A stretch of DNA of 64,000 bases from positions 6,404,812 to 6,468,811 of the forward strand of contig RPFO01000213.1 in assembly GCA_009746045.1 (NCBI GenBank). The letters run 5' to 3'. The position numbers were made by a program, and so were the translations under genes. Shown piece by piece: positions 1 to 64,000 of the stretch (its first letter is position 1; the number at the start of each line of letters is the position of its first letter). Under the pieces are notes generated by a model that had not been told where the DNA came from, made no database searches, and saw only the letters and a list, made by a program, of their open reading frames with translations. Source of the DNA: Mesostigma viride (lineage: Eukaryota; Streptophyta; Mesostigmatophyceae; Mesostigmatales; Mesostigmataceae).

Positions 1-242
1 GATTTCAAGCGTTTTCAAGCTTGGTTCAGCAAACGGATCGTGGCATGTTCTCGCACCGGCGGAAATCTGAGCGGACTGAGCTGTACTAGTAACGTTTGCT
101 GCAAACACACCATCTTCTCGCGCTACACTAACTGGACACTGTCTGATCGTGGCATTTTTTCTCGCGCCAGCGGGTGAGCGGATTGCTGCAAACGAAACAG
201 TTGGCGGGAAACCGGTCTACTCTCGTAGACTGGGGCTCAAAA
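1..242. other. Flanking sequence, no gene seen
   Basis: No reading frame with recognisable similarity. The last bases before 243 form the left flank of the LINE inserted at 259, and the same flank resumes at 2881, so 1-258 and 2881-3140 were once adjacent. Confidence 0.5.
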
Positions 243-508
243 ATCAAGTTCGATTTTTCAGTCCGGTGAAATGGGTGGTAGTTTTTCCATATAACAGGTT
301 AAGGTAACCCAGGTATGCAAAAAATAGCCTGAAATGCCTAGTTGTGCCTAAATTGGGGTGCCCGCATTAATAAGGCGCGCCCTGCGACCATGGTAGCCAT
401 TGTACTGAAGCCGGATATATCGTCATCCGGCGTAAGTGCAAAGACCTGGTTCATGCCCATGAGTGCATGGAAGACTAGTTCCCGCAGTGGGCTGGGGGTG
501 TCCGATTG

Positions 509-2820
509 TTAGGGCCCGGGTCCCATACTTTGTGTTGTTCCGTGAGGAGCCATTAACGACGCATGGCCAGGTTCCAAGAGGAGATAAACCGGCGGACCAC
601 GGCATCTCTCGTGTACGCGGCACGTCTCGTTGCGAACTTGCCATATGGTGTGAAGCATCATCGTCGTGCGTAGCCATATCCATGCCATCTGGTTGGCTGT
701 GAGGCTCGCGTCAGTCCCGTAATCCCGTGATGCCGAAAATAACCGTAGATAGTGTGACGGCCGGTGGGGGGAGCGGTAATAGCCATCCACTTTGCCCATA
801 TACCCAGCAGCCATTGCCAAACCCCTGCGAGTTGGCAGTCCAGAAATCTGTACTCAATTGTTTCATCTGGAAAGTTGCATAAGCACGCTGCCGCGTGGCC
901 GGGAGTACCGATGGTGCAGTTGGGAGTTGACCTCGATGGCCCGATGCATAATTAGCAGGTGCTTGACGTCGGTTGCCCGTTTGTCAACCAATGGGTGCTG
1001 CAGATCAACTGCCAAGGTAATCAAGGTGAATGTTCTTGATCCAGGTGTAGCCCGGCGGCCACTCGGGCCGGGGGTGCCAGCGCAGGCGACCCGGGTGCAT
1101 CCTGCATGTGATGTTTATGTAGAAGATGAGCCGGTATCCCCAGTCTGCCGTGTACTCGAAAAGGCACTTCGTCATTGGGGTGCCGCCAGATGTGAGGACC
1201 CACCCAAATTCTAGCAGGTCTAGAGCAAGCGAGTCCAGGCGCCCCTTGCCAACATGCAGCCATGTGGTGTCGCGTACATCAGTGTGGTGGGGTCCAGGGG
1301 TAACATGCACGCCTGTGACAGTGACCACGGGACCACTCGAATGCGGTGACGTCATTGACATGCTGGAACGTAGGCGTACGATGTAATCAATTTGCCTAGA
1401 AGTCCTTGACCGTCGGGTGTCTCCTGGAGCAATTGTATGGTAACCGACGCCTGGCCGTCGACGCGACCGCAACGATGCAGCCCTTATGTATGGACGTATC
1501 GTGATCCGGGTAATAGCTCACCCATTCCCCGATTTGTAGGGGTTTGCGCGGGGTTGTCATGAGGGTATGCCATCCTGCGGGGATTGCTTGTAGAAGGCTG
1601 TCCGCTGTCCCAGGCTGGTCGGCTGGGCATGTTTGCGATCCACGAGCGGATTTCCGTGTATGTCAGAAGGCGATATCGGTCACCGTCAGCCGCGTATAAA
1701 TCGATGATTCGCGTAATTCCGGCGGGGTGGCCGTCAAAAAGCCCTCATATATATGGGTTGCGGCCGCTTTTAACACCAAACACATTATGCTCACTATCGC
1801 GCAACATATCATTGAAATATAATGGTTGGCGTGCCACAGGTCTTCCCGCGATGTAGGGTGAGCAATTCTGTCCGGTTTTAGGTTCTTATAACCCTTCCAC
1901 ATACGTGCCCAGTACCATGATAAGCCTTGGTACGAAGTGAGCGCACATGTAAGTATTGCTGCCCCCAAGTGCCATGATGTACCATTGCATGGTGTGGGTA
2001 TAGGTTGTGGTACACCTAGTCACGTGCCGCCAACGCACGGTACACAACCAGCCATAGCCTTAGCCTAGTCCTAGTACAGCCATGCTACGCCCTGGCTATG
2101 TTCAGATTACTTGCCCACGCTCCTTGCTATGATATGCTCACATGGGTCTTATTGCACCCACAGTTTGCCGGATCGTTAGCCTGTCCTTTTAGCTAGCCGC
2201 GCCCGATTGCAGCTGTGGCATGCCTTTGGCATGAAGGAGACTGGGGGTCTCTGCCCTTTCTCCTGTAGTGCACACACAGGGATTAAAAGCACTTCGGTGC
2301 TCCGTGACTCCCCAACGGGAGCACGTACGAGTTTAATTAATTAATTAATTAATAGGTTGTGGCGAAAGCTTCTTGTGCCAACATACAACCAGGGTGTGCG
2401 TTTACGCCTATGAAAGCGGTTAGGATCTGTTTGGTGTACACTGCATGACCATAAACGCCACTCTATATTATGTAAGCCCAAGCCTCCTTGAACCCATGGC
2501 ATACATGTCCTGATCGATCCAGGCGTCCCGGCACCGTGTGTGTTATGATACGGTCCTGCTGTTTCCAAACAAAATTGCTGCCGATTCGTTGGATGATGAT
2601 CTTGGTGGTGTACTCGTTAGGCCGGTGGGTGACCTTGGCAGTAGTAGAGCACTTTGGGGAATAACATTTGGTTGGTGATGAGGACCCTGCCCCGTAGGCT
2701 GAGACGGGGAACCGCTGCACATCTTGATGCCGCTTGGAGCATGCCTGTGAGTTTGCCACTGTGTGTTGTGTTGTCATACAAAAAGGTGGGGTGTTCAGCA
2801 AGACGTCCATCCATAGTGCA
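509..2820 (-). pseudogene. LINE ORF2 C-terminal region, decayed
   Basis: No single frame is open; similarity is spread over several short minus-strand frames. At about 2814-2617 a segment with LSLRGRVLITNQ and PKVLYY matches the thumb/connection region that follows the catalytic palm of LINE reverse transcriptases. About 2540-2400 has GGLGLHNIEW, the usual GGLGL motif downstream of it. 1968-1663 contains WKGY and SREDLW-type residues, 1472-1005 is an unplaced open stretch, and 820-509 has LHTIWQVRNE, like the last conserved block of zf-RVT domains. The gap at 2352-2011 is the nested LINE tail. Frameshifts and stops make it a pseudogene. Clade assignment (L1-, R1- or I-like) is not possible from this much. 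Confidence 0.6.
2011..2352 (+). mobile_element. LINE 3' tail fragment ending in (TTAA)n
   Basis: About 340 bp that are near-identical, in opposite orientation, to 14821-15160, the 3' end of the ORF1-bearing LINE. It ends in a run of taat repeats, the microsatellite tail of that family. A 10-bp repeat (taggttgtgg) at 2001-2010 and 2353-2362 is the target duplication. It contains only 3' UTR, no coding sequence. Confidence 0.85.
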
Positions 2821-2880
2821 GCCGATAGGGCAGTTCTGTAATAGCTAGGTGGTGACCGTCTGGCATCAAGTTCGATTTTT

Positions 2881-3140
2881 ATTTTGAGTAGCGCAATCCG
2901 GGCAGATCTCCCCGAGAGGATCCCAAATCATACCTTAGATACTGAAAAGTCCGTTTTCAGTTGAGCGATAGTAGGCCAACAAGACCGGTGAAAATAGCTG
3001 TAAGCTGGGCCCTTAGCATTTTTTTCGGGGAAATGGGTATATTTATTATTAGCCAATTATGGACCAAAGCTGGGCCCTTAGCATCAAATGGGCCAAAGTC
3101 CAGACAGACCAAGTAGGATGTTCGGGGGTCCAAACAAAAG
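2881..3140. other. Intergenic remnant, nothing recognised
   Basis: AT-rich sequence between LINE-a and an LTR. The phrase agctgggcccttagcat occurs twice (about 3003 and 3068), a short dispersed duplication. No coding frame is supported. Confidence 0.4.
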
Positions 3141-3815
3141 TGTTACGTCCCAGCCCAGACACACCTAGCCTGAGCCACGTAGCGAAAGATCTACCATGCC
3201 GGAATTAGGAAGATTCAAGGTGGCCTAATGCAGATTGCGCTTCACGACTGGGGTCGTGAGATATCTGGCACCGCGACTTGATGCCAAGCTAATTAATATT
3301 TAATACACACTTATAATGGCTAGCATTACCAATTACAAATGGATAGTTGCCCCAGGTTTAATATGAAGGCGTCATCGCACTTTACATTCATCAAACCAAG
3401 AGGACGAGACTCTCGTCCTCGGACCAATTTCACCTAGGTCTGCCACTACGCTGGCAAGGGGCGCCGACATGGCGCCGACCTTCCAAAGCATGCAGTCCAC
3501 ACAAGATCCTCGGGTCGACGTCGACCCTCGCCTACAGAATCCACGCATGAGTACAATATCTCAACTAGCTATAAAGTACGCAGCGCGGCGCGACTGCACC
3601 GGCCCCTAGAAGATACACGCATACAACAACCTAGGCCCAAAATAACTGGTCCGAATCACACAAACTGTCATAGTTCCATACAAAAGTCCTGACCAAGGGA
3701 CAATTCCCAAATTAAGTCCCGAAATGAGTCCCAAAGTCCTACGGACTATGACAACAAGTCAAACAACATAATTTATTCCATTGTTACGTCCGTCCAAAAG
3801 GGCCGGGACGTAACA
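3141..3815 (-). repeat. LTR of a Ty3-like element (Ty3-3, 3' LTR on minus strand)
   Basis: 675 bp bounded by tgttacgtccc and gggacgtaaca, the same inverted ends as the LTRs of Ty3-1 (tgttacgtc...gacgtaaca), but the body is different. Immediately to its right on the minus strand is a G-rich polypurine tract, so this is the 3' LTR of an element running leftwards. No matching 5' LTR is present in the window. Confidence 0.75.
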
Positions 3816-4725
3816 CTCCTCCCCCCCCCCACGGGGGTCGGTAGTCCCTACCGTACAAGAGATAGAAAGGAAACAAGTAAGCTACGCTACTATAAGAGTA
3901 CTATGTCCCAACCCCGGTTCACCCGCGGGTTAGTAATACCAATTCCTCTAGAGGTCGATACACAGGACCAACCCTGACGTAGTAGCATGAAACAGGATGA
4001 CAGGATCATTCCGCCATCCGTCATAAAACTCTCACAACCATCTCAGCGACCGCCGTTGTTGACGCGCCGATCCACTGGAGCCACCTTAGGGGGCACCACC
4101 GCGTGCCCTATCCCATCCACATAATAATGCACAGTCCATGTAATCCCGCGCAACCAGTCCCGAGGTCCTGAGCAGCCTCAAACTTGATGAAATATTGACC
4201 ATAGGGTTACTATGTCCCAGCCCTTGTGCACCAACGGGCCAGTGAAACCAGGTCCCCCCAGACTTGCCACGCAAGGGCAACTCTTTATATAGCCAATCGG
4301 GACTGTCAGCATGCAGGAGGGAATATTTTTCATGCATACAACTTGATGATCCGGCCGACGAGGTGGCCAGTCATGTATCCCGTCCAGCCGAAACCCAGCC
4401 TTACAGCGCGACTGATGCGCGTAATCACATGACGATTAAGAAGTACTACTAGCGTCGACGACGGTGAGGCACAGCATGCAGTGCAGGCCCCATGCTCAGA
4501 AGCGAGGGCGTGCACCAGAAGAATCTGATCCATCGCCTCACTACCGACAGCTGTACGCGTCCTCTCAAATACAGGCGCGCCGTGAGCCAATTGCCGACCA
4601 TGCAACGTGGCCGTCCCTGGCCGCCGCTGGAGTGGCTGTATAGCGGGGGAAGCCCTAGCGTGGCCGCTAGAGTGCGCCTCCCCTGCACCTGCGAACGCAT
4701 GCAGGTGCCCGCAAGGCCCTAGTGT
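3816..4725 (-). other. Internal 3' remnant of Ty3-3 or undetermined flank
   Basis: Begins (minus strand) upstream of the LTR with a polypurine tract at 3816-3836, a G run followed by aggag. The rest has only short frames with no convincing domain. This sequence was continuous with 51107 onwards before Ty3-1 inserted, as shown by the gtcca duplication at 4726-4730 and 51102-51106. Confidence 0.4.
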
Positions 4726-4730
4726 GTCCA

Positions 4731-5274
4731 TGTTACGTCGCGTAACAATTCGTTGTAGTTACGGACGTAAATTAGGTCCTTTGCCTCGGTTGTTCCTAGG
4801 TTTACGTGTAGTTCCAACTAGGACACTATTGTCCTCGTAACAGTACTGTGGTAAATTGGGTGCTTTGGGGCGCCGCGCCGCGTACTTTATTAGTGGTCCT
4901 TATCCTTTGGTAGAATGTAGTGGACCAGCGTGTATCTGTAGGCGAGGGCCAGGTCGGCCCGAGCATGTTTGACCGTTGGTGACCATTTATGCACGTTCTA
5001 CCCCTCGTGTGGTCACTCGGCGTGTGCTAAATGAATTAACACATATAGGCTTGGGTCACGGCAGTGTAGTGTGTTTCCTTCCTCTATTCCTGGAATAAAC
5101 GGGTTCGGGTAAATGGTTGTATGGCGTATTATAGCAACACATACGTGAATGCATTGAGATCAGCTCCGTCTCGTTCGTCTTTCGCTAGGGGTTTGAGTAG
5201 AGGAGGCCTGACCAATTTAGGTAGCATCAGGCCCAGTAGAGGTAGAGGTGGAGGTAGAAGTTTAGGACGTAACA
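4731..5274 (+). repeat. Ty3-1 5' LTR
   Basis: 544 bp, inverted ends tgttacgtc/gacgtaaca, preceded by target duplication gtcca at 4726-4730. The last 154 bp encode the N-terminus of the RG-rich ORF. Confidence 0.95.
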
Positions 5275-5423
5275 ATGGTATCGGAGGAACTTTCGTAGGT
5301 AGAGAACGAGACGACGGTCCTTTGTCACATACGCCTTTGCAAGAACCCTTCCGCGTCCAGGGATACGAAGACGACACTTTCTTGACAGGTAATGGGCGGG
5401 TCGCCTTCAAGCTGGGAGAGTAG
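5121..5423 (+). CDS. Small RG/GR-rich ORF that starts within the LTR (Ty3-1)
   Basis: 100 codons starting with MAYYSNTYVNALRS. The first 51 residues are encoded in the LTR and the remainder in the internal region, so the frame runs straight through the LTR end (5274) and the primer-binding site. Residues 20-50 are dense in Arg and Gly (RGRGGGRS), an RNA-binding-like composition; the C-terminal half is acidic. The Ty3-2 counterpart (58201-58530) keeps the same start and frame with many substitutions. No known family recognised. An RNA-binding accessory or leader protein is an inference from composition. The 3' LTR repeats only the N-terminal half. Confidence 0.6.
   Translation: MAYYSNTYVNALRSAPSRSSFARGLSRGGLTNLGSIRPSRGRGGGRSLGRNNGIGGTFVGRERDDGPLSHTPLQEPFRVQGYEDDTFLTGNGRVAFKLGE
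5276..5287 (+). promoter_or_regulatory. Candidate primer-binding site
   Basis: The bases just inside the LTR, tggtatcggagg, differ at two positions from the common initiator-tRNA-Met complement tggtatcagagc. In Ty3-2 the same place reads tggactcggagg, a poorer match, so the primer is not certain. Confidence 0.5.
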
Positions 5424-6103
5424 TGCTGCCCGGTTCGGGACACGATCTGCCTAGATGCTAGACCTGCTCGTAGCGGATAAACCCTTTCGTAGATAGCTCC
5501 TTCGCCTTGTTTTCCTGCGCAAGTTTCCTTCCTGTCGTAGATAGAGGATAATTGTTTGGTTCGGCAACAGTGCGACGACTAGCGTCGTAGTAGACTACAC
5601 CTCTTTTTCTTCACGAGTGCTGCTGTTTTATTAGACGGCCGCACCCGCAGAGATACGGGTCGCTGCTTTTAGGACGAGCGCTGGACTATTCGGTCGCTGA
5701 TTTTAGGACGAGCGCTGGACTATTCCGCCCTCATTCTGCTTTCGGTGCTCCAGATCGTCCAGATAAGTCGCCTACTCCTTCTTCTAGCGTGACGTCACAA
5801 GACCCACCAGGTGCGTTACCATGATCCAGCGTCGTGCTTTTACTGCTCCTTCCCATTCGTCCAGTGACAATAGCTTAGCCAAATATTACGTAGTTATTAC
5901 CCCTCAATGGTCAGCCATTTTCCTTTCTTGGTCAGATGCTAGGAAGATAGTGCAAAACCGTACATATAACGTAGTTAGGTATAAGAAATTTGTTACCTTT
6001 GAAGAAGCTCAGCAATTCCTTATAGACCATAGTAGTTATTATAAATAGTGACGGACCTAATTGCCCAAGTGGCAAAAAGGTTCCGTCACTATTTATAATA
6101 ACT

Positions 6104-6301
6104 AAAACGTCGTAGTGTGGGGGCCGATATCTATCGTACCGCTGATGCCTACTGCAGTACCGAATCTCGCCTTAACGATATTCCAACCAGGCATATTTTC
6201 CCTTCTGGCACTTTCGTTTGGCCTTCTGGTATCAATTCCTTCCGGTATTCGGAAATACCCGTGTCACCACGGGGATTCGAACCCCCGACTTACGAGGTCT
6301 T
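6104..6301 (-). ncRNA. Candidate Pol III unit of PTR-1 (tRNA 3'-half-like start)
   Basis: Read on the minus strand the unit starts directly after the palindrome with aagacctcgtaagtc, then a T-arm-like gggggttcgaatcccc with the B-box core ggttcgaatcc, then tggtgaca, resembling a tRNA from the anticodon loop to the acceptor end. It ends in gtttt, a minimal Pol III terminator, exactly at the other palindrome. A near-identical second copy is 6516-6713. No 5' tRNA half or A box is evident. Transcription is inferred, not shown. Confidence 0.4.
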
Positions 6302-6515
6302 AGTTATTATAAATAGTGACGGAACCTTTTTGCCACTTGGGCAATTAGGTCCGTCACTATTTATCCGGCGAAAACCACTCGCCGGTATCAATTCCGCGCC
6401 ACGATCACGTGAACTTAACGCGGAATTGATACCGGCGAGTGGTTTTCGCCGGATAAATAGTGACGGACCTAATTGCCCAAGTGGCAAAAAGGTTCCGTCA
6501 CTATTTATAATAACT
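6302..6515. repeat. 214-bp hierarchical palindrome of PTR-1
   Basis: Two 97-bp arms identical as reverse complements around a 20-bp centre (6399-6418). Each arm contains a smaller inverted repeat (tgacgga...tccgtca). The 70-bp terminal copies at 6034-6103 and 6887-6956 correspond to one arm with its own hairpin, as if the apex had been deleted. Confidence 0.9.
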
Positions 6516-6713
6516 AAAACGTCGTAGTGTGGGGGCCGATATCTATCGTACCGCTGATGCCTACTGCAGTACCGAATCTCGCCTTAACCATATTCCAACC
6601 AGGCATATTTTCCCTTCTGGCACTTTCGTTTGGCCTTCTGGTATCAATTCCTTCCGGTATTCGGAAATACCCGTGTCACCACGGGGATTCGAACCCCCGA
6701 CTTACGAGGTCTT
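6516..6713 (-). ncRNA. Second copy of the PTR-1 unit
   Basis: 198 bp nearly identical to 6104-6301, same orientation. It is followed at 6721-6886 by a reverse-complement copy of itself that lacks the tRNA-like segment; the joint agtatta (6714-6720) begins like the palindrome. Confidence 0.4.
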
Positions 6714-7321
6714 AGTATTATGGTGACACGGGTATTTCCGAATACCGGAAGGAATTGATACCAGAAGGCCAAACGAAAGTGCCAGAAGGGAAAATATGCC
6801 TGGTTGGAATATCGTTAAGGCGAGATTCGGTACTGCAGTAGGCATCAGCGGTACGATAGATATCGGCCCCCACACTACGACGTTTTAGTTATTATGAATA
6901 GTGGCGGACCTAATTGCCCAAGTGGCAAAAAGGTTCCGTCACTATTTATAATAACTATAGTGTATCAGATTTAGGCCTACATGTACGTTCTATTCCTCAT
7001 GGTCGTCCTCCTGTAGAAGCTCTAGATTTTGCTACTCCTCCTTCTCCCCCTAAACGGGCTGCATCCTCAACTAGCTCAGATACTCCTCTCACCTTAGAGT
7101 TTGGTTCCCTATCCATTACTGTTGTTAAAAAGGATTGGTTTTACTTGTTTTCCTTTCTTAGGACATTAAAAGTTTTTCCTTTTTCCTTCCTTGCTTTAAA
7201 TTAGGGCTTTGTCCTTTTCCTTTATTGCTTTCATTTAGATCCCTATTCCTTTACTTAATTAAAGATGGATCCAGTGGGTGGAGATATGTCGCCTATACCT
7301 ACCAATACTACTAATAATAAC

Positions 7322-7738
7322 CGGGGTTCTTTGAACGGAGTTTCTTCTATACGTGAATGCGGGAACAAGAGGCCGCTGGATGAGCGGCTTATAGGTCGTA
7401 GTGTTTTCTCGTAGCTGTTTGGCTAGAGCTTTTGTGATTAGTAGATGCAATATAGTGCATGGTTGAAAAATGAATTAAATAAAATGTGCGTTCCGCGCTT
7501 GGGTTGATTATACCCGGGCGGAACGGGGCGTGAGGTGCGGTGCCCCTGAAAAGAACAACCTACGCATTATTTAATACTAGCCGTGCAGATTCGGGATATT
7601 CTACCCCCGGTCTGTACGGTTAGCGTCTTACTAGCATCACTGAACATAAGGGTTTAATGACGTCAGTTAGCTAGGGATAAGGGAGGTTTTGCGACTAAAA
7701 GCCGCTCTGGCTGGTTTTGTCGGCCTCTTTCTTTGCTC
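7322..7738 (+). repeat. DIRS-G repeat A1
   Basis: About 417 bp, matching A2 at 13991-14411 with small indels (A2 has an extra cata near 14021). Confidence 0.85.
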
Positions 7739-8369
7739 GTTGTCGTTGCGGCGGCAGCCGCAGCTATGGGTGCTGCGGAGCAAAATCCCAAAAGCACTGG
7801 TTGCACCGGCCACTTGGCCAGTGGTGAGACTTCCAGTTGTTAACCGGCCAGGCGTAGTTCCTCGCCCGGTTAACTAAAAGAAAAGAAAATGATTACCTCC
7901 GGTCCGCACCTTTTCCCCAGCTTGGGGTCTTTGGTGGGCCGGATGCCGTGACAGGTGCTCAACTGTCGCTTGGTCGGCCCAGTGCGCGAGCTGGTGCTCC
8001 GTACCTGGGGATGCTTGCACCCCGGGTTGGAGCCGGATGGCTGGCACTGGCGACCCGTGTCTCGGTCCGCGGCCTGCGGCTTTTTCTTCGGAAATTGCTG
8101 CTGGCCAGCAAACTTTGCAATTGCCTTCCGCCGAAGGGGGGGTGGTTGGGGCTGGGGACGGCGATGGGAAAAGCGCCTAAGCTAGAAATTTTTTCCCCAC
8201 GCATAGAAACCTCGGGGGGGAATGCGGTCTTGGCTGAACGGACTCTCGTTCAGCCAGGTGCCTGGGGCTGTGGCCTCGGGCATCCGGGTTGGCGGGGCCT
8301 GTGCTAGGTCCACGTTTTTTCTCGAAGCACCCCGGGTCTATGGGGAGACGGCCATAGCGGTACCGACTC
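7739..8369 (+). other. DIRS-G internal sequence, non-coding
   Basis: GC-rich, with no frame I can support. It contains cgtacctggggatgcttgc near 7999, a motif also present twice in DIRS-H (about 17280 and 17345), so the two elements share internal sequence as well as ends. Confidence 0.5.
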
Positions 8370-8774
8370 GTGTCCAAAAACCAAATGTCCTCATTTGAGG
8401 ACATAGTCCTCGTTTGAGACGGGGGGGGTCAGGGGGGCGGTTTTGGCGCCAAAGTTGGTCCTGAGGATCCCTGGTGGGTTTTGGCGCGAAACTGGGATAG
8501 GTACTGAGCGCGCCAAGCCCCCGGGGTCGACAGGGGCCGACCGTACCTGGAAAATATGAGGCGAGGAAAAGTACCTACTACAGCAAGAACGTTGCAATGT
8601 AATCGAGTATTTTGTCGAGTGACGGCTATGGGGTCGTTCCAGTTCTGAGGCTTGCCTGAACGTTATAGGCCATTATTTTGCCCCGAATGAAGACAGAACT
8701 TTAGATCATCATCTAGTCATTTCGAAGATGCTGCTTTTGACGTGCAGTTGCTTTGTATATGTCGAAAATATTGT

Positions 8775-9194
8775 TCATGAACGGATTTTGGCATCGTTGA
8801 AGAAAATCTGGAAGCTACGTAGATGGCATGATAGGTCAGTATGCAGTTCGATTTTACAATTTCTTTTTCCGCCCAGTAGCTGCGGATATCGCGAGTATGG
8901 GTTATGGTACGCTTCTGGGTTAATGGGCGACCCGGGCAACAGAGGGACCTGGGCAGTTAGATGGGTCAAAGAGTCTCCATTTTTTCGTCGTGATATCGCA
9001 GTCACGCCTGGCGAAAACCACGGCGAGCGCGAGCCAGATTTTACTTTTGCCGCAAGGCTGGGTGCTTCCCGGGCGTCACCGTCCTTTAATATATATTTCT
9101 TGAGCTGTCCCGCGCAGCTGGCGGCCTGGGCGCACGTCAAGAACAAGGTTCCGGATGTCATCCGCAACCGCATCGTTCTAAACAAGCGTGTCAA
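8775..9194 (-). CDS. Conserved unknown ORF of element E-1
   Basis: 139 codons on the minus strand. The same frame is open in E-2 (54545-54943, 132 codons): both share an internal MRLRMT start region, TCAQAASCAGQLKKYI, SPWFSPG, EAYHNPYSRYPQ, and the identical final residues KIRS followed by a stop. The plus strand is also largely open in both copies (8728-9267 in E-1), so which strand codes is uncertain. No family recognised; no transposase motif seen. Confidence 0.35.
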   Translation of the reverse strand: MTRLFRTMRLRMTSGTLFLTCAQAASCAGQLKKYILKDGDAREAPSLAAKVKSGSRSPWFSPGVTAISRRKNGDSLTHLTAQVPLLPGSPINPEAYHNPYSRYPQLLGGKRNCKIELHTDLSCHLRSFQIFFNDAKIRS

Positions 9195-9477
9195 GAGTAT
9201 CGTAGCTTATAACTCCCGCAGACTTAATGATTCCGGTTCTTTTCAATGCCCAACGTCGTGGTTGTGATTACGCCTATGTCCGGGGAACTTAAAGGAAGTT
9301 TGCTGGGTAATCGGTGTTCTCTGAACGTAGTTTCTTTATAACAGATGAGAATGAACGCCGCTATGTGAGTGGTACTACGGGACGGTGGGCCTTGGGCTGG
9401 ACCGGTTCCATGAGTTAGAATTAGTTGGCCAGTTTTGTATGGCCATTTCTAGTTCGTTAAGTTAAGTAGCAATTAAC

Positions 9478-11174
9478 TCCTAAATGGGCAGAAATACTGC
9501 CGATGCATCGGCTGTAACTTCACAATTTTGCAAACCAGATGCCATCCAACCCACCCATATCCAATGGCTGTCCTTGGGGGCCAAGCATGTCCATGAGTTG
9601 CCCTTCGGGTTGGTATATCACAACCTTACATATATGCAGGGTAGGCCATGTATAACTGCCGTCAAAGTCAGGGGGGTCAAGACGAGCGTTTTCATTTTTG
9701 GTAGAATGTGCATTTTGAATTATGTTGTAAGAGCTAGGCACCTACCACTTCAGGGATGATAAACAATTAGTTGCTGAACAGTTTGAGCCATTGGGGTCAT
9801 CATTTGGGTGGGTATACCAGCAGTTACACCCAGTACAGCCCATAGGGGTACCGTTGGTAAAAAGCAACCAAGGGGGTAGGAGTGGGCATACTACCTACTA
9901 ATACCTACTAATATGGCCCCAACCATGCCGCACAATACATTTCCCTTCCACAATGATGGGGAAACATAACTGCATCATCACACTGCCCTTACATGGCACC
10001 TATGTGCAGGTGCCACCTTGTCCATGCATGTAGGTAACGTGGTACGGATACCCTACGCAAGGCATGCATTCTAGGAGGCAGCCACCAACAAACTAGTGAT
10101 TTTAAGCCTATTTCAGCTTGCCCTAGTAAGGATAAACTAGGCCTAAGCTGCTATAGCTTGCCAGGTGATGGCCAGCACACCTGGTGGCACATGCTGACAA
10201 TGGGAAGCTTCTACTCACCGGTTACATGCTTGATGATGCCACAGAGACCAGCCAACTGCCTCACACTCATGCAATATGTGTGTGGGAAATGTATAACAAA
10301 CATATATGGAGGTATTCAAACCCATACAGCCTCTAAAACTTATCACCATCACCCTGTGGCAGGTCAACTGACTGAGGGAAGCATCTAAGAAGGGTGTTTT
10401 AGAAAGGGGCCAGGCCAGGGTCAAGAAAGAGCATGAATAATGCAAAAAGAATGTGCTACACAAGCTAGAACGTATATATAAACGTCAAACATCGATAGGA
10501 AAACGATGATTAAGCTTTACCAGGCATGGATGGCGTTACCTTGGCCCAGGCGGTGGCCGCAAAATGGCGCATTTCGGAACACCAAAGTTGTGCAGCATGG
10601 TCGCTGGATTCGGCGATTTCTGGCCACCCTTGCACGTTTACGACTACCATGTATCATAAAAAGTACAAAGAAACCAATATATCCTTTAAAATACGCCGGA
10701 AAGGTATTGCTGTCAACGTTTCTATCGTCCGGCCTGATCGCAGTTTTTTCCAGCAAGAACGCTGCCGACACCTATCAAATGGCATTCCCGCGAACCAAAA
10801 ATTGGCCTGTATCATCTTTAGGACGTATAAAATCAATTTCCTGAGTTTGGTCAGAAAATTCGAACGAAAACGTAAATGCCATGCGTGGGCGCAAGCCGCC
10901 ATGGCCAGGTCGTCGTTTTCCGGAATGCACGTTTTACGTGAAAAAGTACCCTGACCCCTTGTACTTTGACCGGCCAGAACACCTCTATAACTTTGTCAGA
11001 AGTATGCAAACCCTAGTACCATGCTGTGAGGAAAATTATAAACTTTCGATCTTCTCAGCTAAACTTTTCCTAATTCTCAATAGTTTTCGCGGCATTTGGT
11101 CCCCCGAGAAGGGGCCGACGTGTCGGCTGTAACTCAGTTTTAGGCGGAAAATCGGCAGCCAGACCATTTAGGGG
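9478..11174. mobile_element. TTAA-flanked DNA transposon (piggyBac- or Kolobok-like), decayed
   Basis: Bounded by TTAA at 9474-9477 and 11175-11178; removal restores the A repeat exactly as in A2. Ends are ctcctaaatgg and ccatttagggg, an 11-bp imperfect inverted pair. At 1,697 bp it carries only fragments of a coding region (see 10517-10880). TTAA specificity fits piggyBac or Kolobok, but no transposase catalytic residues can be recognised. Confidence 0.7.
10517..10880 (-). pseudogene. Decayed element protein shared with 18711-19324
   Basis: On the minus strand the frame contains TQEIDFIRPKDDTGQFL, then two stops, then VSAAFLLEKTAIR. The transposon at 18459 has TQEIDFICPKDDTNQFL and VSALLLLEKTATR in a single open frame. 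A further block (FAATAWAKVTPS versus FAGTAWAKITPS) follows in both. Conservation is clearer in protein than in flanking DNA, so this was a coding exon. Family unknown. Confidence 0.5.
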
Positions 11175-11268
11175 TTAAGTTACTGTTGCTGACGGCTCAT
11201 GAGGCGAGCCCGGGCTACGCCGCCCTAAAGTGCCATTTGCACGATGTTCTAGGTCTCTTTTTCTTGTC

Positions 11269-12271
11269 ATCGGATGTATGGGGTATGGGTATGCCGGATT
11301 ACAAGAAATTTAATGCTGCCCTAATTGCGTCAGCCTATTTGGCTGGCGGTGGCCGATTAGAGATGGCGCGTGACTGACATAGCTTGAACAGTCACGTGAC
11401 TGTGAAAAAGAAATTAAAATTACCCTCGTCGGTTTTCTCCCCGCAGCTGGGTTCTTGGCCGACGAGAGACTATAAAATACTTCGCGTTTGCCTGCGCGTG
11501 GCACCTGTACGGAACTCTGAAACCATGAGTAAGATTTCCGTGCCACGCTGCAGTGCCTACCGCTTTGCTGCGGAATGTCGCAGCAGGGTTGCAGTTCCTG
11601 ACTGCTGACTGCCGAAGGAAGGGTGGTCGGGTTACTTCTAGTGGGCACTGTGATGGACGACAAATCTGTCGGCCCTCGCGAAAGTAGAAAAATATTTACC
11701 AGCATCCGCTCTTATGGGTGCGTGAGGTCTCGGGAATGTGGTGGGGACGAATTCCGGAATTATGCAATATTTCGATTCAGACCGAGACTTAAGGGGCCAG
11801 TTTAACAGACGGACCTGGGCCGGGCAGGACCAAATATTTTGGCCGGCCCAGTTGCGCTTGCGCTTTATCGGCCGCTGGGGTGTGTGATGAGAGCCTGCTC
11901 ATCAACTAAAACCTGAAATATGGAAAGTTACTCCCCCAGGTGACAACGTTGACAGTAATCGAGATATGGTGGCATCGGGTGTCGTCCTACAAGTTGTCGT
12001 CACGTTAGGGCGGCACTGGCCTTTGAGGGAGGTCCGTGATCGTTAAACGAGGCGTCTTCTTCCTTGTCTTTGCGTGCACATTCAACACCCTCTTTTACTG
12101 GCCGAGGGTGGAAGGCTGGGGGGGGCCCTGCGAAGGGTTATCGTGCATGAGGCTCGCTACAGCCGCCGGCGATTGTAATGGTCGTGACCGTTGCGGCAGG
12201 GCAGCCTCGAGAGCCACTGAGCGAAAGTGGTTGGCGGAGCTTTGGAGATAAAGCACCAGGAAAGGGGGGTT
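11269..12271 (+). other. DIRS-F internal sequence, non-coding
   Basis: No frame longer than about 75 codons and no domain seen. It is the only internal part of element F once the TTAA transposon is removed. Confidence 0.5.
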
Positions 12272-12396
12272 GGGTAACGAGAACTACAATCAATCATGAA
12301 ATGGGTGCAGCGTGGCAGGCTCACTCATGGGTTCTGTAATTGCCCACTTATTGTTTTAATCAAATGTTGGTGGATTGGTAATAGTGGGAATAGAAT

Positions 12397-12810
12397 CGGT
12401 GTTCTCTGAACGTAGTTTCTTTATAACAGATGAGAATGAACGCCGCTATGTGAGTGGTACTACGGGACGGTGGGCCTTGGGCTGGACCGGTTCCATGAGT
12501 TAGAATTAGTTGGCCAGTTTTGTATGGCCATTTCTAGTTCGTTAAGTTAAGTAGCAATTAAGTTACTGTTGCTGACGGCTCATGAGGCGAGCCCGGGCTA
12601 CGCCGCCCTAAAGTGCCATTTGCACGATGTTCTAGGTCTCTTTTTCTTGTCCCCCCCCCCCTCCCTCTTCTTGTGTTTGTTTCTAGGGTAACGAGAACTA
12701 CAATCAATCATGAAATGGGTGCAGCGTGGCAGGCTCACTCATGGGTTCTGTAATTGCCCACTTATTGTTTTAATCAAATGTTGGTGGATTGGTAATAGTG
12801 GGAATAGAAT
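12397..12810 (+). repeat. DIRS-F A2, C-rich spacer and C2
   Basis: A2 (12397-12651) repeats A1; C2 (12686-12810) repeats C1 (12272-12396). Between them, 12651-12685 is an 11-base C run and a pyrimidine stretch ending ttctag. Confidence 0.85.
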
Positions 12811-13647
12811 GCTTTCTTTTCCCGTCGTGTCACTGAAAAGGTAAACGGCCTTGCGTCGTCAAAACAGCAGCAAGTAGAAGTCACTGTGCTTAGTTGCAAT
12901 GTGGTAGTTTGATTTAACACATATACTGCCTTGTTGCTGAAAACTTTTTCGAGGCTTAAGCAATTGCTGGGATGTTGCCCATATGTTTCTAACGCTTAAC
13001 CTCATGTCCAAGTGAGCTAGACTGGCTTGGAAACTTGAGCTTGTCATGCTTACATTGTGCTTGTATTGCTATTTGTGCCTCTTTGCAGTATCTGCTTCAT
13101 ATATAATTGAAGGCTTCAGCATCATTGTCGAGCACCGTGGTGGCAGCCAAGCCTCCAATAACGATCATGGACCTAACCTTGGCAAGTATTTGCTTCTTAT
13201 TTCATTCTTTGGACTGGGCTAGCTTTGAGCTAGCTTTACACCTGCTATTTGGCCTGCACCATGGTCCCTGGCTGCCAGTTACATTTTGTGCCCCCCCCCG
13301 GCAGGCTGCAGGGTCTAGGATAGCGAGGGTGTAACGTAGACATGTTGTGGGCACCTTGGGTGCATTTTCAGGACCAGCCATGACCTGGCCCTGCCTTCTT
13401 TCTGGGCATATTGTTGACTTGAGTGCTTGTTGGTCACTCGCGTAGCGACCCCCCTGCATTCATAAATCGTAAACCATTATACAATGAGCATATTTCATGG
13501 ATGTTAAGCATTGCTACTCTTGAACATATCATAAATGAACATGGTTCCATGCCGTACCCATGGATATGTTGAAATATGTGAGTTATTACAAATGGTATCC
13601 ATGCTTTAAAATGTCCTCATATGAGGACATTTTCTTGGTGATTAGAC
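12811..13647. other. Right half of element E-1, non-coding
   Basis: Matches 55075-55911 of E-2 over its length with scattered substitutions and small indels. No protein frame is conserved between the two copies here. Confidence 0.6.
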
Positions 13648-13861
13648 ACTCAGGGCCCCGAGAGGGGTCATGATAGGCTGGCCGTGCGCAATCGCAGTGC
13701 AAATGCGCTGCATGGGCCTTTTTGGGCCTGGCCATGCATCCACAGCCGCCGGGCACACGCCTCCCGATGTGGGGGGGCTCCCGTTTTGCGGCAGGGCGGT
13801 CACTTGTGACAACGAGCAAGGTGGAGTGCGGCTTCAAGGGAAAGCCAGGGCGGGGGTGATT

Positions 13862-14573
13862 GGGCAACGTACTTCATGAAGGGCCTTGAACGGCGTGCCT
13901 CCGGGCATGTCAATTAGTGTCACATGTATGCTTCCACTTATTGTTTTAATGAAGATGCTGGTTTTTGTGGGAGCTACGTGGGACATGAATCGGGGTTCTT
14001 TGAACGGAGTTTCTTCTATACATACGTGAATGCGGGAACAAGAGGCCGCTGGATGAGCGGCTTATAGGTCGTAGTGTTTTCTCGTAGCTGTTTGGCTAGA
14101 GCTTTTGTGATTAGTAGATGCAATATAGTGCATGGTTGAAAAATGAATTAAATAAAATGTGCGTTCCGCGCTTGGGTTGATTATACCCGGGCGGAACGGG
14201 GCGTGAGGTGCGGTGCCCCTGAAAAGAACAACCTACGCATTATTTAATACTAGCCGTGCAGATTCGGGATATTCTACCCCCGGTCTGTACGGTTAGCGTC
14301 TTACTAGCATCACTGAACATAAGGGTTTAATGACGTCAGTTAGCTAGGGATAAGGGAGGTTTTGCGACTAAAAGCCGCTCTGGCTGGTTTTGTCGGCCTC
14401 TTTCTTTGCTCCCCACCCACCCACCCTTGTCTTGGTTGCCTCTAGGGCAACGTACTTCATGAAGGGCCTTGAACGGCGTGCCTCCGGGCATGTCAATTAG
14501 TGTCACATGTATGCTTCCACTTATTGTTTTAATGAAGATGCTGGTTTTTGTGGGAGCTACGTGGGACATGAAT
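13862..14573 (+). repeat. DIRS-G C1, A2, G4-type spacer and C2
   Basis: C1 13862-13990 and C2 14445-14573 are 129-bp copies; A2 is 13991-14411. The spacer after A2 contains four C runs (ccccacccacccaccc, 14411-14426), a G-quadruplex motif on the other strand. The same spacer follows A2 in DIRS-H. Confidence 0.85.
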
Positions 14574-14820
14574 AATAATACTAATAACAATAACAATACT
14601 CGTGGTAACCGACGGGACTCCTTGGAAACGGTGCACCATCTCACTCCTCAAGGTAATCTGCGTACCTCACCTCCTTCTCCTGTCACTGGTGGTCGCCGTC
14701 GTCCCTCAATTACCCCACCTACCTATGAACAACGTATGCGTGTCAGATTTAGTGATGACCCCTCCTTTACCCTGAACCAGGCCCCTGCCCCTCCTGCAAC
14801 CTTGGCTCAACCCTCAAGTA

Positions 14821-16283
14821 ATCAGTAATTAATTAATTAAACTCGTGCTCCCGTTGGGGAGTCACGGAGCACCGAAGTGCTTTTAATCCCTGTGTGTGCA
14901 CTACAGGAGAAAGGGCAGAGACCCCCAGTCTCCTTCATGCCAAAGGCATGCCACAGCTGCAATCGGGCGCGGCTAGCTAAAAGGACAGGCTAACGATCCG
15001 GCAAACTGTGGGTGCAATAAGACCCATGTGAGCATATCATAGCAAGGAGCGTGGGCAAGTAATCTGAACATAGCCATGCAGGGCGTAGCATGGCTGTACT
15101 AGGACTAGGCTAAGGCTATGGCTGGTTGTGTACCGTGCGTTGGCGGCACGTGACTAGGTGTGTTGGCACAGCTAGGCGACATTCTAGGCATGGCTGCCTT
15201 AGCGGCAGTGACGCCAATGGTTACAAGCTAGGGCTATTGCTATTCTAGCCCGCTGGGGGCGTCCACATCTTGTGGTTGATCATCAGGTCCCCGCCCCTCC
15301 AGTACACCTTGGGCTTCTGGGGGTCCTGCTTATGGCGGAGGTATTCCGGCCACAGGTCGCGTCGCTGCTGTTGCTGAGCGGGGGTGAGGTCGTCATCCAG
15401 CGTCCAGGTGAGGTCGTGCAACCGCTTGCGACGAGAGAGGAACCGCTGCTTATCTTCAGGGGAGGGGAAGGTGAGTAGGACTGGTGGGGGAGCCGCCTTG
15501 TCCCGTGAGTGGGGAAGGCGGTGGCACCCACGCAGTTCTACCTCACCTACCAGGCCCATGAGGGTAAGAAGCTGGTTCTTGAGCTCGTCAGCAAGAGAGG
15601 TTGACGTCTCACCTGGCTTCTGGGGGAAGCGACGTAGCACCACTCGGCACTCGCGGCGAGCGCGGTCGGTGACCTCCCGTTGCTGGGCCTGGCGGTGGTC
15701 CTCCAGCTCCTGGAGCTTTGTGGCGATGGCGTCGGTGGTGGAGGCGGTTGCTGACCGCAGCAGGTCCGCGTAGGAGAGCGGCGGGAGGTCGCCAGCATCC
15801 TGCCGGGGTGGCTGGGATGCAATGGTGGCCGTCTGCTCCGCTATCTTGGGGACCTGTGTGGCCAGGGCCTCGGTGTGGGCGGTGATGGCCTCAAGCTTCT
15901 TCAGGAGCACGCCACACTTGCCCTCCACCTGGTTAAGGCGAGAGACAAGTGCAGCATGCTTTTCCGAAGCCTGCGCCGCGGTGTGTAGCGCCGTGAACTG
16001 GGGTTGTAGCTTGTGGACGACCTTGGTTTCCACGTTGGAGACCCGGGCTTAACCACCGTGTTGAGCGTGGTGTTCAGCGATGTCAGCTTCTCGGCCAGCG
16101 GCCAGGTCACGTGCTCCTCCAGCACTGCGCGGATGTCATCCTTGCAGAGGGAGGGAGCCGATGGGGCAGCCGGCTGTGCGAGGCTGGCGTTGATCGCTCT
16201 GGTGATGTCGCCGACGCAGCGCTGGTAGTGGCTGGTCAAGATAAACAGGCGTTGGCTTGGTTCGTCAAAGGTGTAGAGCCAGG
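14821..16283 (-). mobile_element. ORF1-only LINE (half-LINE, HAL1-like)
   Basis: An 11-bp target duplication accctcaagta lies at 14810-14820 and 16284-16294. On the minus strand the element holds an L1 ORF1-like gene, then about 420 bp of 3' UTR, then a (TTAA)n tail. No ORF2 is present between ORF1 and the tail, so it must be mobilised in trans. The tail-only copy at 2011-2352 shows the 3' UTR family has moved elsewhere. Confidence 0.85.
15245..16239 (-). pseudogene. L1 ORF1p-like protein (one frameshift)
   Basis: The frame 16239-16030 (ITRAINASLAQ..., VLEEHVTWPLAEKL) passes by a frameshift near 16045 into a 262-codon frame ending at 15245. The central part is a Leu/Gln-rich coiled coil (KKLEAITAHTEALATQV, IATKLQELEDHRQAQ). 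An RRM-like block follows with CRVVLRRFP and ADELKNQLLTLMG, then a C-terminal domain with PPPVLLTFPSPEDKQRFL and VYWRGGDLMINH. This matches the order of Transposase_22/L1 ORF1 RNA chaperones. No ATG is obvious at the 5' end, so the element may be slightly 5'-truncated. Confidence 0.75.
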
Positions 16284-16987
16284 ACCCTCAAGTAGGTCCT
16301 CACTCCCTGACAATGCTTCTAGGCCTCCTCCCCATCCTGTGCCTTCCATCCCTGCTTTTAACATGGGTCGTACCTCTGCCCCTGTCGGCCCTTCTGGGCG
16401 CCCTAGTGCAGTTCCCTTTTATCCTCCTGCTTCTTGGTCCTACCCTGACACGGCCTACGAGGCTGCCCAGGTCCCTACCCGTGTAGCAGAGTTAGAAGTT
16501 AATAGTGATTTCAGCACCATGCCTCTAGACGACAGAAATTATGATCATTTTGCCTACTCCTCCCTTCGTGAACAATCGGATTTCTTTGAAAAGAGTTTCT
16601 CGAAGTGAGGCGGGGAATAAGGCCGCTCACGGGAGCCGCCTGGATGGTCGGCTGAACCGGGCGGGTTTGGCAGATGTAACCGGATTCGGCTAATGGCTGG
16701 CGACCTGGAATTGTTAGTAGGGGCAGTGGCCCTATTGTGCTACAATCTCGAAACAATCTTATGCTTAAAGTTTGACAGGGCCGGGTTTGTTGAACCGGTT
16801 TGTTGAATGATAGTTAGAACCTTTCGGAAAGGGTATTTGATTGGTTGTTGTTTTTGTGGTACGGTAGGTGTCGCTACATTCTCAGGTTGGCGTGTTACGT
16901 TAAGCTCGGTTGCTGATGTCAGCCCCGTGCTAGGGCAGTTTGACTACTTTGGCGGCGTAGTGACATTGTTGTGGTCTTTTTTCTTGT

Positions 16988-17870
16988 AAACGTTGGCTGA
17001 GCGCCGGCGGCTGAGGCTATGGCGGTACAAGAAGTGCCTCACCAGCCTTGCGCTCAGCATGGGTGCGGGGCTAAAATTTGTTAACCAAGTTTCCGGCATC
17101 CATGAACCCTGGCTGCTTAAGGCGGTTGGGATTCATGGCTGCCACTGGCCCGGAGTTAATGTCCGGGTGATCGGGGTTTAAATGCGAAGCGGGGGCTGAT
17201 GCATTATTTAATGGCTAGTTTGTTTGAAAGAAACGGCCAGCTGGCCGGGTTGGGCGAGGGCTAGCTTGCTTGATGGTTCCGTACCTGGGGATGCTTGCGC
17301 CTCGGGTTGGGCTGTCGGCAGGCTGGCCTGCCTTTGAGTTGTCTCGTACCTGGAAATGCTTGCATTCCGGGTTGGGCTTGGCTTGAGGGCCGCCGCGGCT
17401 CGGGGGGGTAAAAAATTTAAGTCACCGTTGTGGGACACGGAGCCTCGGCGCAGGAGGCAAGGGCTGAAAACCAACTTGATTTCGTATTCAGTGGTATTTC
17501 CACTTTTTTGTACGGAAGGAGTGTTTATGTGCTCGGCACTAGGTTGGTTGCTCTTCAAAAAAGTTGTAAACTGGGCGTCGGCTGGAATCAGCGGTGCCAG
17601 TCAGCAGCTTTTGCTTTGACTTTGTGTTCCGCGACAGCACCCCTTAGCGGACCAGAGAAGAGGTCGGCAACGAGGTCAGCGGGGGCCCCCGAGTGGGGTC
17701 AAAAATGCGAGCTGTGTCGATCGACAGTGCATGAATTTTTGTGCATTCACAGTCGCTGGGAATTAAATCTGTTTTCTGGCAACGGAGAGCGCCCATCGCG
17801 ACAGGACAGCTTTTGACGGGAAAGGAAATGGTGCTTCTTTAGCGGACCGGAGGGCCAGGAAGGGGAGGTT
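16988..17870 (+). other. DIRS-H internal sequence, non-coding
   Basis: Contains two copies of the cgtacctgg(g/a)(g/a)atgcttgc motif found once in DIRS-G. No frame with a recognisable product. Confidence 0.5.
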
Positions 17871-18458
17871 GGGTAATCGCGAGCCATGCCTAAGGAGTTC
17901 TTAATAGCGGTTCTGTAACCGCTACCTGTCTGTATGCATCTACTTATTGTTTTAACAAAGATGCTGGTGACTATGGTGAGCAAACGGGTGTATGAATCGG
18001 ATTTCTTTGAAAAGAGTTTCTCGAAGTGAGGCGGGGAATAAGGCCGCTCACGGGAGCCGCCTGGATGGTCGGCTGAACCGGGCGGGTTTGGCAGATGTAA
18101 CCGGATTTGGCTAATGGCTGGCGACCTGGAATTGTTAGTAGGGGCAGTGGCCCTATTGTGCTACAATCTCGAAACAATCTTATGCTTAAAGTTTGACAGG
18201 GCCGGGTTTGTTGAACCGGTTTGTTGAATGATAGTTAGAACCTTTCGGAAAGGGTATTTGATTGGTTGTTGTTTTTGTGGTACGGTAGGTGTCGCTACAT
18301 TCTCGGTTGCTGATGTCAGCCCCGTGCTAGGGCAGTTTGACTACTTGAGCGGCGTAGTGACATTGTTGTGGTCTTTTTTCTTGTCCCACCCACCCACCCT
18401 CTTTGGTGGCCTGGTCTGCGCGGGTAATCGCGAGCCATGCCTAAGGAGTTCTTAATAG

Positions 18459-20177
18459 CACGTCGTTCGTCACTGCACCTATTCTTAGGACTGAGTTCAA
18501 CTCAGTCCTATTCTTAGGACTGAGTTTTTGGGTTTCGTAGAAAATTCGCCCAAGTCGGAATGTTTGTCAAAAAAATTCCCTCAAAATTTATTCAAATACT
18601 ACGTGAAATGACCTTTCTTAGACATATTTTTGCGATTTTTTTGGATTTTGTTTGGGCGGCTAAATGTACGGTCAAAGTACAGGTGGTAAGGGTACTTTTT
18701 CACGTGAAACGTGAGTTCCGGAAATGCACGACCTAGCCATGGCGGCTTGCGCCCATGCATGCAGTTTACGTTTGCGGACGATTTAGCTGGTAAAACCCAG
18801 GAAATAGATTTTATATGTCCTAAAGATGACACAAACCAATTTTTAGCTCCCGGGGATGCGATTTACCAGGTGTCGGCACTGCTCTTGCTGGAAAAAACTG
18901 CGACCAGGCAGGTTGACGGAATTGATGACTAAATTTACTTTACGGTGCAGTTCGAAGGGTTTATATGATTCTTTCTACTTATTATCATGCATGTGTGTAG
19001 AATTAAGTCAGTGGCAGTAAAGATTTGATTATTTCGACCACTCTGTCATGTCATGGTTTGTGTGCCGCAAGTGTCACTTTTGCGGGCACCGCCTGGGCCA
19101 AGATAACGCCATCCGTGCACGGTAAAGCTGAAATATCGTCACCTCATCGTTTTGTTATGTTCTTACATGAGTTTGAGCTTGCAAGGCGCTGTCAGTTTCG
19201 AATCTTGATGCGCTTTCTTGACCGTTGCCTGCCCCTCTCTAAACCCCCATTTTTTATGATGTTACCAGGCATTTGCCTTACCCTAGTGTACTTTTGCAGT
19301 TTTTTAGGCGCTGTATGGGTTTAAATACCTTCATAGATGTTAGTTATTCTTTTGCTACGTTCATACTGCGTGATTGTATGGCCATGGGCTGCATCCAGCG
19401 TGCTTTCAAGCTTATACGGGTGAGTGAAGAATCTTGGTGATAAACCACTGTCATCATGTGCCAGCAAGTATGTTGGCCATGCCATGGCAAGGCAAAACAG
19501 AGTTAGCCATCTCTATTCTTGTTAAAAACAATTGAAATATGCTTAACCTACCCATTATATTGGTGGTTAAGGCTCATTATAAAACCCTTTGTAGGTAGGT
19601 ATCAATGCCCATTCCCTACGTGCGTGCATAGGCTCTCACACATATACTAAGGTATAATATAACTGCAATATGATGATGCAAGTATGTTTTCCTGTTATGC
19701 TAGAAGGGAAATGAGTTGATTGGCATGGTTGGTTGCCACGGTGGTGTGTAGTATGACCGCACTTACATGCTTGCACATTGCTAGCAACCTCGAAACCCAT
19801 TCTTAGGGCTGGTGGTTTTTGGTGAGTTTCAGGTAGAGGCTGTGGCCAAATTGAGTCCAGTTTTTTTCTACAGGTCAAGAACTATATTGTTTACACGCCT
19901 ATATTTTTTCAACATGCATATGGATTTTATTGAATTTTCCCAACTCGTCCTTCCACAGAAAATTGCCAAATCGCGAGCATGGGTTGACACCCTTGTAAAA
20001 TTTTACATGATTTGGTCAACATATGATTTTTTAGGCATATGCCCAAGCATTAGCATGATATTGAGTGCTCTGATGCATATCAAACATATGGGGTACCCCC
20101 CTAGGCTTACCGCTACATGATCTCAAAGTTGGCATACTCAGTCCTATTTTTAGGACTGAGTTTTGACGTACGACGTG
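18459..20177. mobile_element. TIR DNA transposon with 7-bp TSD, decayed
   Basis: Termini cacgtcgttcgtca and its inverse tgacgtacgacgtg; target duplication ttaatag at 18452-18458 and 20178-20184. Inside both ends are subterminal palindromes built from ctcagtccta/taggactgag. The 1,719 bp include 18711-19324, homologous to part of the TTAA element at 9478. The TSD contains TTAA, but TIR position supports 7 bp. Superfamily unassigned. Confidence 0.65.
18711..19324 (+). pseudogene. Decayed element protein (homologue of 10517-10880)
   Basis: First open piece 18711-18932 contains TQEIDFICPKDDTNQFL and AIYQVSALLLLEKTA. Second piece 19025-19324 contains TFAGTAWAKITPS and RFLDRCLPLSKPPF. Both pieces have counterparts in the TTAA-flanked transposon in the opposite window orientation. 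Frames between the pieces are broken, or contain an intron. No catalytic motif recognised; a transposase or its accessory protein is a guess. Confidence 0.45.
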
Positions 20178-21392
20178 TTAATAGCGGTTCTGTAACCACT
20201 ACCTGTCTGTATGCATCTACTTATTGTTTTAACAAAGATGCTGGTGACTATGGTGAGCAAACGGGTGTATGAATATACTGTTCCCTTCTCCTGCGGGCAC
20301 CATCCTGAAACGGTGGCCCCTTCTCAGACCTCTATCCAAAACCTTCCCTCTTCCTTCCTTCTATCCCTCGTATGTAGCAGTGGAAGACAGTGGCCCTATG
20401 GGTAAAACTGACTTGTCTAATCCCCCTAAACCCCCTGCTCTTCCCCTCTTTGCTAACCTACCCAAGTTGGATGTTAAGTCTACCCCTCAACAGTTTTTCA
20501 CCTTTATTATGTTGCTTACCCAGAATACAGAGTCGTGGCAAAATCATAATAGATGGCGTCTCTCTGATGCTGTACTAGTCCCTCACTATCTTACTACCTG
20601 TATTACTCCTGAGCTTGCTAACCTCATCCAGTGTGAGTCTTTGGCCTCTCATGCCTACCCTAACTCAGTAGCAGAATTGTTTAAGCGTTTAGAGAACCAT
20701 TTAGTCCCTCCTGATGCAGATTGGCAGGATAGATTAGCCTTTGGTACCTTGCAGCAGGGTACTAAATCGTTTAAGGAGTATATGAAAGAATTTGATGCAC
20801 AGATGGTACGAATTAGGGATTTGTCGGGCGCAGAAGTACGTGCTCGCTTCCTACAAGGCCTCAGTAGACCCTTATTACGTGAAGTCAAGCGCCAGTTCTC
20901 TGCCTACCGTTTTACTGATCTGCCCCTCAAGCATGTGCGTCAGCATCTCTTACGAGTAGCAGATTTCTTCACCACTCCTTCTCTTCCTACCCGTTCCCGT
21001 ATTAATAATATTAGCCTTACCCCTGAGGAGGAGAACTCCTATGTAGAAGAATTAGATATTTGTGTTACTGACCTTTCAGCTCTGGATGTCTCTCATATCA
21101 CATGCTATCATCGTAAGGAAGTAGGTCATCTTAAACGTGAGTGCCCCAAGTTCCTTTCGGGTGCTCCCCCTCATCCCGACGCTCGCCCTCCTCGTACCCC
21201 TCAGCGTGCTCCTATTCGTCCCAATCCAGGACGCATTCCCTCAGCTACCCCTAGTAGGCTGAATGCTTTGCAGACAGGACCCCCAGGGTTCCCCTATGAT
21301 AATCAGGCTCCCGCACCCTCTTCGATCCCTCGTGACCCTCCAGCAGTGGCTTTTTCGCCAGGGTCTTCTTCGGGGTTAGTTCCTATGGATTT

Positions 21393-21399
21393 GGGGGGG
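21393..21399 (+). promoter_or_regulatory. Candidate -1 frameshift heptamer, gag to PR (Ty3-1)
   Basis: In gag phase the sequence reads ttg ggg ggg, giving G GGG GGG, a permitted slippery pattern. PR lies in the -1 frame and is open from here. Ty3-2 is identical (61113-61119). Confidence 0.5.
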
Positions 21400-22107
21400 G
21401 AGGGGGAACAGTAGGCCTGTCAGCCGGGGGTAACCTGGACAGGTCCTTAGATAGTACCCCAGATAATAATTTTTGCCTGCCTGTTTTTATAACCTCTGTA
21501 GGAGCTGAATCATCCCTACCACTACGTGTCCGTCCTCTTATGTTTCTGAATGGTGGCTTAACCGTTCCCCATACTGTTGTAGACCCCTTCTTGCATGCTG
21601 ATGAACTTTTGAATGTCTCTGTGTTAGTGGATAGCGGTGCGGCTAGCTCCTTTGTGAGCGAGGCCCTAGTTAGGCGCTTAGGACTGGTCCCTATCCCTCA
21701 CACCAAACCTGTCACGGTCCATTATGCTGACGGTCGCACCAGTCATTCCCCGGGTACGGTGTCCCTTCCCCTGGTCATACAAGGACGTCAACCTGACAGC
21801 CACTATAGGCCCTATCACTACCGCTGATGTATTACTAGGATTAGATTGGCACCAGGATAATAAGATTACTATTAATTATGATACCATGGTCATTTGGTTT
21901 CCAGATAGCTCTTACTGGGTACCGGAACGTCATTATAGATTAGAAAATTTATCCTTGGTAGATATTACTCCTCCTACACCTGTTGATCCTCCTGTAAGAC
22001 CTATACCTGAAGTATTAATGTCCAATGATGAATTGCGATCTGAACTAAAGGAATATGGATACCTATTACACTATGTATGTTCCTTCAGTTAGAAGTACAG
22101 GAGATAC

Positions 22108-22735
22108 AGTTAATATTGCCTGGCAAGCAATATTATTCTACTAAGCTACTTGGCTTGTAGAGATTCTACTTCCGGTTACTACAATCCAGAAACGGGTTCA
22201 TTCTGATGAGTATTGCTCGAGATATGAGCAAGATACTGTTCTACTACATTCTACTTGGATTCGGTGATTCTACGGTGGTTCTTCAAGTGACGCGTGGCAT
22301 AGGACGTCTTGTCACAGTGTACGATAGGACATTTAGTCTCCGACACTGCGGTCTATTCAATGCTATTGATTAGACGTAACAAATAGTGACAGGACTTGTG
22401 CGACAGGACACTGATGTGACTATTTATGGATAACGAGTCGAGATCTGCTGGTCCAGAGTGAAGGACAGCAATATTGTGAGATGATCTGTCCTATCAGTCA
22501 TCTGGATGTGACTGCGTCACAATTAGTATATAACGAGCAGGACGCTGCCACTTGGTAGCACCACTTTCCCTGCACCTGTGTCCTCGCACCTTTGGCGACG
22601 GTTCTCACGTGCCTCGTGCGTTCTGTGCTGGTAGCCATAACCAGCAACGTAAACCTATTGATTAATATAACTACTTCCTCTGTAGATATTAATCAGTGCA
22701 GGCTGAACCACAGTTCAGCCACAGTTTTGTTAACT
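22108..22735 (+). repeat. copia A 5' LTR
   Basis: 628 bp, agttaatattg...ttttgttaact. The next bases cgaattaca, similar to cgtattaca after the copia B LTR, are not the tgg expected of a tRNA 3'-end primer site; an internal (half-tRNA) primer is possible. Confidence 0.9.
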
Positions 22736-22816
22736 CGAATTACAATCGATTTCGTAATCTGCTGATTACGGCATTGATTTCTGGTGTCGGCAAATTTTAC
22801 TGTGTTTTTCCATTAT

Positions 22817-23402
22817 ATGGGAAACACGCGTGAATATCGTGAGCCATCTCCAGAGCGTGCATCGGCTCCGTCGTCTTCAGGCTTTAATTTCAACGTTCAA
22901 CGGACGGCATCGACTGCCGGCTGCGCTGCATTCGCGTGTTGCTCAACCTTCGCTGTCTCAAGCGCTCGTCAGCAGGCCGCCAGTTTCTAACAATCTGCAT
23001 CAGTTCGTCGACAACCTTACTCAAGATTTGGAAATCCTGTCGGAAAATTCCCATATTTTCCGAAGGCTTGCAGCGTCGGGATCAGGCGAACAAGCTCAAG
23101 TAATTTCGGCGCTTTGCACCTACGGCTTGGGTGTTCTGGCGTTGGCGACAGCGTGGTCTGGAATTTCGGCGACTCTTCCGGCTGTCGCAGTTCCGATTAG
23201 CAACAACGGGTGGGCGTCGTCAGTCGACGGTATCATAAACGTTGCTGCTTCGATCCAGCGGCAATCAAACGCTGAGGAGCCTGTCAAATTTCCTACCATC
23301 CAGGGTATTGGAGGAATTCTTTCGTCCCAGCCTTTCTTGGCAATTACAAATGGAAGCACAAATATTAATCCCACTCGTTTATTGCATATAAAACCTTCCT
23401 AG
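22817..23402 (+). pseudogene. copia A ORF upstream of gag (frameshifted)
   Basis: Starts MGNTREYREPSPERAS and passes by a frameshift into a frame with LHQFVDNLTQDLEILSEN, a hydrophobic Ala/Gly stretch (LCTYGLGVLALATAWSG) and a stop at 23402. It lies between LTR and gag, where copia elements normally have only leader sequence. Copia B has an ORF in the same place (40309-41019) of similar length and polar, helix-rich N-terminus but no clear sequence identity. Product unknown. Confidence 0.45.
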
Positions 23403-24147
23403 CGCCATAGCTATGTGGCTGGCTAGGTGGCAAGGCATTGGATACATTTTAGGGAGCAGAGACATGCAATTTACATGGAAAAGCAGCCACTTTGCGCAAG
23501 GCAAAGTTAATGCAATATCCGCCGTCAGATTCGACTCAGGTGGCGGCTGGACAATGCTAGACATCGGATGCTACATCATGCATCATACATGTGGGCGTGG
23601 CCCAAGCAAGGTACTTCCTAGGTATTTTTAGGTTCTTTCCCTCGAGCTCAACCTACAGATCATTTATGCATCAACGCATGAGTATGTTTGGGCCTGGCGC
23701 GGCGCCGACGGTCAGAATAAATTGCACCGCGGCCTAAGCACAAATTCGAAACATTACGAATTGTTCAGAAATTTCTACGCAAAGTATCTCAGCCAGATTT
23801 ACCAAAAGCCAGGACTATAAACGGACAATATAAAAGATATTCCGGCCATAGGAAAAATTTGTACTGAGTACCTGGACAAAAGTATCGAACCCTTGACAGA
23901 GCCAGGAGAAAATAACGAGGGGCTTCCTGATTTATATCCGGGTATTGTGCAGCAGATTTTGGATAACGTATTGCAGCATCCGCGCGACGATATGCGGCTG
24001 GATTAAATTTTCTGTTATAATTAACAGTGAATTAATTCAGGAAAAAAAAAATTTTCTTGGTTCCAGAGCTTAAGGGATTAATTTATTAATTCCCCAGCTG
24101 TATTCTTTCTTCGGCATTGGCAGTTGTCACCGGCATTCGCAGCGACC
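23403..24147 (+). other. copia A leader between upstream ORF and gag
   Basis: 745 bp with only short frames; ends in a polyA-rich and pyrimidine-rich stretch just before gag. Nothing recognised. Confidence 0.4.
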
Positions 24148-25208
24148 ATGCAGGGTTTGGAAGACGGCGAGATACGCGACGAACGGGTACTGCGGGGTCA
24201 GAATTTTAATCAGAATTTTAATCGTCCAGCAGCAGCAGCAGCAGCAGCAGAGCAGCCCCGCAGAGCCAAGGCCCAGGAGGGCTTTGCTATTCTTAACCAA
24301 CTTCCCAGTCTCAAGGAGCACTGGACTGTTAAGGATAAGGATATCACTATTAGGCACCTTAAGGGATATAAGGGCTTGTATAATGGTAACAATACTCTGC
24401 AGGTGCTGTGTATGTCTCAGTACCTTCTTAAGTGTCCCAAGAGGGTGCAAAAGTATGTAAATGACAAGTTTGAGGATGGAGATTCCTGGGAGGTTTTTAT
24501 AGCTGAGTTTGAGGTGTTCCTAGATGATAAGAGGGCTAGTGATGGCTCCTTTTGGAAGAAGGAGTACATTGATTTCAAGGCTGAGGGCCTGATTCTGCAG
24601 GCATTTGAGGATTTTCAGGAGCTGAGGCACAATTGTGCTGGCAAGGGGTATGTAGTGTCAGATGAGATTGCCATGGATGATTTGCTAGGTAGCCTGGGAT
24701 TGGATGAGGTCACCTTGTATAACCTGCAGGTGCACATGCGTACATGCACCACCTGGGCGCTATGGTGGCCAAGATCAAGGATTGTTTCAGGGGCAAGTAT
24801 GTGGGAGGCAAGAAGGAGGCAGACAAGGCCAGGGAGAAGCAGAAGGAGAAGGAAAAGGTGGAGGGGGCAGCCGCAGCAGGGGTAAGTGTGCCCAAGGTCA
24901 AGGGCAACCAATGGGGGGGGCAGCCCTCCAACGGTTATGGCCCACCAAGGTCAGGGCCTTCCAAGCGTGGGGGCTTCCAGGCCAATGGCTTCAGTGGTTT
25001 CAAGCGTCGTGGAGGTCCTTCCCAGGAGCAGCCAGCGGCTCAGCGTCCCAGATTTGATTTTAACAGGGTGGGGTCCCAGCGGGGACCACCTGGGGTTGGG
25101 ACGCCTCGTATCACATGTTATTTCTGCCAACAGCAGGGCCACGTCCGTAAGGACTGCCCTCGCTGGCGTAGGCAAAGGGGCCAAGGGGGGCATAACAACC
25201 CAACCTGA
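24148..25208 (+). pseudogene. gag: copia A Gag
   Basis: Starts MQGLEDGEIRDERV, has a seven-Ala run (CAG/GCA repeats) near 24225-24250, then a helical capsid-like region (HWTVKDKDITIRHLKGYKG, WEVFIAEFEVFLDDKR) alignable with copia B Gag. One frameshift near 24735 separates it from the Lys-rich C-terminus and the CCHC knuckle CYFCQQQGHVRKDC near 25108. It ends at TGA 25206-25208, after which the same frame stays open into pol. Confidence 0.8.
25206..25208 (+). promoter_or_regulatory. Candidate readthrough stop between gag and pol (copia A)
   Basis: acc TGA cag: a lone TGA followed by C, with pol open in the same frame on the other side. Copia B has the same arrangement at 42302-42304. Confidence 0.5.
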
Positions 25209-27939
25209 CAGGCTCAGCCTTCCCTGGGCTTGCTAGGGTCCGCCAGGGAGGGGGCTAAGAGTGACCCCCCCATTACTCTGGATGGCACTGAAGAAGTTGA
25301 TTTGCTCCCTGCACGGGTTGAGAGTCTCCCACTTAAGGTTGAGAGTCTCCCTGCACAGGTTGAGAGTGCATCCATGGAGGAAGAACACAATGGGGTAGTG
25401 ACTGGGTCTTCCCACGTCACCATGGTGAAAGCAGTTACCACAAGGCAACAATATTCCCACAAGGCTCTTGGAGGTAGTTTGCGTACTCCTTCAATGTTGG
25501 AGGGTGGAAGTCCTGTCTTAGGGCAGGAGGCTCCTCTAGAGGAGGAGGGTGAGGCTGATGGCCTGAATGATGCAATGGGGAGCATGGTTGTAAGGGAGCG
25601 TGCTGTTCCAAGCACCTCACCTGTATTTAATAAAATGTCTCTTGTGTCCAACATTGCATTGAGATTGCATCACATGTTTGGTCATGCTGCCCAGGCACTC
25701 CAGTTTGCAAGGAGGCTGGGAGGGACATCTTTGTTTAATGCAGTAAAACAGGTTGCTGAGGCTTGTTCCTGTAGGCTGGTTGCTCCCAAGCCTAAGAAGT
25801 CTCATGTCAGACAACCTGTGTTGCAGCCTGGATATGTTCAATGTGATATCCAAGAAATCAGGAAACTGATTTTGTTGGTTGGTGTTGACAGATATACCAA
25901 GTACAAGGTGCTGGAGCTGTTGCAAGACAAGTCTAAGCCATGTTTGGTGGCTGGGCTCCAGGCTATCAGATCCAGAATGAAACCAGTGATCCAGCTGCAG
26001 TGTGATTTAGAATTTGAGTGCTGCATGGGGAATGAAGACCTCCCTGAGTTATTTGTTGTACACAGGGAGTCCCATGGCAGTCAAGGCGTGGTGGAGAGGA
26101 CAATCAGAGAACTCAAGACTATTCTGCTGACGGAGAAGAAGACTCCAAGATTGGTTCCAGCTATTATCAAGACGGCCTGGTTAAGGTCAGTTGAGGACAG
26201 ATTGAATGTCAGGGCATCCATGTATGTTGGAGACTCGAGGTCCCTGTGACTCCATTATCATTGCATCTTCGGGAGCTCCCTACTGAGGTTGAGCAAGCCT
26301 GGAAAGATAGCCTTATGTTCAAATTTGCCAAGTTGAGGCAGAAAGACAAGGGCTGGAGTGTTCTGAAACCTGTTGTTGGCCAGAGGGTAATTGTGTGGAA
26401 AGAGCCCAAGCTTGCAGGCAAGCGTGGTAGCTGGCACCCTGGAGTAGTGACCAGGGTGGAACTAGCTGGGCACAAGTGCTGGGTGAAGATGGAGGATCCT
26501 CCCCAGAATGTGCACCGTCTGTCGTGGTCATATGTACGTCTAAGGGGTGCTGAAGCAGAGGCAGTAGCTCCTGATGTGACAACCTTGCCAGTTGATCATG
26601 ACGTCATCCCTGATCATCACGTTCCGGCTGGAAGTAATCCCCAGGTAAGTCCTGGCCAGACCCCTGGACCGGTTAACTTTCCAGATTTAGAGCAGGCAGA
26701 TGTGGTCCCCTCTAGCCTCACTAAGCATAGAGGTGTGGGCCTGAAAGATGTGGTGCTGGCTATGCAAAAAGCCAAGCAAAAGCCTCGGGTGTCCAAGCTC
26801 AGCCAGTTGGGGGAGTCCGAGTGCACTGCACTAGAAGTAGATACCAATGCAGAGGTCTCCATCATGGGATCTCAGCATACAGGGCAGCGGCAGATTGGCG
26901 AGTCTAGCTGTTCCTGGGTGTCTGACTTTAGTGGCAGGGTTCATATGAAAGTGGTAGGAGAAATCATCTTGCCATTTATGGGTGTAGATGTTTCCTTCCT
27001 AGTGCTAGAAGATTACGATGGCCCTATCATTTTGGGTCAGAATTTTCTTTGCACCCCTGGAGTTGTGGTTGTATCTCATAGCCTTATTCGTAAGGGTTGG
27101 GGTAGCATTCCACTGACTAACTTCAGGGCCCTGAATCTTAATTTTTTCTCTGTGAAAGCGATCAAGAATGTGCAGTGGCCTGAGGATCAGATTCCTGTGG
27201 CTTCCAGTCTTGTGATGCCAGCTGCTCTTCACCCTAGCAGTATTGGTATTACCATTAAAGAGATCACTGGCTGCTCATTCTCCTCTTAGCTATGATCAGC
27301 TTGTCCAGGAAATGAGTTCTCCGAGGCCTGGAGGCTAGCATTTGCCAAGGCCCTAGAGGAGTGGTTGCAGTTTGACTGCTGTCAGCCTGTGAATGAAGTT
27401 CCCCCATACAGTACACGGTTGAAGCTCAGATTCGTCATCAAGCGGAAGGAGGTAGAGGGGGTGTCTATTCCCCATGTGCGTCCAGTTCTGAATGAATACC
27501 GTGGTACTGGGGATCTTCTGGGCGAGGAGTTGTATACACCTGGGATGCTACATGATACATGGCGTATTTTATTGTGCCTGTATGTCGGTATGCTGAACCA
27601 GGGTGCTGATATGTCTTCAGTTCTGCTAGATTTCAAGAGAGCATTTCTGAAGGGTGATCCCAGTGTGGCTCAGCAGGTGTGGCATTGTGAAACTCCATTT
27701 CATGTGCCAGTTCCTGTAGCCTGGCAGGCAGAGCTCCAGTCTAACTACCTGCTGATTCTGAAGGGTCTAGAAGGTCTCAGGTCCAGTCCCATCATTTGGA
27801 GACTCACCTTGGAAGACTTCTTGACTAAGCACTGTGGGTTGAAGGTGTCATCTGTGGACCCATGTTTATTGCTGGGTAGGTGGCATGATTTACCTGTGTA
27901 TGCTAGCCTGCATGGTGATGACTTGCACTTGATTGCTCC

Positions 27940-28659
27940 AGTTATATACAACGATTCCTTACGGAATCGACACTAAGCGCTTAGTGTCGATTCCGTAAGG
28001 AACCGTTGTATATAACTAAAACTTTTGCTTGCGCCGGCAAGGCTAAGGCCGATACTAGTCGGGTCATCGAATTGGCTATTCGATTATCGAAGTTGCCTAT
28101 TCGACCATCGAACTTTCCTATTCGATTATCGAATTTTCCTTATTCGATTGTCGAAATTTCCTATTCGACAGGGGGTCAGAGGCCAGCGGCCTATCATACT
28201 CGGTGCCCAGCGAGCCACCGAACTAGGCCTAGTCGATTATAGCGAGACATCGCGTGGAAATTAGCGATTTCGGGGACTTAGCCGATTTTCGGAGCGACGT
28301 CGAACAACACAGATGATTAGCCGGTTGAGCACATCATATCAGTCAAATAGCTAGCGCTAGTACTCCGCCTAGCCAGCGGAGAGCACTTGCCTTATTCGAT
28401 TAACATATTAGGCCGAACGATTAGCGTCCGCAACGTTATTCGCATTACTAGGCGAAAAATCCACCCCCGGAACGATCCTAACGGGATTCGAACCCGGGAT
28501 GCCGGCGTGTCGCAACAGTCTTAGTAATTTGATGACCCGACTAGTATCGGCCTTAGCCTTGCCGGCGCAAGCAAAAGTTTTAGTTATATACAACGATTCC
28601 TTACGGAATCGACACTAAGCGCTTAGTGTCGATTCCGTAAGGAATCGTTGTATATAACT
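27940..28659. mobile_element. Palindromic-terminal-repeat element PTR-2
   Basis: 720 bp, target duplication gctcc at 27935-27939 and 28660-28664. Terminal direct repeats are 78-bp palindromes (27940-28017, one mismatch; 28582-28659, perfect). Next to them are about 51-58 bp inverted arms (28018-28068 and 28531-28581). The interior has four to five ~22-bp repeats with ttcgattatcgaa cores (28072-28170). No protein. Confidence 0.85.
28018..28522 (-). ncRNA. Candidate Pol III unit of PTR-2
   Basis: On the minus strand it begins aagactgttgcgaca, a tRNA-half with a long variable arm, then a T-arm cccgggttcgaatcccg with a B box (28483-28495), and ends gtttt at 28022-28018 next to the palindrome. 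The stretch agtaattt (28523-28530) joins it to an inverted copy of its own far end. Confidence 0.4.
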
Positions 28660-29535
28660 GCTCCCACTAAGTGGTTGAGTCAGTTTGTGCCCATCATTAA
28701 TGATGCATTTCCTTTGGGAAAAGAATTGTGGCAGAAGCCTGGAGAGGCTGTCACGTTCTGTGGAATGAAGGCTACATTGGTTCAGGAGGGGAGTCAGTGG
28801 CTGATTAAGCTGCAGGCGGGCAATGACTACAAGAGTACAATTCTTCAATCTGTTCCAGAGGTCATGACGTCATCCATTGCACCTGAGCTGAAAGGCAAGT
28901 TGGCCTGGTATGGCAGCATTTGTGGGCCTGACATGATGGTCCATCGCAGATCCCCTGATGATGTGCTAATCCTGGAGGAGCCTTCCCAGATTATTGCACA
29001 TGTTAACAAGTCTCCTGGTATTACTTTAGCTGGGATTGATTTGTCTTTGCCATTTTCCTTGGATATCTATGTTGATAGCTCCATGGATAGCAGGCAAGTT
29101 TCTAAGGTCAGAGGCAGATCAGCTGGCTTGTTTGTGCTTCAGCAACATAGGCCTAGTCTTGTGGCCTGGTACAGTCGTCTTCAAAGAAGGGTTGCTGTGA
29201 GTTCAGATGTCTCTGAGTGCAGAGCCATTTGTGAAGGGATTCAGTCCAGTTTGTACATCAAGGAGCTGTTGCTAGCTATGGCTTCAGTGACTCCTCATAC
29301 TCTTCAGCTGGAAACCTTGATCCTTTCAGATAACATGGGCATGGTCCAGTTTGTGCACAAGCAGTTGGCCAGAAGCAGAGATCTGGATTATCTCCTGTTG
29401 AAGGAGTTGGCAGGTCTGGTGGATATTCAACATCTTCCAGGTTCTGAGAATCCTGCTGATGCCTTGACCAAGTTGCCTCACAAGTCTGCTGAGCAATATA
29501 AGCTTCTTTACAAGCTGATGAGCTCCTCTGTGTGA

Positions 29536-30214
29536 GTTGAGCAATTCCAGTTGGAGCTTTGAGTTTGGTGGCTGTTGGGTGAGAAGAGCTAACATTGAGC
29601 TGGGCTCTGTTATGCTGAGAGCTGTGATGCTCTGAGGGCAGTAATGCTCTGTGTACATATGTGTATAATACTGTATTCTATATAATGCTCAGTCATGATG
29701 TTGGTTGGGGGTTTGTCCTCAGTTTGAGGTTTGTCTCAACCAAAGGGATTTTATAGGGCAGGGTTCGATTCCCTGGGGCTGCTTAGGCGGATTTTCCCGG
29801 ATTGGCTGGCCCATCAACCTTGCTGGTGAGGTGGCGACAGGTCCCCCTAGTTTTGTCCCAGACAGAGGAAGGTAGTTTGTCATGTGCTTAATATATTTTG
29901 TGATGTGCTCTTTCTCAGTCCATGGTGGGCGCCAGTTCTGATAACTATCAATGTCTACCTGATAAGGTCTTGTGGGTAACTTGTGGGGTTCCAATCAGGA
30001 GCCATTATGGTGATGATTCCATTTTGGTCATTATTCTGGTTAGCCACAAGCTGCTATTCCAAACACTTGGCTTTCTACTTCCAGTGGATAGGGAATTCAT
30101 TGTAATTCGTCATGGCTGAGATGTGTTGTGATCTGGTGCTTGATTAATCCCGAGCAGAGACTACAGAGAGCTGGGAGGGATGTCAAGTGCTATGCATGTT
30201 GTTTCTATATATGT
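29536..30214 (+). other. copia A 3' untranslated region
   Basis: Non-coding. It contains the tRNA-like T-arm hairpin at 29759-29775 and leads to the LINE-b insertion. It resumes at 31541 and ends in a purine tract (31610-31629). A PPT plus LTR-start phrase is duplicated just upstream (about 31558-31590). Confidence 0.6.
29759..29775 (+). ncRNA. tRNA-like T-arm hairpin in copia A 3' UTR
   Basis: caggg ttcgatt ccctg: perfect 5-bp stem and canonical 7-nt T loop, containing the Pol III B box ggttcgattcc. Preceded by ttatagggc. Copia B has the same at 46211-46227 with an A-U pair changed to G-U. Confidence 0.55.
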
Positions 30215-31527
30215 TAAAAATATAATTACTTACAACAGAGTGAAATCACTCAAACCAAAGCAAACGCCCAGCTATAAACCTATATACAGAGCCATGTCAA
30301 AGCTCTATACTACGATAAGACCAATGGAAACGCCTAACGGGAGGAACCTAATAGCCCTGCTGCACCGCAAAATCAGCCCGCGTACGGCGGAGCATGATGT
30401 CAGCCATGGCCCGAGTCAGCGCCACCGACAAGCGCTGACGCCAATATGACGTCCAGGTCCGCGCCGACCATGGGGCCCGCTGGCCCTCCAGGTCCAGCCG
30501 GTCCTCCCGGAGCCGGCAACACTCCTTGAAGAAGGCGGAGGTCAGGGGCCCCATGGCCCCAAACTCCTCCAGGACAAAGGGCACCACACGATGGTGCCCG
30601 ACGTCGCCGTAGGCCAGGAGCTTGGACCGCTCCGCCCGGTCCGCCGTGTAACCTGCCGTGAGGGAGGCCCCAGCCACGTGGCTAAGAGCCAAGGGCCGCG
30701 CCACCGAAACGTCAATAAGCAGATGCCGGCCACCCCCCTCAAAGTCCAGCACCACGATGTCAGGCCGGTGGTTGGGGGAATAGAAGGCAGCGCCATCCGC
30801 ATCCTCGGACCGGATGTTCGCGTGGGGGAAAACCGACCGAATCATGGCGAGCACCACCGTCAGGAGGACAGTGTGCAAATACAAATACCAATTCTGATTC
30901 TGTTGGCCCCCCATGCAGGCAAGGTAGTGAGTCCCCGTGGGATCCAGCGGCTGCCCACAGCTACCACAAGGCCGCCCGGCCGGAACAAGAGGCTGCGGGG
31001 CAAATAGCTGGTGCCGGAGCGCCACCGAGTAGTGGCTGGGAGCCAAGGCGAATGGGGGGGCCATGGGAAGAGCACGAAGGTACGCCGAGCCCACACTCCG
31101 CAAGGAAAGCGAGAACAGCCACGCACGTCCCTGGGCGTTGAGGTCCGCGAAAAGAGCAATCCAATCAGCCGTGTGCAGAATACCCGCGTAGGTTTTCTGG
31201 TGTTTATCGATGACGCGAGCAGGGAATGCGGCGGGAGATTGAACGGAGGCGACCGAGGGAGTGCCGCGAGGGAGGTGGCGCTGTACCGCCTGAGCGGCAC
31301 GGACGGGAGAACAGGCCTGCTGGATCTCAGCATAGGCCTCCTGGATGGCGGTGACGAAGGGCAAAGGGCTGCTGGGGTCCAGGAGGTCAGGCGCTGCCGT
31401 AGCCAAAAGGGGCAGGAGCCGGCAGCTTTCCGCCCACGACTGAGCGACGGAGCCCAAAAATGCTGCTGGGGCCAGCCGGGCGGCACGAGTCAGACCGCAG
31501 CCACCCATCCGTGCAGGCAGGGAGGCA
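30215..31527 (-). mobile_element. 5'-truncated LINE (LINE-b)
   Basis: 13-bp target duplication tttctatatatgt at 30202-30214 and 31528-31540. The minus strand contains a 386-codon frame and a short AT-rich 3' end. A shorter fragment of the same family is at 56853-57247. Confidence 0.85.
30348..31508 (-). pseudogene. C-terminal region of LINE ORF2 with zinc finger and endonuclease-like motif
   Basis: 386 codons, open but lacking the RT. The N-terminal half has the ARAWLFSLSLRSVGSAYL-type region that follows RT in some LINEs. Around 30980-30910 is a C-x2-C...H-x3-C site (CGSCG...GTHYLAC). Around 30780-30690, RPDIVVLDFEGGGRHLLIDV followed by a Lys resembles a PD-(D/E)xK restriction-like nuclease. 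The tail ERSKLLAYGD...CCRLREDRLDLEGQ is also found, diverged, in LINE-c. Truncated at the 5' end by the insertion process. The endonuclease reading is by motif only. Confidence 0.65.
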
Positions 31528-31629
31528 TTTCTATATATGTGTTGCCAAGCCTAACAGCTCTAAAAGAAAGAAAGGGCTGGAGTTAATATGGCTGTTACGT
31601 ACAAGCTCTAAAAGAGAAGAAAGGGCTGG

Positions 31630-32270
31630 AGTTAATATTGCCTGGCAAGCAATATTATTCTACTAAGCTACTTGGCTTGTAGAGATTCTACTTCCGGTTA
31701 CTACAATCCAGAAACGGGTTCATTCTGATGAGTATTGCTCGAGATATGAGCAAGATACTGTTCTACTACATTCTACTTGGATTCGGTGATTCTACGGTGG
31801 TTCTTCAAGTGACGCGTGGCATACGACGTCTTGTCACAGTGTACGATAGGACATTTAGTCTCCGACACTGCGGTCTATTCAATGCTATTGATTAGACGTA
31901 ACAAATAGTGACAGGACTTGTGCGACAGGACACTGATGTGACTATTTATGGATAACGAGTCGAGATCTGCTGGTCCAGAGTGAAGGACAGCAATATTGTG
32001 AGATGATCTGTCCTATCAGTCATCTGGATGTGACTGCATCACAATTAGTATATAACGAGCAGGACGCTGCCACTTGGTAGCACCACTTTCCCTGCACCTG
32101 TGTCCTCGCACCTCTGGCGACGGCCGTGAGAACCGGTTCTCACGTGCCTCGTGCGTTCTGTGCTGGTAGCCATAACCAGCAACGTAAACCTATTGATTAA
32201 TATAACTACTTCCTCTGTAGATATTAATCAGTGCAGGCTGAACCACAGTTCAGCCACAGTTTTGTTAACT
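31630..32270 (+). repeat. copia A 3' LTR (first of two)
   Basis: 641 bp; same as the 5' LTR plus a 13-bp insertion that makes a small gagaaccggttctc palindrome near 32130. A purine tract precedes it. Confidence 0.9.
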
Positions 32271-32833
32271 AAGCTACTTGGCTTGTAGAGATTCTGCTTC
32301 CGGTTACTACAATCCAGAAACGGGTTCATTCTGATGAGTATTGCTCGAGATATGAGCAAGATACTGTTCTACTACATTCTACTTGGATTCGGTGATTCTA
32401 CGGTGGTTCTTCAAGTGACGCGTGGCATACGACGTCTTGTCACAGTGTACGATAGGACATTTAGTCTCCGACACTGCGGTCTATTCAATGCTATTGATTA
32501 GACGTAACAAATAGTGACAGGACTTGTGCGACAGGACACTGATGTGACTATTTATGGATAACGAGTCGAGATCTGCTGGTCCAGAGTGAAGGACAGCAAT
32601 ATTGTGAGATGATCTGTCCTATCAGTCATCTGGATGTGACTGCGTCACAATTAGTATATAACGAGCAGGACGCTGCCACTTGGTAGCACCACTTTCCCTG
32701 CACCTGTGTCCTCGCACCTTTGGCGACGGTTCTCACGTGCCTCGTGCGTTCTGTGCTGGTAGCCATAACCAGCAACGTAAACCTATTGATTAATATAACT
32801 ACTTCCTCTGTAGATATTAATCAGTGCAGGCTG

Positions 32834-33237
32834 AGTTAGATATAGATGTACGTCGGAGACGTTGGGGACAGTGTGAGAATGATGGATGCAGCAACGCCAG
32901 GGATCGGGCGTTCCTTGTCATTATTCACTCCATATGTGGGCACACATTATATGTCGTGGACACATCACTCACACGAGATCCCTAGGACAACTGGACTACG
33001 CTCAATTGTCCGCCACGTGTCCAGGTTCTAGAGGCTTCTAGACCTGGAGCAACGTTACTACGCACAACGTCCACTAGACTAGTTGCTAGCTACGTAACTT
33101 GCGTCCACGTGTGTGCGTCGCGCAACAACCGGCGCTCGGCACCGTTATTCAGTCTCCGCCAGAATAACTCCGGTCACATTGTATGTTCCCCTGTGTGGCT
33201 CCGGCCACAAGTCAGCCTCGAGGTATCTCAGCTAACT
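32834..33237 (-). repeat. copia C 3' LTR
   Basis: 404 bp; its right part (ccgccagaataac onward) recurs at 36348-36430. Purine-rich gaaagaaaacataatggg precedes it on the minus strand. Confidence 0.85.
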
Positions 33238-34271
33238 CCCATTATGTTTTCTTTCGGATTGGAACATGCTCCAAGTCTGACCTACCAACCGTTGCAAGGC
33301 AACCAGAGCCCATACAGTCACAACTGGATTAGAAAGGGCCCCAGAAACGGACTATACTGATGCTGACTGCTGATTTAACCCTGCCAAGCACTACGGGGGT
33401 TCCTCCCCCTCAATAGTGGGGAAAACATAAATGAGGTACTGCGGCCATTCGTCACACAGGACGTCATGTAAGTCACATGTCACAGCATATAAGGAGTGCC
33501 CAGTTTCCATCTTCGAAGGAGCGAATTGTCGTCATTTCCCTGGCATCTGTCACTGCAGATGGTAGAAAAAGGGGGGCTTGATTGCCACTTGTGGATGGAA
33601 CCCCATGCAACATCCACTTCCCAAAAACCAATGGGATGACTCTAGCTAGTGAAACCAGAGGTCTTCCCCAGGTGCTTAGGACCTGATGTCTCGCCACTGC
33701 TGACCTGGGCCAGAGCAGCCAGATACCTGTGAGTGCCACATGGTGGTTAGCACAGGCAACTGACAAGTGGGAACTGGTTCTCCACTTGATTTGCACATGG
33801 CGAATGGGTGGACTGCCCATCACCCTACCACAGGTCCTGGGACCAGATGGCAGCATAAGACACAACAGGCACAGTCACAGGACTAAGACTGTCACACGTT
33901 ACATGCACCTGCACCTGCACATGCACATGTACTTAAGGTAACCATGAACATGACCCAGCCACATTACAATGCCATGTACAAGTACTGTCACCATGACTGA
34001 CACAATGACACACTTGTGAAGAATATGACAGCTCACCTCCCAAGAGATGAGCTAACGAAATTCCATGAGAGAGACAAAGTCAAAGAGACTCAATTTATTC
34101 CCCATAAAACAGGGCTTACAAGGCATACAGGTTCAGCTCCTCCCCAGGAGCTAGTGCTGATGATAAGACACCCCGTGACCTGGGCCCGGGTCTGGGTACC
34201 CCTACCCCCTGACAGGGGTTGCCCCATAATAGGGGTGGGGAGACTAGCCACCCTCCCTGGGGAGGGGTGGA
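33238..34271 (-). other. copia C 3' untranslated region
   Basis: About 1 kb without a supported gene. I see no T-arm hairpin comparable to those of copia A and B. Confidence 0.5.
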
Positions 34272-35603
34272 CTAGGTGTCTACCGGCGGGGGCAGGCTGG
34301 CCTGCTTGCCGTAGGGGTTCATCATGTGATAGAGCAGTTGGTACTGCTCAGGTGCTAGCTGGGGCACCTTGGTCAACGCATCCGCGGCGTTGGCCTTGTC
34401 CGGCACATGATTGGTAGACTCCCAGTAGGTGCACTCCTGTTTCAGGATCACCCAGTCCAAATCAGTATGCACAGCATAAGGGTTGTCAAGAAAACTGAGG
34501 AGAGATTGACTGTCGGTGTGCAAGTGAGCCACCACCCCAGCCTGACTGCCTGCTTGCTTCTGTAACCAAATCAGGACATGATTGAGATACCTGGCATGTA
34601 GCACAGCTGACACAACTGCCCTGCACTCAGCAGCATTGCTACTAACAGCTTTACGCCTATGTAGCCTGCTATACCATGAGATGAGTGACATGGGTTTGTC
34701 AGCATTTTGTACAAAAAATAAGCCAGCCTCCCTAGCCTGCAGTTGAGTAATCTGCCGTGATTCCATGGAACTGTCCATTATAGCCTGAATGTGAATGGGC
34801 TTAAAGAGTTCCAGGGAATGCAAGATAAGGGGTGGGCCAGCCTGCAGTAACTTGTTGATAGCCTTGTGGCCAACCTGCATGAGCACTGCATCATCAACCC
34901 TGCTGACTACTGCGAGGTGTGGTGCACAAGTAGAACACAACCACCCCAGCTTGCCCCTAATGGTGGGACAGTCACAAGGTTTGATTTTAGTCTGCACCAC
35001 CTCCTTACAACTGTGCATGTAATCTGATGGAGAGTACATTGCACAGACCCACTGATCTGCTTGCTTCTGAAGCTGCAACATTGTGCCACAGAACTTAATA
35101 GCAATTGTGCCCAGCTCTAGCTGCTTGCCAATCTCAAAAGACTTAGACACGTTGGCAATAAAATCATCCACAGCCTGCCTAGGCCCAGCAATAAGCTGAT
35201 CATCCCCATGCCACACAAACATGATCATGCCATGAGGGTGAGGTACAACAAAGAAGCAAGGGTCTATGTCATCATAACGAGCACCTAGCTTCTCAAACAC
35301 AGCTTGAGCTGACATTCTGAAAATTCTACTAGGAGCAGATTGCAGACCTTCCACTCCTATGTTGGCTTTCAGAAATGGTTGTGGGATATCCTTAGACCAC
35401 ACCTGAGGTGTGTTGACCACATACACCTTACAATGCCAAACTTGCTCAGCTATTTCAGGTGAGCCTTTCAGAAAAGCACGCTTAATGTCAGTGGCTTTGC
35501 ACACATAATCATCACCTTGATTGATGTGCCCTAGAAAAACAGACAGCAAAATTTTAAGAGAAGTTTGCTGAATGCCAGGTGTATACAGGTCTGCCTCTGT
35601 CAA
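34272..35603 (-). CDS. pol: copia C RT and RNaseH
   Basis: 443 codons. RT: DIKRAFLKGSPEIAEQVWHC, then FVWHGDDQLIAG at about 35220-35190, with HGDD in place of the usual (Y/L)VDD. RNaseH: IMDSSMESRQ, NAAECRAVVS, LHTDSQSLLSFL and ANAADALTKV supply the D, E, D, D set. It ends with the typical copia tail (PEQYQLLYHMM). Upstream RT motifs lie in another frame, so the gene is not complete. The body of this frame is uninterrupted. Confidence 0.85.
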   Translation of the reverse strand: MTEADLYTPGIQQTSLKILLSVFLGHINQGDDYVCKATDIKRAFLKGSPEIAEQVWHCKVYVVNTPQVWSKDIPQPFLKANIGVEGLQSAPSRIFRMSAQAVFEKLGARYDDIDPCFFVVPHPHGMIMFVWHGDDQLIAGPRQAVDDFIANVSKSFEIGKQLELGTIAIKFCGTMLQLQKQADQWVCAMYSPSDYMHSCKEVVQTKIKPCDCPTIRGKLGWLCSTCAPHLAVVSRVDDAVLMQVGHKAINKLLQAGPPLILHSLELFKPIHIQAIMDSSMESRQITQLQAREAGLFFVQNADKPMSLISWYSRLHRRKAVSSNAAECRAVVSAVLHARYLNHVLIWLQKQAGSQAGVVAHLHTDSQSLLSFLDNPYAVHTDLDWVILKQECTYWESTNHVPDKANAADALTKVPQLAPEQYQLLYHMMNPYGKQASLPPPVDT

Positions 35604-35622
35604 ATCAGTGGATCCCTTAAAC

Positions 35623-36403
35623 TCAAGTCACACAAGGCCTAGCATGGAAAATGACAGAGCCATCTGCTGCTTGCTTGTGCTTGCACACGAACTTAAGTCT
35701 TAGGTGCTTGCTCCCGTTGGGCTTATGCTCTAAGGGAGTGACTGGAGGTGTGTGGGTGGGACTACGTGGATCTGGAACCACCCATTCATCCATAGCCTTT
35801 CTAAAAGCTTCAACCCACTTAGTGAAACCTTCCTGAGTTTGACAGTCCTGGACAATCTGCTCATATGAGAGGGGAGACATTTTTGCAACATCATATTTTC
35901 CCAATCCAAATGCTTTGGGGTGCAGTTTCTGACTGTGCACCAAATCTGCCACACGTGGCTCGTGCCCAGGTGCATACTGGTGCAACAAATTTGACAGTGG
36001 CTGGCTGTGTGTCAACCAAAGTCTGGAGTGGTACCTGAAAATGATCAAGTGACACCCCACCCAGGCCCTGTACCTCAAGCCTATCACAAGAGATGGTGAC
36101 ACCTGGGTAAGAAATAAATGGATCCCCCAACAAAGCATTTCCTGTGTATCCTTCCAGTACCTGAAAAGGTGTGGGGATACCAAGAATGTTTAAGGTAACT
36201 TGACCTTTAACAGTCAAGCTAGCCTGCCCAGAGAAATCAGCCACCCGTTGCCAAGGGGAAGGCTCTAACTCTAGGTGTGGTACAGCCAATGCACTGATGA
36301 TGCTAACCTGAGCTTGGGTGTCAACTGCGACTAGAGCTGGATTATTGTCCGCCAGAATAACTCCGGTCACATTGTATGTTCCCCTGTGTGGCTCCGGCCA
36401 CAA
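35623..36403 (-). pseudogene. pol: copia C protease-like domain and RT N-terminus
   Basis: On the minus strand, ALVAVDTQAQVSIISA (Asp codon 36322-36320) and NALLGDPFI form a retropepsin-like pair, with Gln where D-T/S-G has Gly. This is followed without an integrase by YEQIVQD...WVEAFRKAMDEW and LRLKFVCKHKQ, the start of RT. A frameshift near 35975 and another near 35615 break it. The N-terminus is fused to LTR sequence by the deletion. Confidence 0.75.
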
Positions 36404-38244
36404 GTCAGCCTCGAGGTATCTCAGCTAACTGGCTGAACCACAGTTCAGCCACAGTTTTGTTAACTGATACCTATCACTAATAATAGTGTGGATATAGATG
36501 TAAACACAGTGGATACAATAGGAGTGGGATTTACTGAAAATGAAATAGTAAGATACATGGCTGTGATAGATTCCTCAAAAGTTTTTGAAGAAAAGACTCC
36601 TTCTTATCCTCCCCCTCGTTCTGTTTTACACCGTGTAGTTATCAAGGACGGTGCAGTTCCTACGCACTCTCCGATGTATAGAATGGGCCCTACCGAATTA
36701 AAGGAACTAAAACAGATTTTAGTGTCACTATTAGAAGCAGGGTTGATAGAGCCTAGTAACTCCCCCTACTCAGCTGGTGTCCTGTTAGTCCCTAAGCCAA
36801 ATGGCAAGTTTCGCCTAGTCACTGATTATAGGAAGTGGGTTAAATGACATTACTGTGAAGTCTAAATACCCTCTACCTCGTATTGATGATATATTTAATA
36901 AGGTTAAAGGTTCTACCTGTTTCACTGTACTGGATTGTGCGGATGGTTTTTGGCAACTGCGTATAGCGCCCGAGGATTGCCATAAAACCGCCTTTGCTAC
37001 CCCTTTTGGTCATTATCAGTTTAGAGTAGCGGCTATGGGACTCTGTAATTCTCCTGCCTCTTTTCAAATGTTGATGAATGAAGTGCTTAGACCTGTTATG
37101 GGTAATTCCCACCTTCCTCAAGTGTCATCTGATTTAAAGGATCCTTCCTTCTCCTCTGTTTCTTTATCTGAGCACGATCGTTCTTGTGCTCAAGCTTACT
37201 TAGATGATATCCTTATTTACTCTCCTGATTTTGAAACGCACCTACGTGACTTAAAGAAAGTCTTAGAAGTAATGGCTGAAAATTCTTTGTGGGCTCGCCG
37301 TGCTAAAGTTCGTTCTGGTAGGAGTGTACCATTTTTAGGACACGTTCTTTCAGATATGCCGGGGTCGCTACCGACCCGGATAAAACTAAGTCAATCCAGG
37401 AATGGCCTACCCCTACCGACGTTAAAGGTGTACGTAGTTTCCTAGGGATTGCCTCTTACTATAGGCGTTTTATCCCGCGTTTCGCAACTATAGCAGCCCC
37501 TATTAATAATTTATTAAAGAAGGATATCCCCTTTGTCTGGAGTAGTGAATGTCAGTCGGCTTTTCAGTGTCTAAAATCCCTACTCCTCTCTCCTCCCGTA
37601 CTCATCCTACCGGATACTACTAAACCCTTTGTTGTAGCTACAGACGCTAGTAAGGTAGCTATAGGGGGCGTCCTTCTCCAGGATCAGGGTCAGGGCTTAC
37701 AGCCAATTGAGTATATCTCTAGGACAATGCTCCCTGCGGAGCGTAACTATCCAGTACACCAGCAGGAACTCTTAGCGGTGGTGTATTGTTGCCACGCATG
37801 GCAGCACTTTCTTAAAGGTGCCCAATTTGATGTTTGCCTGAATGAACCCTGTGAGATAGATCCTTATAGATTAGTTATCCAAACGGATCACCGTCCCCTT
37901 ACCCATCTTCTCTCCCAACCCAACCTTACCCCTCGTCAAGCGCGCTGGATGGAGTTTTTAGCACAGTTTTCCCCTTTTAAACTTCAGTATGTTAAGGGTG
38001 TAGATAACATAGTACCAGATGCACTCTCCCGTCGCGCAGACTACTCCTTTTTCGAGGACCTGGATGTTCTCAATACTACTCTAGCTCCTACTACTATGGG
38101 TGTAACCCCTTACAGTGAACTACCTGATGATGAATCCTATGCCTATCTCTTTCATACTGCTGTTCGCATGCCTGATCTCCTTTCTCACGTAGGACTCTCT
38201 CTCCAGTGTGAGGCCCTTCCTGTGGTCTCGGTGGCCGGGGGGAG

Positions 38245-38251
38245 GGGAAAA
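38245..38251 (+). promoter_or_regulatory. Candidate -1 frameshift heptamer between RNaseH and integrase (Ty3-1)
   Basis: G GGA AAA in the phase of the RNaseH frame. The 0 frame stops about 40 nt later; the -1 frame leads into integrase. Same heptamer and phase in Ty3-2 (63593-63599). Confidence 0.55.
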
Positions 38252-39668
38252 ATAAAATTTCTATACCGCTTAGCCATATATCGACTGTAGGTCAGGAAAG
38301 TCTTATGATAACATAGTCCCTCTAGGACCTCCCCTTCTCTTTGGCAAGGCGGTAGGAGACCTCTTGAAACCTGTTCTGGATACCTCTGTAGCGATGCCTA
38401 CCTCTGATCTTGAACGCCTTATTAGTAGATTTACGGCCACTGAGCCGGAAGCTTTAGCTGCCATTGCCGCCCATCCCCAACAATTAGGCAATTAAGCACC
38501 CTTGTAAATTTGTAGGTGGGTTTTTATATGTGCAAATAGCAGATTCTCCCCCTCAATGGCGCCTGTATGTCCCTCCTATCTGTCGCTCCTCCTTGCTCTT
38601 TGAGTTGCATGACTTAGCTGCTCATCAGGGTGGTAAACCGGGGTACGGGACCTAGTAGCCCGCTCTTTCTACTGGCCTTCCCTTTTAAAGGATGTAGATG
38701 AGTATGTTAGAACCTGTCAATCTGGCCAGGAGATGAAACCCAACAATGTAGGACAGATAGCAGAACCTAGGACCCTACCTGATCCCATCATGCCGTGGGA
38801 CTCCATCATGATGGATTTTGTAGGACCTTTTAGGAAGAATGATAGAGGTAACGCCCAGATCCTTGTTTTCGTAGATCGTTTTACTCGTATGTGTCATCTC
38901 GTGCCGTGTCCCTTAGAACTCACCGCACGCGATTGCGCACGCCTATACCTTAATAACGTTTACAGATATCATGGTTTGAGTAGGCAGTTTATTAGTGATA
39001 AAGATAAGCTATTTACCTCTGACTTTTGGCAGCAGTTTTTCGCTGCTATCGGTACCAAGGTTACGTTCGGTACTGCCTATCACTCCTCCTCCTCTCACCT
39101 AGTAGAGCGTCTTAATAGGGTAGTGGAAGAAGCGCTTAGGCACTATGTTAACGGCTCGGGGAGTGATTGGGAGGATTATCTATATGCTTGGTAGAGTTCC
39201 GTCCCTTAACAATTGCCCCCAGGCTGCGCATGGCTATACGCCTTTCTTCCTAGATACTGGTAGACAGCCTCTTACTCATACCTCTCTCTTAGCTAGTCCT
39301 CTACGGGACAGGGGCGATGTGTCCCGGGATACTGTAGAAGGTGTACAGGCCTTGCTAGATAAAATGAAAAATGCACATGATCACGCGATTTCAGGGTACC
39401 AAAAGGCTCAGGCTAAGTACCTTGCTAGGTTGCGTGCCTCCTTAGATAGAAGAGCGCCTGAAATAGATATAGGAGATTTAGTTTTAGTAGAAGGCCCCCG
39501 TGTTGGCCGTTTTGCTCACAAGTTCGAAGCAGAACTTAAAGTGAAACTTAGGCCCGCCTTCTTAGGACCCTTCCGTGTGTTGTCTAGCTAGAGTAGGTAA
39601 TTTCTTATATAAAATAGATATCCCTACCTCGTGGCAGACACATTCTAACACCTTCCATAGACGCCAGC

Positions 39669-40284
39669 AGTTAACGTAAAGGATTTACGTTAGATGGATA
39701 GAGATTGTTACGCTCTTTCCAACGGCACCTTGAACGCCTCATTTGGTTAAGGAACGTAAAAGTTATGACGTTTCCTAGGCTGTGCCGACAGTACCCGGCG
39801 CGCCACTGTGGGCGCGTACGGACACAGGATGTACAAGTGTCACTTTGATAGTCCGCAGGACGTTGACAGGACTTGTACAGGACTTGATGGTCAATTGATA
39901 GGTAGGCGCACTGTAGCGCGCCAGGACCTATGAGACAATTGATGCTGACTAGAGTACGGATAGGTCCACAGGACTAGCCGTATGGACAATTGATAGATCT
40001 GCGCGCCAAAGGCGTGCCAGAGTCTGTGTAATCAATTGATTGACAGTTCAGCTGTGACAGTGCAGCTGAATACTTGGACGCGTCCCTAGCAAGCTATATG
40101 AGTGACTTGGTCACACCGGGACGCTAGTTCTTGCGTGCACGTTCTCTTGGCACTGCGACCCTGTCGTCTGTGCTGCGTGCAGTCTTGGAAGTGACGTGAC
40201 TTACGTCTGTGTTTCCTGTTATTAATAAAGGCAACTTCCTGCAAGAACCATGGCGGAATTCGTGGCATTCTTACCCTCACAACT
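39669..40284 (+). repeat. copia B 5' LTR
   Basis: 616 bp, agttaacgtaaagg...ttaccctcacaact. Followed by cgtattaca, comparable to the bases after the copia A LTR. Confidence 0.95.
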
Positions 40285-40308
40285 CGTATTACACGCTCTG
40301 TCAAAAAG

Positions 40309-41019
40309 ATGCCAAATTCGGAAGAATTTCGGATTCCGGACGATGAGGAAATAGCCGCTCCGCCGGCTGGTTCTTCGTCAAGACCGACGGTGCCGTCGTG
40401 GCAGCAATTGCTCGACGAAGTAACGGTCTCGCTCGACGAGCTTCATCGTCAGCAGCGTGCAGCTCACGCATTGCTCGGGGATAACCCCGAGGACCCCGAT
40501 TTGCCAGCACTGGTGCCGGCAATCCGCAACCTGTTGGACCAGATTCGAAACATTTTATCGACATTTACGGTCCAGGTGCGGGGAGGTTTGCGGTCGGTGA
40601 CCGAAGTCACGACTGCCATTGAGGAGTTGGACAACGTCCTCTCTTCACTCACCGGTTACCAGAGAAACCTGCAAAACTGGGCATCGCTACGCACGGGGGG
40701 CGCGCCGGCGGTGTCGACAAATTTGTTTCAGGATCTCGCGCTGTTATCGCTGCTCACTCGCGGCGTACGCAGTCGCGAGCGCCAGGTTTTAATTAACCTG
40801 GTGGCATTTCTCGCCTCTGTGCGAGAGTGGATTCCCGCGGGGTGGGAATTATTGACGATCTTTACACATCCTCTGCGCCTCGTCGCGCGTCGGCGCGTCG
40901 CAACTTACGCGGCGGGGAGCACGCCGGTTTTAATTCATACCGGTGCAGGTCCGGAGCTGGATATGGAGGATCGTGAGTTCGTATACACGTACTGCGACTT
41001 CAGGGGCCTTGACTACTAG
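40309..41019 (+). CDS. copia B ORF upstream of gag, unknown function
   Basis: 236 codons, intact, MPNSEEFRIPDDEE. N-terminal 30 residues acidic and Pro/Ser-rich, then amphipathic helices rich in Leu, Arg and Gln (WQQLLDEVTVSLDELHRQQR, AIRNLLDQIRNILSTF) and a hydrophobic stretch (LLSLLTRGVRSRERQVLINL). No zinc knuckle, protease or known domain. It sits between the primer site and gag in a different frame from gag (169 bp gap). An analogous ORF in copia A supports it being an element gene. Possible roles (second structural protein, regulator) are speculation. Confidence 0.6.
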   Translation: MPNSEEFRIPDDEEIAAPPAGSSSRPTVPSWQQLLDEVTVSLDELHRQQRAAHALLGDNPEDPDLPALVPAIRNLLDQIRNILSTFTVQVRGGLRSVTEVTTAIEELDNVLSSLTGYQRNLQNWASLRTGGAPAVSTNLFQDLALLSLLTRGVRSRERQVLINLVAFLASVREWIPAGWELLTIFTHPLRLVARRRVATYAAGSTPVLIHTGAGPELDMEDREFVYTYCDFRGLDY

Positions 41020-41188
41020 TCGGCCTAATTTTCTTCTGCAGTACTCGTCGACATTTTTTTGTCGAATTTCAGCGGCAATTCGCGGGGGCGGCAGCGACAC
41101 CGGCGCAGGCGGCAGTGGCGACACAAAAATTTTGTACATATTTTCTGCTGCTTTGTTAAGGTGTTCTTTGAATAGCTGGTAGTGCAGG

Positions 41189-42304
41189 ATGGCTGAGGGA
41201 CGCCGTAGCAAGGGTCCAGCCAGTGGGAATAATAATGGGGGTGCTGGTAGTGGAACCGCTCACGTAGATGACGTGGGGCTTACCGGAGAGATTACCAACC
41301 TTCCTCACAATAATAATAATGCACAAGCTATTCATGGCTTTGATCTTACCACACAGGGTCTTTTAATTGTCAATCAGTTGCAGCCTGTAACCTCAGACTC
41401 CAAGCCTAAGCAGGCTGAAGAGTTTGTGGAGGGATTGGAAGGGTTCCCTAGCTTGTACGGTGGTACAAATTACTATCAAATCTGGATAGGCAGTAGCACT
41501 TTTGGCAAGTGTACTGACCAGATTAAGGACCTAACCAGGGAGTGCAAAAAGGCCAATAAGGCCTGGGCACTGTACGTGGCTGAGCTGAAGGAGCTGCTGG
41601 AGGACCAACGAAAGAAGGTCGGCATCCATTGGCAGGACAAGTACCAAGGGTGGGAGGTCAAGGGGGACCTGATCCAGAACTTTCTCAACTATTGTAAGAT
41701 GGTTGAGGAGGGCAGGGCTCACGGCTTTAATGTCGCTGATAACATAGCCCTAACCAACTGGCTCAAGGTTTCTGGGCTGGATAAGGCGACACGTGGCTCC
41801 TTAAAAGTCATGTGTGCCCCACACTCTACCCTGAAGGCCTACAAGGTCATCATTAAACAAGCTCTCGAGGCAGAGGAGCTGTTTGAGGGTGGAGTGCCAG
41901 CAGTGAAGGCTACCCAGGCAGGCGGGCGTACCCAGGGTGGCTCCAAGACGTCTGAGGCTGACCGAAGCCAAGGAGGGCGTAGGGGCAACCATCACAAGCG
42001 CAAGGGAGATCATTCACCTGATTCTGACAGGAGGTCACACTCCAAGTCGGTGTTCAGGCGGGTGGGTGGTCAGCCCAAGCAGGGCAACGCGTCTGACAAT
42101 GGGGGCAGTGGCCAGGGCAAGTCCAAGATACAATGCTACCTGTGCAAGGGGTGGGGGCACATCAAGAAGGAGTGTCCCAGCTTCAAGAAGTCCCAGGGCC
42201 AGGGCAGCAACAAGAATAACAACAACAACAAGAAGAACAACAACAAGTCCCAGGCAGGCCAGCCTTCAAAGGGCAGTCAGCAAGAAGACAACAAGGAGCA
42301 GTGA
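41189..42304 (+). CDS. gag: copia B Gag
   Basis: 371 codons from ATG in tgcaggATGgct. The capsid-like helical region (residues 60-230) aligns with copia A Gag; a basic region rich in Lys, Gly and Ser follows, then one CCHC knuckle CYLCKGWGHIKKEC near residue 316, and an Asn/Lys-rich tail. Structural protein binding element RNA. It ends in CAG TGA CTG; the next 47 codons in the same frame are open and lead into pol. Confidence 0.9.
   Translation: MAEGRRSKGPASGNNNGGAGSGTAHVDDVGLTGEITNLPHNNNNAQAIHGFDLTTQGLLIVNQLQPVTSDSKPKQAEEFVEGLEGFPSLYGGTNYYQIWIGSSTFGKCTDQIKDLTRECKKANKAWALYVAELKELLEDQRKKVGIHWQDKYQGWEVKGDLIQNFLNYCKMVEEGRAHGFNVADNIALTNWLKVSGLDKATRGSLKVMCAPHSTLKAYKVIIKQALEAEELFEGGVPAVKATQAGGRTQGGSKTSEADRSQGGRRGNHHKRKGDHSPDSDRRSHSKSVFRRVGGQPKQGNASDNGGSGQGKSKIQCYLCKGWGHIKKECPSFKKSQGQGSNKNNNNNKKNNNKSQAGQPSKGSQQEDNKEQ
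42302..42304 (+). promoter_or_regulatory. Candidate readthrough stop between gag and pol (copia B)
   Basis: CAG TGA CTG with pol in the same frame. A UGA followed by C is a leaky context in known readthrough systems. Copia A has ACC TGA CAG at the homologous point. Confidence 0.5.
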
Positions 42305-45300
42305 CTGTCTGAGGCAACCCCTACACACCTTAATTCACCCAAGGGGGAGGCCAGGTGCTCCAATGCAGATTTTATATCTGGGCAACAAGAGGGTGATCTC
42401 CAGGTTCAGTGTGGCCCCAGGTCACCTGGAGAGGTACAGGTTCCTATGAAGACGTCCTTGACAGCTGATGCAGCTGTAAGAATGTCTGACCCTATGCATC
42501 CTCGTGCTGGGCACGAGGGTGGACCTCTCATTTTGAGAGAAACCAATGTACAACCACAGAGGGGTGTGAAGGCCTCTGGTGGTATGCATGTGGTCCCTGC
42601 TGGCGGTCCAGGTGTTGGGCATGAGCAGGGTGACTCAGGCTCTGAGTCAGAACAGGATGGAAGTCAGCATGGTGATGCTGGACAACCTGACAGCACAGTC
42701 CTGACTGTGCCAGGGACTGCTTCCTCTGTGTACCAGGAGTTGGGTGCCCGAATCCACAACATGTTTGGGCATGCCACTTCTCTGTCAAACAACTTTGCCT
42801 TCCGTATGGGCAGGGCACCCCTTCTTAAGGCGTGTCAGCAAGCTGCCTCACGGTGTAAGTGCCAGTTGTCCTCCAACAAGCCCAGGAAATCACATGCCAA
42901 AGCTCTACCTCAGAGCATTGGTGATCTGCAGTGTGATATCCAACACATCAGGGGCATGCAACTGTTGGTGTGCGTGGACAGGTACACGAAATACAAGGTG
43001 CTGGAGCATTTACCTTCTATGAAGAACAGGTACTTGCTGGCTGCCCTGCAGAATGTAAGAGCCAAGTTTCCTACCACAAGGATCCAGGTGGACATGCAGT
43101 TTCAGCATCTCAAGGGTGATCCTACCCTTCCTGAGTTGCTGGTTACACCTAGGGAGGCTCATGGGCAGCAGGGTGCTATCGAGAGGGCAATCCAGGAGGT
43201 CAAGAAATTGATCATCTCTGAAGACTGGGTACCCTTGTCTGCACCTGCACTTGTCAGGAGTGCATGGCTGAGGAACGTGGAGCAGCAGCTGAACAGCAGG
43301 GTTAACTTCTACTATGATGGAGTTGCTGTCAGCCCAATGGGTCTATATCATGGCCTGTGCCCACCACATGTGCTGGAGGGCTGGAAACATGCTGCACATG
43401 TCACCTTTGCCAAGCTGAGGGAGAAGGACCGGGGTTGGAAGATGCTGGAGCCACAAGTGGGTCAGAAGGTCCTAGCTTGGAAGGAACCTAGCCTTTATGG
43501 CAAACGTGGTAGCTGGAGTCCTGGGGTGGTTACCCAGGTTGATGAAGCTAGCCACGCATGCTTGGTCAGCATGGAGGACGAACCAAAGCATGTACACCGG
43601 CTGAGTTGGTCATATGTCAAGCCTAACCTGATGAATGAGGGCAGTCAGGCACAAGGCTCACAGGATCTGCAGGATTTTCAGGTCCCAGGTGACATCACTG
43701 ACGCAACGACCACATCTGTTGCAGGGGAATCTGTCAGCCCTGGCCAGGTTGCAGAGGTACTTGTTGAACAGGCTGCAAGGTCAACAGCTGGGGAGTCAAC
43801 TGTCAAGCCCAAGGCACTAACCAAGCCCAGGGGGACAAGTTTGGCTGGATTGATTGGGGCTCTACAAAGGGCCAAGAAGCAGCCCAAGGTAGCCAAGCTC
43901 AGGTGGCATGGCAATCTGGGGCTGGACACTGCCTTAGAGGTAGACACTAATTCTCAGGTTTCCATCATTGGGACCAGGGCTGCAGCAGGGTACAGCATGT
44001 CTGAACCCAGCTATCAGTTTGTGTCTGACTTCAGTGGCGGGGTACACGTGAAGGTACTGGGTGAGGTATTCATTCCTATCCTTGGACAGGACACTGCTTT
44101 TTGTGTCTTGGAGGGCTATCAAGGACCTGCTCTTCTGGGGCAGAATTTCCTATGCCAGGATGGGTAGTGATCACGTCCTCTCTCCTGACTAAGGAAGGGG
44201 CTGGTCAGGTCCCACTGATTAATTTCAGGACCACTCACCTATCACGTGCAGTAACCAGGACGGTTAAGCGTGTGCAAGTGTGCCAGGGGCAGGAGCCCTT
44301 GGTTGATGACCTCATACTGCCAGCTGCTAGTCATCCAAGCAGTTTGGGCATTGGTCCTCACTCACTTGCTGGACACAGCCCTATCAACTACCAAGGCCTG
44401 GTGAAGCTCATGTCCTCTCCCATTATGTGTCCCCAGGTCACACTGGGTCTGATTAAATCTGGGGAGGACTGGATCTCCAAGAAATGCGTGGAACCTGTCA
44501 ATGACCTGCCTCCTGCACGACGTCTACTCAAGCTCAAGTTTGTCATCAAGATGAAGGAGGTGGACGGGGTCAAGGTACCACATGTCAGGCCAGTGCTGAA
44601 TGAGTTCAAGGGTACTGGTGAGTGCACTGCTGAGGAGTTGTATACCCCTGGCATGCTGCATGATACTTGGAGGCTGCTGCTGTGTGTCTTTCTAGGCCTT
44701 CTCAACAAGGGCTTGGACTATGGCTCAGTGGTGATAGACTTCAAGAGGGCATTTCTGGAGGGTGATGCAGATGTGGCACAGGAAAAGTGGGAGGGCAAGA
44801 CGCCTTTCTATGTTAGGGTGCCTGCTGTATGGAAAAGGGACATCCACACGGAGTTCCTTAAAATCCTCAAGGGCCTGGAGGGCCTGAGGTCAAGTCCAAT
44901 AATCTGGAGGGAGACTCTCAACCGTTTCCTGAAGGAGCATTGCAACTTGAAGGTCTCTCCTGTAGACCCCTGTCTGTTTCTGGGGCAATGGGAAGGCCTG
45001 CCAGTGTATGCTTCGCTGCACGGGGATGACCTACATCTGATAGCTCCCACGTCGTGGCTTAAGGAGCTGATCTCCATCATTAAGTCCAAGTTTCCTCTGG
45101 GTAGGGAGCAATGGCAGGTGGAGAATGAGCCTCTGCTGTTTGTGGGCATGGAGGCCACACTGGTGAAGAAGGGGGGAGTGGCGTATGCTGCTGGTGGGGG
45201 GCAATGATTATCAAGAGACCCTCATTAGCAAGCTTCCTCCAACCATCACACAGGCACTGTGTCCCATGGTGAGGGGCATGGTTGCTTGGGTGGCAGGCAT

Positions 45301-45928
45301 TTCCAGGCCAGACCTTATGGTCATAGCCAGGTTGCCTGATGACATGCTGGTGGAGCTAGGGTCTGCCAAGGTGGCTGATCAGGTCAGGGCTTCATCTGGC
45401 ATTCTGTTGTCTGCAGTGGATTTATCACAACCCATTTGCATGGAGCTGTATGTGGATAGCTCAATGGACAGCAGGCAGGTCTCCAAGGTCAGGGGCAGGG
45501 CTGCAGGGCTCTTTGTGCTCAGACAGGAAGGCCTGGGGAGTTTGGTGAGCTGGTTTAGTCGCCTGCACAAACGGGTGGCTGTCAGCAGTGATGTGGCAGA
45601 ATGCAGGGCTATTTGTGAAGGCATTCACACAAGCCTTTATCTGAAGGAGTTGCTTCATCAGATGACTTCTAACACTCCTTGGCCACTTCAGGTTACCACT
45701 CTTCTAAAAACAGACTCCATGGGGATGGTGCAGTTTGTGCACAGGCAGATGGCCAGAAGTAGGGACTTGGATTATCTCCTTCTTAAGGAGTTGTCCTCCT
45801 TGGCCAATATTGAGCATATCCCTGGGGTTGACAATCCTGCTGATGCTTTGACCAAGCTAGTGCAGAAGGCAGCAGTGCAATACAAGGTTCTTCAGTCTCT
45901 GATGGACCCATCTCAGCAAGCTGTCTAA
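42305..45928 (+). pseudogene. pol: copia B Pol: integrase, protease-like, RT, RNaseH (two frameshifts)
   Basis: The N-terminal linker is unstructured. Integrase zinc site HNMFGH...CKC near 42760-42865; core CDIQHI, VDMQFQ, IERAIQEV (D, D, E). C-terminal KRGSWSPGVVTQV and VHRLSWSYVK. At 43943 EVDTNSQVSI with ALLGQNFL near 44130: retropepsin-like with DTN. A one-base loss near 44155 shifts to RT (VIDFKRAFLEG, SLHGDDL at 45016-45033). One extra G in the run near 45175 shifts again to RNaseH (YVDSSMDSRQ, AECRAICEG, KTDSMGM, NPADALT), ending at 45928. RNA-dependent DNA synthesis and integration; with only two point defects it was recently functional. Confidence 0.9.
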
Positions 45929-46878
45929 GCTGGTGCATGGTTATAGGGCATTGGAGAGCAGATTGTGTGGTAGTGTCAGCATTGTGACTGGCATAATACC
46001 TGTATTTTAGTCTGTACTAAGGCTCATGGACCATGGTACACTCACTCTGATTTTAATCAGGATACAGCCAGGTTTTGGCTGGGGTTCATGCTGTTGACTA
46101 CACAAGGTTGACAGGTCCATTACAGACCATGTATTCTATTTTAAAAGAAATGTATATTTGTACATACCTCTCACAATGGTCTGGGAACCTTTATTCTGGG
46201 GTTTATAGGGCGGGGTTCGATTCCCTGGTATTATGTTTCTACAAGCTGGCCTGTTCAGGTGTTTGCCTGTTCAGACTTCCCTAGTTCCCCAGGGCAGGAT
46301 TTAATTGTTGCCTATGTGTTTCATTTTGTCATTTGTTTGCTGTGGCAGTTTACCATCTGGCAAGTAGACGGGCGCCGTAAGACGGGCGCCAATAGACCCC
46401 TGTTGAGAGAATGACAGGCAAACTATTGTAATACGCCTTACTTTGTCAAGTGGTATTTTAATTGTCATGGATTTATTGTACTTATATTGAATATGTACTG
46501 GGTTTTATGGGATTAGTATCTGGGATTAATGTAACTCACCGCCAGAAGGTCATTGTACTGGAGGCTCTACCGAGGTGATGGGATTAATTCCTGGAGAAGA
46601 CCTCATAGAATTAACCTGTATGTATTTAATTTTGTGTGCTTCTAATATCTGGTGGTACTCTGTAATGCCACTTCCATAGGTTTTTATCCATTTCTCATGG
46701 AATGGTTTTCCCTGTGGCAGATCTGTTTCTTTTCCAGTTCCTTAAAAGAAAGGGCTGGGGGAATGGCAATGGCCATTAAAGACATCTGTTCAAGCTTCAA
46801 GCTGGAGTGAAGGACATTTCAAGCTACTTCAAGGGTCCCTGGCAGGGGATGTGATCCCTAAAGAAAAGAAGGGATTGG
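45929..46878 (+). other. copia B 3' untranslated region
   Basis: About 950 bp, non-coding, ending in the purine tract aagaaaagaagggattgg next to the LTR. Confidence 0.6.
46211..46227 (+). ncRNA. tRNA-like T-arm hairpin in copia B 3' UTR
   Basis: cggggttcgattccctg, stem CGGGG/CCCTG with one G-U pair, loop ttcgatt; preceded by tttataggg as in copia A. The surrounding 3' UTR is otherwise much more diverged. Confidence 0.55.
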
Positions 46879-47495
46879 AGTTAACGTAAAGGATTTACGT
46901 TAGATGGATAGAGATTGTTACGCTCTTTCCAACGGCACCTTGAACGCCTCATTTGGTTAAGGAACGTAAAAGTTATGACGTTTCCTAGGCTGTGCCGACA
47001 GTACCCGGCGCGCCACTGTGGGCGCGTACGGACACAGGATGTACAAGTGTCACTTTGATAGTCCGCAGGACGTTGACAGGACTTGTACAGGACTTGATGG
47101 TCAATTGATAGGTAGGCGCACTGTAGCGCGCCAGGACCTATGAGACAATTGATGCTGACTAGTGTACGGATAGGTCCACAGGACTAGCCGTATGGACAAT
47201 TGATAGATCTGCGCGCCAAAGGCGTGCCAGAGTCTGTGTAATCAATTGATTGACAGTTCAGCTGTGACAGTGCAGCTGAATACTTGGACGCGTCCCTAGC
47301 AAGCTATATGAGTGACTTGGTCACACTGGGGCGCTAGTTCTTGCGTGCACGTTCTCTTGGCACTGCGACCCTGTCGTCTGTGCTGCGTGCAGTCTTGGAA
47401 GTGACGTGACTTACGTCTGTGTTTCCTTGTTATTAATAAAGGCAACTTCCTGCAAGAACCATGGCGGAATTCGTGGCATTCTTACCCTCACAACT
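46879..47495 (+). repeat. copia B 3' LTR
   Basis: 617 bp; differs from the 5' LTR by about four changes including one extra t near 47428. Confidence 0.95.
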
Positions 47496-47842
47496 CCAGC
47501 TGAAGCTTTATCACCAAAGCACGTTCGCTGGTAGACAACTAGCTCCTGCCCCTTTAGAGCATAACCCTGATACTGGTGAGGTAGAAGACGAGGTAGAGAG
47601 TATCGTGGCCCATAGAGATATCAAAAAGGGCCGCGGTACCCAGCGCCAGTATAAGGTGAAATGGATGTATGCTCGTAGTGAGGTAGATAAAGTATGGTAC
47701 ACGGAGAGTGAGTTAGATGGTTGTAGCCGTTTGTTGCAGGACTACAAAACCCTACACCAGCTCTAGCTGGCAACCTGCCCCTCCCTTATCGTATCCCTGC
47801 TGTTGGTGGGTGGTTGGTTGTCCCCTCCCCTCCGCAGCCATC

Positions 47843-50182
47843 ATGGCTGATCCTACCCCTCCGTCGGAGAGCCTGCCGCCTTCCCCTCCACCACCGGATC
47901 CAGAGCTCTACTTCGAGGCCCTTCCGGGCCGCTGGGTGTCACGTTCCAGTTATCCGGTTGGCCTCGTTCAGCCTGCCCTCCAGGCTCAGCATGCGGCTGT
48001 AGTCAGAGCTGCCCTCTTTGGGGTCGCGTGGTTCGGCCCGGCCCCCGATGATCCGCAACAGCTAGTTGTGCATGGGTTCGACAATGCCGGGCATTGCCTT
48101 TTAGGATGTGGCTCCCGCTGCCCAGCCTTAGGGCAGATAGCCGCTGTCCTTCAGTGCCCCCGGGTGTTTTCCTACCTGTCTACCCCTGTGGGCCGCTCTT
48201 GCCTACGGGAGGTGTTCCCTTGGCTTCCGGGCGAGGGCGAGGCAGATATAGATGACAACCCCTGTGACCTCCTACGGGCGGTCGAGTTCATGGAGATCGC
48301 GGACCAGACAGCGGGAGTAGCATTTGGCGACCCTTCCCCTACGGATGCACCATGCAGTCGAGGCGCAGTACACGCCAGAGTATTCGGCCTCCTCTGCAGC
48401 GTCCTCCTCCTCAGTGTCGGCTCCTTCCCCTGTCCCGTCTTCACCACGGTCGGCCCGGCGCGCGTCGGTGGAGCCTACCCCTTTGGGCTCGGATCGTGAG
48501 CCTGATCCTCTCTCGGCGACTGTTTCTGCGATGCAGGCACAGATCCAGTCCGGCCTGACCGCGGCATTCGGGGCCTTCATGGCGGCCCAGGCGCATGCTC
48601 CAGCCACGCCAGGTGGGGTGTCTGTTGTATCTGTGCCCCCTTCCCCTTCGGTTGCCTCGGCGCCTACGGTTTCACCCGCGCTGTGCGAGCCCTCGGTAGC
48701 TGCGGTTTCCTCTGTTGCTGCGGCTCCCACTCCTCTGGTTGCCTCTGCGCCTGCGACCGACGTACCCGCGCCTTTGCGCGATCCTTCCGCCCCAGCTGCC
48801 GCGCCCGCCGTCGCCGCTTCCGGGCCGCCCGCAGCGCCATCGCAGCCGTCGCGGGGTTTCTTTAGCGACACGGGCAGTCTCCCCAGGCTTTGGGAGGGTG
48901 GTCCCCCGCAGAGGATTCCGGTGCCTGACTGGAGCTTAGATGGTAACCAGTCTTATGCCGGATTGCCTGTCCCTACGGGCCCTGTTTTCAACATGTGGCC
49001 TGAGGGTGCGCCGCCACCGGATACCGGAGCGCCAGCTGCGGTGGCGGGTGCGTCGCGACCCCCTGCGGCAGCGGGTCCGGCGCGACCTCGTGTTGTACCG
49101 GTGCCGTATGCGTCTGTGCGGGTTCCTACCCCTGCTTCGGCCCCTGCCCCTTCGTCCTCGCGGTCTTTGGCTGCGGTTGTGCGGGCCAGCGGCCCTGATC
49201 CTCGCGCCACCCGCGCTGCTGACTGAGTCCCTCCGGGAGTTGTCCCAGGGCGATCGGGACCGGGCCCCTTCTGTGGTGCATGCGACGCCGGAGTCGCGCG
49301 CGACACGCCCGTCCCTGGGTATGGTATGTCTGCGCTCGCCTGCCCGGACAGTGTGACCTGCCGCGCGCCTCCGCCGAGCTTGCCATTTCGCCCATGTCCT
49401 ACGGGTTCTCCCAGGTGTGTCGGGCGCCGCGGGACCGCGGCCTACCCGTTGAGACTGATCGGCCTCCTTTCGATATGGTTATTTTAGCTGATCCTGTGTT
49501 CCAGGGTGAGATCCTGGTTCGGCGCGTTCTGTATCGCTGGGCCAGGCGTCACAATGACTTGGACACCTACGGTGGGTTCCAGTGGGCTTACCCTCCGCCT
49601 CTGGGCATTATGGCTTCAGATGCCCTTACGGTCGAGTTTCCTGCGGTGCCGGGTGCTACGTACAGCACGGTTCTCCAGCCCATCCTGGAGTGGGATGCCC
49701 GTCGTCCAGCGCCCATCCCGGGCCAGGGTCTGGACTCCCGTGGCCATCCTCCTCCTCGGGCTAGTGACTACCTCGAGACGTTCGGGTCGCGACAGTGTGC
49801 TCGTCGGTGGCGCTCCCGTGAGGTTCGGCACATCCGGATGTGGCCGTCTAACGTGGAGCCCCTAGTAGATCTGTTCTTCCCGACGGGTTTGCGCCCGCGG
49901 ATCCGGTACCATCGCCTACTCCTGCGGGCCCTCTGTTTGATCGCGGTAGAGCCTTTCCTTCGCCTCTTTGCCTGTGGTTTCCTGAACTGGGCCCGTGGCC
50001 AGGTCGTTCTGACGCAGCATAGGTATTGCTGGGCCTTCCTGGGCCTTTTCCCTGATGGCGTGTGGGCCGATGTTTTCCTCACTGTGGATAGGCATGACAA
50101 TGCCGATGATGTGGCCCACTACCAGGCATATCTGGATGTTCTGCTGGCCTCGCGTGGCACTTACCAGACTGATGGTAACTAG
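47843..50182 (+). pseudogene. Additional Ty3-1 ORF downstream of integrase, unknown function
   Basis: Starts MADPTPPSESLPPSPPPPDP 77 bp after the chromodomain stop. Frame changes near 48310 and again between 49230 and 49290; summed length is roughly 770 residues. The first 170 residues form a compact-looking domain (VAWFGPAPDD, GCGSRCPALGQIAAVL); a long Ala/Pro/Ser-rich linker follows (about 48360-49220). The last 270 residues are globular-looking, with WPSNVEPLVDLFFPTGLRPR and ARGQVVLTQHRYCW. It occupies the env position, but I see no signal peptide or clear transmembrane helix. High GC compared with the rest of the element suggests a separate origin. No family recognised. Confidence 0.5.
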
Positions 50183-50557
50183 ATAGAGAGTCTTAGGCCC
50201 GACCTGAGGGTGTTGTCCCTCCGGTATATAGAGTCGCCCTCATATTCTGGCCAGTTGATTGGCTGTTCTTGGTCCTTGGTACTGATTTGTTTACTCTGTG
50301 TGTCCTGCCCAGTGCCGTCCCCCCCCGGCAAGGACTCCGTTCCAGGCAGTTAGGGGAACCTACCACCAGGCTTGGTGCTGGCTAACCCTACACCACCCGG
50401 CGTGGTGGTGGAGACCGAGTTAACTATTGGTGCTTTGTATCTTGGATGGCCTGTCGATTGTGTTGGTGTGTGCTGGGTGCATTAGGTTTTTCCCACCCCT
50501 TTGGTTTCCTCCCTGCGCGCGTAGGGAGAGGGCTCCCTACCTTTGTGGGGGGGGAGG
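50183..50557 (+). other. Ty3-1 3' UTR and polypurine tract
   Basis: Non-coding; a run of G followed by agg at 50547-50557 directly precedes the LTR and is the plus-strand primer candidate. The Ty3-3 remnant has the same type of tract. Confidence 0.7.
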
Positions 50558-51101
50558 TGTTACGTCGCGTAACAATTCGTTGTAGTTACGGACGTAAATT
50601 AGGTCCTTTGCCTCGGTTGTTCCTAGGTTTACGTGTAGTTCCAACTAGGACACTATTGTCCTCGTAACAGTACTGTGGTACATTGGGTGCTTTTGGGCGC
50701 CGCGCCGCGTACTTTATTAGTGGTCCTTATCCTTTGGTAGAATGTAGTGGACCAGCGTGTATCTGTAGGCGAGGGCCAGGTCGGCCCGAGCATGTTTGAC
50801 CGTTGGTGACCATTTATGCACGTTCTACCCCTCGTGTGGTCACTCGGCGTGTGTTAAATGAATTAACACATATATGCTTGGGTCACGGCAGTGTAGTGTG
50901 TTTCCTTCCTCTATTCCTGGAATAAACGGGTTCGGGTAAATGGTTGTATGGCGAATTATAGCAACACATACGTGAATGCATTGAGATCAGCTCCGTCTCG
51001 TTCGTCTTTCGCTAGGGGTTTGAGTAGAGGAGGCCTGACCAATTTAGGTAGCATCAGGCCCAGTAGAGGTAGAGGTGGAGGTAGAAGTTTAGGACGTAAC
51101 A
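50558..51101 (+). repeat. Ty3-1 3' LTR
   Basis: 544 bp, followed by target duplication gtcca at 51102-51106. Confidence 0.95.
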
Positions 51102-51106
51102 GTCCA

Positions 51107-52934
51107 CTAGAGTGCGCCCTGCCGTCTCTATCCAGCGCAGGAAACAGGCAAAGTCGATCAACACCGGAAACTTCTTGGATAATATTATGGCACGTTAAGT
51201 GCCCAAAACTAGCAGGGCCCCAGCGTGTCCACTGGAGTGCGCCCTGCCAACTCCTCCACGAAGCTGCAGTAGTTTAGGCACAACACCACTCCGGCCGACG
51301 TGCATAGACCGGAGCAGTCGCCGGTCCCCGCATTCCTTACTGCCAATGTGCCTGAACTCCACCGCAAGCGGGGGAAAACTCCTCAGCTCGCAGTCACACC
51401 CTCCGTGACACTTGCACAGCAAGAGCACGGTTGATGTTTGCGCGGGCCCATAATAAGCATGTGCTGCTCGAGGCCGCCGGCGTGGACTGCATAGCGCCCG
51501 CAATGCCCGCACTTATATAATGCAATGGGCAGGTCGGGGAGTGACACGCCTTGCAGGAACTGCCGTATTAGTAACGTTGCCCCTGCGAGACACCGTGCTG
51601 CTCATGGAGTAGGGCCGAAGCAACCCCGCAGTCCCAAACAAGAGCGCCTCGGGCTTGATCGCGCCCAGCACACAGGTGCTCCAGCACATACAGCGATCGT
51701 GGGCCGGGGTCAATCCCGCGCACGACCGATCACCGCCTGTCCACCCCGCTTGGATGTCTTGCCCAGGAGCCTGATTCCCGCAACAGAAACACGCCCCAAG
51801 GTATGCAGTCCCCACCGCGCATTGCCACATCCCCCACTGGAAGCTTGAAGGCCTCTCACCACCCCTGTACCATTGCATGGCCATGGGGTATAGTACATTT
51901 TGAAGCCCACACAGCCCGCCCGCCATGCACATGGAACGTCCTGCTCTGAGTCCCTCATCCATGCAACCTCGTAGGCGCGCGGACACGAGCCACTTGCAAA
52001 TCACGCTCGATCGGCCTCCACCAGTGGTGCAAGGAACAACTCCCTACCGGGCTCAGCCCACAGGAGGGACGCGAACACTGCGCGATGGTAGGGCTCCATG
52101 CACAGGGTCGCGGGCAGTGACTAGGTGCTCAGACTCCAGCAGCTCGATCCTGCCTGCCTCTCAGTCTCGGGTCACCGTTACTACAGTCCCCGTGACTCGC
52201 CCTCGACGGCCAGATCTCGCACGTCCCATGTACCTCAGTGCTCTGCCATGGCTCAGCGCGCGTCAGCGCCGGGTCCGCTCAGAGCGGATGTACCGGCCCT
52301 ATGCAGTGATACCGGGTGTTACTCGGACACCGGCAGTTTGCGGGGCGACAGCGCCACATCATGTGGCATCGGCACCATGCACGCGCACTGTTGAGGCGGT
52401 GAGACAATGACCGGACACCGCCACCTGCTTCTGATGCAACCACGACCGGCACCAGCGCAACCAGTGCAACCACGACCGGCTGGGTCATCCACCACTACTG
52501 CCGGCAGTACGTGCTGTCGCCATGCAACTGCACCGTGCCCGCATATGCTTGCAGCCCCGGGGGCCCTTACTCCCAACGGTCGCGGCGTCGACGCGGGCGC
52601 GCCCTGCATGCACGGTTACTCGAGCCCAGGAGTGCCCTGACCCAGCTAGGCGTCGACTAAATGCCGGGGTCGCCAATTGGTCGGCTACCGACAATTCAAC
52701 AAGGTGCTGTACATCTGTTTGCCGGCCGACCACGATTCAGTATAGGCTCCGCCCTGCCTGATCGCCCAGTCGCATCGGGGTTGCAACAGCCTCCATGCAC
52801 CGTGCCGTCTCCATGCACCGTGCCGCACTAGTGAAATTAATCACGTGCAGGTGCACGAGAAGCCAAGCACGTCCCTCACGCGCTAGGAAGTCAGGGAGCC
52901 GTGACTCATAGCCGCCCGCCGGAAGGCTCCCTAT
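51107..52934. other. Undetermined flank, GC-rich
   Basis: Continuation of the sequence before 4726. The phrase ctggagtgcgccctgcc near 51234 recurs (ctagagtgcgccctgcc) at about 51106, and diverged at 4668. Several short frames on both strands, none with recognisable domains. It may be the decayed interior of Ty3-3. Confidence 0.35.
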
Positions 52935-53484
52935 AGTTGTACAAGCTTACGCTTATACTTTTTATGCGCAAACCTTTTAGCTAAGGTTAACGCATATTCT
53001 TACATCCTGCGCAGGATGTAAGAATATGCGTTAACCTTAGCTAAAAGGTTTGCGCATAAAAAGTATAAGCGTAAGCTTGTACAACTTAGAACCGGCGCGG
53101 CGCGGAAGTCATGGGTTCGAAACCTCGTGGGGACAGTGCCGAGTAGGGATTATTTGGGAGGATCCGCCGGGGCACCGGTAGGACCTAATTAATCGCCTAG
53201 CGAGGTAGATATCGGACCTTCCCGGGATTAATATCGAATCAGTAATTCGATATCGAATTAGTGATTCGATGCGGAAGTAAAGCCCTAGTTAGGGAGCCGC
53301 TTAATATTCCGCCCCAACGCGCAAAGGTTTTAAGTTGTACAAGCTTACGCTTATACTTTTTATGCGCAAACCTTTTAGCTAAGGTTAACGCATATTCTTA
53401 CATCCTGCGCAGGATGTAAGAATATGCGTTAACCTTAGCTAAAAGGTTTGCGCCTAAAAAGTATAAGCGAAAGCTTGTACAACT
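52935..53484. mobile_element. Palindromic-terminal-repeat element PTR-3
   Basis: 550 bp: a 152-bp perfect palindrome (52935-53086, arms of 76 bp), a 246-bp interior, and the same palindrome with two mismatches (53333-53484). Ends agtt...aact; flanks cctat and cctag (4 of 5 match). This is the simplest P-U-P form, without the snap-back copy. Confidence 0.85.
53087..53332 (+). ncRNA. Candidate Pol III unit of PTR-3
   Basis: Starts tagaaccggcgcgg, then a T-arm-like atgggttcgaaacct with B-box ggttcgaaacc at 53114-53124, and ends ggtttta (53326-53332) at the right palindrome. Same order as PTR-1 and PTR-2 but a different tRNA-like sequence. Confidence 0.4.
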
Positions 53485-54135
53485 CCTAGAATAATACTTG
53501 GCCGCATGCCATGGAACTCCGCGTCCGTTGGTCACGCGGGACGCGACGTGCAGTCAGGCCGTAGCCTGGGGTCGCTGGCACTCGCTGCCGAATCCGGCAT
53601 CCCGCGCGGAGATGCCTCGGTACGGACGCCTTAGTAGTAGAATCATCAAGCATCCGGTGAGCCCATATCCAAAAAGGCCAGGACCATGTGCACATGCGGT
53701 GCTGAGTGCCTGACGTGGTCCTCTTCGGGACGACCCGTTCAAGCCCACCGCCAACTGCAGATTATCCCATAGAGAATATATCATGGAGAAAATATATTAT
53801 ATAGAAAATAGAGAATATCGAAAATATATAATATCCGCACGCTGGCGCATCGATCCCTGGCATGGCAGTAGAAGGGTCGTCGGATCCACGCGCGGCTGCG
53901 CATCGATCCCTGGCATGGCATGCAGTAGAAGGGTCGTCGGATCCACGCGCGGCTGCGGTGGATTCCTACATAGATGGCCGGCTCGATCCAAAGCCGAACC
54001 GTGCCGATCATACAGGAGCTAGATATAATTAAGAAGAGTATGGTATCATAAAGAAGTGTAGTGGACCAGTACAAGTACTTAGTATATAAAAGGTAGGTAT
54101 AGTAAAGAAGTATATGGTATTATTAGTAGCCATCT
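53485..54135. other. Spacer with two ~55-bp tandem repeats and an AT-rich tract
   Basis: About 53845-53957 is two copies of a unit starting gcgcatcgatccctggcatgg, the second with an extra catgc. 53780-53840 and 54015-54130 are AT-rich with agaata/gaagta phrases. No gene. Confidence 0.5.
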
Positions 54136-55911
54136 GTGTCCAAAAACCAAATGTCCTCATTTGAGGACATAGTCCTCGTTTGAGACGGGGGGGGTCAGGG
54201 GCACGGTTTAATTTGGCGGCAAATTTGGTCCTAGGGTCCCTTGGTGGGTTTTGGCGCGAAACTGGGATAGGTACTGAGCGCGCCAAGCCCCTGGGGTCGA
54301 CAGGGGTCGACCGTACCTGGAAAATATGAGGCGACGAAAAGTACCTACAATAGCAAGAACATCGCAATGCAATCGAGTGTTTTGTCGAGTGGCGGCTATG
54401 GGGTCGTGCCAGTTCCGAGGCTTGCCTGAATGTTATAGGGCGTTATTTTGCCCCGGACGAAGACAGCATTTTAGATCGTCATCCAGTGATTTCGAAGATG
54501 CTATTCTTCACGTGCAGGTGCTTTGTATATGTCGAAAATTTTGTTCATGAACGGATTTTGGAATTGTTGAAGAAAATCTGAGAGCTACGTAGATCGCATG
54601 ATAGGTCAGTTTGCAGTTCGGTTTTACAATTTCTTTTTCCGCCCAGGCGCTGCGGATATCGCGAGTATGGGTTATGGTACGCTTCTGGGCTTATGGGCGA
54701 CATGGGGAGAAGAGGGACCTGGGCAGTTGCATGCGTCAAAGAGTCTCTATTTTTTCGTCGTGATGTCGCAGTCGCGCCTGGCGAAAACCAGGGCGAGCAC
54801 GAGCCATATTTTTCTTTTGCCGCAAGGCTGGGTGCTTGCCACGCGTCACCGTCCTTAAATATATATTTCTTGAGCTGGCCCGCGCAGCTGGCGGCCTGGG
54901 CGCACGTCAAGAGCAAGGTTCCGACTGTCATTCTCAACCGCATCGTTCTAAGTAAGCGTGTTAAGCGGATTGTAACCTATAACTCTCGCAGACGTGATAA
55001 TTCCGGTTGCTTTCAATGCCCAACTTCGTGGTTTTGATTACGTTTATGTCCGGGGAATAACGGAAGTTTGCTGGGCAGTACTTTCTTTTCCCGCTGCGTC
55101 ACTGAAAAGGTAAAGTTACGGCCTTGCGTTATCAAAACAGCAGCAACTAGAAGTCGCTGTGCTTAATTGCGATGTGGTAGTTTGATTCAACACATATACT
55201 GCCTTGTTGCTGAGAAGTTTTTCAAGGCTTGCTGGTATGTTGCCCGCCATATGTTTCTAATGCTTCAACTCATGTCCAAGTGATCAAGACTGGCTTGGAA
55301 ACTTGAGCTTGTCATGTTTACATTGTGCTTGTGTTACAACTAAGTTGTGGCTCTTTGCAGTATATGTTTCATATATAACGTAAGGGTTCAGCATCATGGT
55401 TTAGCACCGTGGTGGCAGCCGAGCCTCTACTAACGATCATGGATCTAACCTTGGCGAGTATTTGCTTCATATTTCACTCGTTGGACTGAGCTAGCTTTAC
55501 ACCTGCTGTTTGGCCTGCACCATGGTCCCTGGTTGCCAGTTACATTTTGTCCCCCCCCCCCTGGCAGGCTGCAGGGTCTAGGACTGCGAGGGTGTAACAT
55601 AGACATGTTGTGGGCACCCTGGGTGCATTTTCAGGGCCAGCCATTACCTGGCCATGCCTTCTTTCTTGGCATATTGTTGACTTGAGTGCTATTTGGTCAC
55701 TCGCGTAGCGACCCCCCTGCATTCATAAATCGTAAACAGTTATACAATGAGCATATTTCATGGATGTTAAGCATTGCAACTCTTGAACATATCATAAATG
55801 AACATGGTTCCATACCGTACCCATGGATGTGTTGACATGTGTTAGTTATTACAAATGGTATCCATGCTTAAAAATGTCCTCATTTGAGGACATTTTCTTG
55901 GTGATTAGACA
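54136..55911. mobile_element. TIR-type element E-2 (4-bp TSD)
   Basis: Uninterrupted 1,776-bp copy of E-1 with flanks atct at 54132-54135 and 55912-55915. Both ends carry the atgtcctcatttgaggacat palindrome (about 54152 and 55873). Confidence 0.75.
54545..54943 (-). CDS. Conserved unknown ORF of element E-2
   Basis: 132 codons starting MRLRMTVGTLLLTCAQA, ending in the same KIRS-stop as E-1. No known domain. Confidence 0.35.
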   Translation of the reverse strand: MRLRMTVGTLLLTCAQAASCAGQLKKYIFKDGDAWQAPSLAAKEKYGSCSPWFSPGATATSRRKNRDSLTHATAQVPLLPMSPISPEAYHNPYSRYPQRLGGKRNCKTELQTDLSCDLRSSQIFFNNSKIRS

Positions 55912-55995
55912 ATCTGGTTTCATACGCTCTGCGACCCCTCCCCTTCCCCCGCGGGGACGACGCGTCCACGCGATCGTCCAATTACTGCCAAGGAG

Positions 55996-56400
55996 TCAAG
56001 GATGCTGGACCGCCGGGCGCTCGTGTGTAATACTATGTGCCCTATACTCGCGGTCAGGGCACCAAAAGGAACCATCGGGAAACCAAACTACTCGCAGGCG
56101 CACGCGAATGTCCACATCCTGCGCGTCCAAAGTCGAGCCCGATGATGATGTCCGCTGCGCCCAGCGGTGCGATGGTCGCAGCCAGGTCGAACGGGGTGCC
56201 TTGCAGCACACCGCTTTGATCTCTGCCCGACCGGGCGATTGGTGTTGGCGACCATCCGAGTGGGTCAGATGCACGGCCGTCCGGTGTGGGGGCTGGGCGT
56301 CAGGCCCAGCCGGCGCACCAGTGCCGCGTTGAGGAAGGACGTGGAAGCGCCTGTGTCGACCAAAAACTTGGCATCCATGCGTCCGGTTAGTTGGCCGTGT
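55996..56400 (-). pseudogene. pol: Ty3-4 protease
   Basis: KFLVDTGASTSFLNAALVRR, LAATIAPLGAADIIIGLDF and VVWFPDGSFWCPDREYR occur in order but in three frames, each matching the Ty3-2 protease region (LVDSGAASSFVSEALVRR, LTATIGPITTADVLLGLDW, VIWFPDSSYWVPERHYR). A conventional DTG is present. Confidence 0.75.
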
Positions 56401-56555
56401 CTGAATATATTATTACATTCTCATATATAAAATATCCCATTACCGCCAACGGTACCCTATATAAAACCACTAGTGCTAGACGCCTAATAGTAATTTCCCA
56501 TTACCGCCAACGGCGTCTATGCATGGGGTCAGTGTATGATTCCAAACACCCCCCT

Positions 56556-56675
56556 TACTGCTGATAGCATGATAACAGGGTGACCTGCTACTGTGCAGGA
56601 CCAATGCACCCTTCGTACTACTGACATCATGATAACAGGGTGACCTGCTACTGTGCAGGACCAATGCACCCTTGG
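56556..56675. repeat. 60-bp tandem duplication
   Basis: Two 60-bp units; gataacagggtgacctgct recurs with exact spacing at 56571 and 56631. A shorter phrase, cccattaccgccaacgg, is duplicated just upstream (about 56436 and 56498). Confidence 0.8.
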
Positions 56676-56852
56676 TATTTGGTACAGATGTGGGGCAAAA
56701 CAGACACCCCCCCCTTGCCCTACACAGGTGGGCATTCTCAGTCCTCAGAATGGCTAAGGTGGCCAGCCACTAGGACTGGAAAAGCGCACCGGAATGAACA
56801 TATTATAAAAATATAATTATTAGTTAAATATACTAATATAGTAATATATATT

Positions 56853-57247
56853 CATTGAGAATGATAGATTACGGAGGTGAGATAGGCATGCAACATAAGG
56901 AAAAACCCGATAACTGGGAGAATAACCCTGAAGAAATTAATAGTAATCTGACACAGACATCCAAGGATCACGCCAGCGGCACAAGGTACAACTAACTATA
57001 CATCACAAAACTACACGCAGCAACAGCGCTGCCGGCCCACCATGCAGGCCTGGAAGGGATCTAGACCGCATGGGTCGCGACAAAGTCGGCCCGGGTGCGG
57101 CGGAATAACACATCAGCCACGGTGCGAGTGAGGGCGAGTGACAGGCGCTGCCGCCAATACGAGGACCACGTGCGGGCCGACCACGGGGCGGTCTGACCCT
57201 CGAGGTCGAGGCGGTCTTCACGGCGCTGGCAGCACTCGTGGAAAAAC
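56853..57247 (-). mobile_element. LINE 3' fragment (LINE-c), relative of LINE-b
   Basis: 13-bp target duplication agtaatatatatt at 56840-56852 and 57248-57260. Minus-strand 57240-57050 encodes ECCQRREDRLDLEGQ and WSSYWRQRLSLALTRTVAD, clearly related to LINE-b, followed by 3' UTR. Confidence 0.8.
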
Positions 57248-57386
57248 AGTAATATATATTATAGTATACTTCCCAGCGGCAAACTCGTAACCGGCCACTG
57301 CTGGTGACTCAAAGGTCGCACGCTGTCCGGAGGCTAGTCGCGAGCCTCGATCTCATTGACCGCGCGCAGCACGCCCTTGGTAGAAC

Positions 57387-57811
57387 TCATCGCTGGCGGC
57401 CGCGGCTGCTGCATGGTGCTGAGTCGTGAACTGCCTGCTGGCGCCCGCTCATCCGCGTTGCGGGGCCGTCTTCCCTTGGGCCGGAGGAGTCCGGGCGACT
57501 GCCGAACGCCGGGCCCGAAAACCTGGGCTCGGTCTCCCCCGTGCCACGTCCAGCGTGCCTGCTATGGACTTTGGGGCAGTCGCGCCTGAGGTGACCCACC
57601 TCAAAGCACATGAAGCAACGGGCTTTACTCGCGTCGATAGCGTTGAGGCCATGGTCAGCGTTCCCGTCCTCCAGGTCATCGGGGGAGTCATCGTTCTCCT
57701 CGCCGTCGTGCGGGGGACCTGATCGGTATAGAACCGACGCACCGATGGTGCGCGCCCGCGAGCCACGACGTCGGCCACCTGCAGAAGATATCTCTGGATA
57801 TTCAAGATGTC
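57387..57811 (-). pseudogene. gag: Ty3-4 Gag C-terminus
   Basis: ILNIQRYLLQVADVVARGR near the right end resembles the Ty3 gag segment before the zinc knuckle. The knuckle CFMCFEVGHLRRDC (CCHC complete) is in another frame near 57625-57585. Ends about 57387. Confidence 0.65.
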
Positions 57812-58354
57812 TGTTACGTCGCGTAACAATTCGTTGTAGTTACGGACGTAAATTAGGTCTTTTGCCTCGGTTGTCCCTAGGTTTACGTGTAGTTCCTACC
57901 GGGACATTATTGTCCTCGTAACAGTACTGTGGTACATTGGGTGCCTTTGGGCGCCGCGCCGCGTACTTTATTAGTGGTCCTCATCCTTTGGTAGAATGTA
58001 GTGGACCAGCGTGCATCTGTAGGCGAGGGCCAGGTCGGCCCGAGCGTGTTGGACCGTTGGTGACCATTTATGCACGTTCCACCCCTCGTGTGTGCACTCG
58101 GCGTGTGTTAAATGAATTAACACATATAGGCTTGGGTCACGGCAGTGTAGTTGTGTTTCCTTCCTCTATTCCTGGAGTAAACGGGTTGTGTAAATGGCTT
58201 ATGGCGTATTATAGTAACACTTACGTTAATGCATTGAGATCTGGATCGTCTCGTTCGTCTTTCGCTAGGGGTTTAACTAGAGGTGGCTTGACTAGTTTAG
58301 GTAGCATCAGGCCAGGTAGAGGTAGAGGTAGTGGTAGATACCCGAGGCGTAACA
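57812..58354 (+). repeat. Ty3-2 5' LTR
   Basis: 543 bp, same ends as Ty3-1 LTRs but clearly diverged in body, so a separate older or sister subfamily copy. Confidence 0.9.
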
Positions 58355-58530
58355 ATGGACTCGGAGGAATTTTAGGTAGAGAACCAGACGACGATCCCCT
58401 GCAACATACGTCATTGAATCAACCCTTCCGCGTCCGGGAAAATGAAGACGACACCTACTTGACAGGTAATGGGCGGGTCGCCTGCAAGCTGGGGGGTAGT
58501 GCTGCCCGATTCGGGACACGCCCTGCCTAG
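58201..58530 (+). CDS. RG-rich ORF starting within the LTR (Ty3-2)
   Basis: 109 codons, MAYYSNTYVNALRS, with an RGRGSGRYPRRN basic core and acidic C-terminal part; extended by 9 residues relative to Ty3-1 because of a different 3' end. Starts at the second of two close ATGs (58194 leads only to a 6-codon frame). Frame kept despite substitutions, suggesting selection before insertion. Confidence 0.6.
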   Translation: MAYYSNTYVNALRSGSSRSSFARGLTRGGLTSLGSIRPGRGRGSGRYPRRNNGLGGILGREPDDDPLQHTSLNQPFRVRENEDDTYLTGNGRVACKLGGSAARFGTRPA

Positions 58531-58878
58531 AAGATAGACCTGCTCGAAGCGGAAAATCCTTTTATAGATAGCTCCTTTTCCTTGTTTGTTTTCTTGAGAC
58601 ATGTGGCCTACTGTCGTAGATAGGTGATGGTTTTGGTTCTACGTTAGAGAGACGACTAGCGTCTCGTAGATTACACTTTTCTGCATTCTTGCCTGCGTTG
58701 TATTTAGACGACCCATCGCCAGACGCAGAATTCTTGAACCGGATACTTACGACCACCTGGCGCTGGAAACCTCGTCCCTGCGTGCGTCGTCAATCTGGTT
58801 CGGTTTCAGACACCCGAGATAAGTCGCCTTCCCTCGTTCTCCTTATTTGACTACTCAAGACCTACCAGGTGCGTTAAC

Positions 58879-59282
58879 ATGAGCCAGCGACGTCCTTTTC
58901 CTGCCCTTCTCATTCGACTAGTAATAATAGTTTAGCGAAGTATTACGTTGTTATTACCCCTCAATGGGCATCTATTTTCTTATCGTGGGCCGATGCTAGG
59001 AAGTTCGTTCAGTCACGTGCTTATAACGTCTCCAAATATAAGAAGTTTATGTCCTTTGAAGAAGCTCAGACCTACCTCTTAAAGCATAGTGAATCAGATT
59101 TGGGTCTCCATTCTCGTCCTTCTCCTCATGCTCGTCCTGCAGTAGATAGTCTTGTTTTTGTTACACCACCTCCATCTCCTCCTTCGTCTCCCCCTAAACG
59201 GGCTGCATCCTCATCTAGCTTAGATACGCCTCTCACCTTAGAGTTCGGTTCCCTATCCATTACTGTTGCTAAAAAGGATTGA
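58879..59282 (+). pseudogene. Viroplasmin/RNase H1 N-terminal domain protein (Ty3-2, one-base loss)
   Basis: Starts MSQRRPF. A missing base near 58906 shifts the frame, after which SLAKYYVVITPQWASIF, LSWADARKFV, YKKFMSFEEAQTYL form the hybrid-binding fold, followed by a Pro/Ser-rich linker and LTLEFGSLSITVAKKD. About 134 residues when read through the break. The C-terminal half is shared with Ty3-1 and is unlike RNase H. Confidence 0.8.
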
Positions 59283-59405
59283 TTTAAATTGTTTCCTTCT
59301 TTTAGGACACTAAAAGCTTTTTCTTTTCTTTCCTTGCCTTAAATTAGGCCTTGTCCTTTATCCTTGTTGCTTTCAGTTAGATTCCTAATCATTTACTTAA
59401 TTAAA

Positions 59406-61134
59406 ATGGATCCAGTGGGTGGTAACATGTCGCCTATACCTACCAACACTCCTACTATGAATAATAATAATAATAATACTAACAACAATAACAACACTCG
59501 TGGTAACCGACGGGACTCACTTGAAACGGTGCACCATCTCACTCCTCAAGGTAATCTGCGTACCTCACCTCCTTCTCCTGTTACTGGTGGTCGCCGTCGT
59601 CCCTCACTTACCCCTCCTACCTATGAACAACGTATGCAAGTCAGATTTAGTGATGACCCTTCCCTTACCTTGAACCAGGCCCCTGCCCCTCCTGCAACCT
59701 TGGCTCAACCCTCCAGCAGGTCCTCACTAACTAACAATGTTCTAGGCCTCCTTCCCACCCTGTGCCTTCCATGCCTGCTTTTAACACGGGTCGTACCTCT
59801 GCCCCTGTCGGCCCTTCTGGGCGCCCTAGTGCAGTTCCCTTTTACCCACCTGCTTCCTGGTCCTACCCTGAGACGGCCTATGAGGCAGCCCAGGTCCCTA
59901 CCCGTGTGGCTGATTTAGAAGTTAATAGTGATTTCAGCACCATGCCTCTAGATGACAGAAATTATGATCATTTTGCCTACTCCTCTCTTCGTGAGCAATA
60001 TACTGTACCTTCTCCTATGGGCACCAGCCTGAAACGGTGGCCCCTTCTAGACCCCTACCCAAACTTTCCTCTTCCTTCCTTCTATCCCGCTTATGTAGCA
60101 GTGGAAGATAGTGGCCCTATGGGAAAAACTGACTCTTCTAATCCCCCTAAGCCCCCTGCTCTTCCCCTCTTTGCTAACCTTCCCAAGCTGGATGTCAAGT
60201 CTACCCCTCAACAGTTTTTCACCTTTATTATGTTGCTTACCCAGAACACAGAGTCGTGGCAGAATCATAATAGATGGCGTCTCTCTGATGCTGTATTAGT
60301 TCCTCACTATCTTACAACCTGCATTACTCCTGAGCTTGCTAACCTCATTCAGTGTGAGTCTTTGGCCTCTCATGCCTACCCTAACTCTGTAGCAGAATTG
60401 TTTAAGCGTTTAGAGAACCATTTAGTCCCTCCTGATTCAGATTGGCAGGATAGATTAGCCTTTGGTACCTTGCAGCAGGGTACTAAATCATTTAAGGAGT
60501 ATATGAAAGAGTTTGATGCTCAGATGGTACGAATTAGGGATTTGTCGGGTGCAGAAGTACGTGCTCGCTTCCTCCAAGGCCTCAGTAGACCTTTATTACG
60601 TGAAGTCAAGCGCCAGTTCTCTGCCTACCGTTTTACTGATCTGCCCCTCAAGCATGTGCGCCAGCATCTCTTGCGAGTAGCAGATTTCTTCACCACTCCT
60701 TCTCTCCCTACCCGTTCCCGTATTAATAATATTATCCTTACCCCTGAGGAGGAGAACTCCTATGTAGAAGAATTAGATATCTGCGTTGCTGATCTTCAGC
60801 TCTTGATGTCTCTCATATCACATGCTATCATTGTAAGGAAGTAGGTCATCTTAAACGTGAGTGCCCCAAGTTCCTTTCGGGTGCTCCCCCTCATCCCGAC
60901 GCTCGCCCTCCTCGTACCCCTCAGCGTGCTCCTATTCGTCCTACTTCAGGACGCATTCCCTCAGCTACCCCTAGTAGGCTGAATGCTGTGCAGGCAGGAC
61001 CCCCAGGGTTCCCCTATGATAATCAGGCTCCCGCACCCTCTTCGCTCCCTCGTGACCCTCCAGCAGTGGCTTTTTCGCCAGGGTCTTCTTCGGGGTTAGT
61101 TCCTATGGATTTGGGGGGGGAGGGGGAACAGTAG
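59406..61134 (+). pseudogene. gag: Ty3-2 Gag (two one-base losses)
   Basis: MDPVGGNMSPIPTN, Asn-repeat region, Pro-rich segment; one-base loss near 59735; capsid-like region in the 59762-60844 frame (FFTFIMLLTQNTESW, FKRLENHL, GTKSFKEYMKEF). A second loss near 60797 precedes the intact CCHC knuckle CYHCKEVGHLKREC near 60823. Ends in MDLGGEGEQ and TAG at 61132. Because only single bases are missing, sequencing or assembly error is possible. Confidence 0.9.
61113..61119 (+). promoter_or_regulatory. Candidate -1 frameshift heptamer, gag to PR (Ty3-2)
   Basis: G GGG GGG in gag phase; PR is -1 and open from here. Confidence 0.5.
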
Positions 61135-63629
61135 GCCTGTCAGCCGGGGGTAACCTGGACAGGTCCTTAGATAGTACCCCAGATAAAAATTTTTGCCTGC
61201 CTGTTTTTATAACCTCTGTAGGAGCTGAATCTTCCCTACCACTACGTGTGCGTCCTCTTATGTTCTTGAATGGTGGTTTAACCGTTCCCCACACTGTTGT
61301 AGACCCTTTCTTGCATGCTGATGAACTTTTGAATGTCTCTGTGTTGGTAGATAGCGGTGCGGCTAGCTCCTTTGTGAGCGAGGCCCTAGTTAGGCGTTTA
61401 GGACTAGTCCCTACCCCTCACACCAAACCTGTCACTGTTCATTATGCTGATGGTCGCACCAGTCATTCCCCGGGTACGGTGTCCCTTCCCCTGGTCATAC
61501 AAGGACGTACTGTCAACCTGACGGCCACTATAGGCCCTATCACTACCGCTGATGTATTACTAGGATTAGATTGGCACCAGGATAATAAGATTACTATTAA
61601 TTATGATACCATGGTCATTTGGTTTCCAGATAGCTCTTACTGGGTACCGGAACGTCATTATAGATTGGAAAATTTATCCTTGGTAGATATTACTCCTCCT
61701 ACACCTGTTGATCCTCCTGTAAGACCTATACCTGAAGTATTAATGTCCAATGATGAGTTGCGTTCTGAATTAAAGGAATATGGATATTTATTATGTATGT
61801 TCCTTCAGTTAGAAGTACAGGAGATACCTATCACTAATAATAGTGTGGATATAGATATAAACACAGTGGATACAATAGGAGTGGGATTTACTGAAAATGA
61901 AATAGTAAGATACATGGCTGTGATAGATTCCTCAAAAGTTTTTGAAGAAAAGACTCCTTCTTATCCTCCTCCTCGTTCTGTTTTACACCGTGTAGTTATC
62001 AAGGACGGTGCAGTTCCTACGCACTCTCCGATGTATAGAATGGGCCCTACCGAGTTAAAGGAACTAAAACAGATTTTAGTGTCACTATTAGAAGCAGGAT
62101 TGATAGAGCCTAGTAACTCTCCCTACTCAGCTGGTGTCCTGTTAGTTCCTAAGCCAAATGGCAAGTTTCGCCTAGTTACTGATTATAGGAAGTTGAATGA
62201 TATTACTGTGAAGTCTAAATACCCTCTACCTCGTATTGATGATATATTTAATAAGGTTAAAGGTTCCACTTGTTTCACAGTACTGGATTGTGCGGATGGT
62301 TTTTGGCAGTTGCGGATAGCTCCTGAGGATTGCCATAAAACCGCCTTTGCTACCCCTTTTGGTCATTACCAGTTTAGAGTAGCGGCTATGGGACTCTGTA
62401 ACTCGCCTGCCTCTTTTCAAATGTTAATGAATGAAGTGCTTAGACCTGTTATGGGAAATTCTCACCTTCCTCAGGTGTCCTCTGATTTAAAGGATCCTTC
62501 CTTCTCCTCTGTTTCTTTATCTGAGCATGACCGTTCTTGTGCTCAAGCTTACTTAGATGATATTCTTATTTACTCTCCTGATTTTGAAACGCACCTACGT
62601 GATTTAAAGAAAGTATTAGAAATAATGGCTGAAAATTCTTTGTGGGCGCGCCGTGCTAAAGTTCGTTCGGGTAGGAGTGTCCCATTTTTAGGGCACGTTC
62701 TGTCAGATGCCGGGGTCGCTACCGACCCGGATAAAACTAAGTCAATTCAGGAATGGCCTACTCCTACCGACGTTAAAGGTGTACGTAGTTTTCTAGGAAT
62801 TGCTTCTTACTATAGGCGTTTTATCCCGCGTTTCGCAACTATAGCAGCCCCTATTAATCATTTATTAAAGAAGGATATCCCCTTTGTTTGGAGTAGTGAA
62901 TGTCAGTCGGCTTTTCAGTGTCTAAAATCCCTACTCCTTTCCCCTCCTGTACTCATCCTACCGGATACTACTAAACCCTTTGTGGTAGCTACAGATGCTA
63001 GTAAGGTAGCTATAGGGGGCGTCCTTCTCCAGGATCAGGGTCAGGGCTTACAGCCAATTGAGTATATCTCTAGGACAATGCTCCCTGCGGAGCGTAACTA
63101 TCCCGTACACCAGCAGGAACTCTTAGCGGTGGTGTATTGTTGCCACGCGTGGCAGCACTTTCTTAAAGGTGCTCAATTTGATGTCTGCCTGAATGAACCC
63201 TGTGAGCTAGATCCTTATAGGTTAGTTATCCAAACGGATCACCGTCCCCTTACCCATCTTCTCTCCCAACCCAACCTTACCCCTCGGCAAGCGCGCTGGA
63301 TGGAATTTTTAGCACAGTTTTCCCCTTTTAAACTTCAGTATGTTAAGGGTGTAGATAACATAGTACCAGATGCACTCTCTCGTCGTGCAGATTACTCCTT
63401 TTTCGAGGACCTTGATGTTCTCAATACTACTCTAGTTCCTACTACTATGGGTGTAACCCCTTATGGTGAACTACCTGATGATGAATCCTATGCCTACCTC
63501 TTTCATACAGCTGTTCGCATGCCTGATCTCCTTTCTCACGTAGGACTCTCTCTCCCGTGTGAGGCCCTTCCCGTGGCCTCGGTGGGGGGGAGGGGAAAAA
63601 TAAAATTTCTATACCGCTTAGCCATATAG
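61122..63629 (+). CDS. pol: Ty3-2 protease, reverse transcriptase, RNaseH
   Basis: Open from the gag overlap (first internal ATG at 61260) to TAG 63627. PR: LVDSGAASSFVSEAL and ADVLLGLDW. RT: VPKPNGKFRLVTDYRKLND, FTVLDCADGFWQLRIAPEDC, AMGLCNSPASFQMLMN and AYLDDILIYS. Between PASFQMLMNEVLRPVMGN and YLDD there are about 30 extra residues (HLPQVSSDLKD...SEHDRS) not usual in Ty3 RTs. Then FLGHVLS, GVRSFLGIASYYRRFI. RNaseH: VVATDASKVAIGG, HQQELLAVVY, QTDHRPLTHLL, VPDALSR. Converts genomic RNA into DNA inside the capsid. Intact. It stops shortly after GGGAAAA, with integrase in the -1 frame. Confidence 0.95.
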   Translation, partial: GGTVGLSAGGNLDRSLDSTPDKNFCLPVFITSVGAESSLPLRVRPLMFLNGGLTVPHTVVDPFLHADELLNVSVLVDSGAASSFVSEALVRRLGLVPTPHTKPVTVHYADGRTSHSPGTVSLPLVIQGRTVNLTATIGPITTADVLLGLDWHQDNKITINYDTMVIWFPDSSYWVPERHYRLENLSLVDITPPTPVDPPVRPIPEVLMSNDELRSELKEYGYLLCMFLQLEVQEIPITNNSVDIDINTVDTIGVGFTENEIVRYMAVIDSSKVFEEKTPSYPPPRSVLHRVVIKDGAVPTHSPMYRMGPTELKELKQILVSLLEAGLIEPSNSPYSAGVLLVPKPNGKFRLVTDYRKLNDITVKSKYPLPRIDDIFNKVKGSTCFTVLDCADGFWQLRIAPEDCHKTAFATPFGHYQFRVAAMGLCNSPASFQMLMNEVLRPVMGNSHLPQVSSDLKDPSFSSVSLSEHDRSCAQAYLDDILIYSPDFETHLRDLKKVLEIMAENSLWARRAKVRSGRSVPFLGHVLSDAGVATDPDKTKSIQEWPTPTDVKGVRSFLGIASYYRRFIPRFATIAAPINHLLKKDIPFVWSSECQSAFQCLKSLLLSPPVLILPDTTKPFVVATDASKVAIGGVLLQDQGQGLQPIEYISRTMLPAERNYPVHQQELLAVVYCCHAWQHFLKGAQFDVCLNEPCELDPYRLVIQTDHRPLTHLLSQPNLTPRQARWMEFLAQFSPFKLQYVKGVDNIVPDALSRRADYSFFEDLDVLNTTLVPTTMGVTPYGELPDDESYAYLFHTAVRMPDLLSHVGLSLPCEALPVASVGGRGKIKFLYRLAI
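63593..63599 (+). promoter_or_regulatory. Candidate -1 frameshift heptamer between RNaseH and integrase (Ty3-2)
   Basis: G GGA AAA in codon phase agg gga aaa. The 0 frame ends 28 nt downstream; -1 is open through the following integrase start. Confidence 0.6.
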
Positions 63630-64000
63630 CGACTAGGTCAGGAAAGTCTTATGAAAACATAGTCCCTCTAGGACCTCCCCTTCTCTTTGGCAAGGCGGTA
63701 GGAGATCTCTTTAAACCTGTTCTGGATACCTCTGTAGCGATGCCTACCTCTGATCTTGAACGCCTTATTAGTAGATTTACGGCCACTGAGCCGGAAGCAT
63801 TAGCTGCCATTGCTGCACATCCCCAACAATTAGGCAAGCACCCTTGTAAATTTGTAGGTGGGTTTTTATATGTGCAGATAGCAGATTCTCCCCCTCAATG
63901 GCGCCTGTATGTCCCTCCTATCTGTCGCTCCTCCTTGCTCTTTGAGTTGCATGACTTAGCTGCTCATCAGGGTGGTAAACGGGTACGGGACCTAGTAGCC
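63600..64000 (+). CDS. pol: Ty3-2 integrase N-terminus (truncated by window)
   Basis: -1 frame: NKISIPLSHIATRSGKSYEN leads to a linker with LERLISRFTATEPEALAAIA and then FELHDLAAHQGGKRVRDLV, the His pair of the HHCC site. No stop up to 64000. No ATG near its start, so it needs frameshifting or another means of entry. Confidence 0.8.

Follow-up and report, generated by a model that had tools for sequence, protein, structure and literature searches.

Palindromic insertions in the window

What kind of mobile DNA carries direct terminal repeats that are themselves palindromes, together with half of a tRNA? This question is raised by three insertions (e1, e2 and e3) in the 64-kb stretch of DNA that was analysed, referred to below as the window. 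An earlier note had described them from the sequence as having AGTT...AACT ends, near-perfect palindromic terminal repeats of 70/214, 78 and 152 bp, target-site duplications (TSDs) of about 5 bp, B boxes, and interiors ending in GTTTT. All of these features were found again. The insertions are genuine, and their coordinates and ends hold up; the repeats are indeed self-complementary. The TSDs read ATAGT/ATAGT, GCTCC/GCTCC and CCTAT/CCTAG, the B box is GGTTCGAATCC in e1 and e2 and GGTTCGAAACC in e3, and the interiors end in GTTTT or GTTTTA. In the following, P denotes the palindrome, I the interior and I' the inverted interior.

Element e1
6029-6033: left TSD, ATAGT (right copy at 6957-6961)
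6034-6103: outer palindrome in its 70-bp short form, AGTT...AACT
6104-6301, minus (sense) strand: interior copy 1, running from the tRNA half (6301 side) to TTTT (6104 side)
6273-6283, minus strand: B box GGTTCGAATCC of interior copy 1
6302-6515: full palindrome, 214 bp
6516-6713, minus strand: interior copy 2, oriented like copy 1
6714-6720: remnant of the deleted central palindrome
6721-6886, plus strand: interior copy 3, inverted, without its first 33 nt
6887-6956: second outer palindrome, 70-bp form

Element e2
27935-27939: left TSD, GCTCC (right copy at 28660-28664), inside a copia-type pol frame
27940-28017: palindrome, 78 bp
28018-28522, minus strand: interior of 505 nt, with its tRNA half on the 28522 side
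28484-28494, minus strand: B box GGTTCGAATCC
28526-28581, plus strand: 56-nt remnant of a second, inverted interior, with TTTT end
28582-28659: second palindrome, 78 bp

Element e3
52930-52934: left TSD, CCTAT (right copy CCTAG at 53485-53489)
52935-53086: perfect palindrome, 152 bp, with A-box-like TAGCTAAAAGG in the right arm
53087-53332, plus strand: interior, start TAGAACC, end GGTTTTA
53114-53124, plus strand: B box GGTTCGAAACC
53333-53484: second palindrome, 152 bp

The earlier note had placed one interior between two palindromes in every insertion. This describes e3, which is a monomer. Element e1, by contrast, is a trimer that has decayed, with the layout P-I'-P-I'-(remnant)-I-P, and e2 is a dimer with a large central deletion; the usual unit is an inverted dimer. 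The tRNA half of e2 adjoins the deleted central palindrome and not, as had been thought, an end palindrome. The palindromes differ little from perfection. The first copy in e3 is self-complementary at 152 of 152 positions and the second has two mismatched pairs; one e2 copy is perfect and the other has a single mismatched pair. An equivalent copy of the 214-bp e1 palindrome, at locus L016, has 8 self-mismatched positions, all within 89 to 126. Element e2 splits its host frame between the residues IAP and TKW, and the paralogous frame of another copia element in the window (B, below) runs uninterrupted through the same site (IAPTSW), which provides a natural empty-site comparison.

ARAGORN, and Rfam at its gathering score, reported nothing in the 64-kb window. 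A repeat of about 530 bp that starts with TGTTACG is also present in the window in three copies (4731-5258, 50558-51085 and 57812-58338; 88-99% to the reference by block).

Copies, families and the inserting unit

The genome (439.9 Mb, 2,243 contigs) was searched with the pattern AACT-NAGA-N12..40-GGTTCGANNCC, and the reversed pattern served as a control. There were 608 forward and 592 reverse matches, or about 1,200, where one dimer is counted twice, against 0 and 1 for the control. Family segments were present at 50 of the 50 loci inspected (30 + 20, with some overlap), and the remainder of the roughly 1,200 could include true tRNA genes. The e1 interior has at least 42 genome matches that are 97-100% identical (40 of 313 first-look candidates scored). 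The numbers of matches relative to the control, and the excess of TSDs over shuffled flanks given below, exclude chance. Elements e1, e2 and e3 are thus members of a large, recently active set. The proposal that they form a mobile, non-autonomous family, with palindromes as terminal repeats, AGTT...AACT ends, 5-bp TSDs, a tRNA-like 3' half and signals of Pol III type, is supported, and additional copies that carry these features do exist, in a sampling keyed on the interior or on the AACT/B-box pattern. A plasmid search gave no match. A scan of viral contigs with the AACT..B-box pattern gave matches that, among those listed, are presumably phage tRNA genes.

Seven families can be told apart by their interiors and palindromes: e1, e2, e3, D, G, H and K. 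The palindromes had been called unrelated. Those of e2, e3 and D do look so, with only short, non-significant matches to other families, but those of e1, G, H and K are mutually related (e.g., e1 and H are 77% identical over 210 nt). The architecture therefore recurs over about four palindrome lineages. Between families, similarity of the interiors lies chiefly near the B box, with the exception of G and K.

After the removal of 19 duplicate loci, 71 elements from the seven families were segmented. There are 41 dimers and three trimers among them, besides one tandem pair; the other 26 have a single recognised interior, and some of these are cut or decayed. Both AGTT/AACT outer ends are present in 52 of the 71 (39 dimers, three trimers and ten one-interior elements). 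In this comparison of copies, 49 of the 52 are flanked by perfect 5-bp TSDs, one by a 4/5 match and two by none (L030, L040); shuffled flanks gave identical 5-bp pairs in a mean of 1.1 and a maximum of 6 elements.

The dimer has the layout P-I'-P-I-P, in which the central palindrome is shared and lies at the tRNA-half end of both interiors. Of 48 joints, 44 are head-to-head, with the tRNA ends at the shared palindrome or its remnant, 3+1 are tandem and 0 are tail-to-tail. In family K, 433 palindromes are bordered by TTTT and AAAA interior ends, and all 50 of those listed start with a K palindrome. Of these 50 places, 40 were sampled; the ten omitted are L086 and L087, two of the three places in contig C100 and six in C206. 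The sample contained 31 head-to-head joints, 8 tandem joints and 1 unclear joint, L215, which is unclassifiable on one side; its computed label "tail-tail" rests on a tie. Tail-to-tail K joints occur at 18 exact places against the 433 K-type joints. The arrays in C100 and C206 each contain one, and the sample understates such joints because places in these contigs were left out. The motif pair GTTTT..AACTAAAAC was rejected as a test for tail-to-tail joints; it is confounded, since K interiors also begin with AAAAC. The C100 array includes a tetramer, P-I'-P-I-P-I'-P-I-P, with the TSD AAGGC (L208, 837-2393) and a tail-to-tail joint, which indicates that inverted dimers can themselves be doubled. 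At L209 in C206, a long K array has nine interior segments of mixed orientation and extends past the stretch.

In our view, insertion occurs as the dimer, and recombination between copies of P gives rise to the other forms. Single-interior elements with clean TSDs (e.g., L016, L043, L078) could be primary insertions too.

The two arms of a palindrome change together, and this covariation is clearest in K. Among 33 of the 40 sampled K palindromes (the seven that are not 206 nt long were excluded), 53 variants appear in matching form on the two arms and 30 on just one, against a shuffled mean of 12.2 and maximum of 24 for matched variants. A first, smaller count gave 17 matched variants in e3 (shuffled mean 4.8, maximum 12) and 4 in H (mean 1.4, maximum 3). 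No clear signal came from D (1 matched; mean 0.2, maximum 1) or from a small K set (14; mean 5.8, maximum 14), and none from e2 (4; mean 3.3, maximum 7). For e1 (111 matched; mean 98.4), the count was discarded, as its consensus mixed 70- and 214-bp palindromes. The mean distance between the arms of one palindrome is smaller than that to other loci in 6/6 families (own-arm/other-locus: e1 1.2/2.78, e2 1.86/2.21, e3 1.0/3.63, D 0/0.5, H 0.11/0.46, K 1.78/4.48). Similarly, the two interiors of a dimer differ less from each other than from interiors at other loci in 5/5 families, based on 37 dimers or trimers (within-dimer/between-locus: e1 0.76/1.52, e2 6.0/7.5, e3 2.0/4.5, H 0.62/7.0, K 1.5/2.5), but in this comparison of interiors the own partner is strictly nearest in few cases (7/42 e1 arms, 2/16 H arms). 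Separate palindromes of an element resemble each other about as closely as do the arms of a single palindrome, and gene conversion is therefore another possible source of the likeness. Repeated templated copying and gene conversion would both produce the observed likeness of arms and interiors.

In six of the seven reference palindromes the self-complementarity extends through the centre, without an unpaired tip of the snap-back kind; the central bases are ACGT in e1 and H, GCGC in e2 and e3, TGCA in D and GGCC in K. Such loop-less centres are not expected from simple hairpin tips. Head-to-head joining of blunt ends might be their source.

Signals at the palindrome border and a candidate partner

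The palindrome starts with AGTT and finishes with AACT, except that the G reference copy starts with AGTA. The interior follows directly after AACT with the bases AAG, TAG or AAA, and a B box stands at +19 to +29 of the interior in all seven family reference copies. By inspection, the start of the interior reads as a tRNA-Leu-like 3' half. Such a half had been recognised before, with a start at position 37-38; it appears to begin instead with the anticodon, at about position 34 (AACT/AAG.., ACT/TAG..). At its far end, TTTT lies against the next P in six of the seven reference copies (GTTTT in e1, e2, H and K, GTTTTA in e3, ATTTT in D), and the G copy ends in GTTTC.

The tRNA-like region may not be limited to the interior. 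In K, a full-length tRNA model matches across the P/I border, at 1671-1759 of L087, where P ends at 1711; the match scores 23.1 bits, with E 0.0056 for the stretch searched. The mirror copy likewise has such a match. In e1, a mascRNA-type match spans the border, at 1133-1190 of L016, where P ends at 1151; it scores 21.7 bits (E 0.016), and the tRNA model itself reaches 17.4 bits (E 0.19). The tRNA-type matches of K and e1 fall below the Rfam gathering score of 29. A short-stretch search found no tRNA-type border match in H, and the general search found none in e2, e3, D and G. The matches in K, and weakly those in e1, suggest a promoter split between palindrome and interior. The tRNA half, earlier seen as an orphan, may thus receive its 5' strand from the palindrome in K and, weakly, in e1.

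Additional promoter-like features lie within P. An A-box-like motif is found in its right arm in e1 and e3 by pattern, and in H and (with one deviation) K by inspection; the pattern, which was run on e1, e2 and e3 only, had no match in the e2 palindrome. In six of the seven reference copies, a T-run occurs at +25 to +27 of the next P; as P is palindromic, this run complements the A-rich box. The depletion of T-runs in I was dropped as evidence for Pol III, since 1 T-run against 3 A-runs is uninformative. The right half of P folds more stably than shuffled sequences in six of the seven families (z from -2.8 to -6.7; -0.8 in G), so that, by inspection, the full P can form about three hairpins. 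Matches of the palindromes to microRNA families are all below gathering scores and were taken as generic hairpin matches. Judged from these sequence signals, transcription of the elements by Pol III is probable. No polypurine tract was seen by inspection at either end of I in the seven reference copies. Inspection of the border bases shows that TGG, the complement of tRNA CCA ends, starts neither border in any of them.

The window contains two copia-type elements with the same terminal bases.

22108-32270, plus strand: copia-type element A, host of e2; LTRs 22108-22735 and 31630-32270, AGTT...AACT
39669-47495, plus strand: copia element B, a candidate partner with AGTT...AACT LTRs at 39669-40284 and 46879-47495; TSD ccagc

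Because another partial LTR comes after element A, its TSD is not clean. The LTR of B has at least 40 near-identical genome matches (40 scored of 1,540 candidates), and 14 of the 40 scored form seven pairs about 7.2 kb apart. All seven paired elements, one of which sits in a GAAGG simple repeat, have AGTT..AACT ends and a perfect 5-bp TSD. Both the ends and the TSD length are therefore common to copia B and the palindrome elements, and copia-type integration of the latter is likely. Inside the repeats, none of 14 LTR x P comparisons stood clear of dinucleotide shuffles (in the best one, 6 of 100 shuffles scored equally high), and internal similarity was rejected; AAATAGTGAC is common to e1 and copia A. 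A purine tract is kept before the 3' LTR in A and B. The copia reverse transcriptase frame (window 44065-45204) matches Pfam RVT_2 with E 6.1e-7 and 29.7 bits, below the cut-off of 31.6. Its relatives are a JGI protein (98% across 65% of the query) and proteins from Prorocentrum lima (58% across 66%) and Mesostigma viride (62% across 56%).

Other observations on these two elements can be mentioned. Just after the 5' LTRs (window 22736 and 40285), A reads CGAATTAC and B reads CGTATTAC, which could represent an internal primer-binding site (anticodon loop), a type reported for copia and for Helenus of fungi. Element A also holds a 400-aa open frame on the minus strand (window 30348-31550), with no Pfam match.

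A possible copying route, its alternatives and related elements

The best single account, with a probability of about 0.5 when variants of the copying step are included, is that these are non-autonomous elements that are promoted by Pol III, copied by hairpin self-priming and inserted by a copia integrase. RNA of the interior would be made from the tRNA-Leu-like promoter that straddles the P/I border, with the A-box-like part in the right arm of P, the B box in I and the terminator TTTT at the far end of I. It would stop at this TTTT or at the T-run in the next P, and in the second case its 3' end could pair with its own 5' arm. A reverse transcriptase, acting as we infer in copia particles, would extend the self-paired 3' end. 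The palindrome at the 3' end of the cDNA, a copy of the RNA 5' end on the tRNA side, would then fold back and prime the second strand, which would join two interiors head to head through one palindrome. P would act as an LTR-like end for the integrase of the resident copia elements, and this enzyme would insert the P-I'-P-I-P DNA. Monomers, trimers and tetramers would probably follow through recombination between the copies of P, which are direct repeats of each other.

Fold-back priming of the cDNA predicts inverted joints at the tRNA side, and this matches the observation. Nevertheless, fold-back copying is put forward tentatively. Simple self-priming cannot rebuild the longer palindromes, because RNA that starts at about tRNA position 1 would omit their core. 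Self-priming alone accounts neither for this core upstream of the promoter nor for the loop-less centres. A wider claim, which we hold to be possible and still more doubtful than fold-back copying itself, is that the elements follow a third route of retrotransposition. Here, a palindromic-ended Pol III RNA would self-prime reverse transcription and, by fold-back, second-strand synthesis, and a borrowed copia integrase would insert the inverted dimer. Neither the tRNA primer and purine tract of the LTR route nor the nicked target DNA of the SINE/LINE route would be involved. The repeat would be a palindrome since one arm is half of the promoter and the other is its complement, serving as terminator and primer.

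MITE and foldback elements combine long inverted repeats with a fixed TSD, and they are not known to conserve a tRNA half, a B box and a terminator in set positions. The dimers, as near-perfect inverted repeats with fixed 5-bp TSDs, have the repeats and fixed duplications of this class. They might represent a long-inverted-repeat DNA transposon whose transposase cuts at AGTT/AACT, with the tRNA half as a captured passenger that is non-essential or regulatory. The absence of a polypurine tract at both ends of I would suit such a transposon. This explanation is rather unlikely: the ends and TSD length match those of copia B, and a passenger would hardly recur as a tRNA half at a fixed place, with a T-rich end, in four palindrome lineages. 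Very improbable is a rolling-hairpin DNA replication of the parvovirus type, in which palindromic ends prime copying and head-to-head concatemers integrate. Inverted units that share single palindromes and the tetramer with the TSD AAGGC would be natural products of it, but the turn-around is almost always at the tRNA end (44/48 joints, against 0/48 at the other end, which is rare in K with 18 exact places), the Pol III signals are left without explanation, and we know of no replication protein for it. Least credible of all is that SINEs were moved by a LINE through target-primed reverse transcription. The tRNA-related head and the short length are SINE-like, but fixed 5-bp TSDs (49/52), palindromic repeats at both ends and the lack of a 3' tail are not.

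Finally, the elements might be ordinary TRIMp3 elements of the Helenus kind that replicate by standard tRNA priming, with LTRs that are palindromic incidentally and inverted dimers as by-products of recombination. Small size, direct terminal repeats, 5-bp TSDs, a copia partner and Pol III-type boxes all agree with Helenus as presented in the portions of Kojima 2024 (PMC10886601) used here. We consider this quite unlikely, as the purine tract that copia A and B possess is missing beside P at both ends in all seven reference copies, the LTR border splits the tRNA-like region instead of containing it within the LTR, and the dimer is the commonest form (39 of 52 two-ended elements).

Should a copia integrase indeed insert palindromic DNA that is promoted by Pol III, a SINE-like element could exploit LTR retrotransposons without a purine tract and perhaps without a tRNA primer. 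This would also explain the palindromic repeat, one arm being the 5' half of the tRNA promoter and the other its complement with the T-run. The roughly 1,200 matching sites and the young copies make the replication route directly testable.

In the literature searched, mostly outside subscription journals, no element of comparable kind with palindromic LTRs, a split tRNA or inverted dimers was recognised. The resident copia elements A and B resemble the palindrome elements in their AGTT...AACT LTR ends and, for B, the 5-bp TSD; they differ in being protein-coding, in having LTRs of 616-641 bp that are not palindromic throughout and show no internal likeness to P, and in their purine tract. Cassandra TRIMs have, in the part of PMC7215508 drawn on here, a 5S-derived Pol III promoter in their LTRs and tandem arrays with shared LTRs. 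The promoter is thus of 5S and not tRNA origin, and that part describes tandem arrays, not inverted units. The TRIMp3 elements Helenus and Ajax are, in the sections of Kojima 2024 (PMC10886601) on which this comparison draws, short non-autonomous terminal-repeat elements with Pol III-type promoter boxes of small-RNA origin; they have 5-bp TSDs in fungi and plants, and the fungal ones are linked to copia. Helenus has a tRNA-like sequence inside its LTR, and both the primer-binding site and the polypurine tract are present. Words beginning with "palindrom" or "inverted" were not found in the main text of that paper. Terminal repeats, a short interior, the 5-bp TSD and Pol III-type boxes are shared with the present elements. 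These, by contrast, have a palindromic repeat whose border falls within the tRNA-like region, show no purine tract and occur mainly as inverted dimers. They are not classed as Helenus because the purine tract is absent and the tRNA-like part is not contained in the LTR. The earlier statement that no standard class explains them was nevertheless somewhat strong, as Helenus is a related kind. The TRIMp3 group (Helenus, Ajax and Cassandra) is the nearest known kind, and the palindrome elements may work in part like Helenus.
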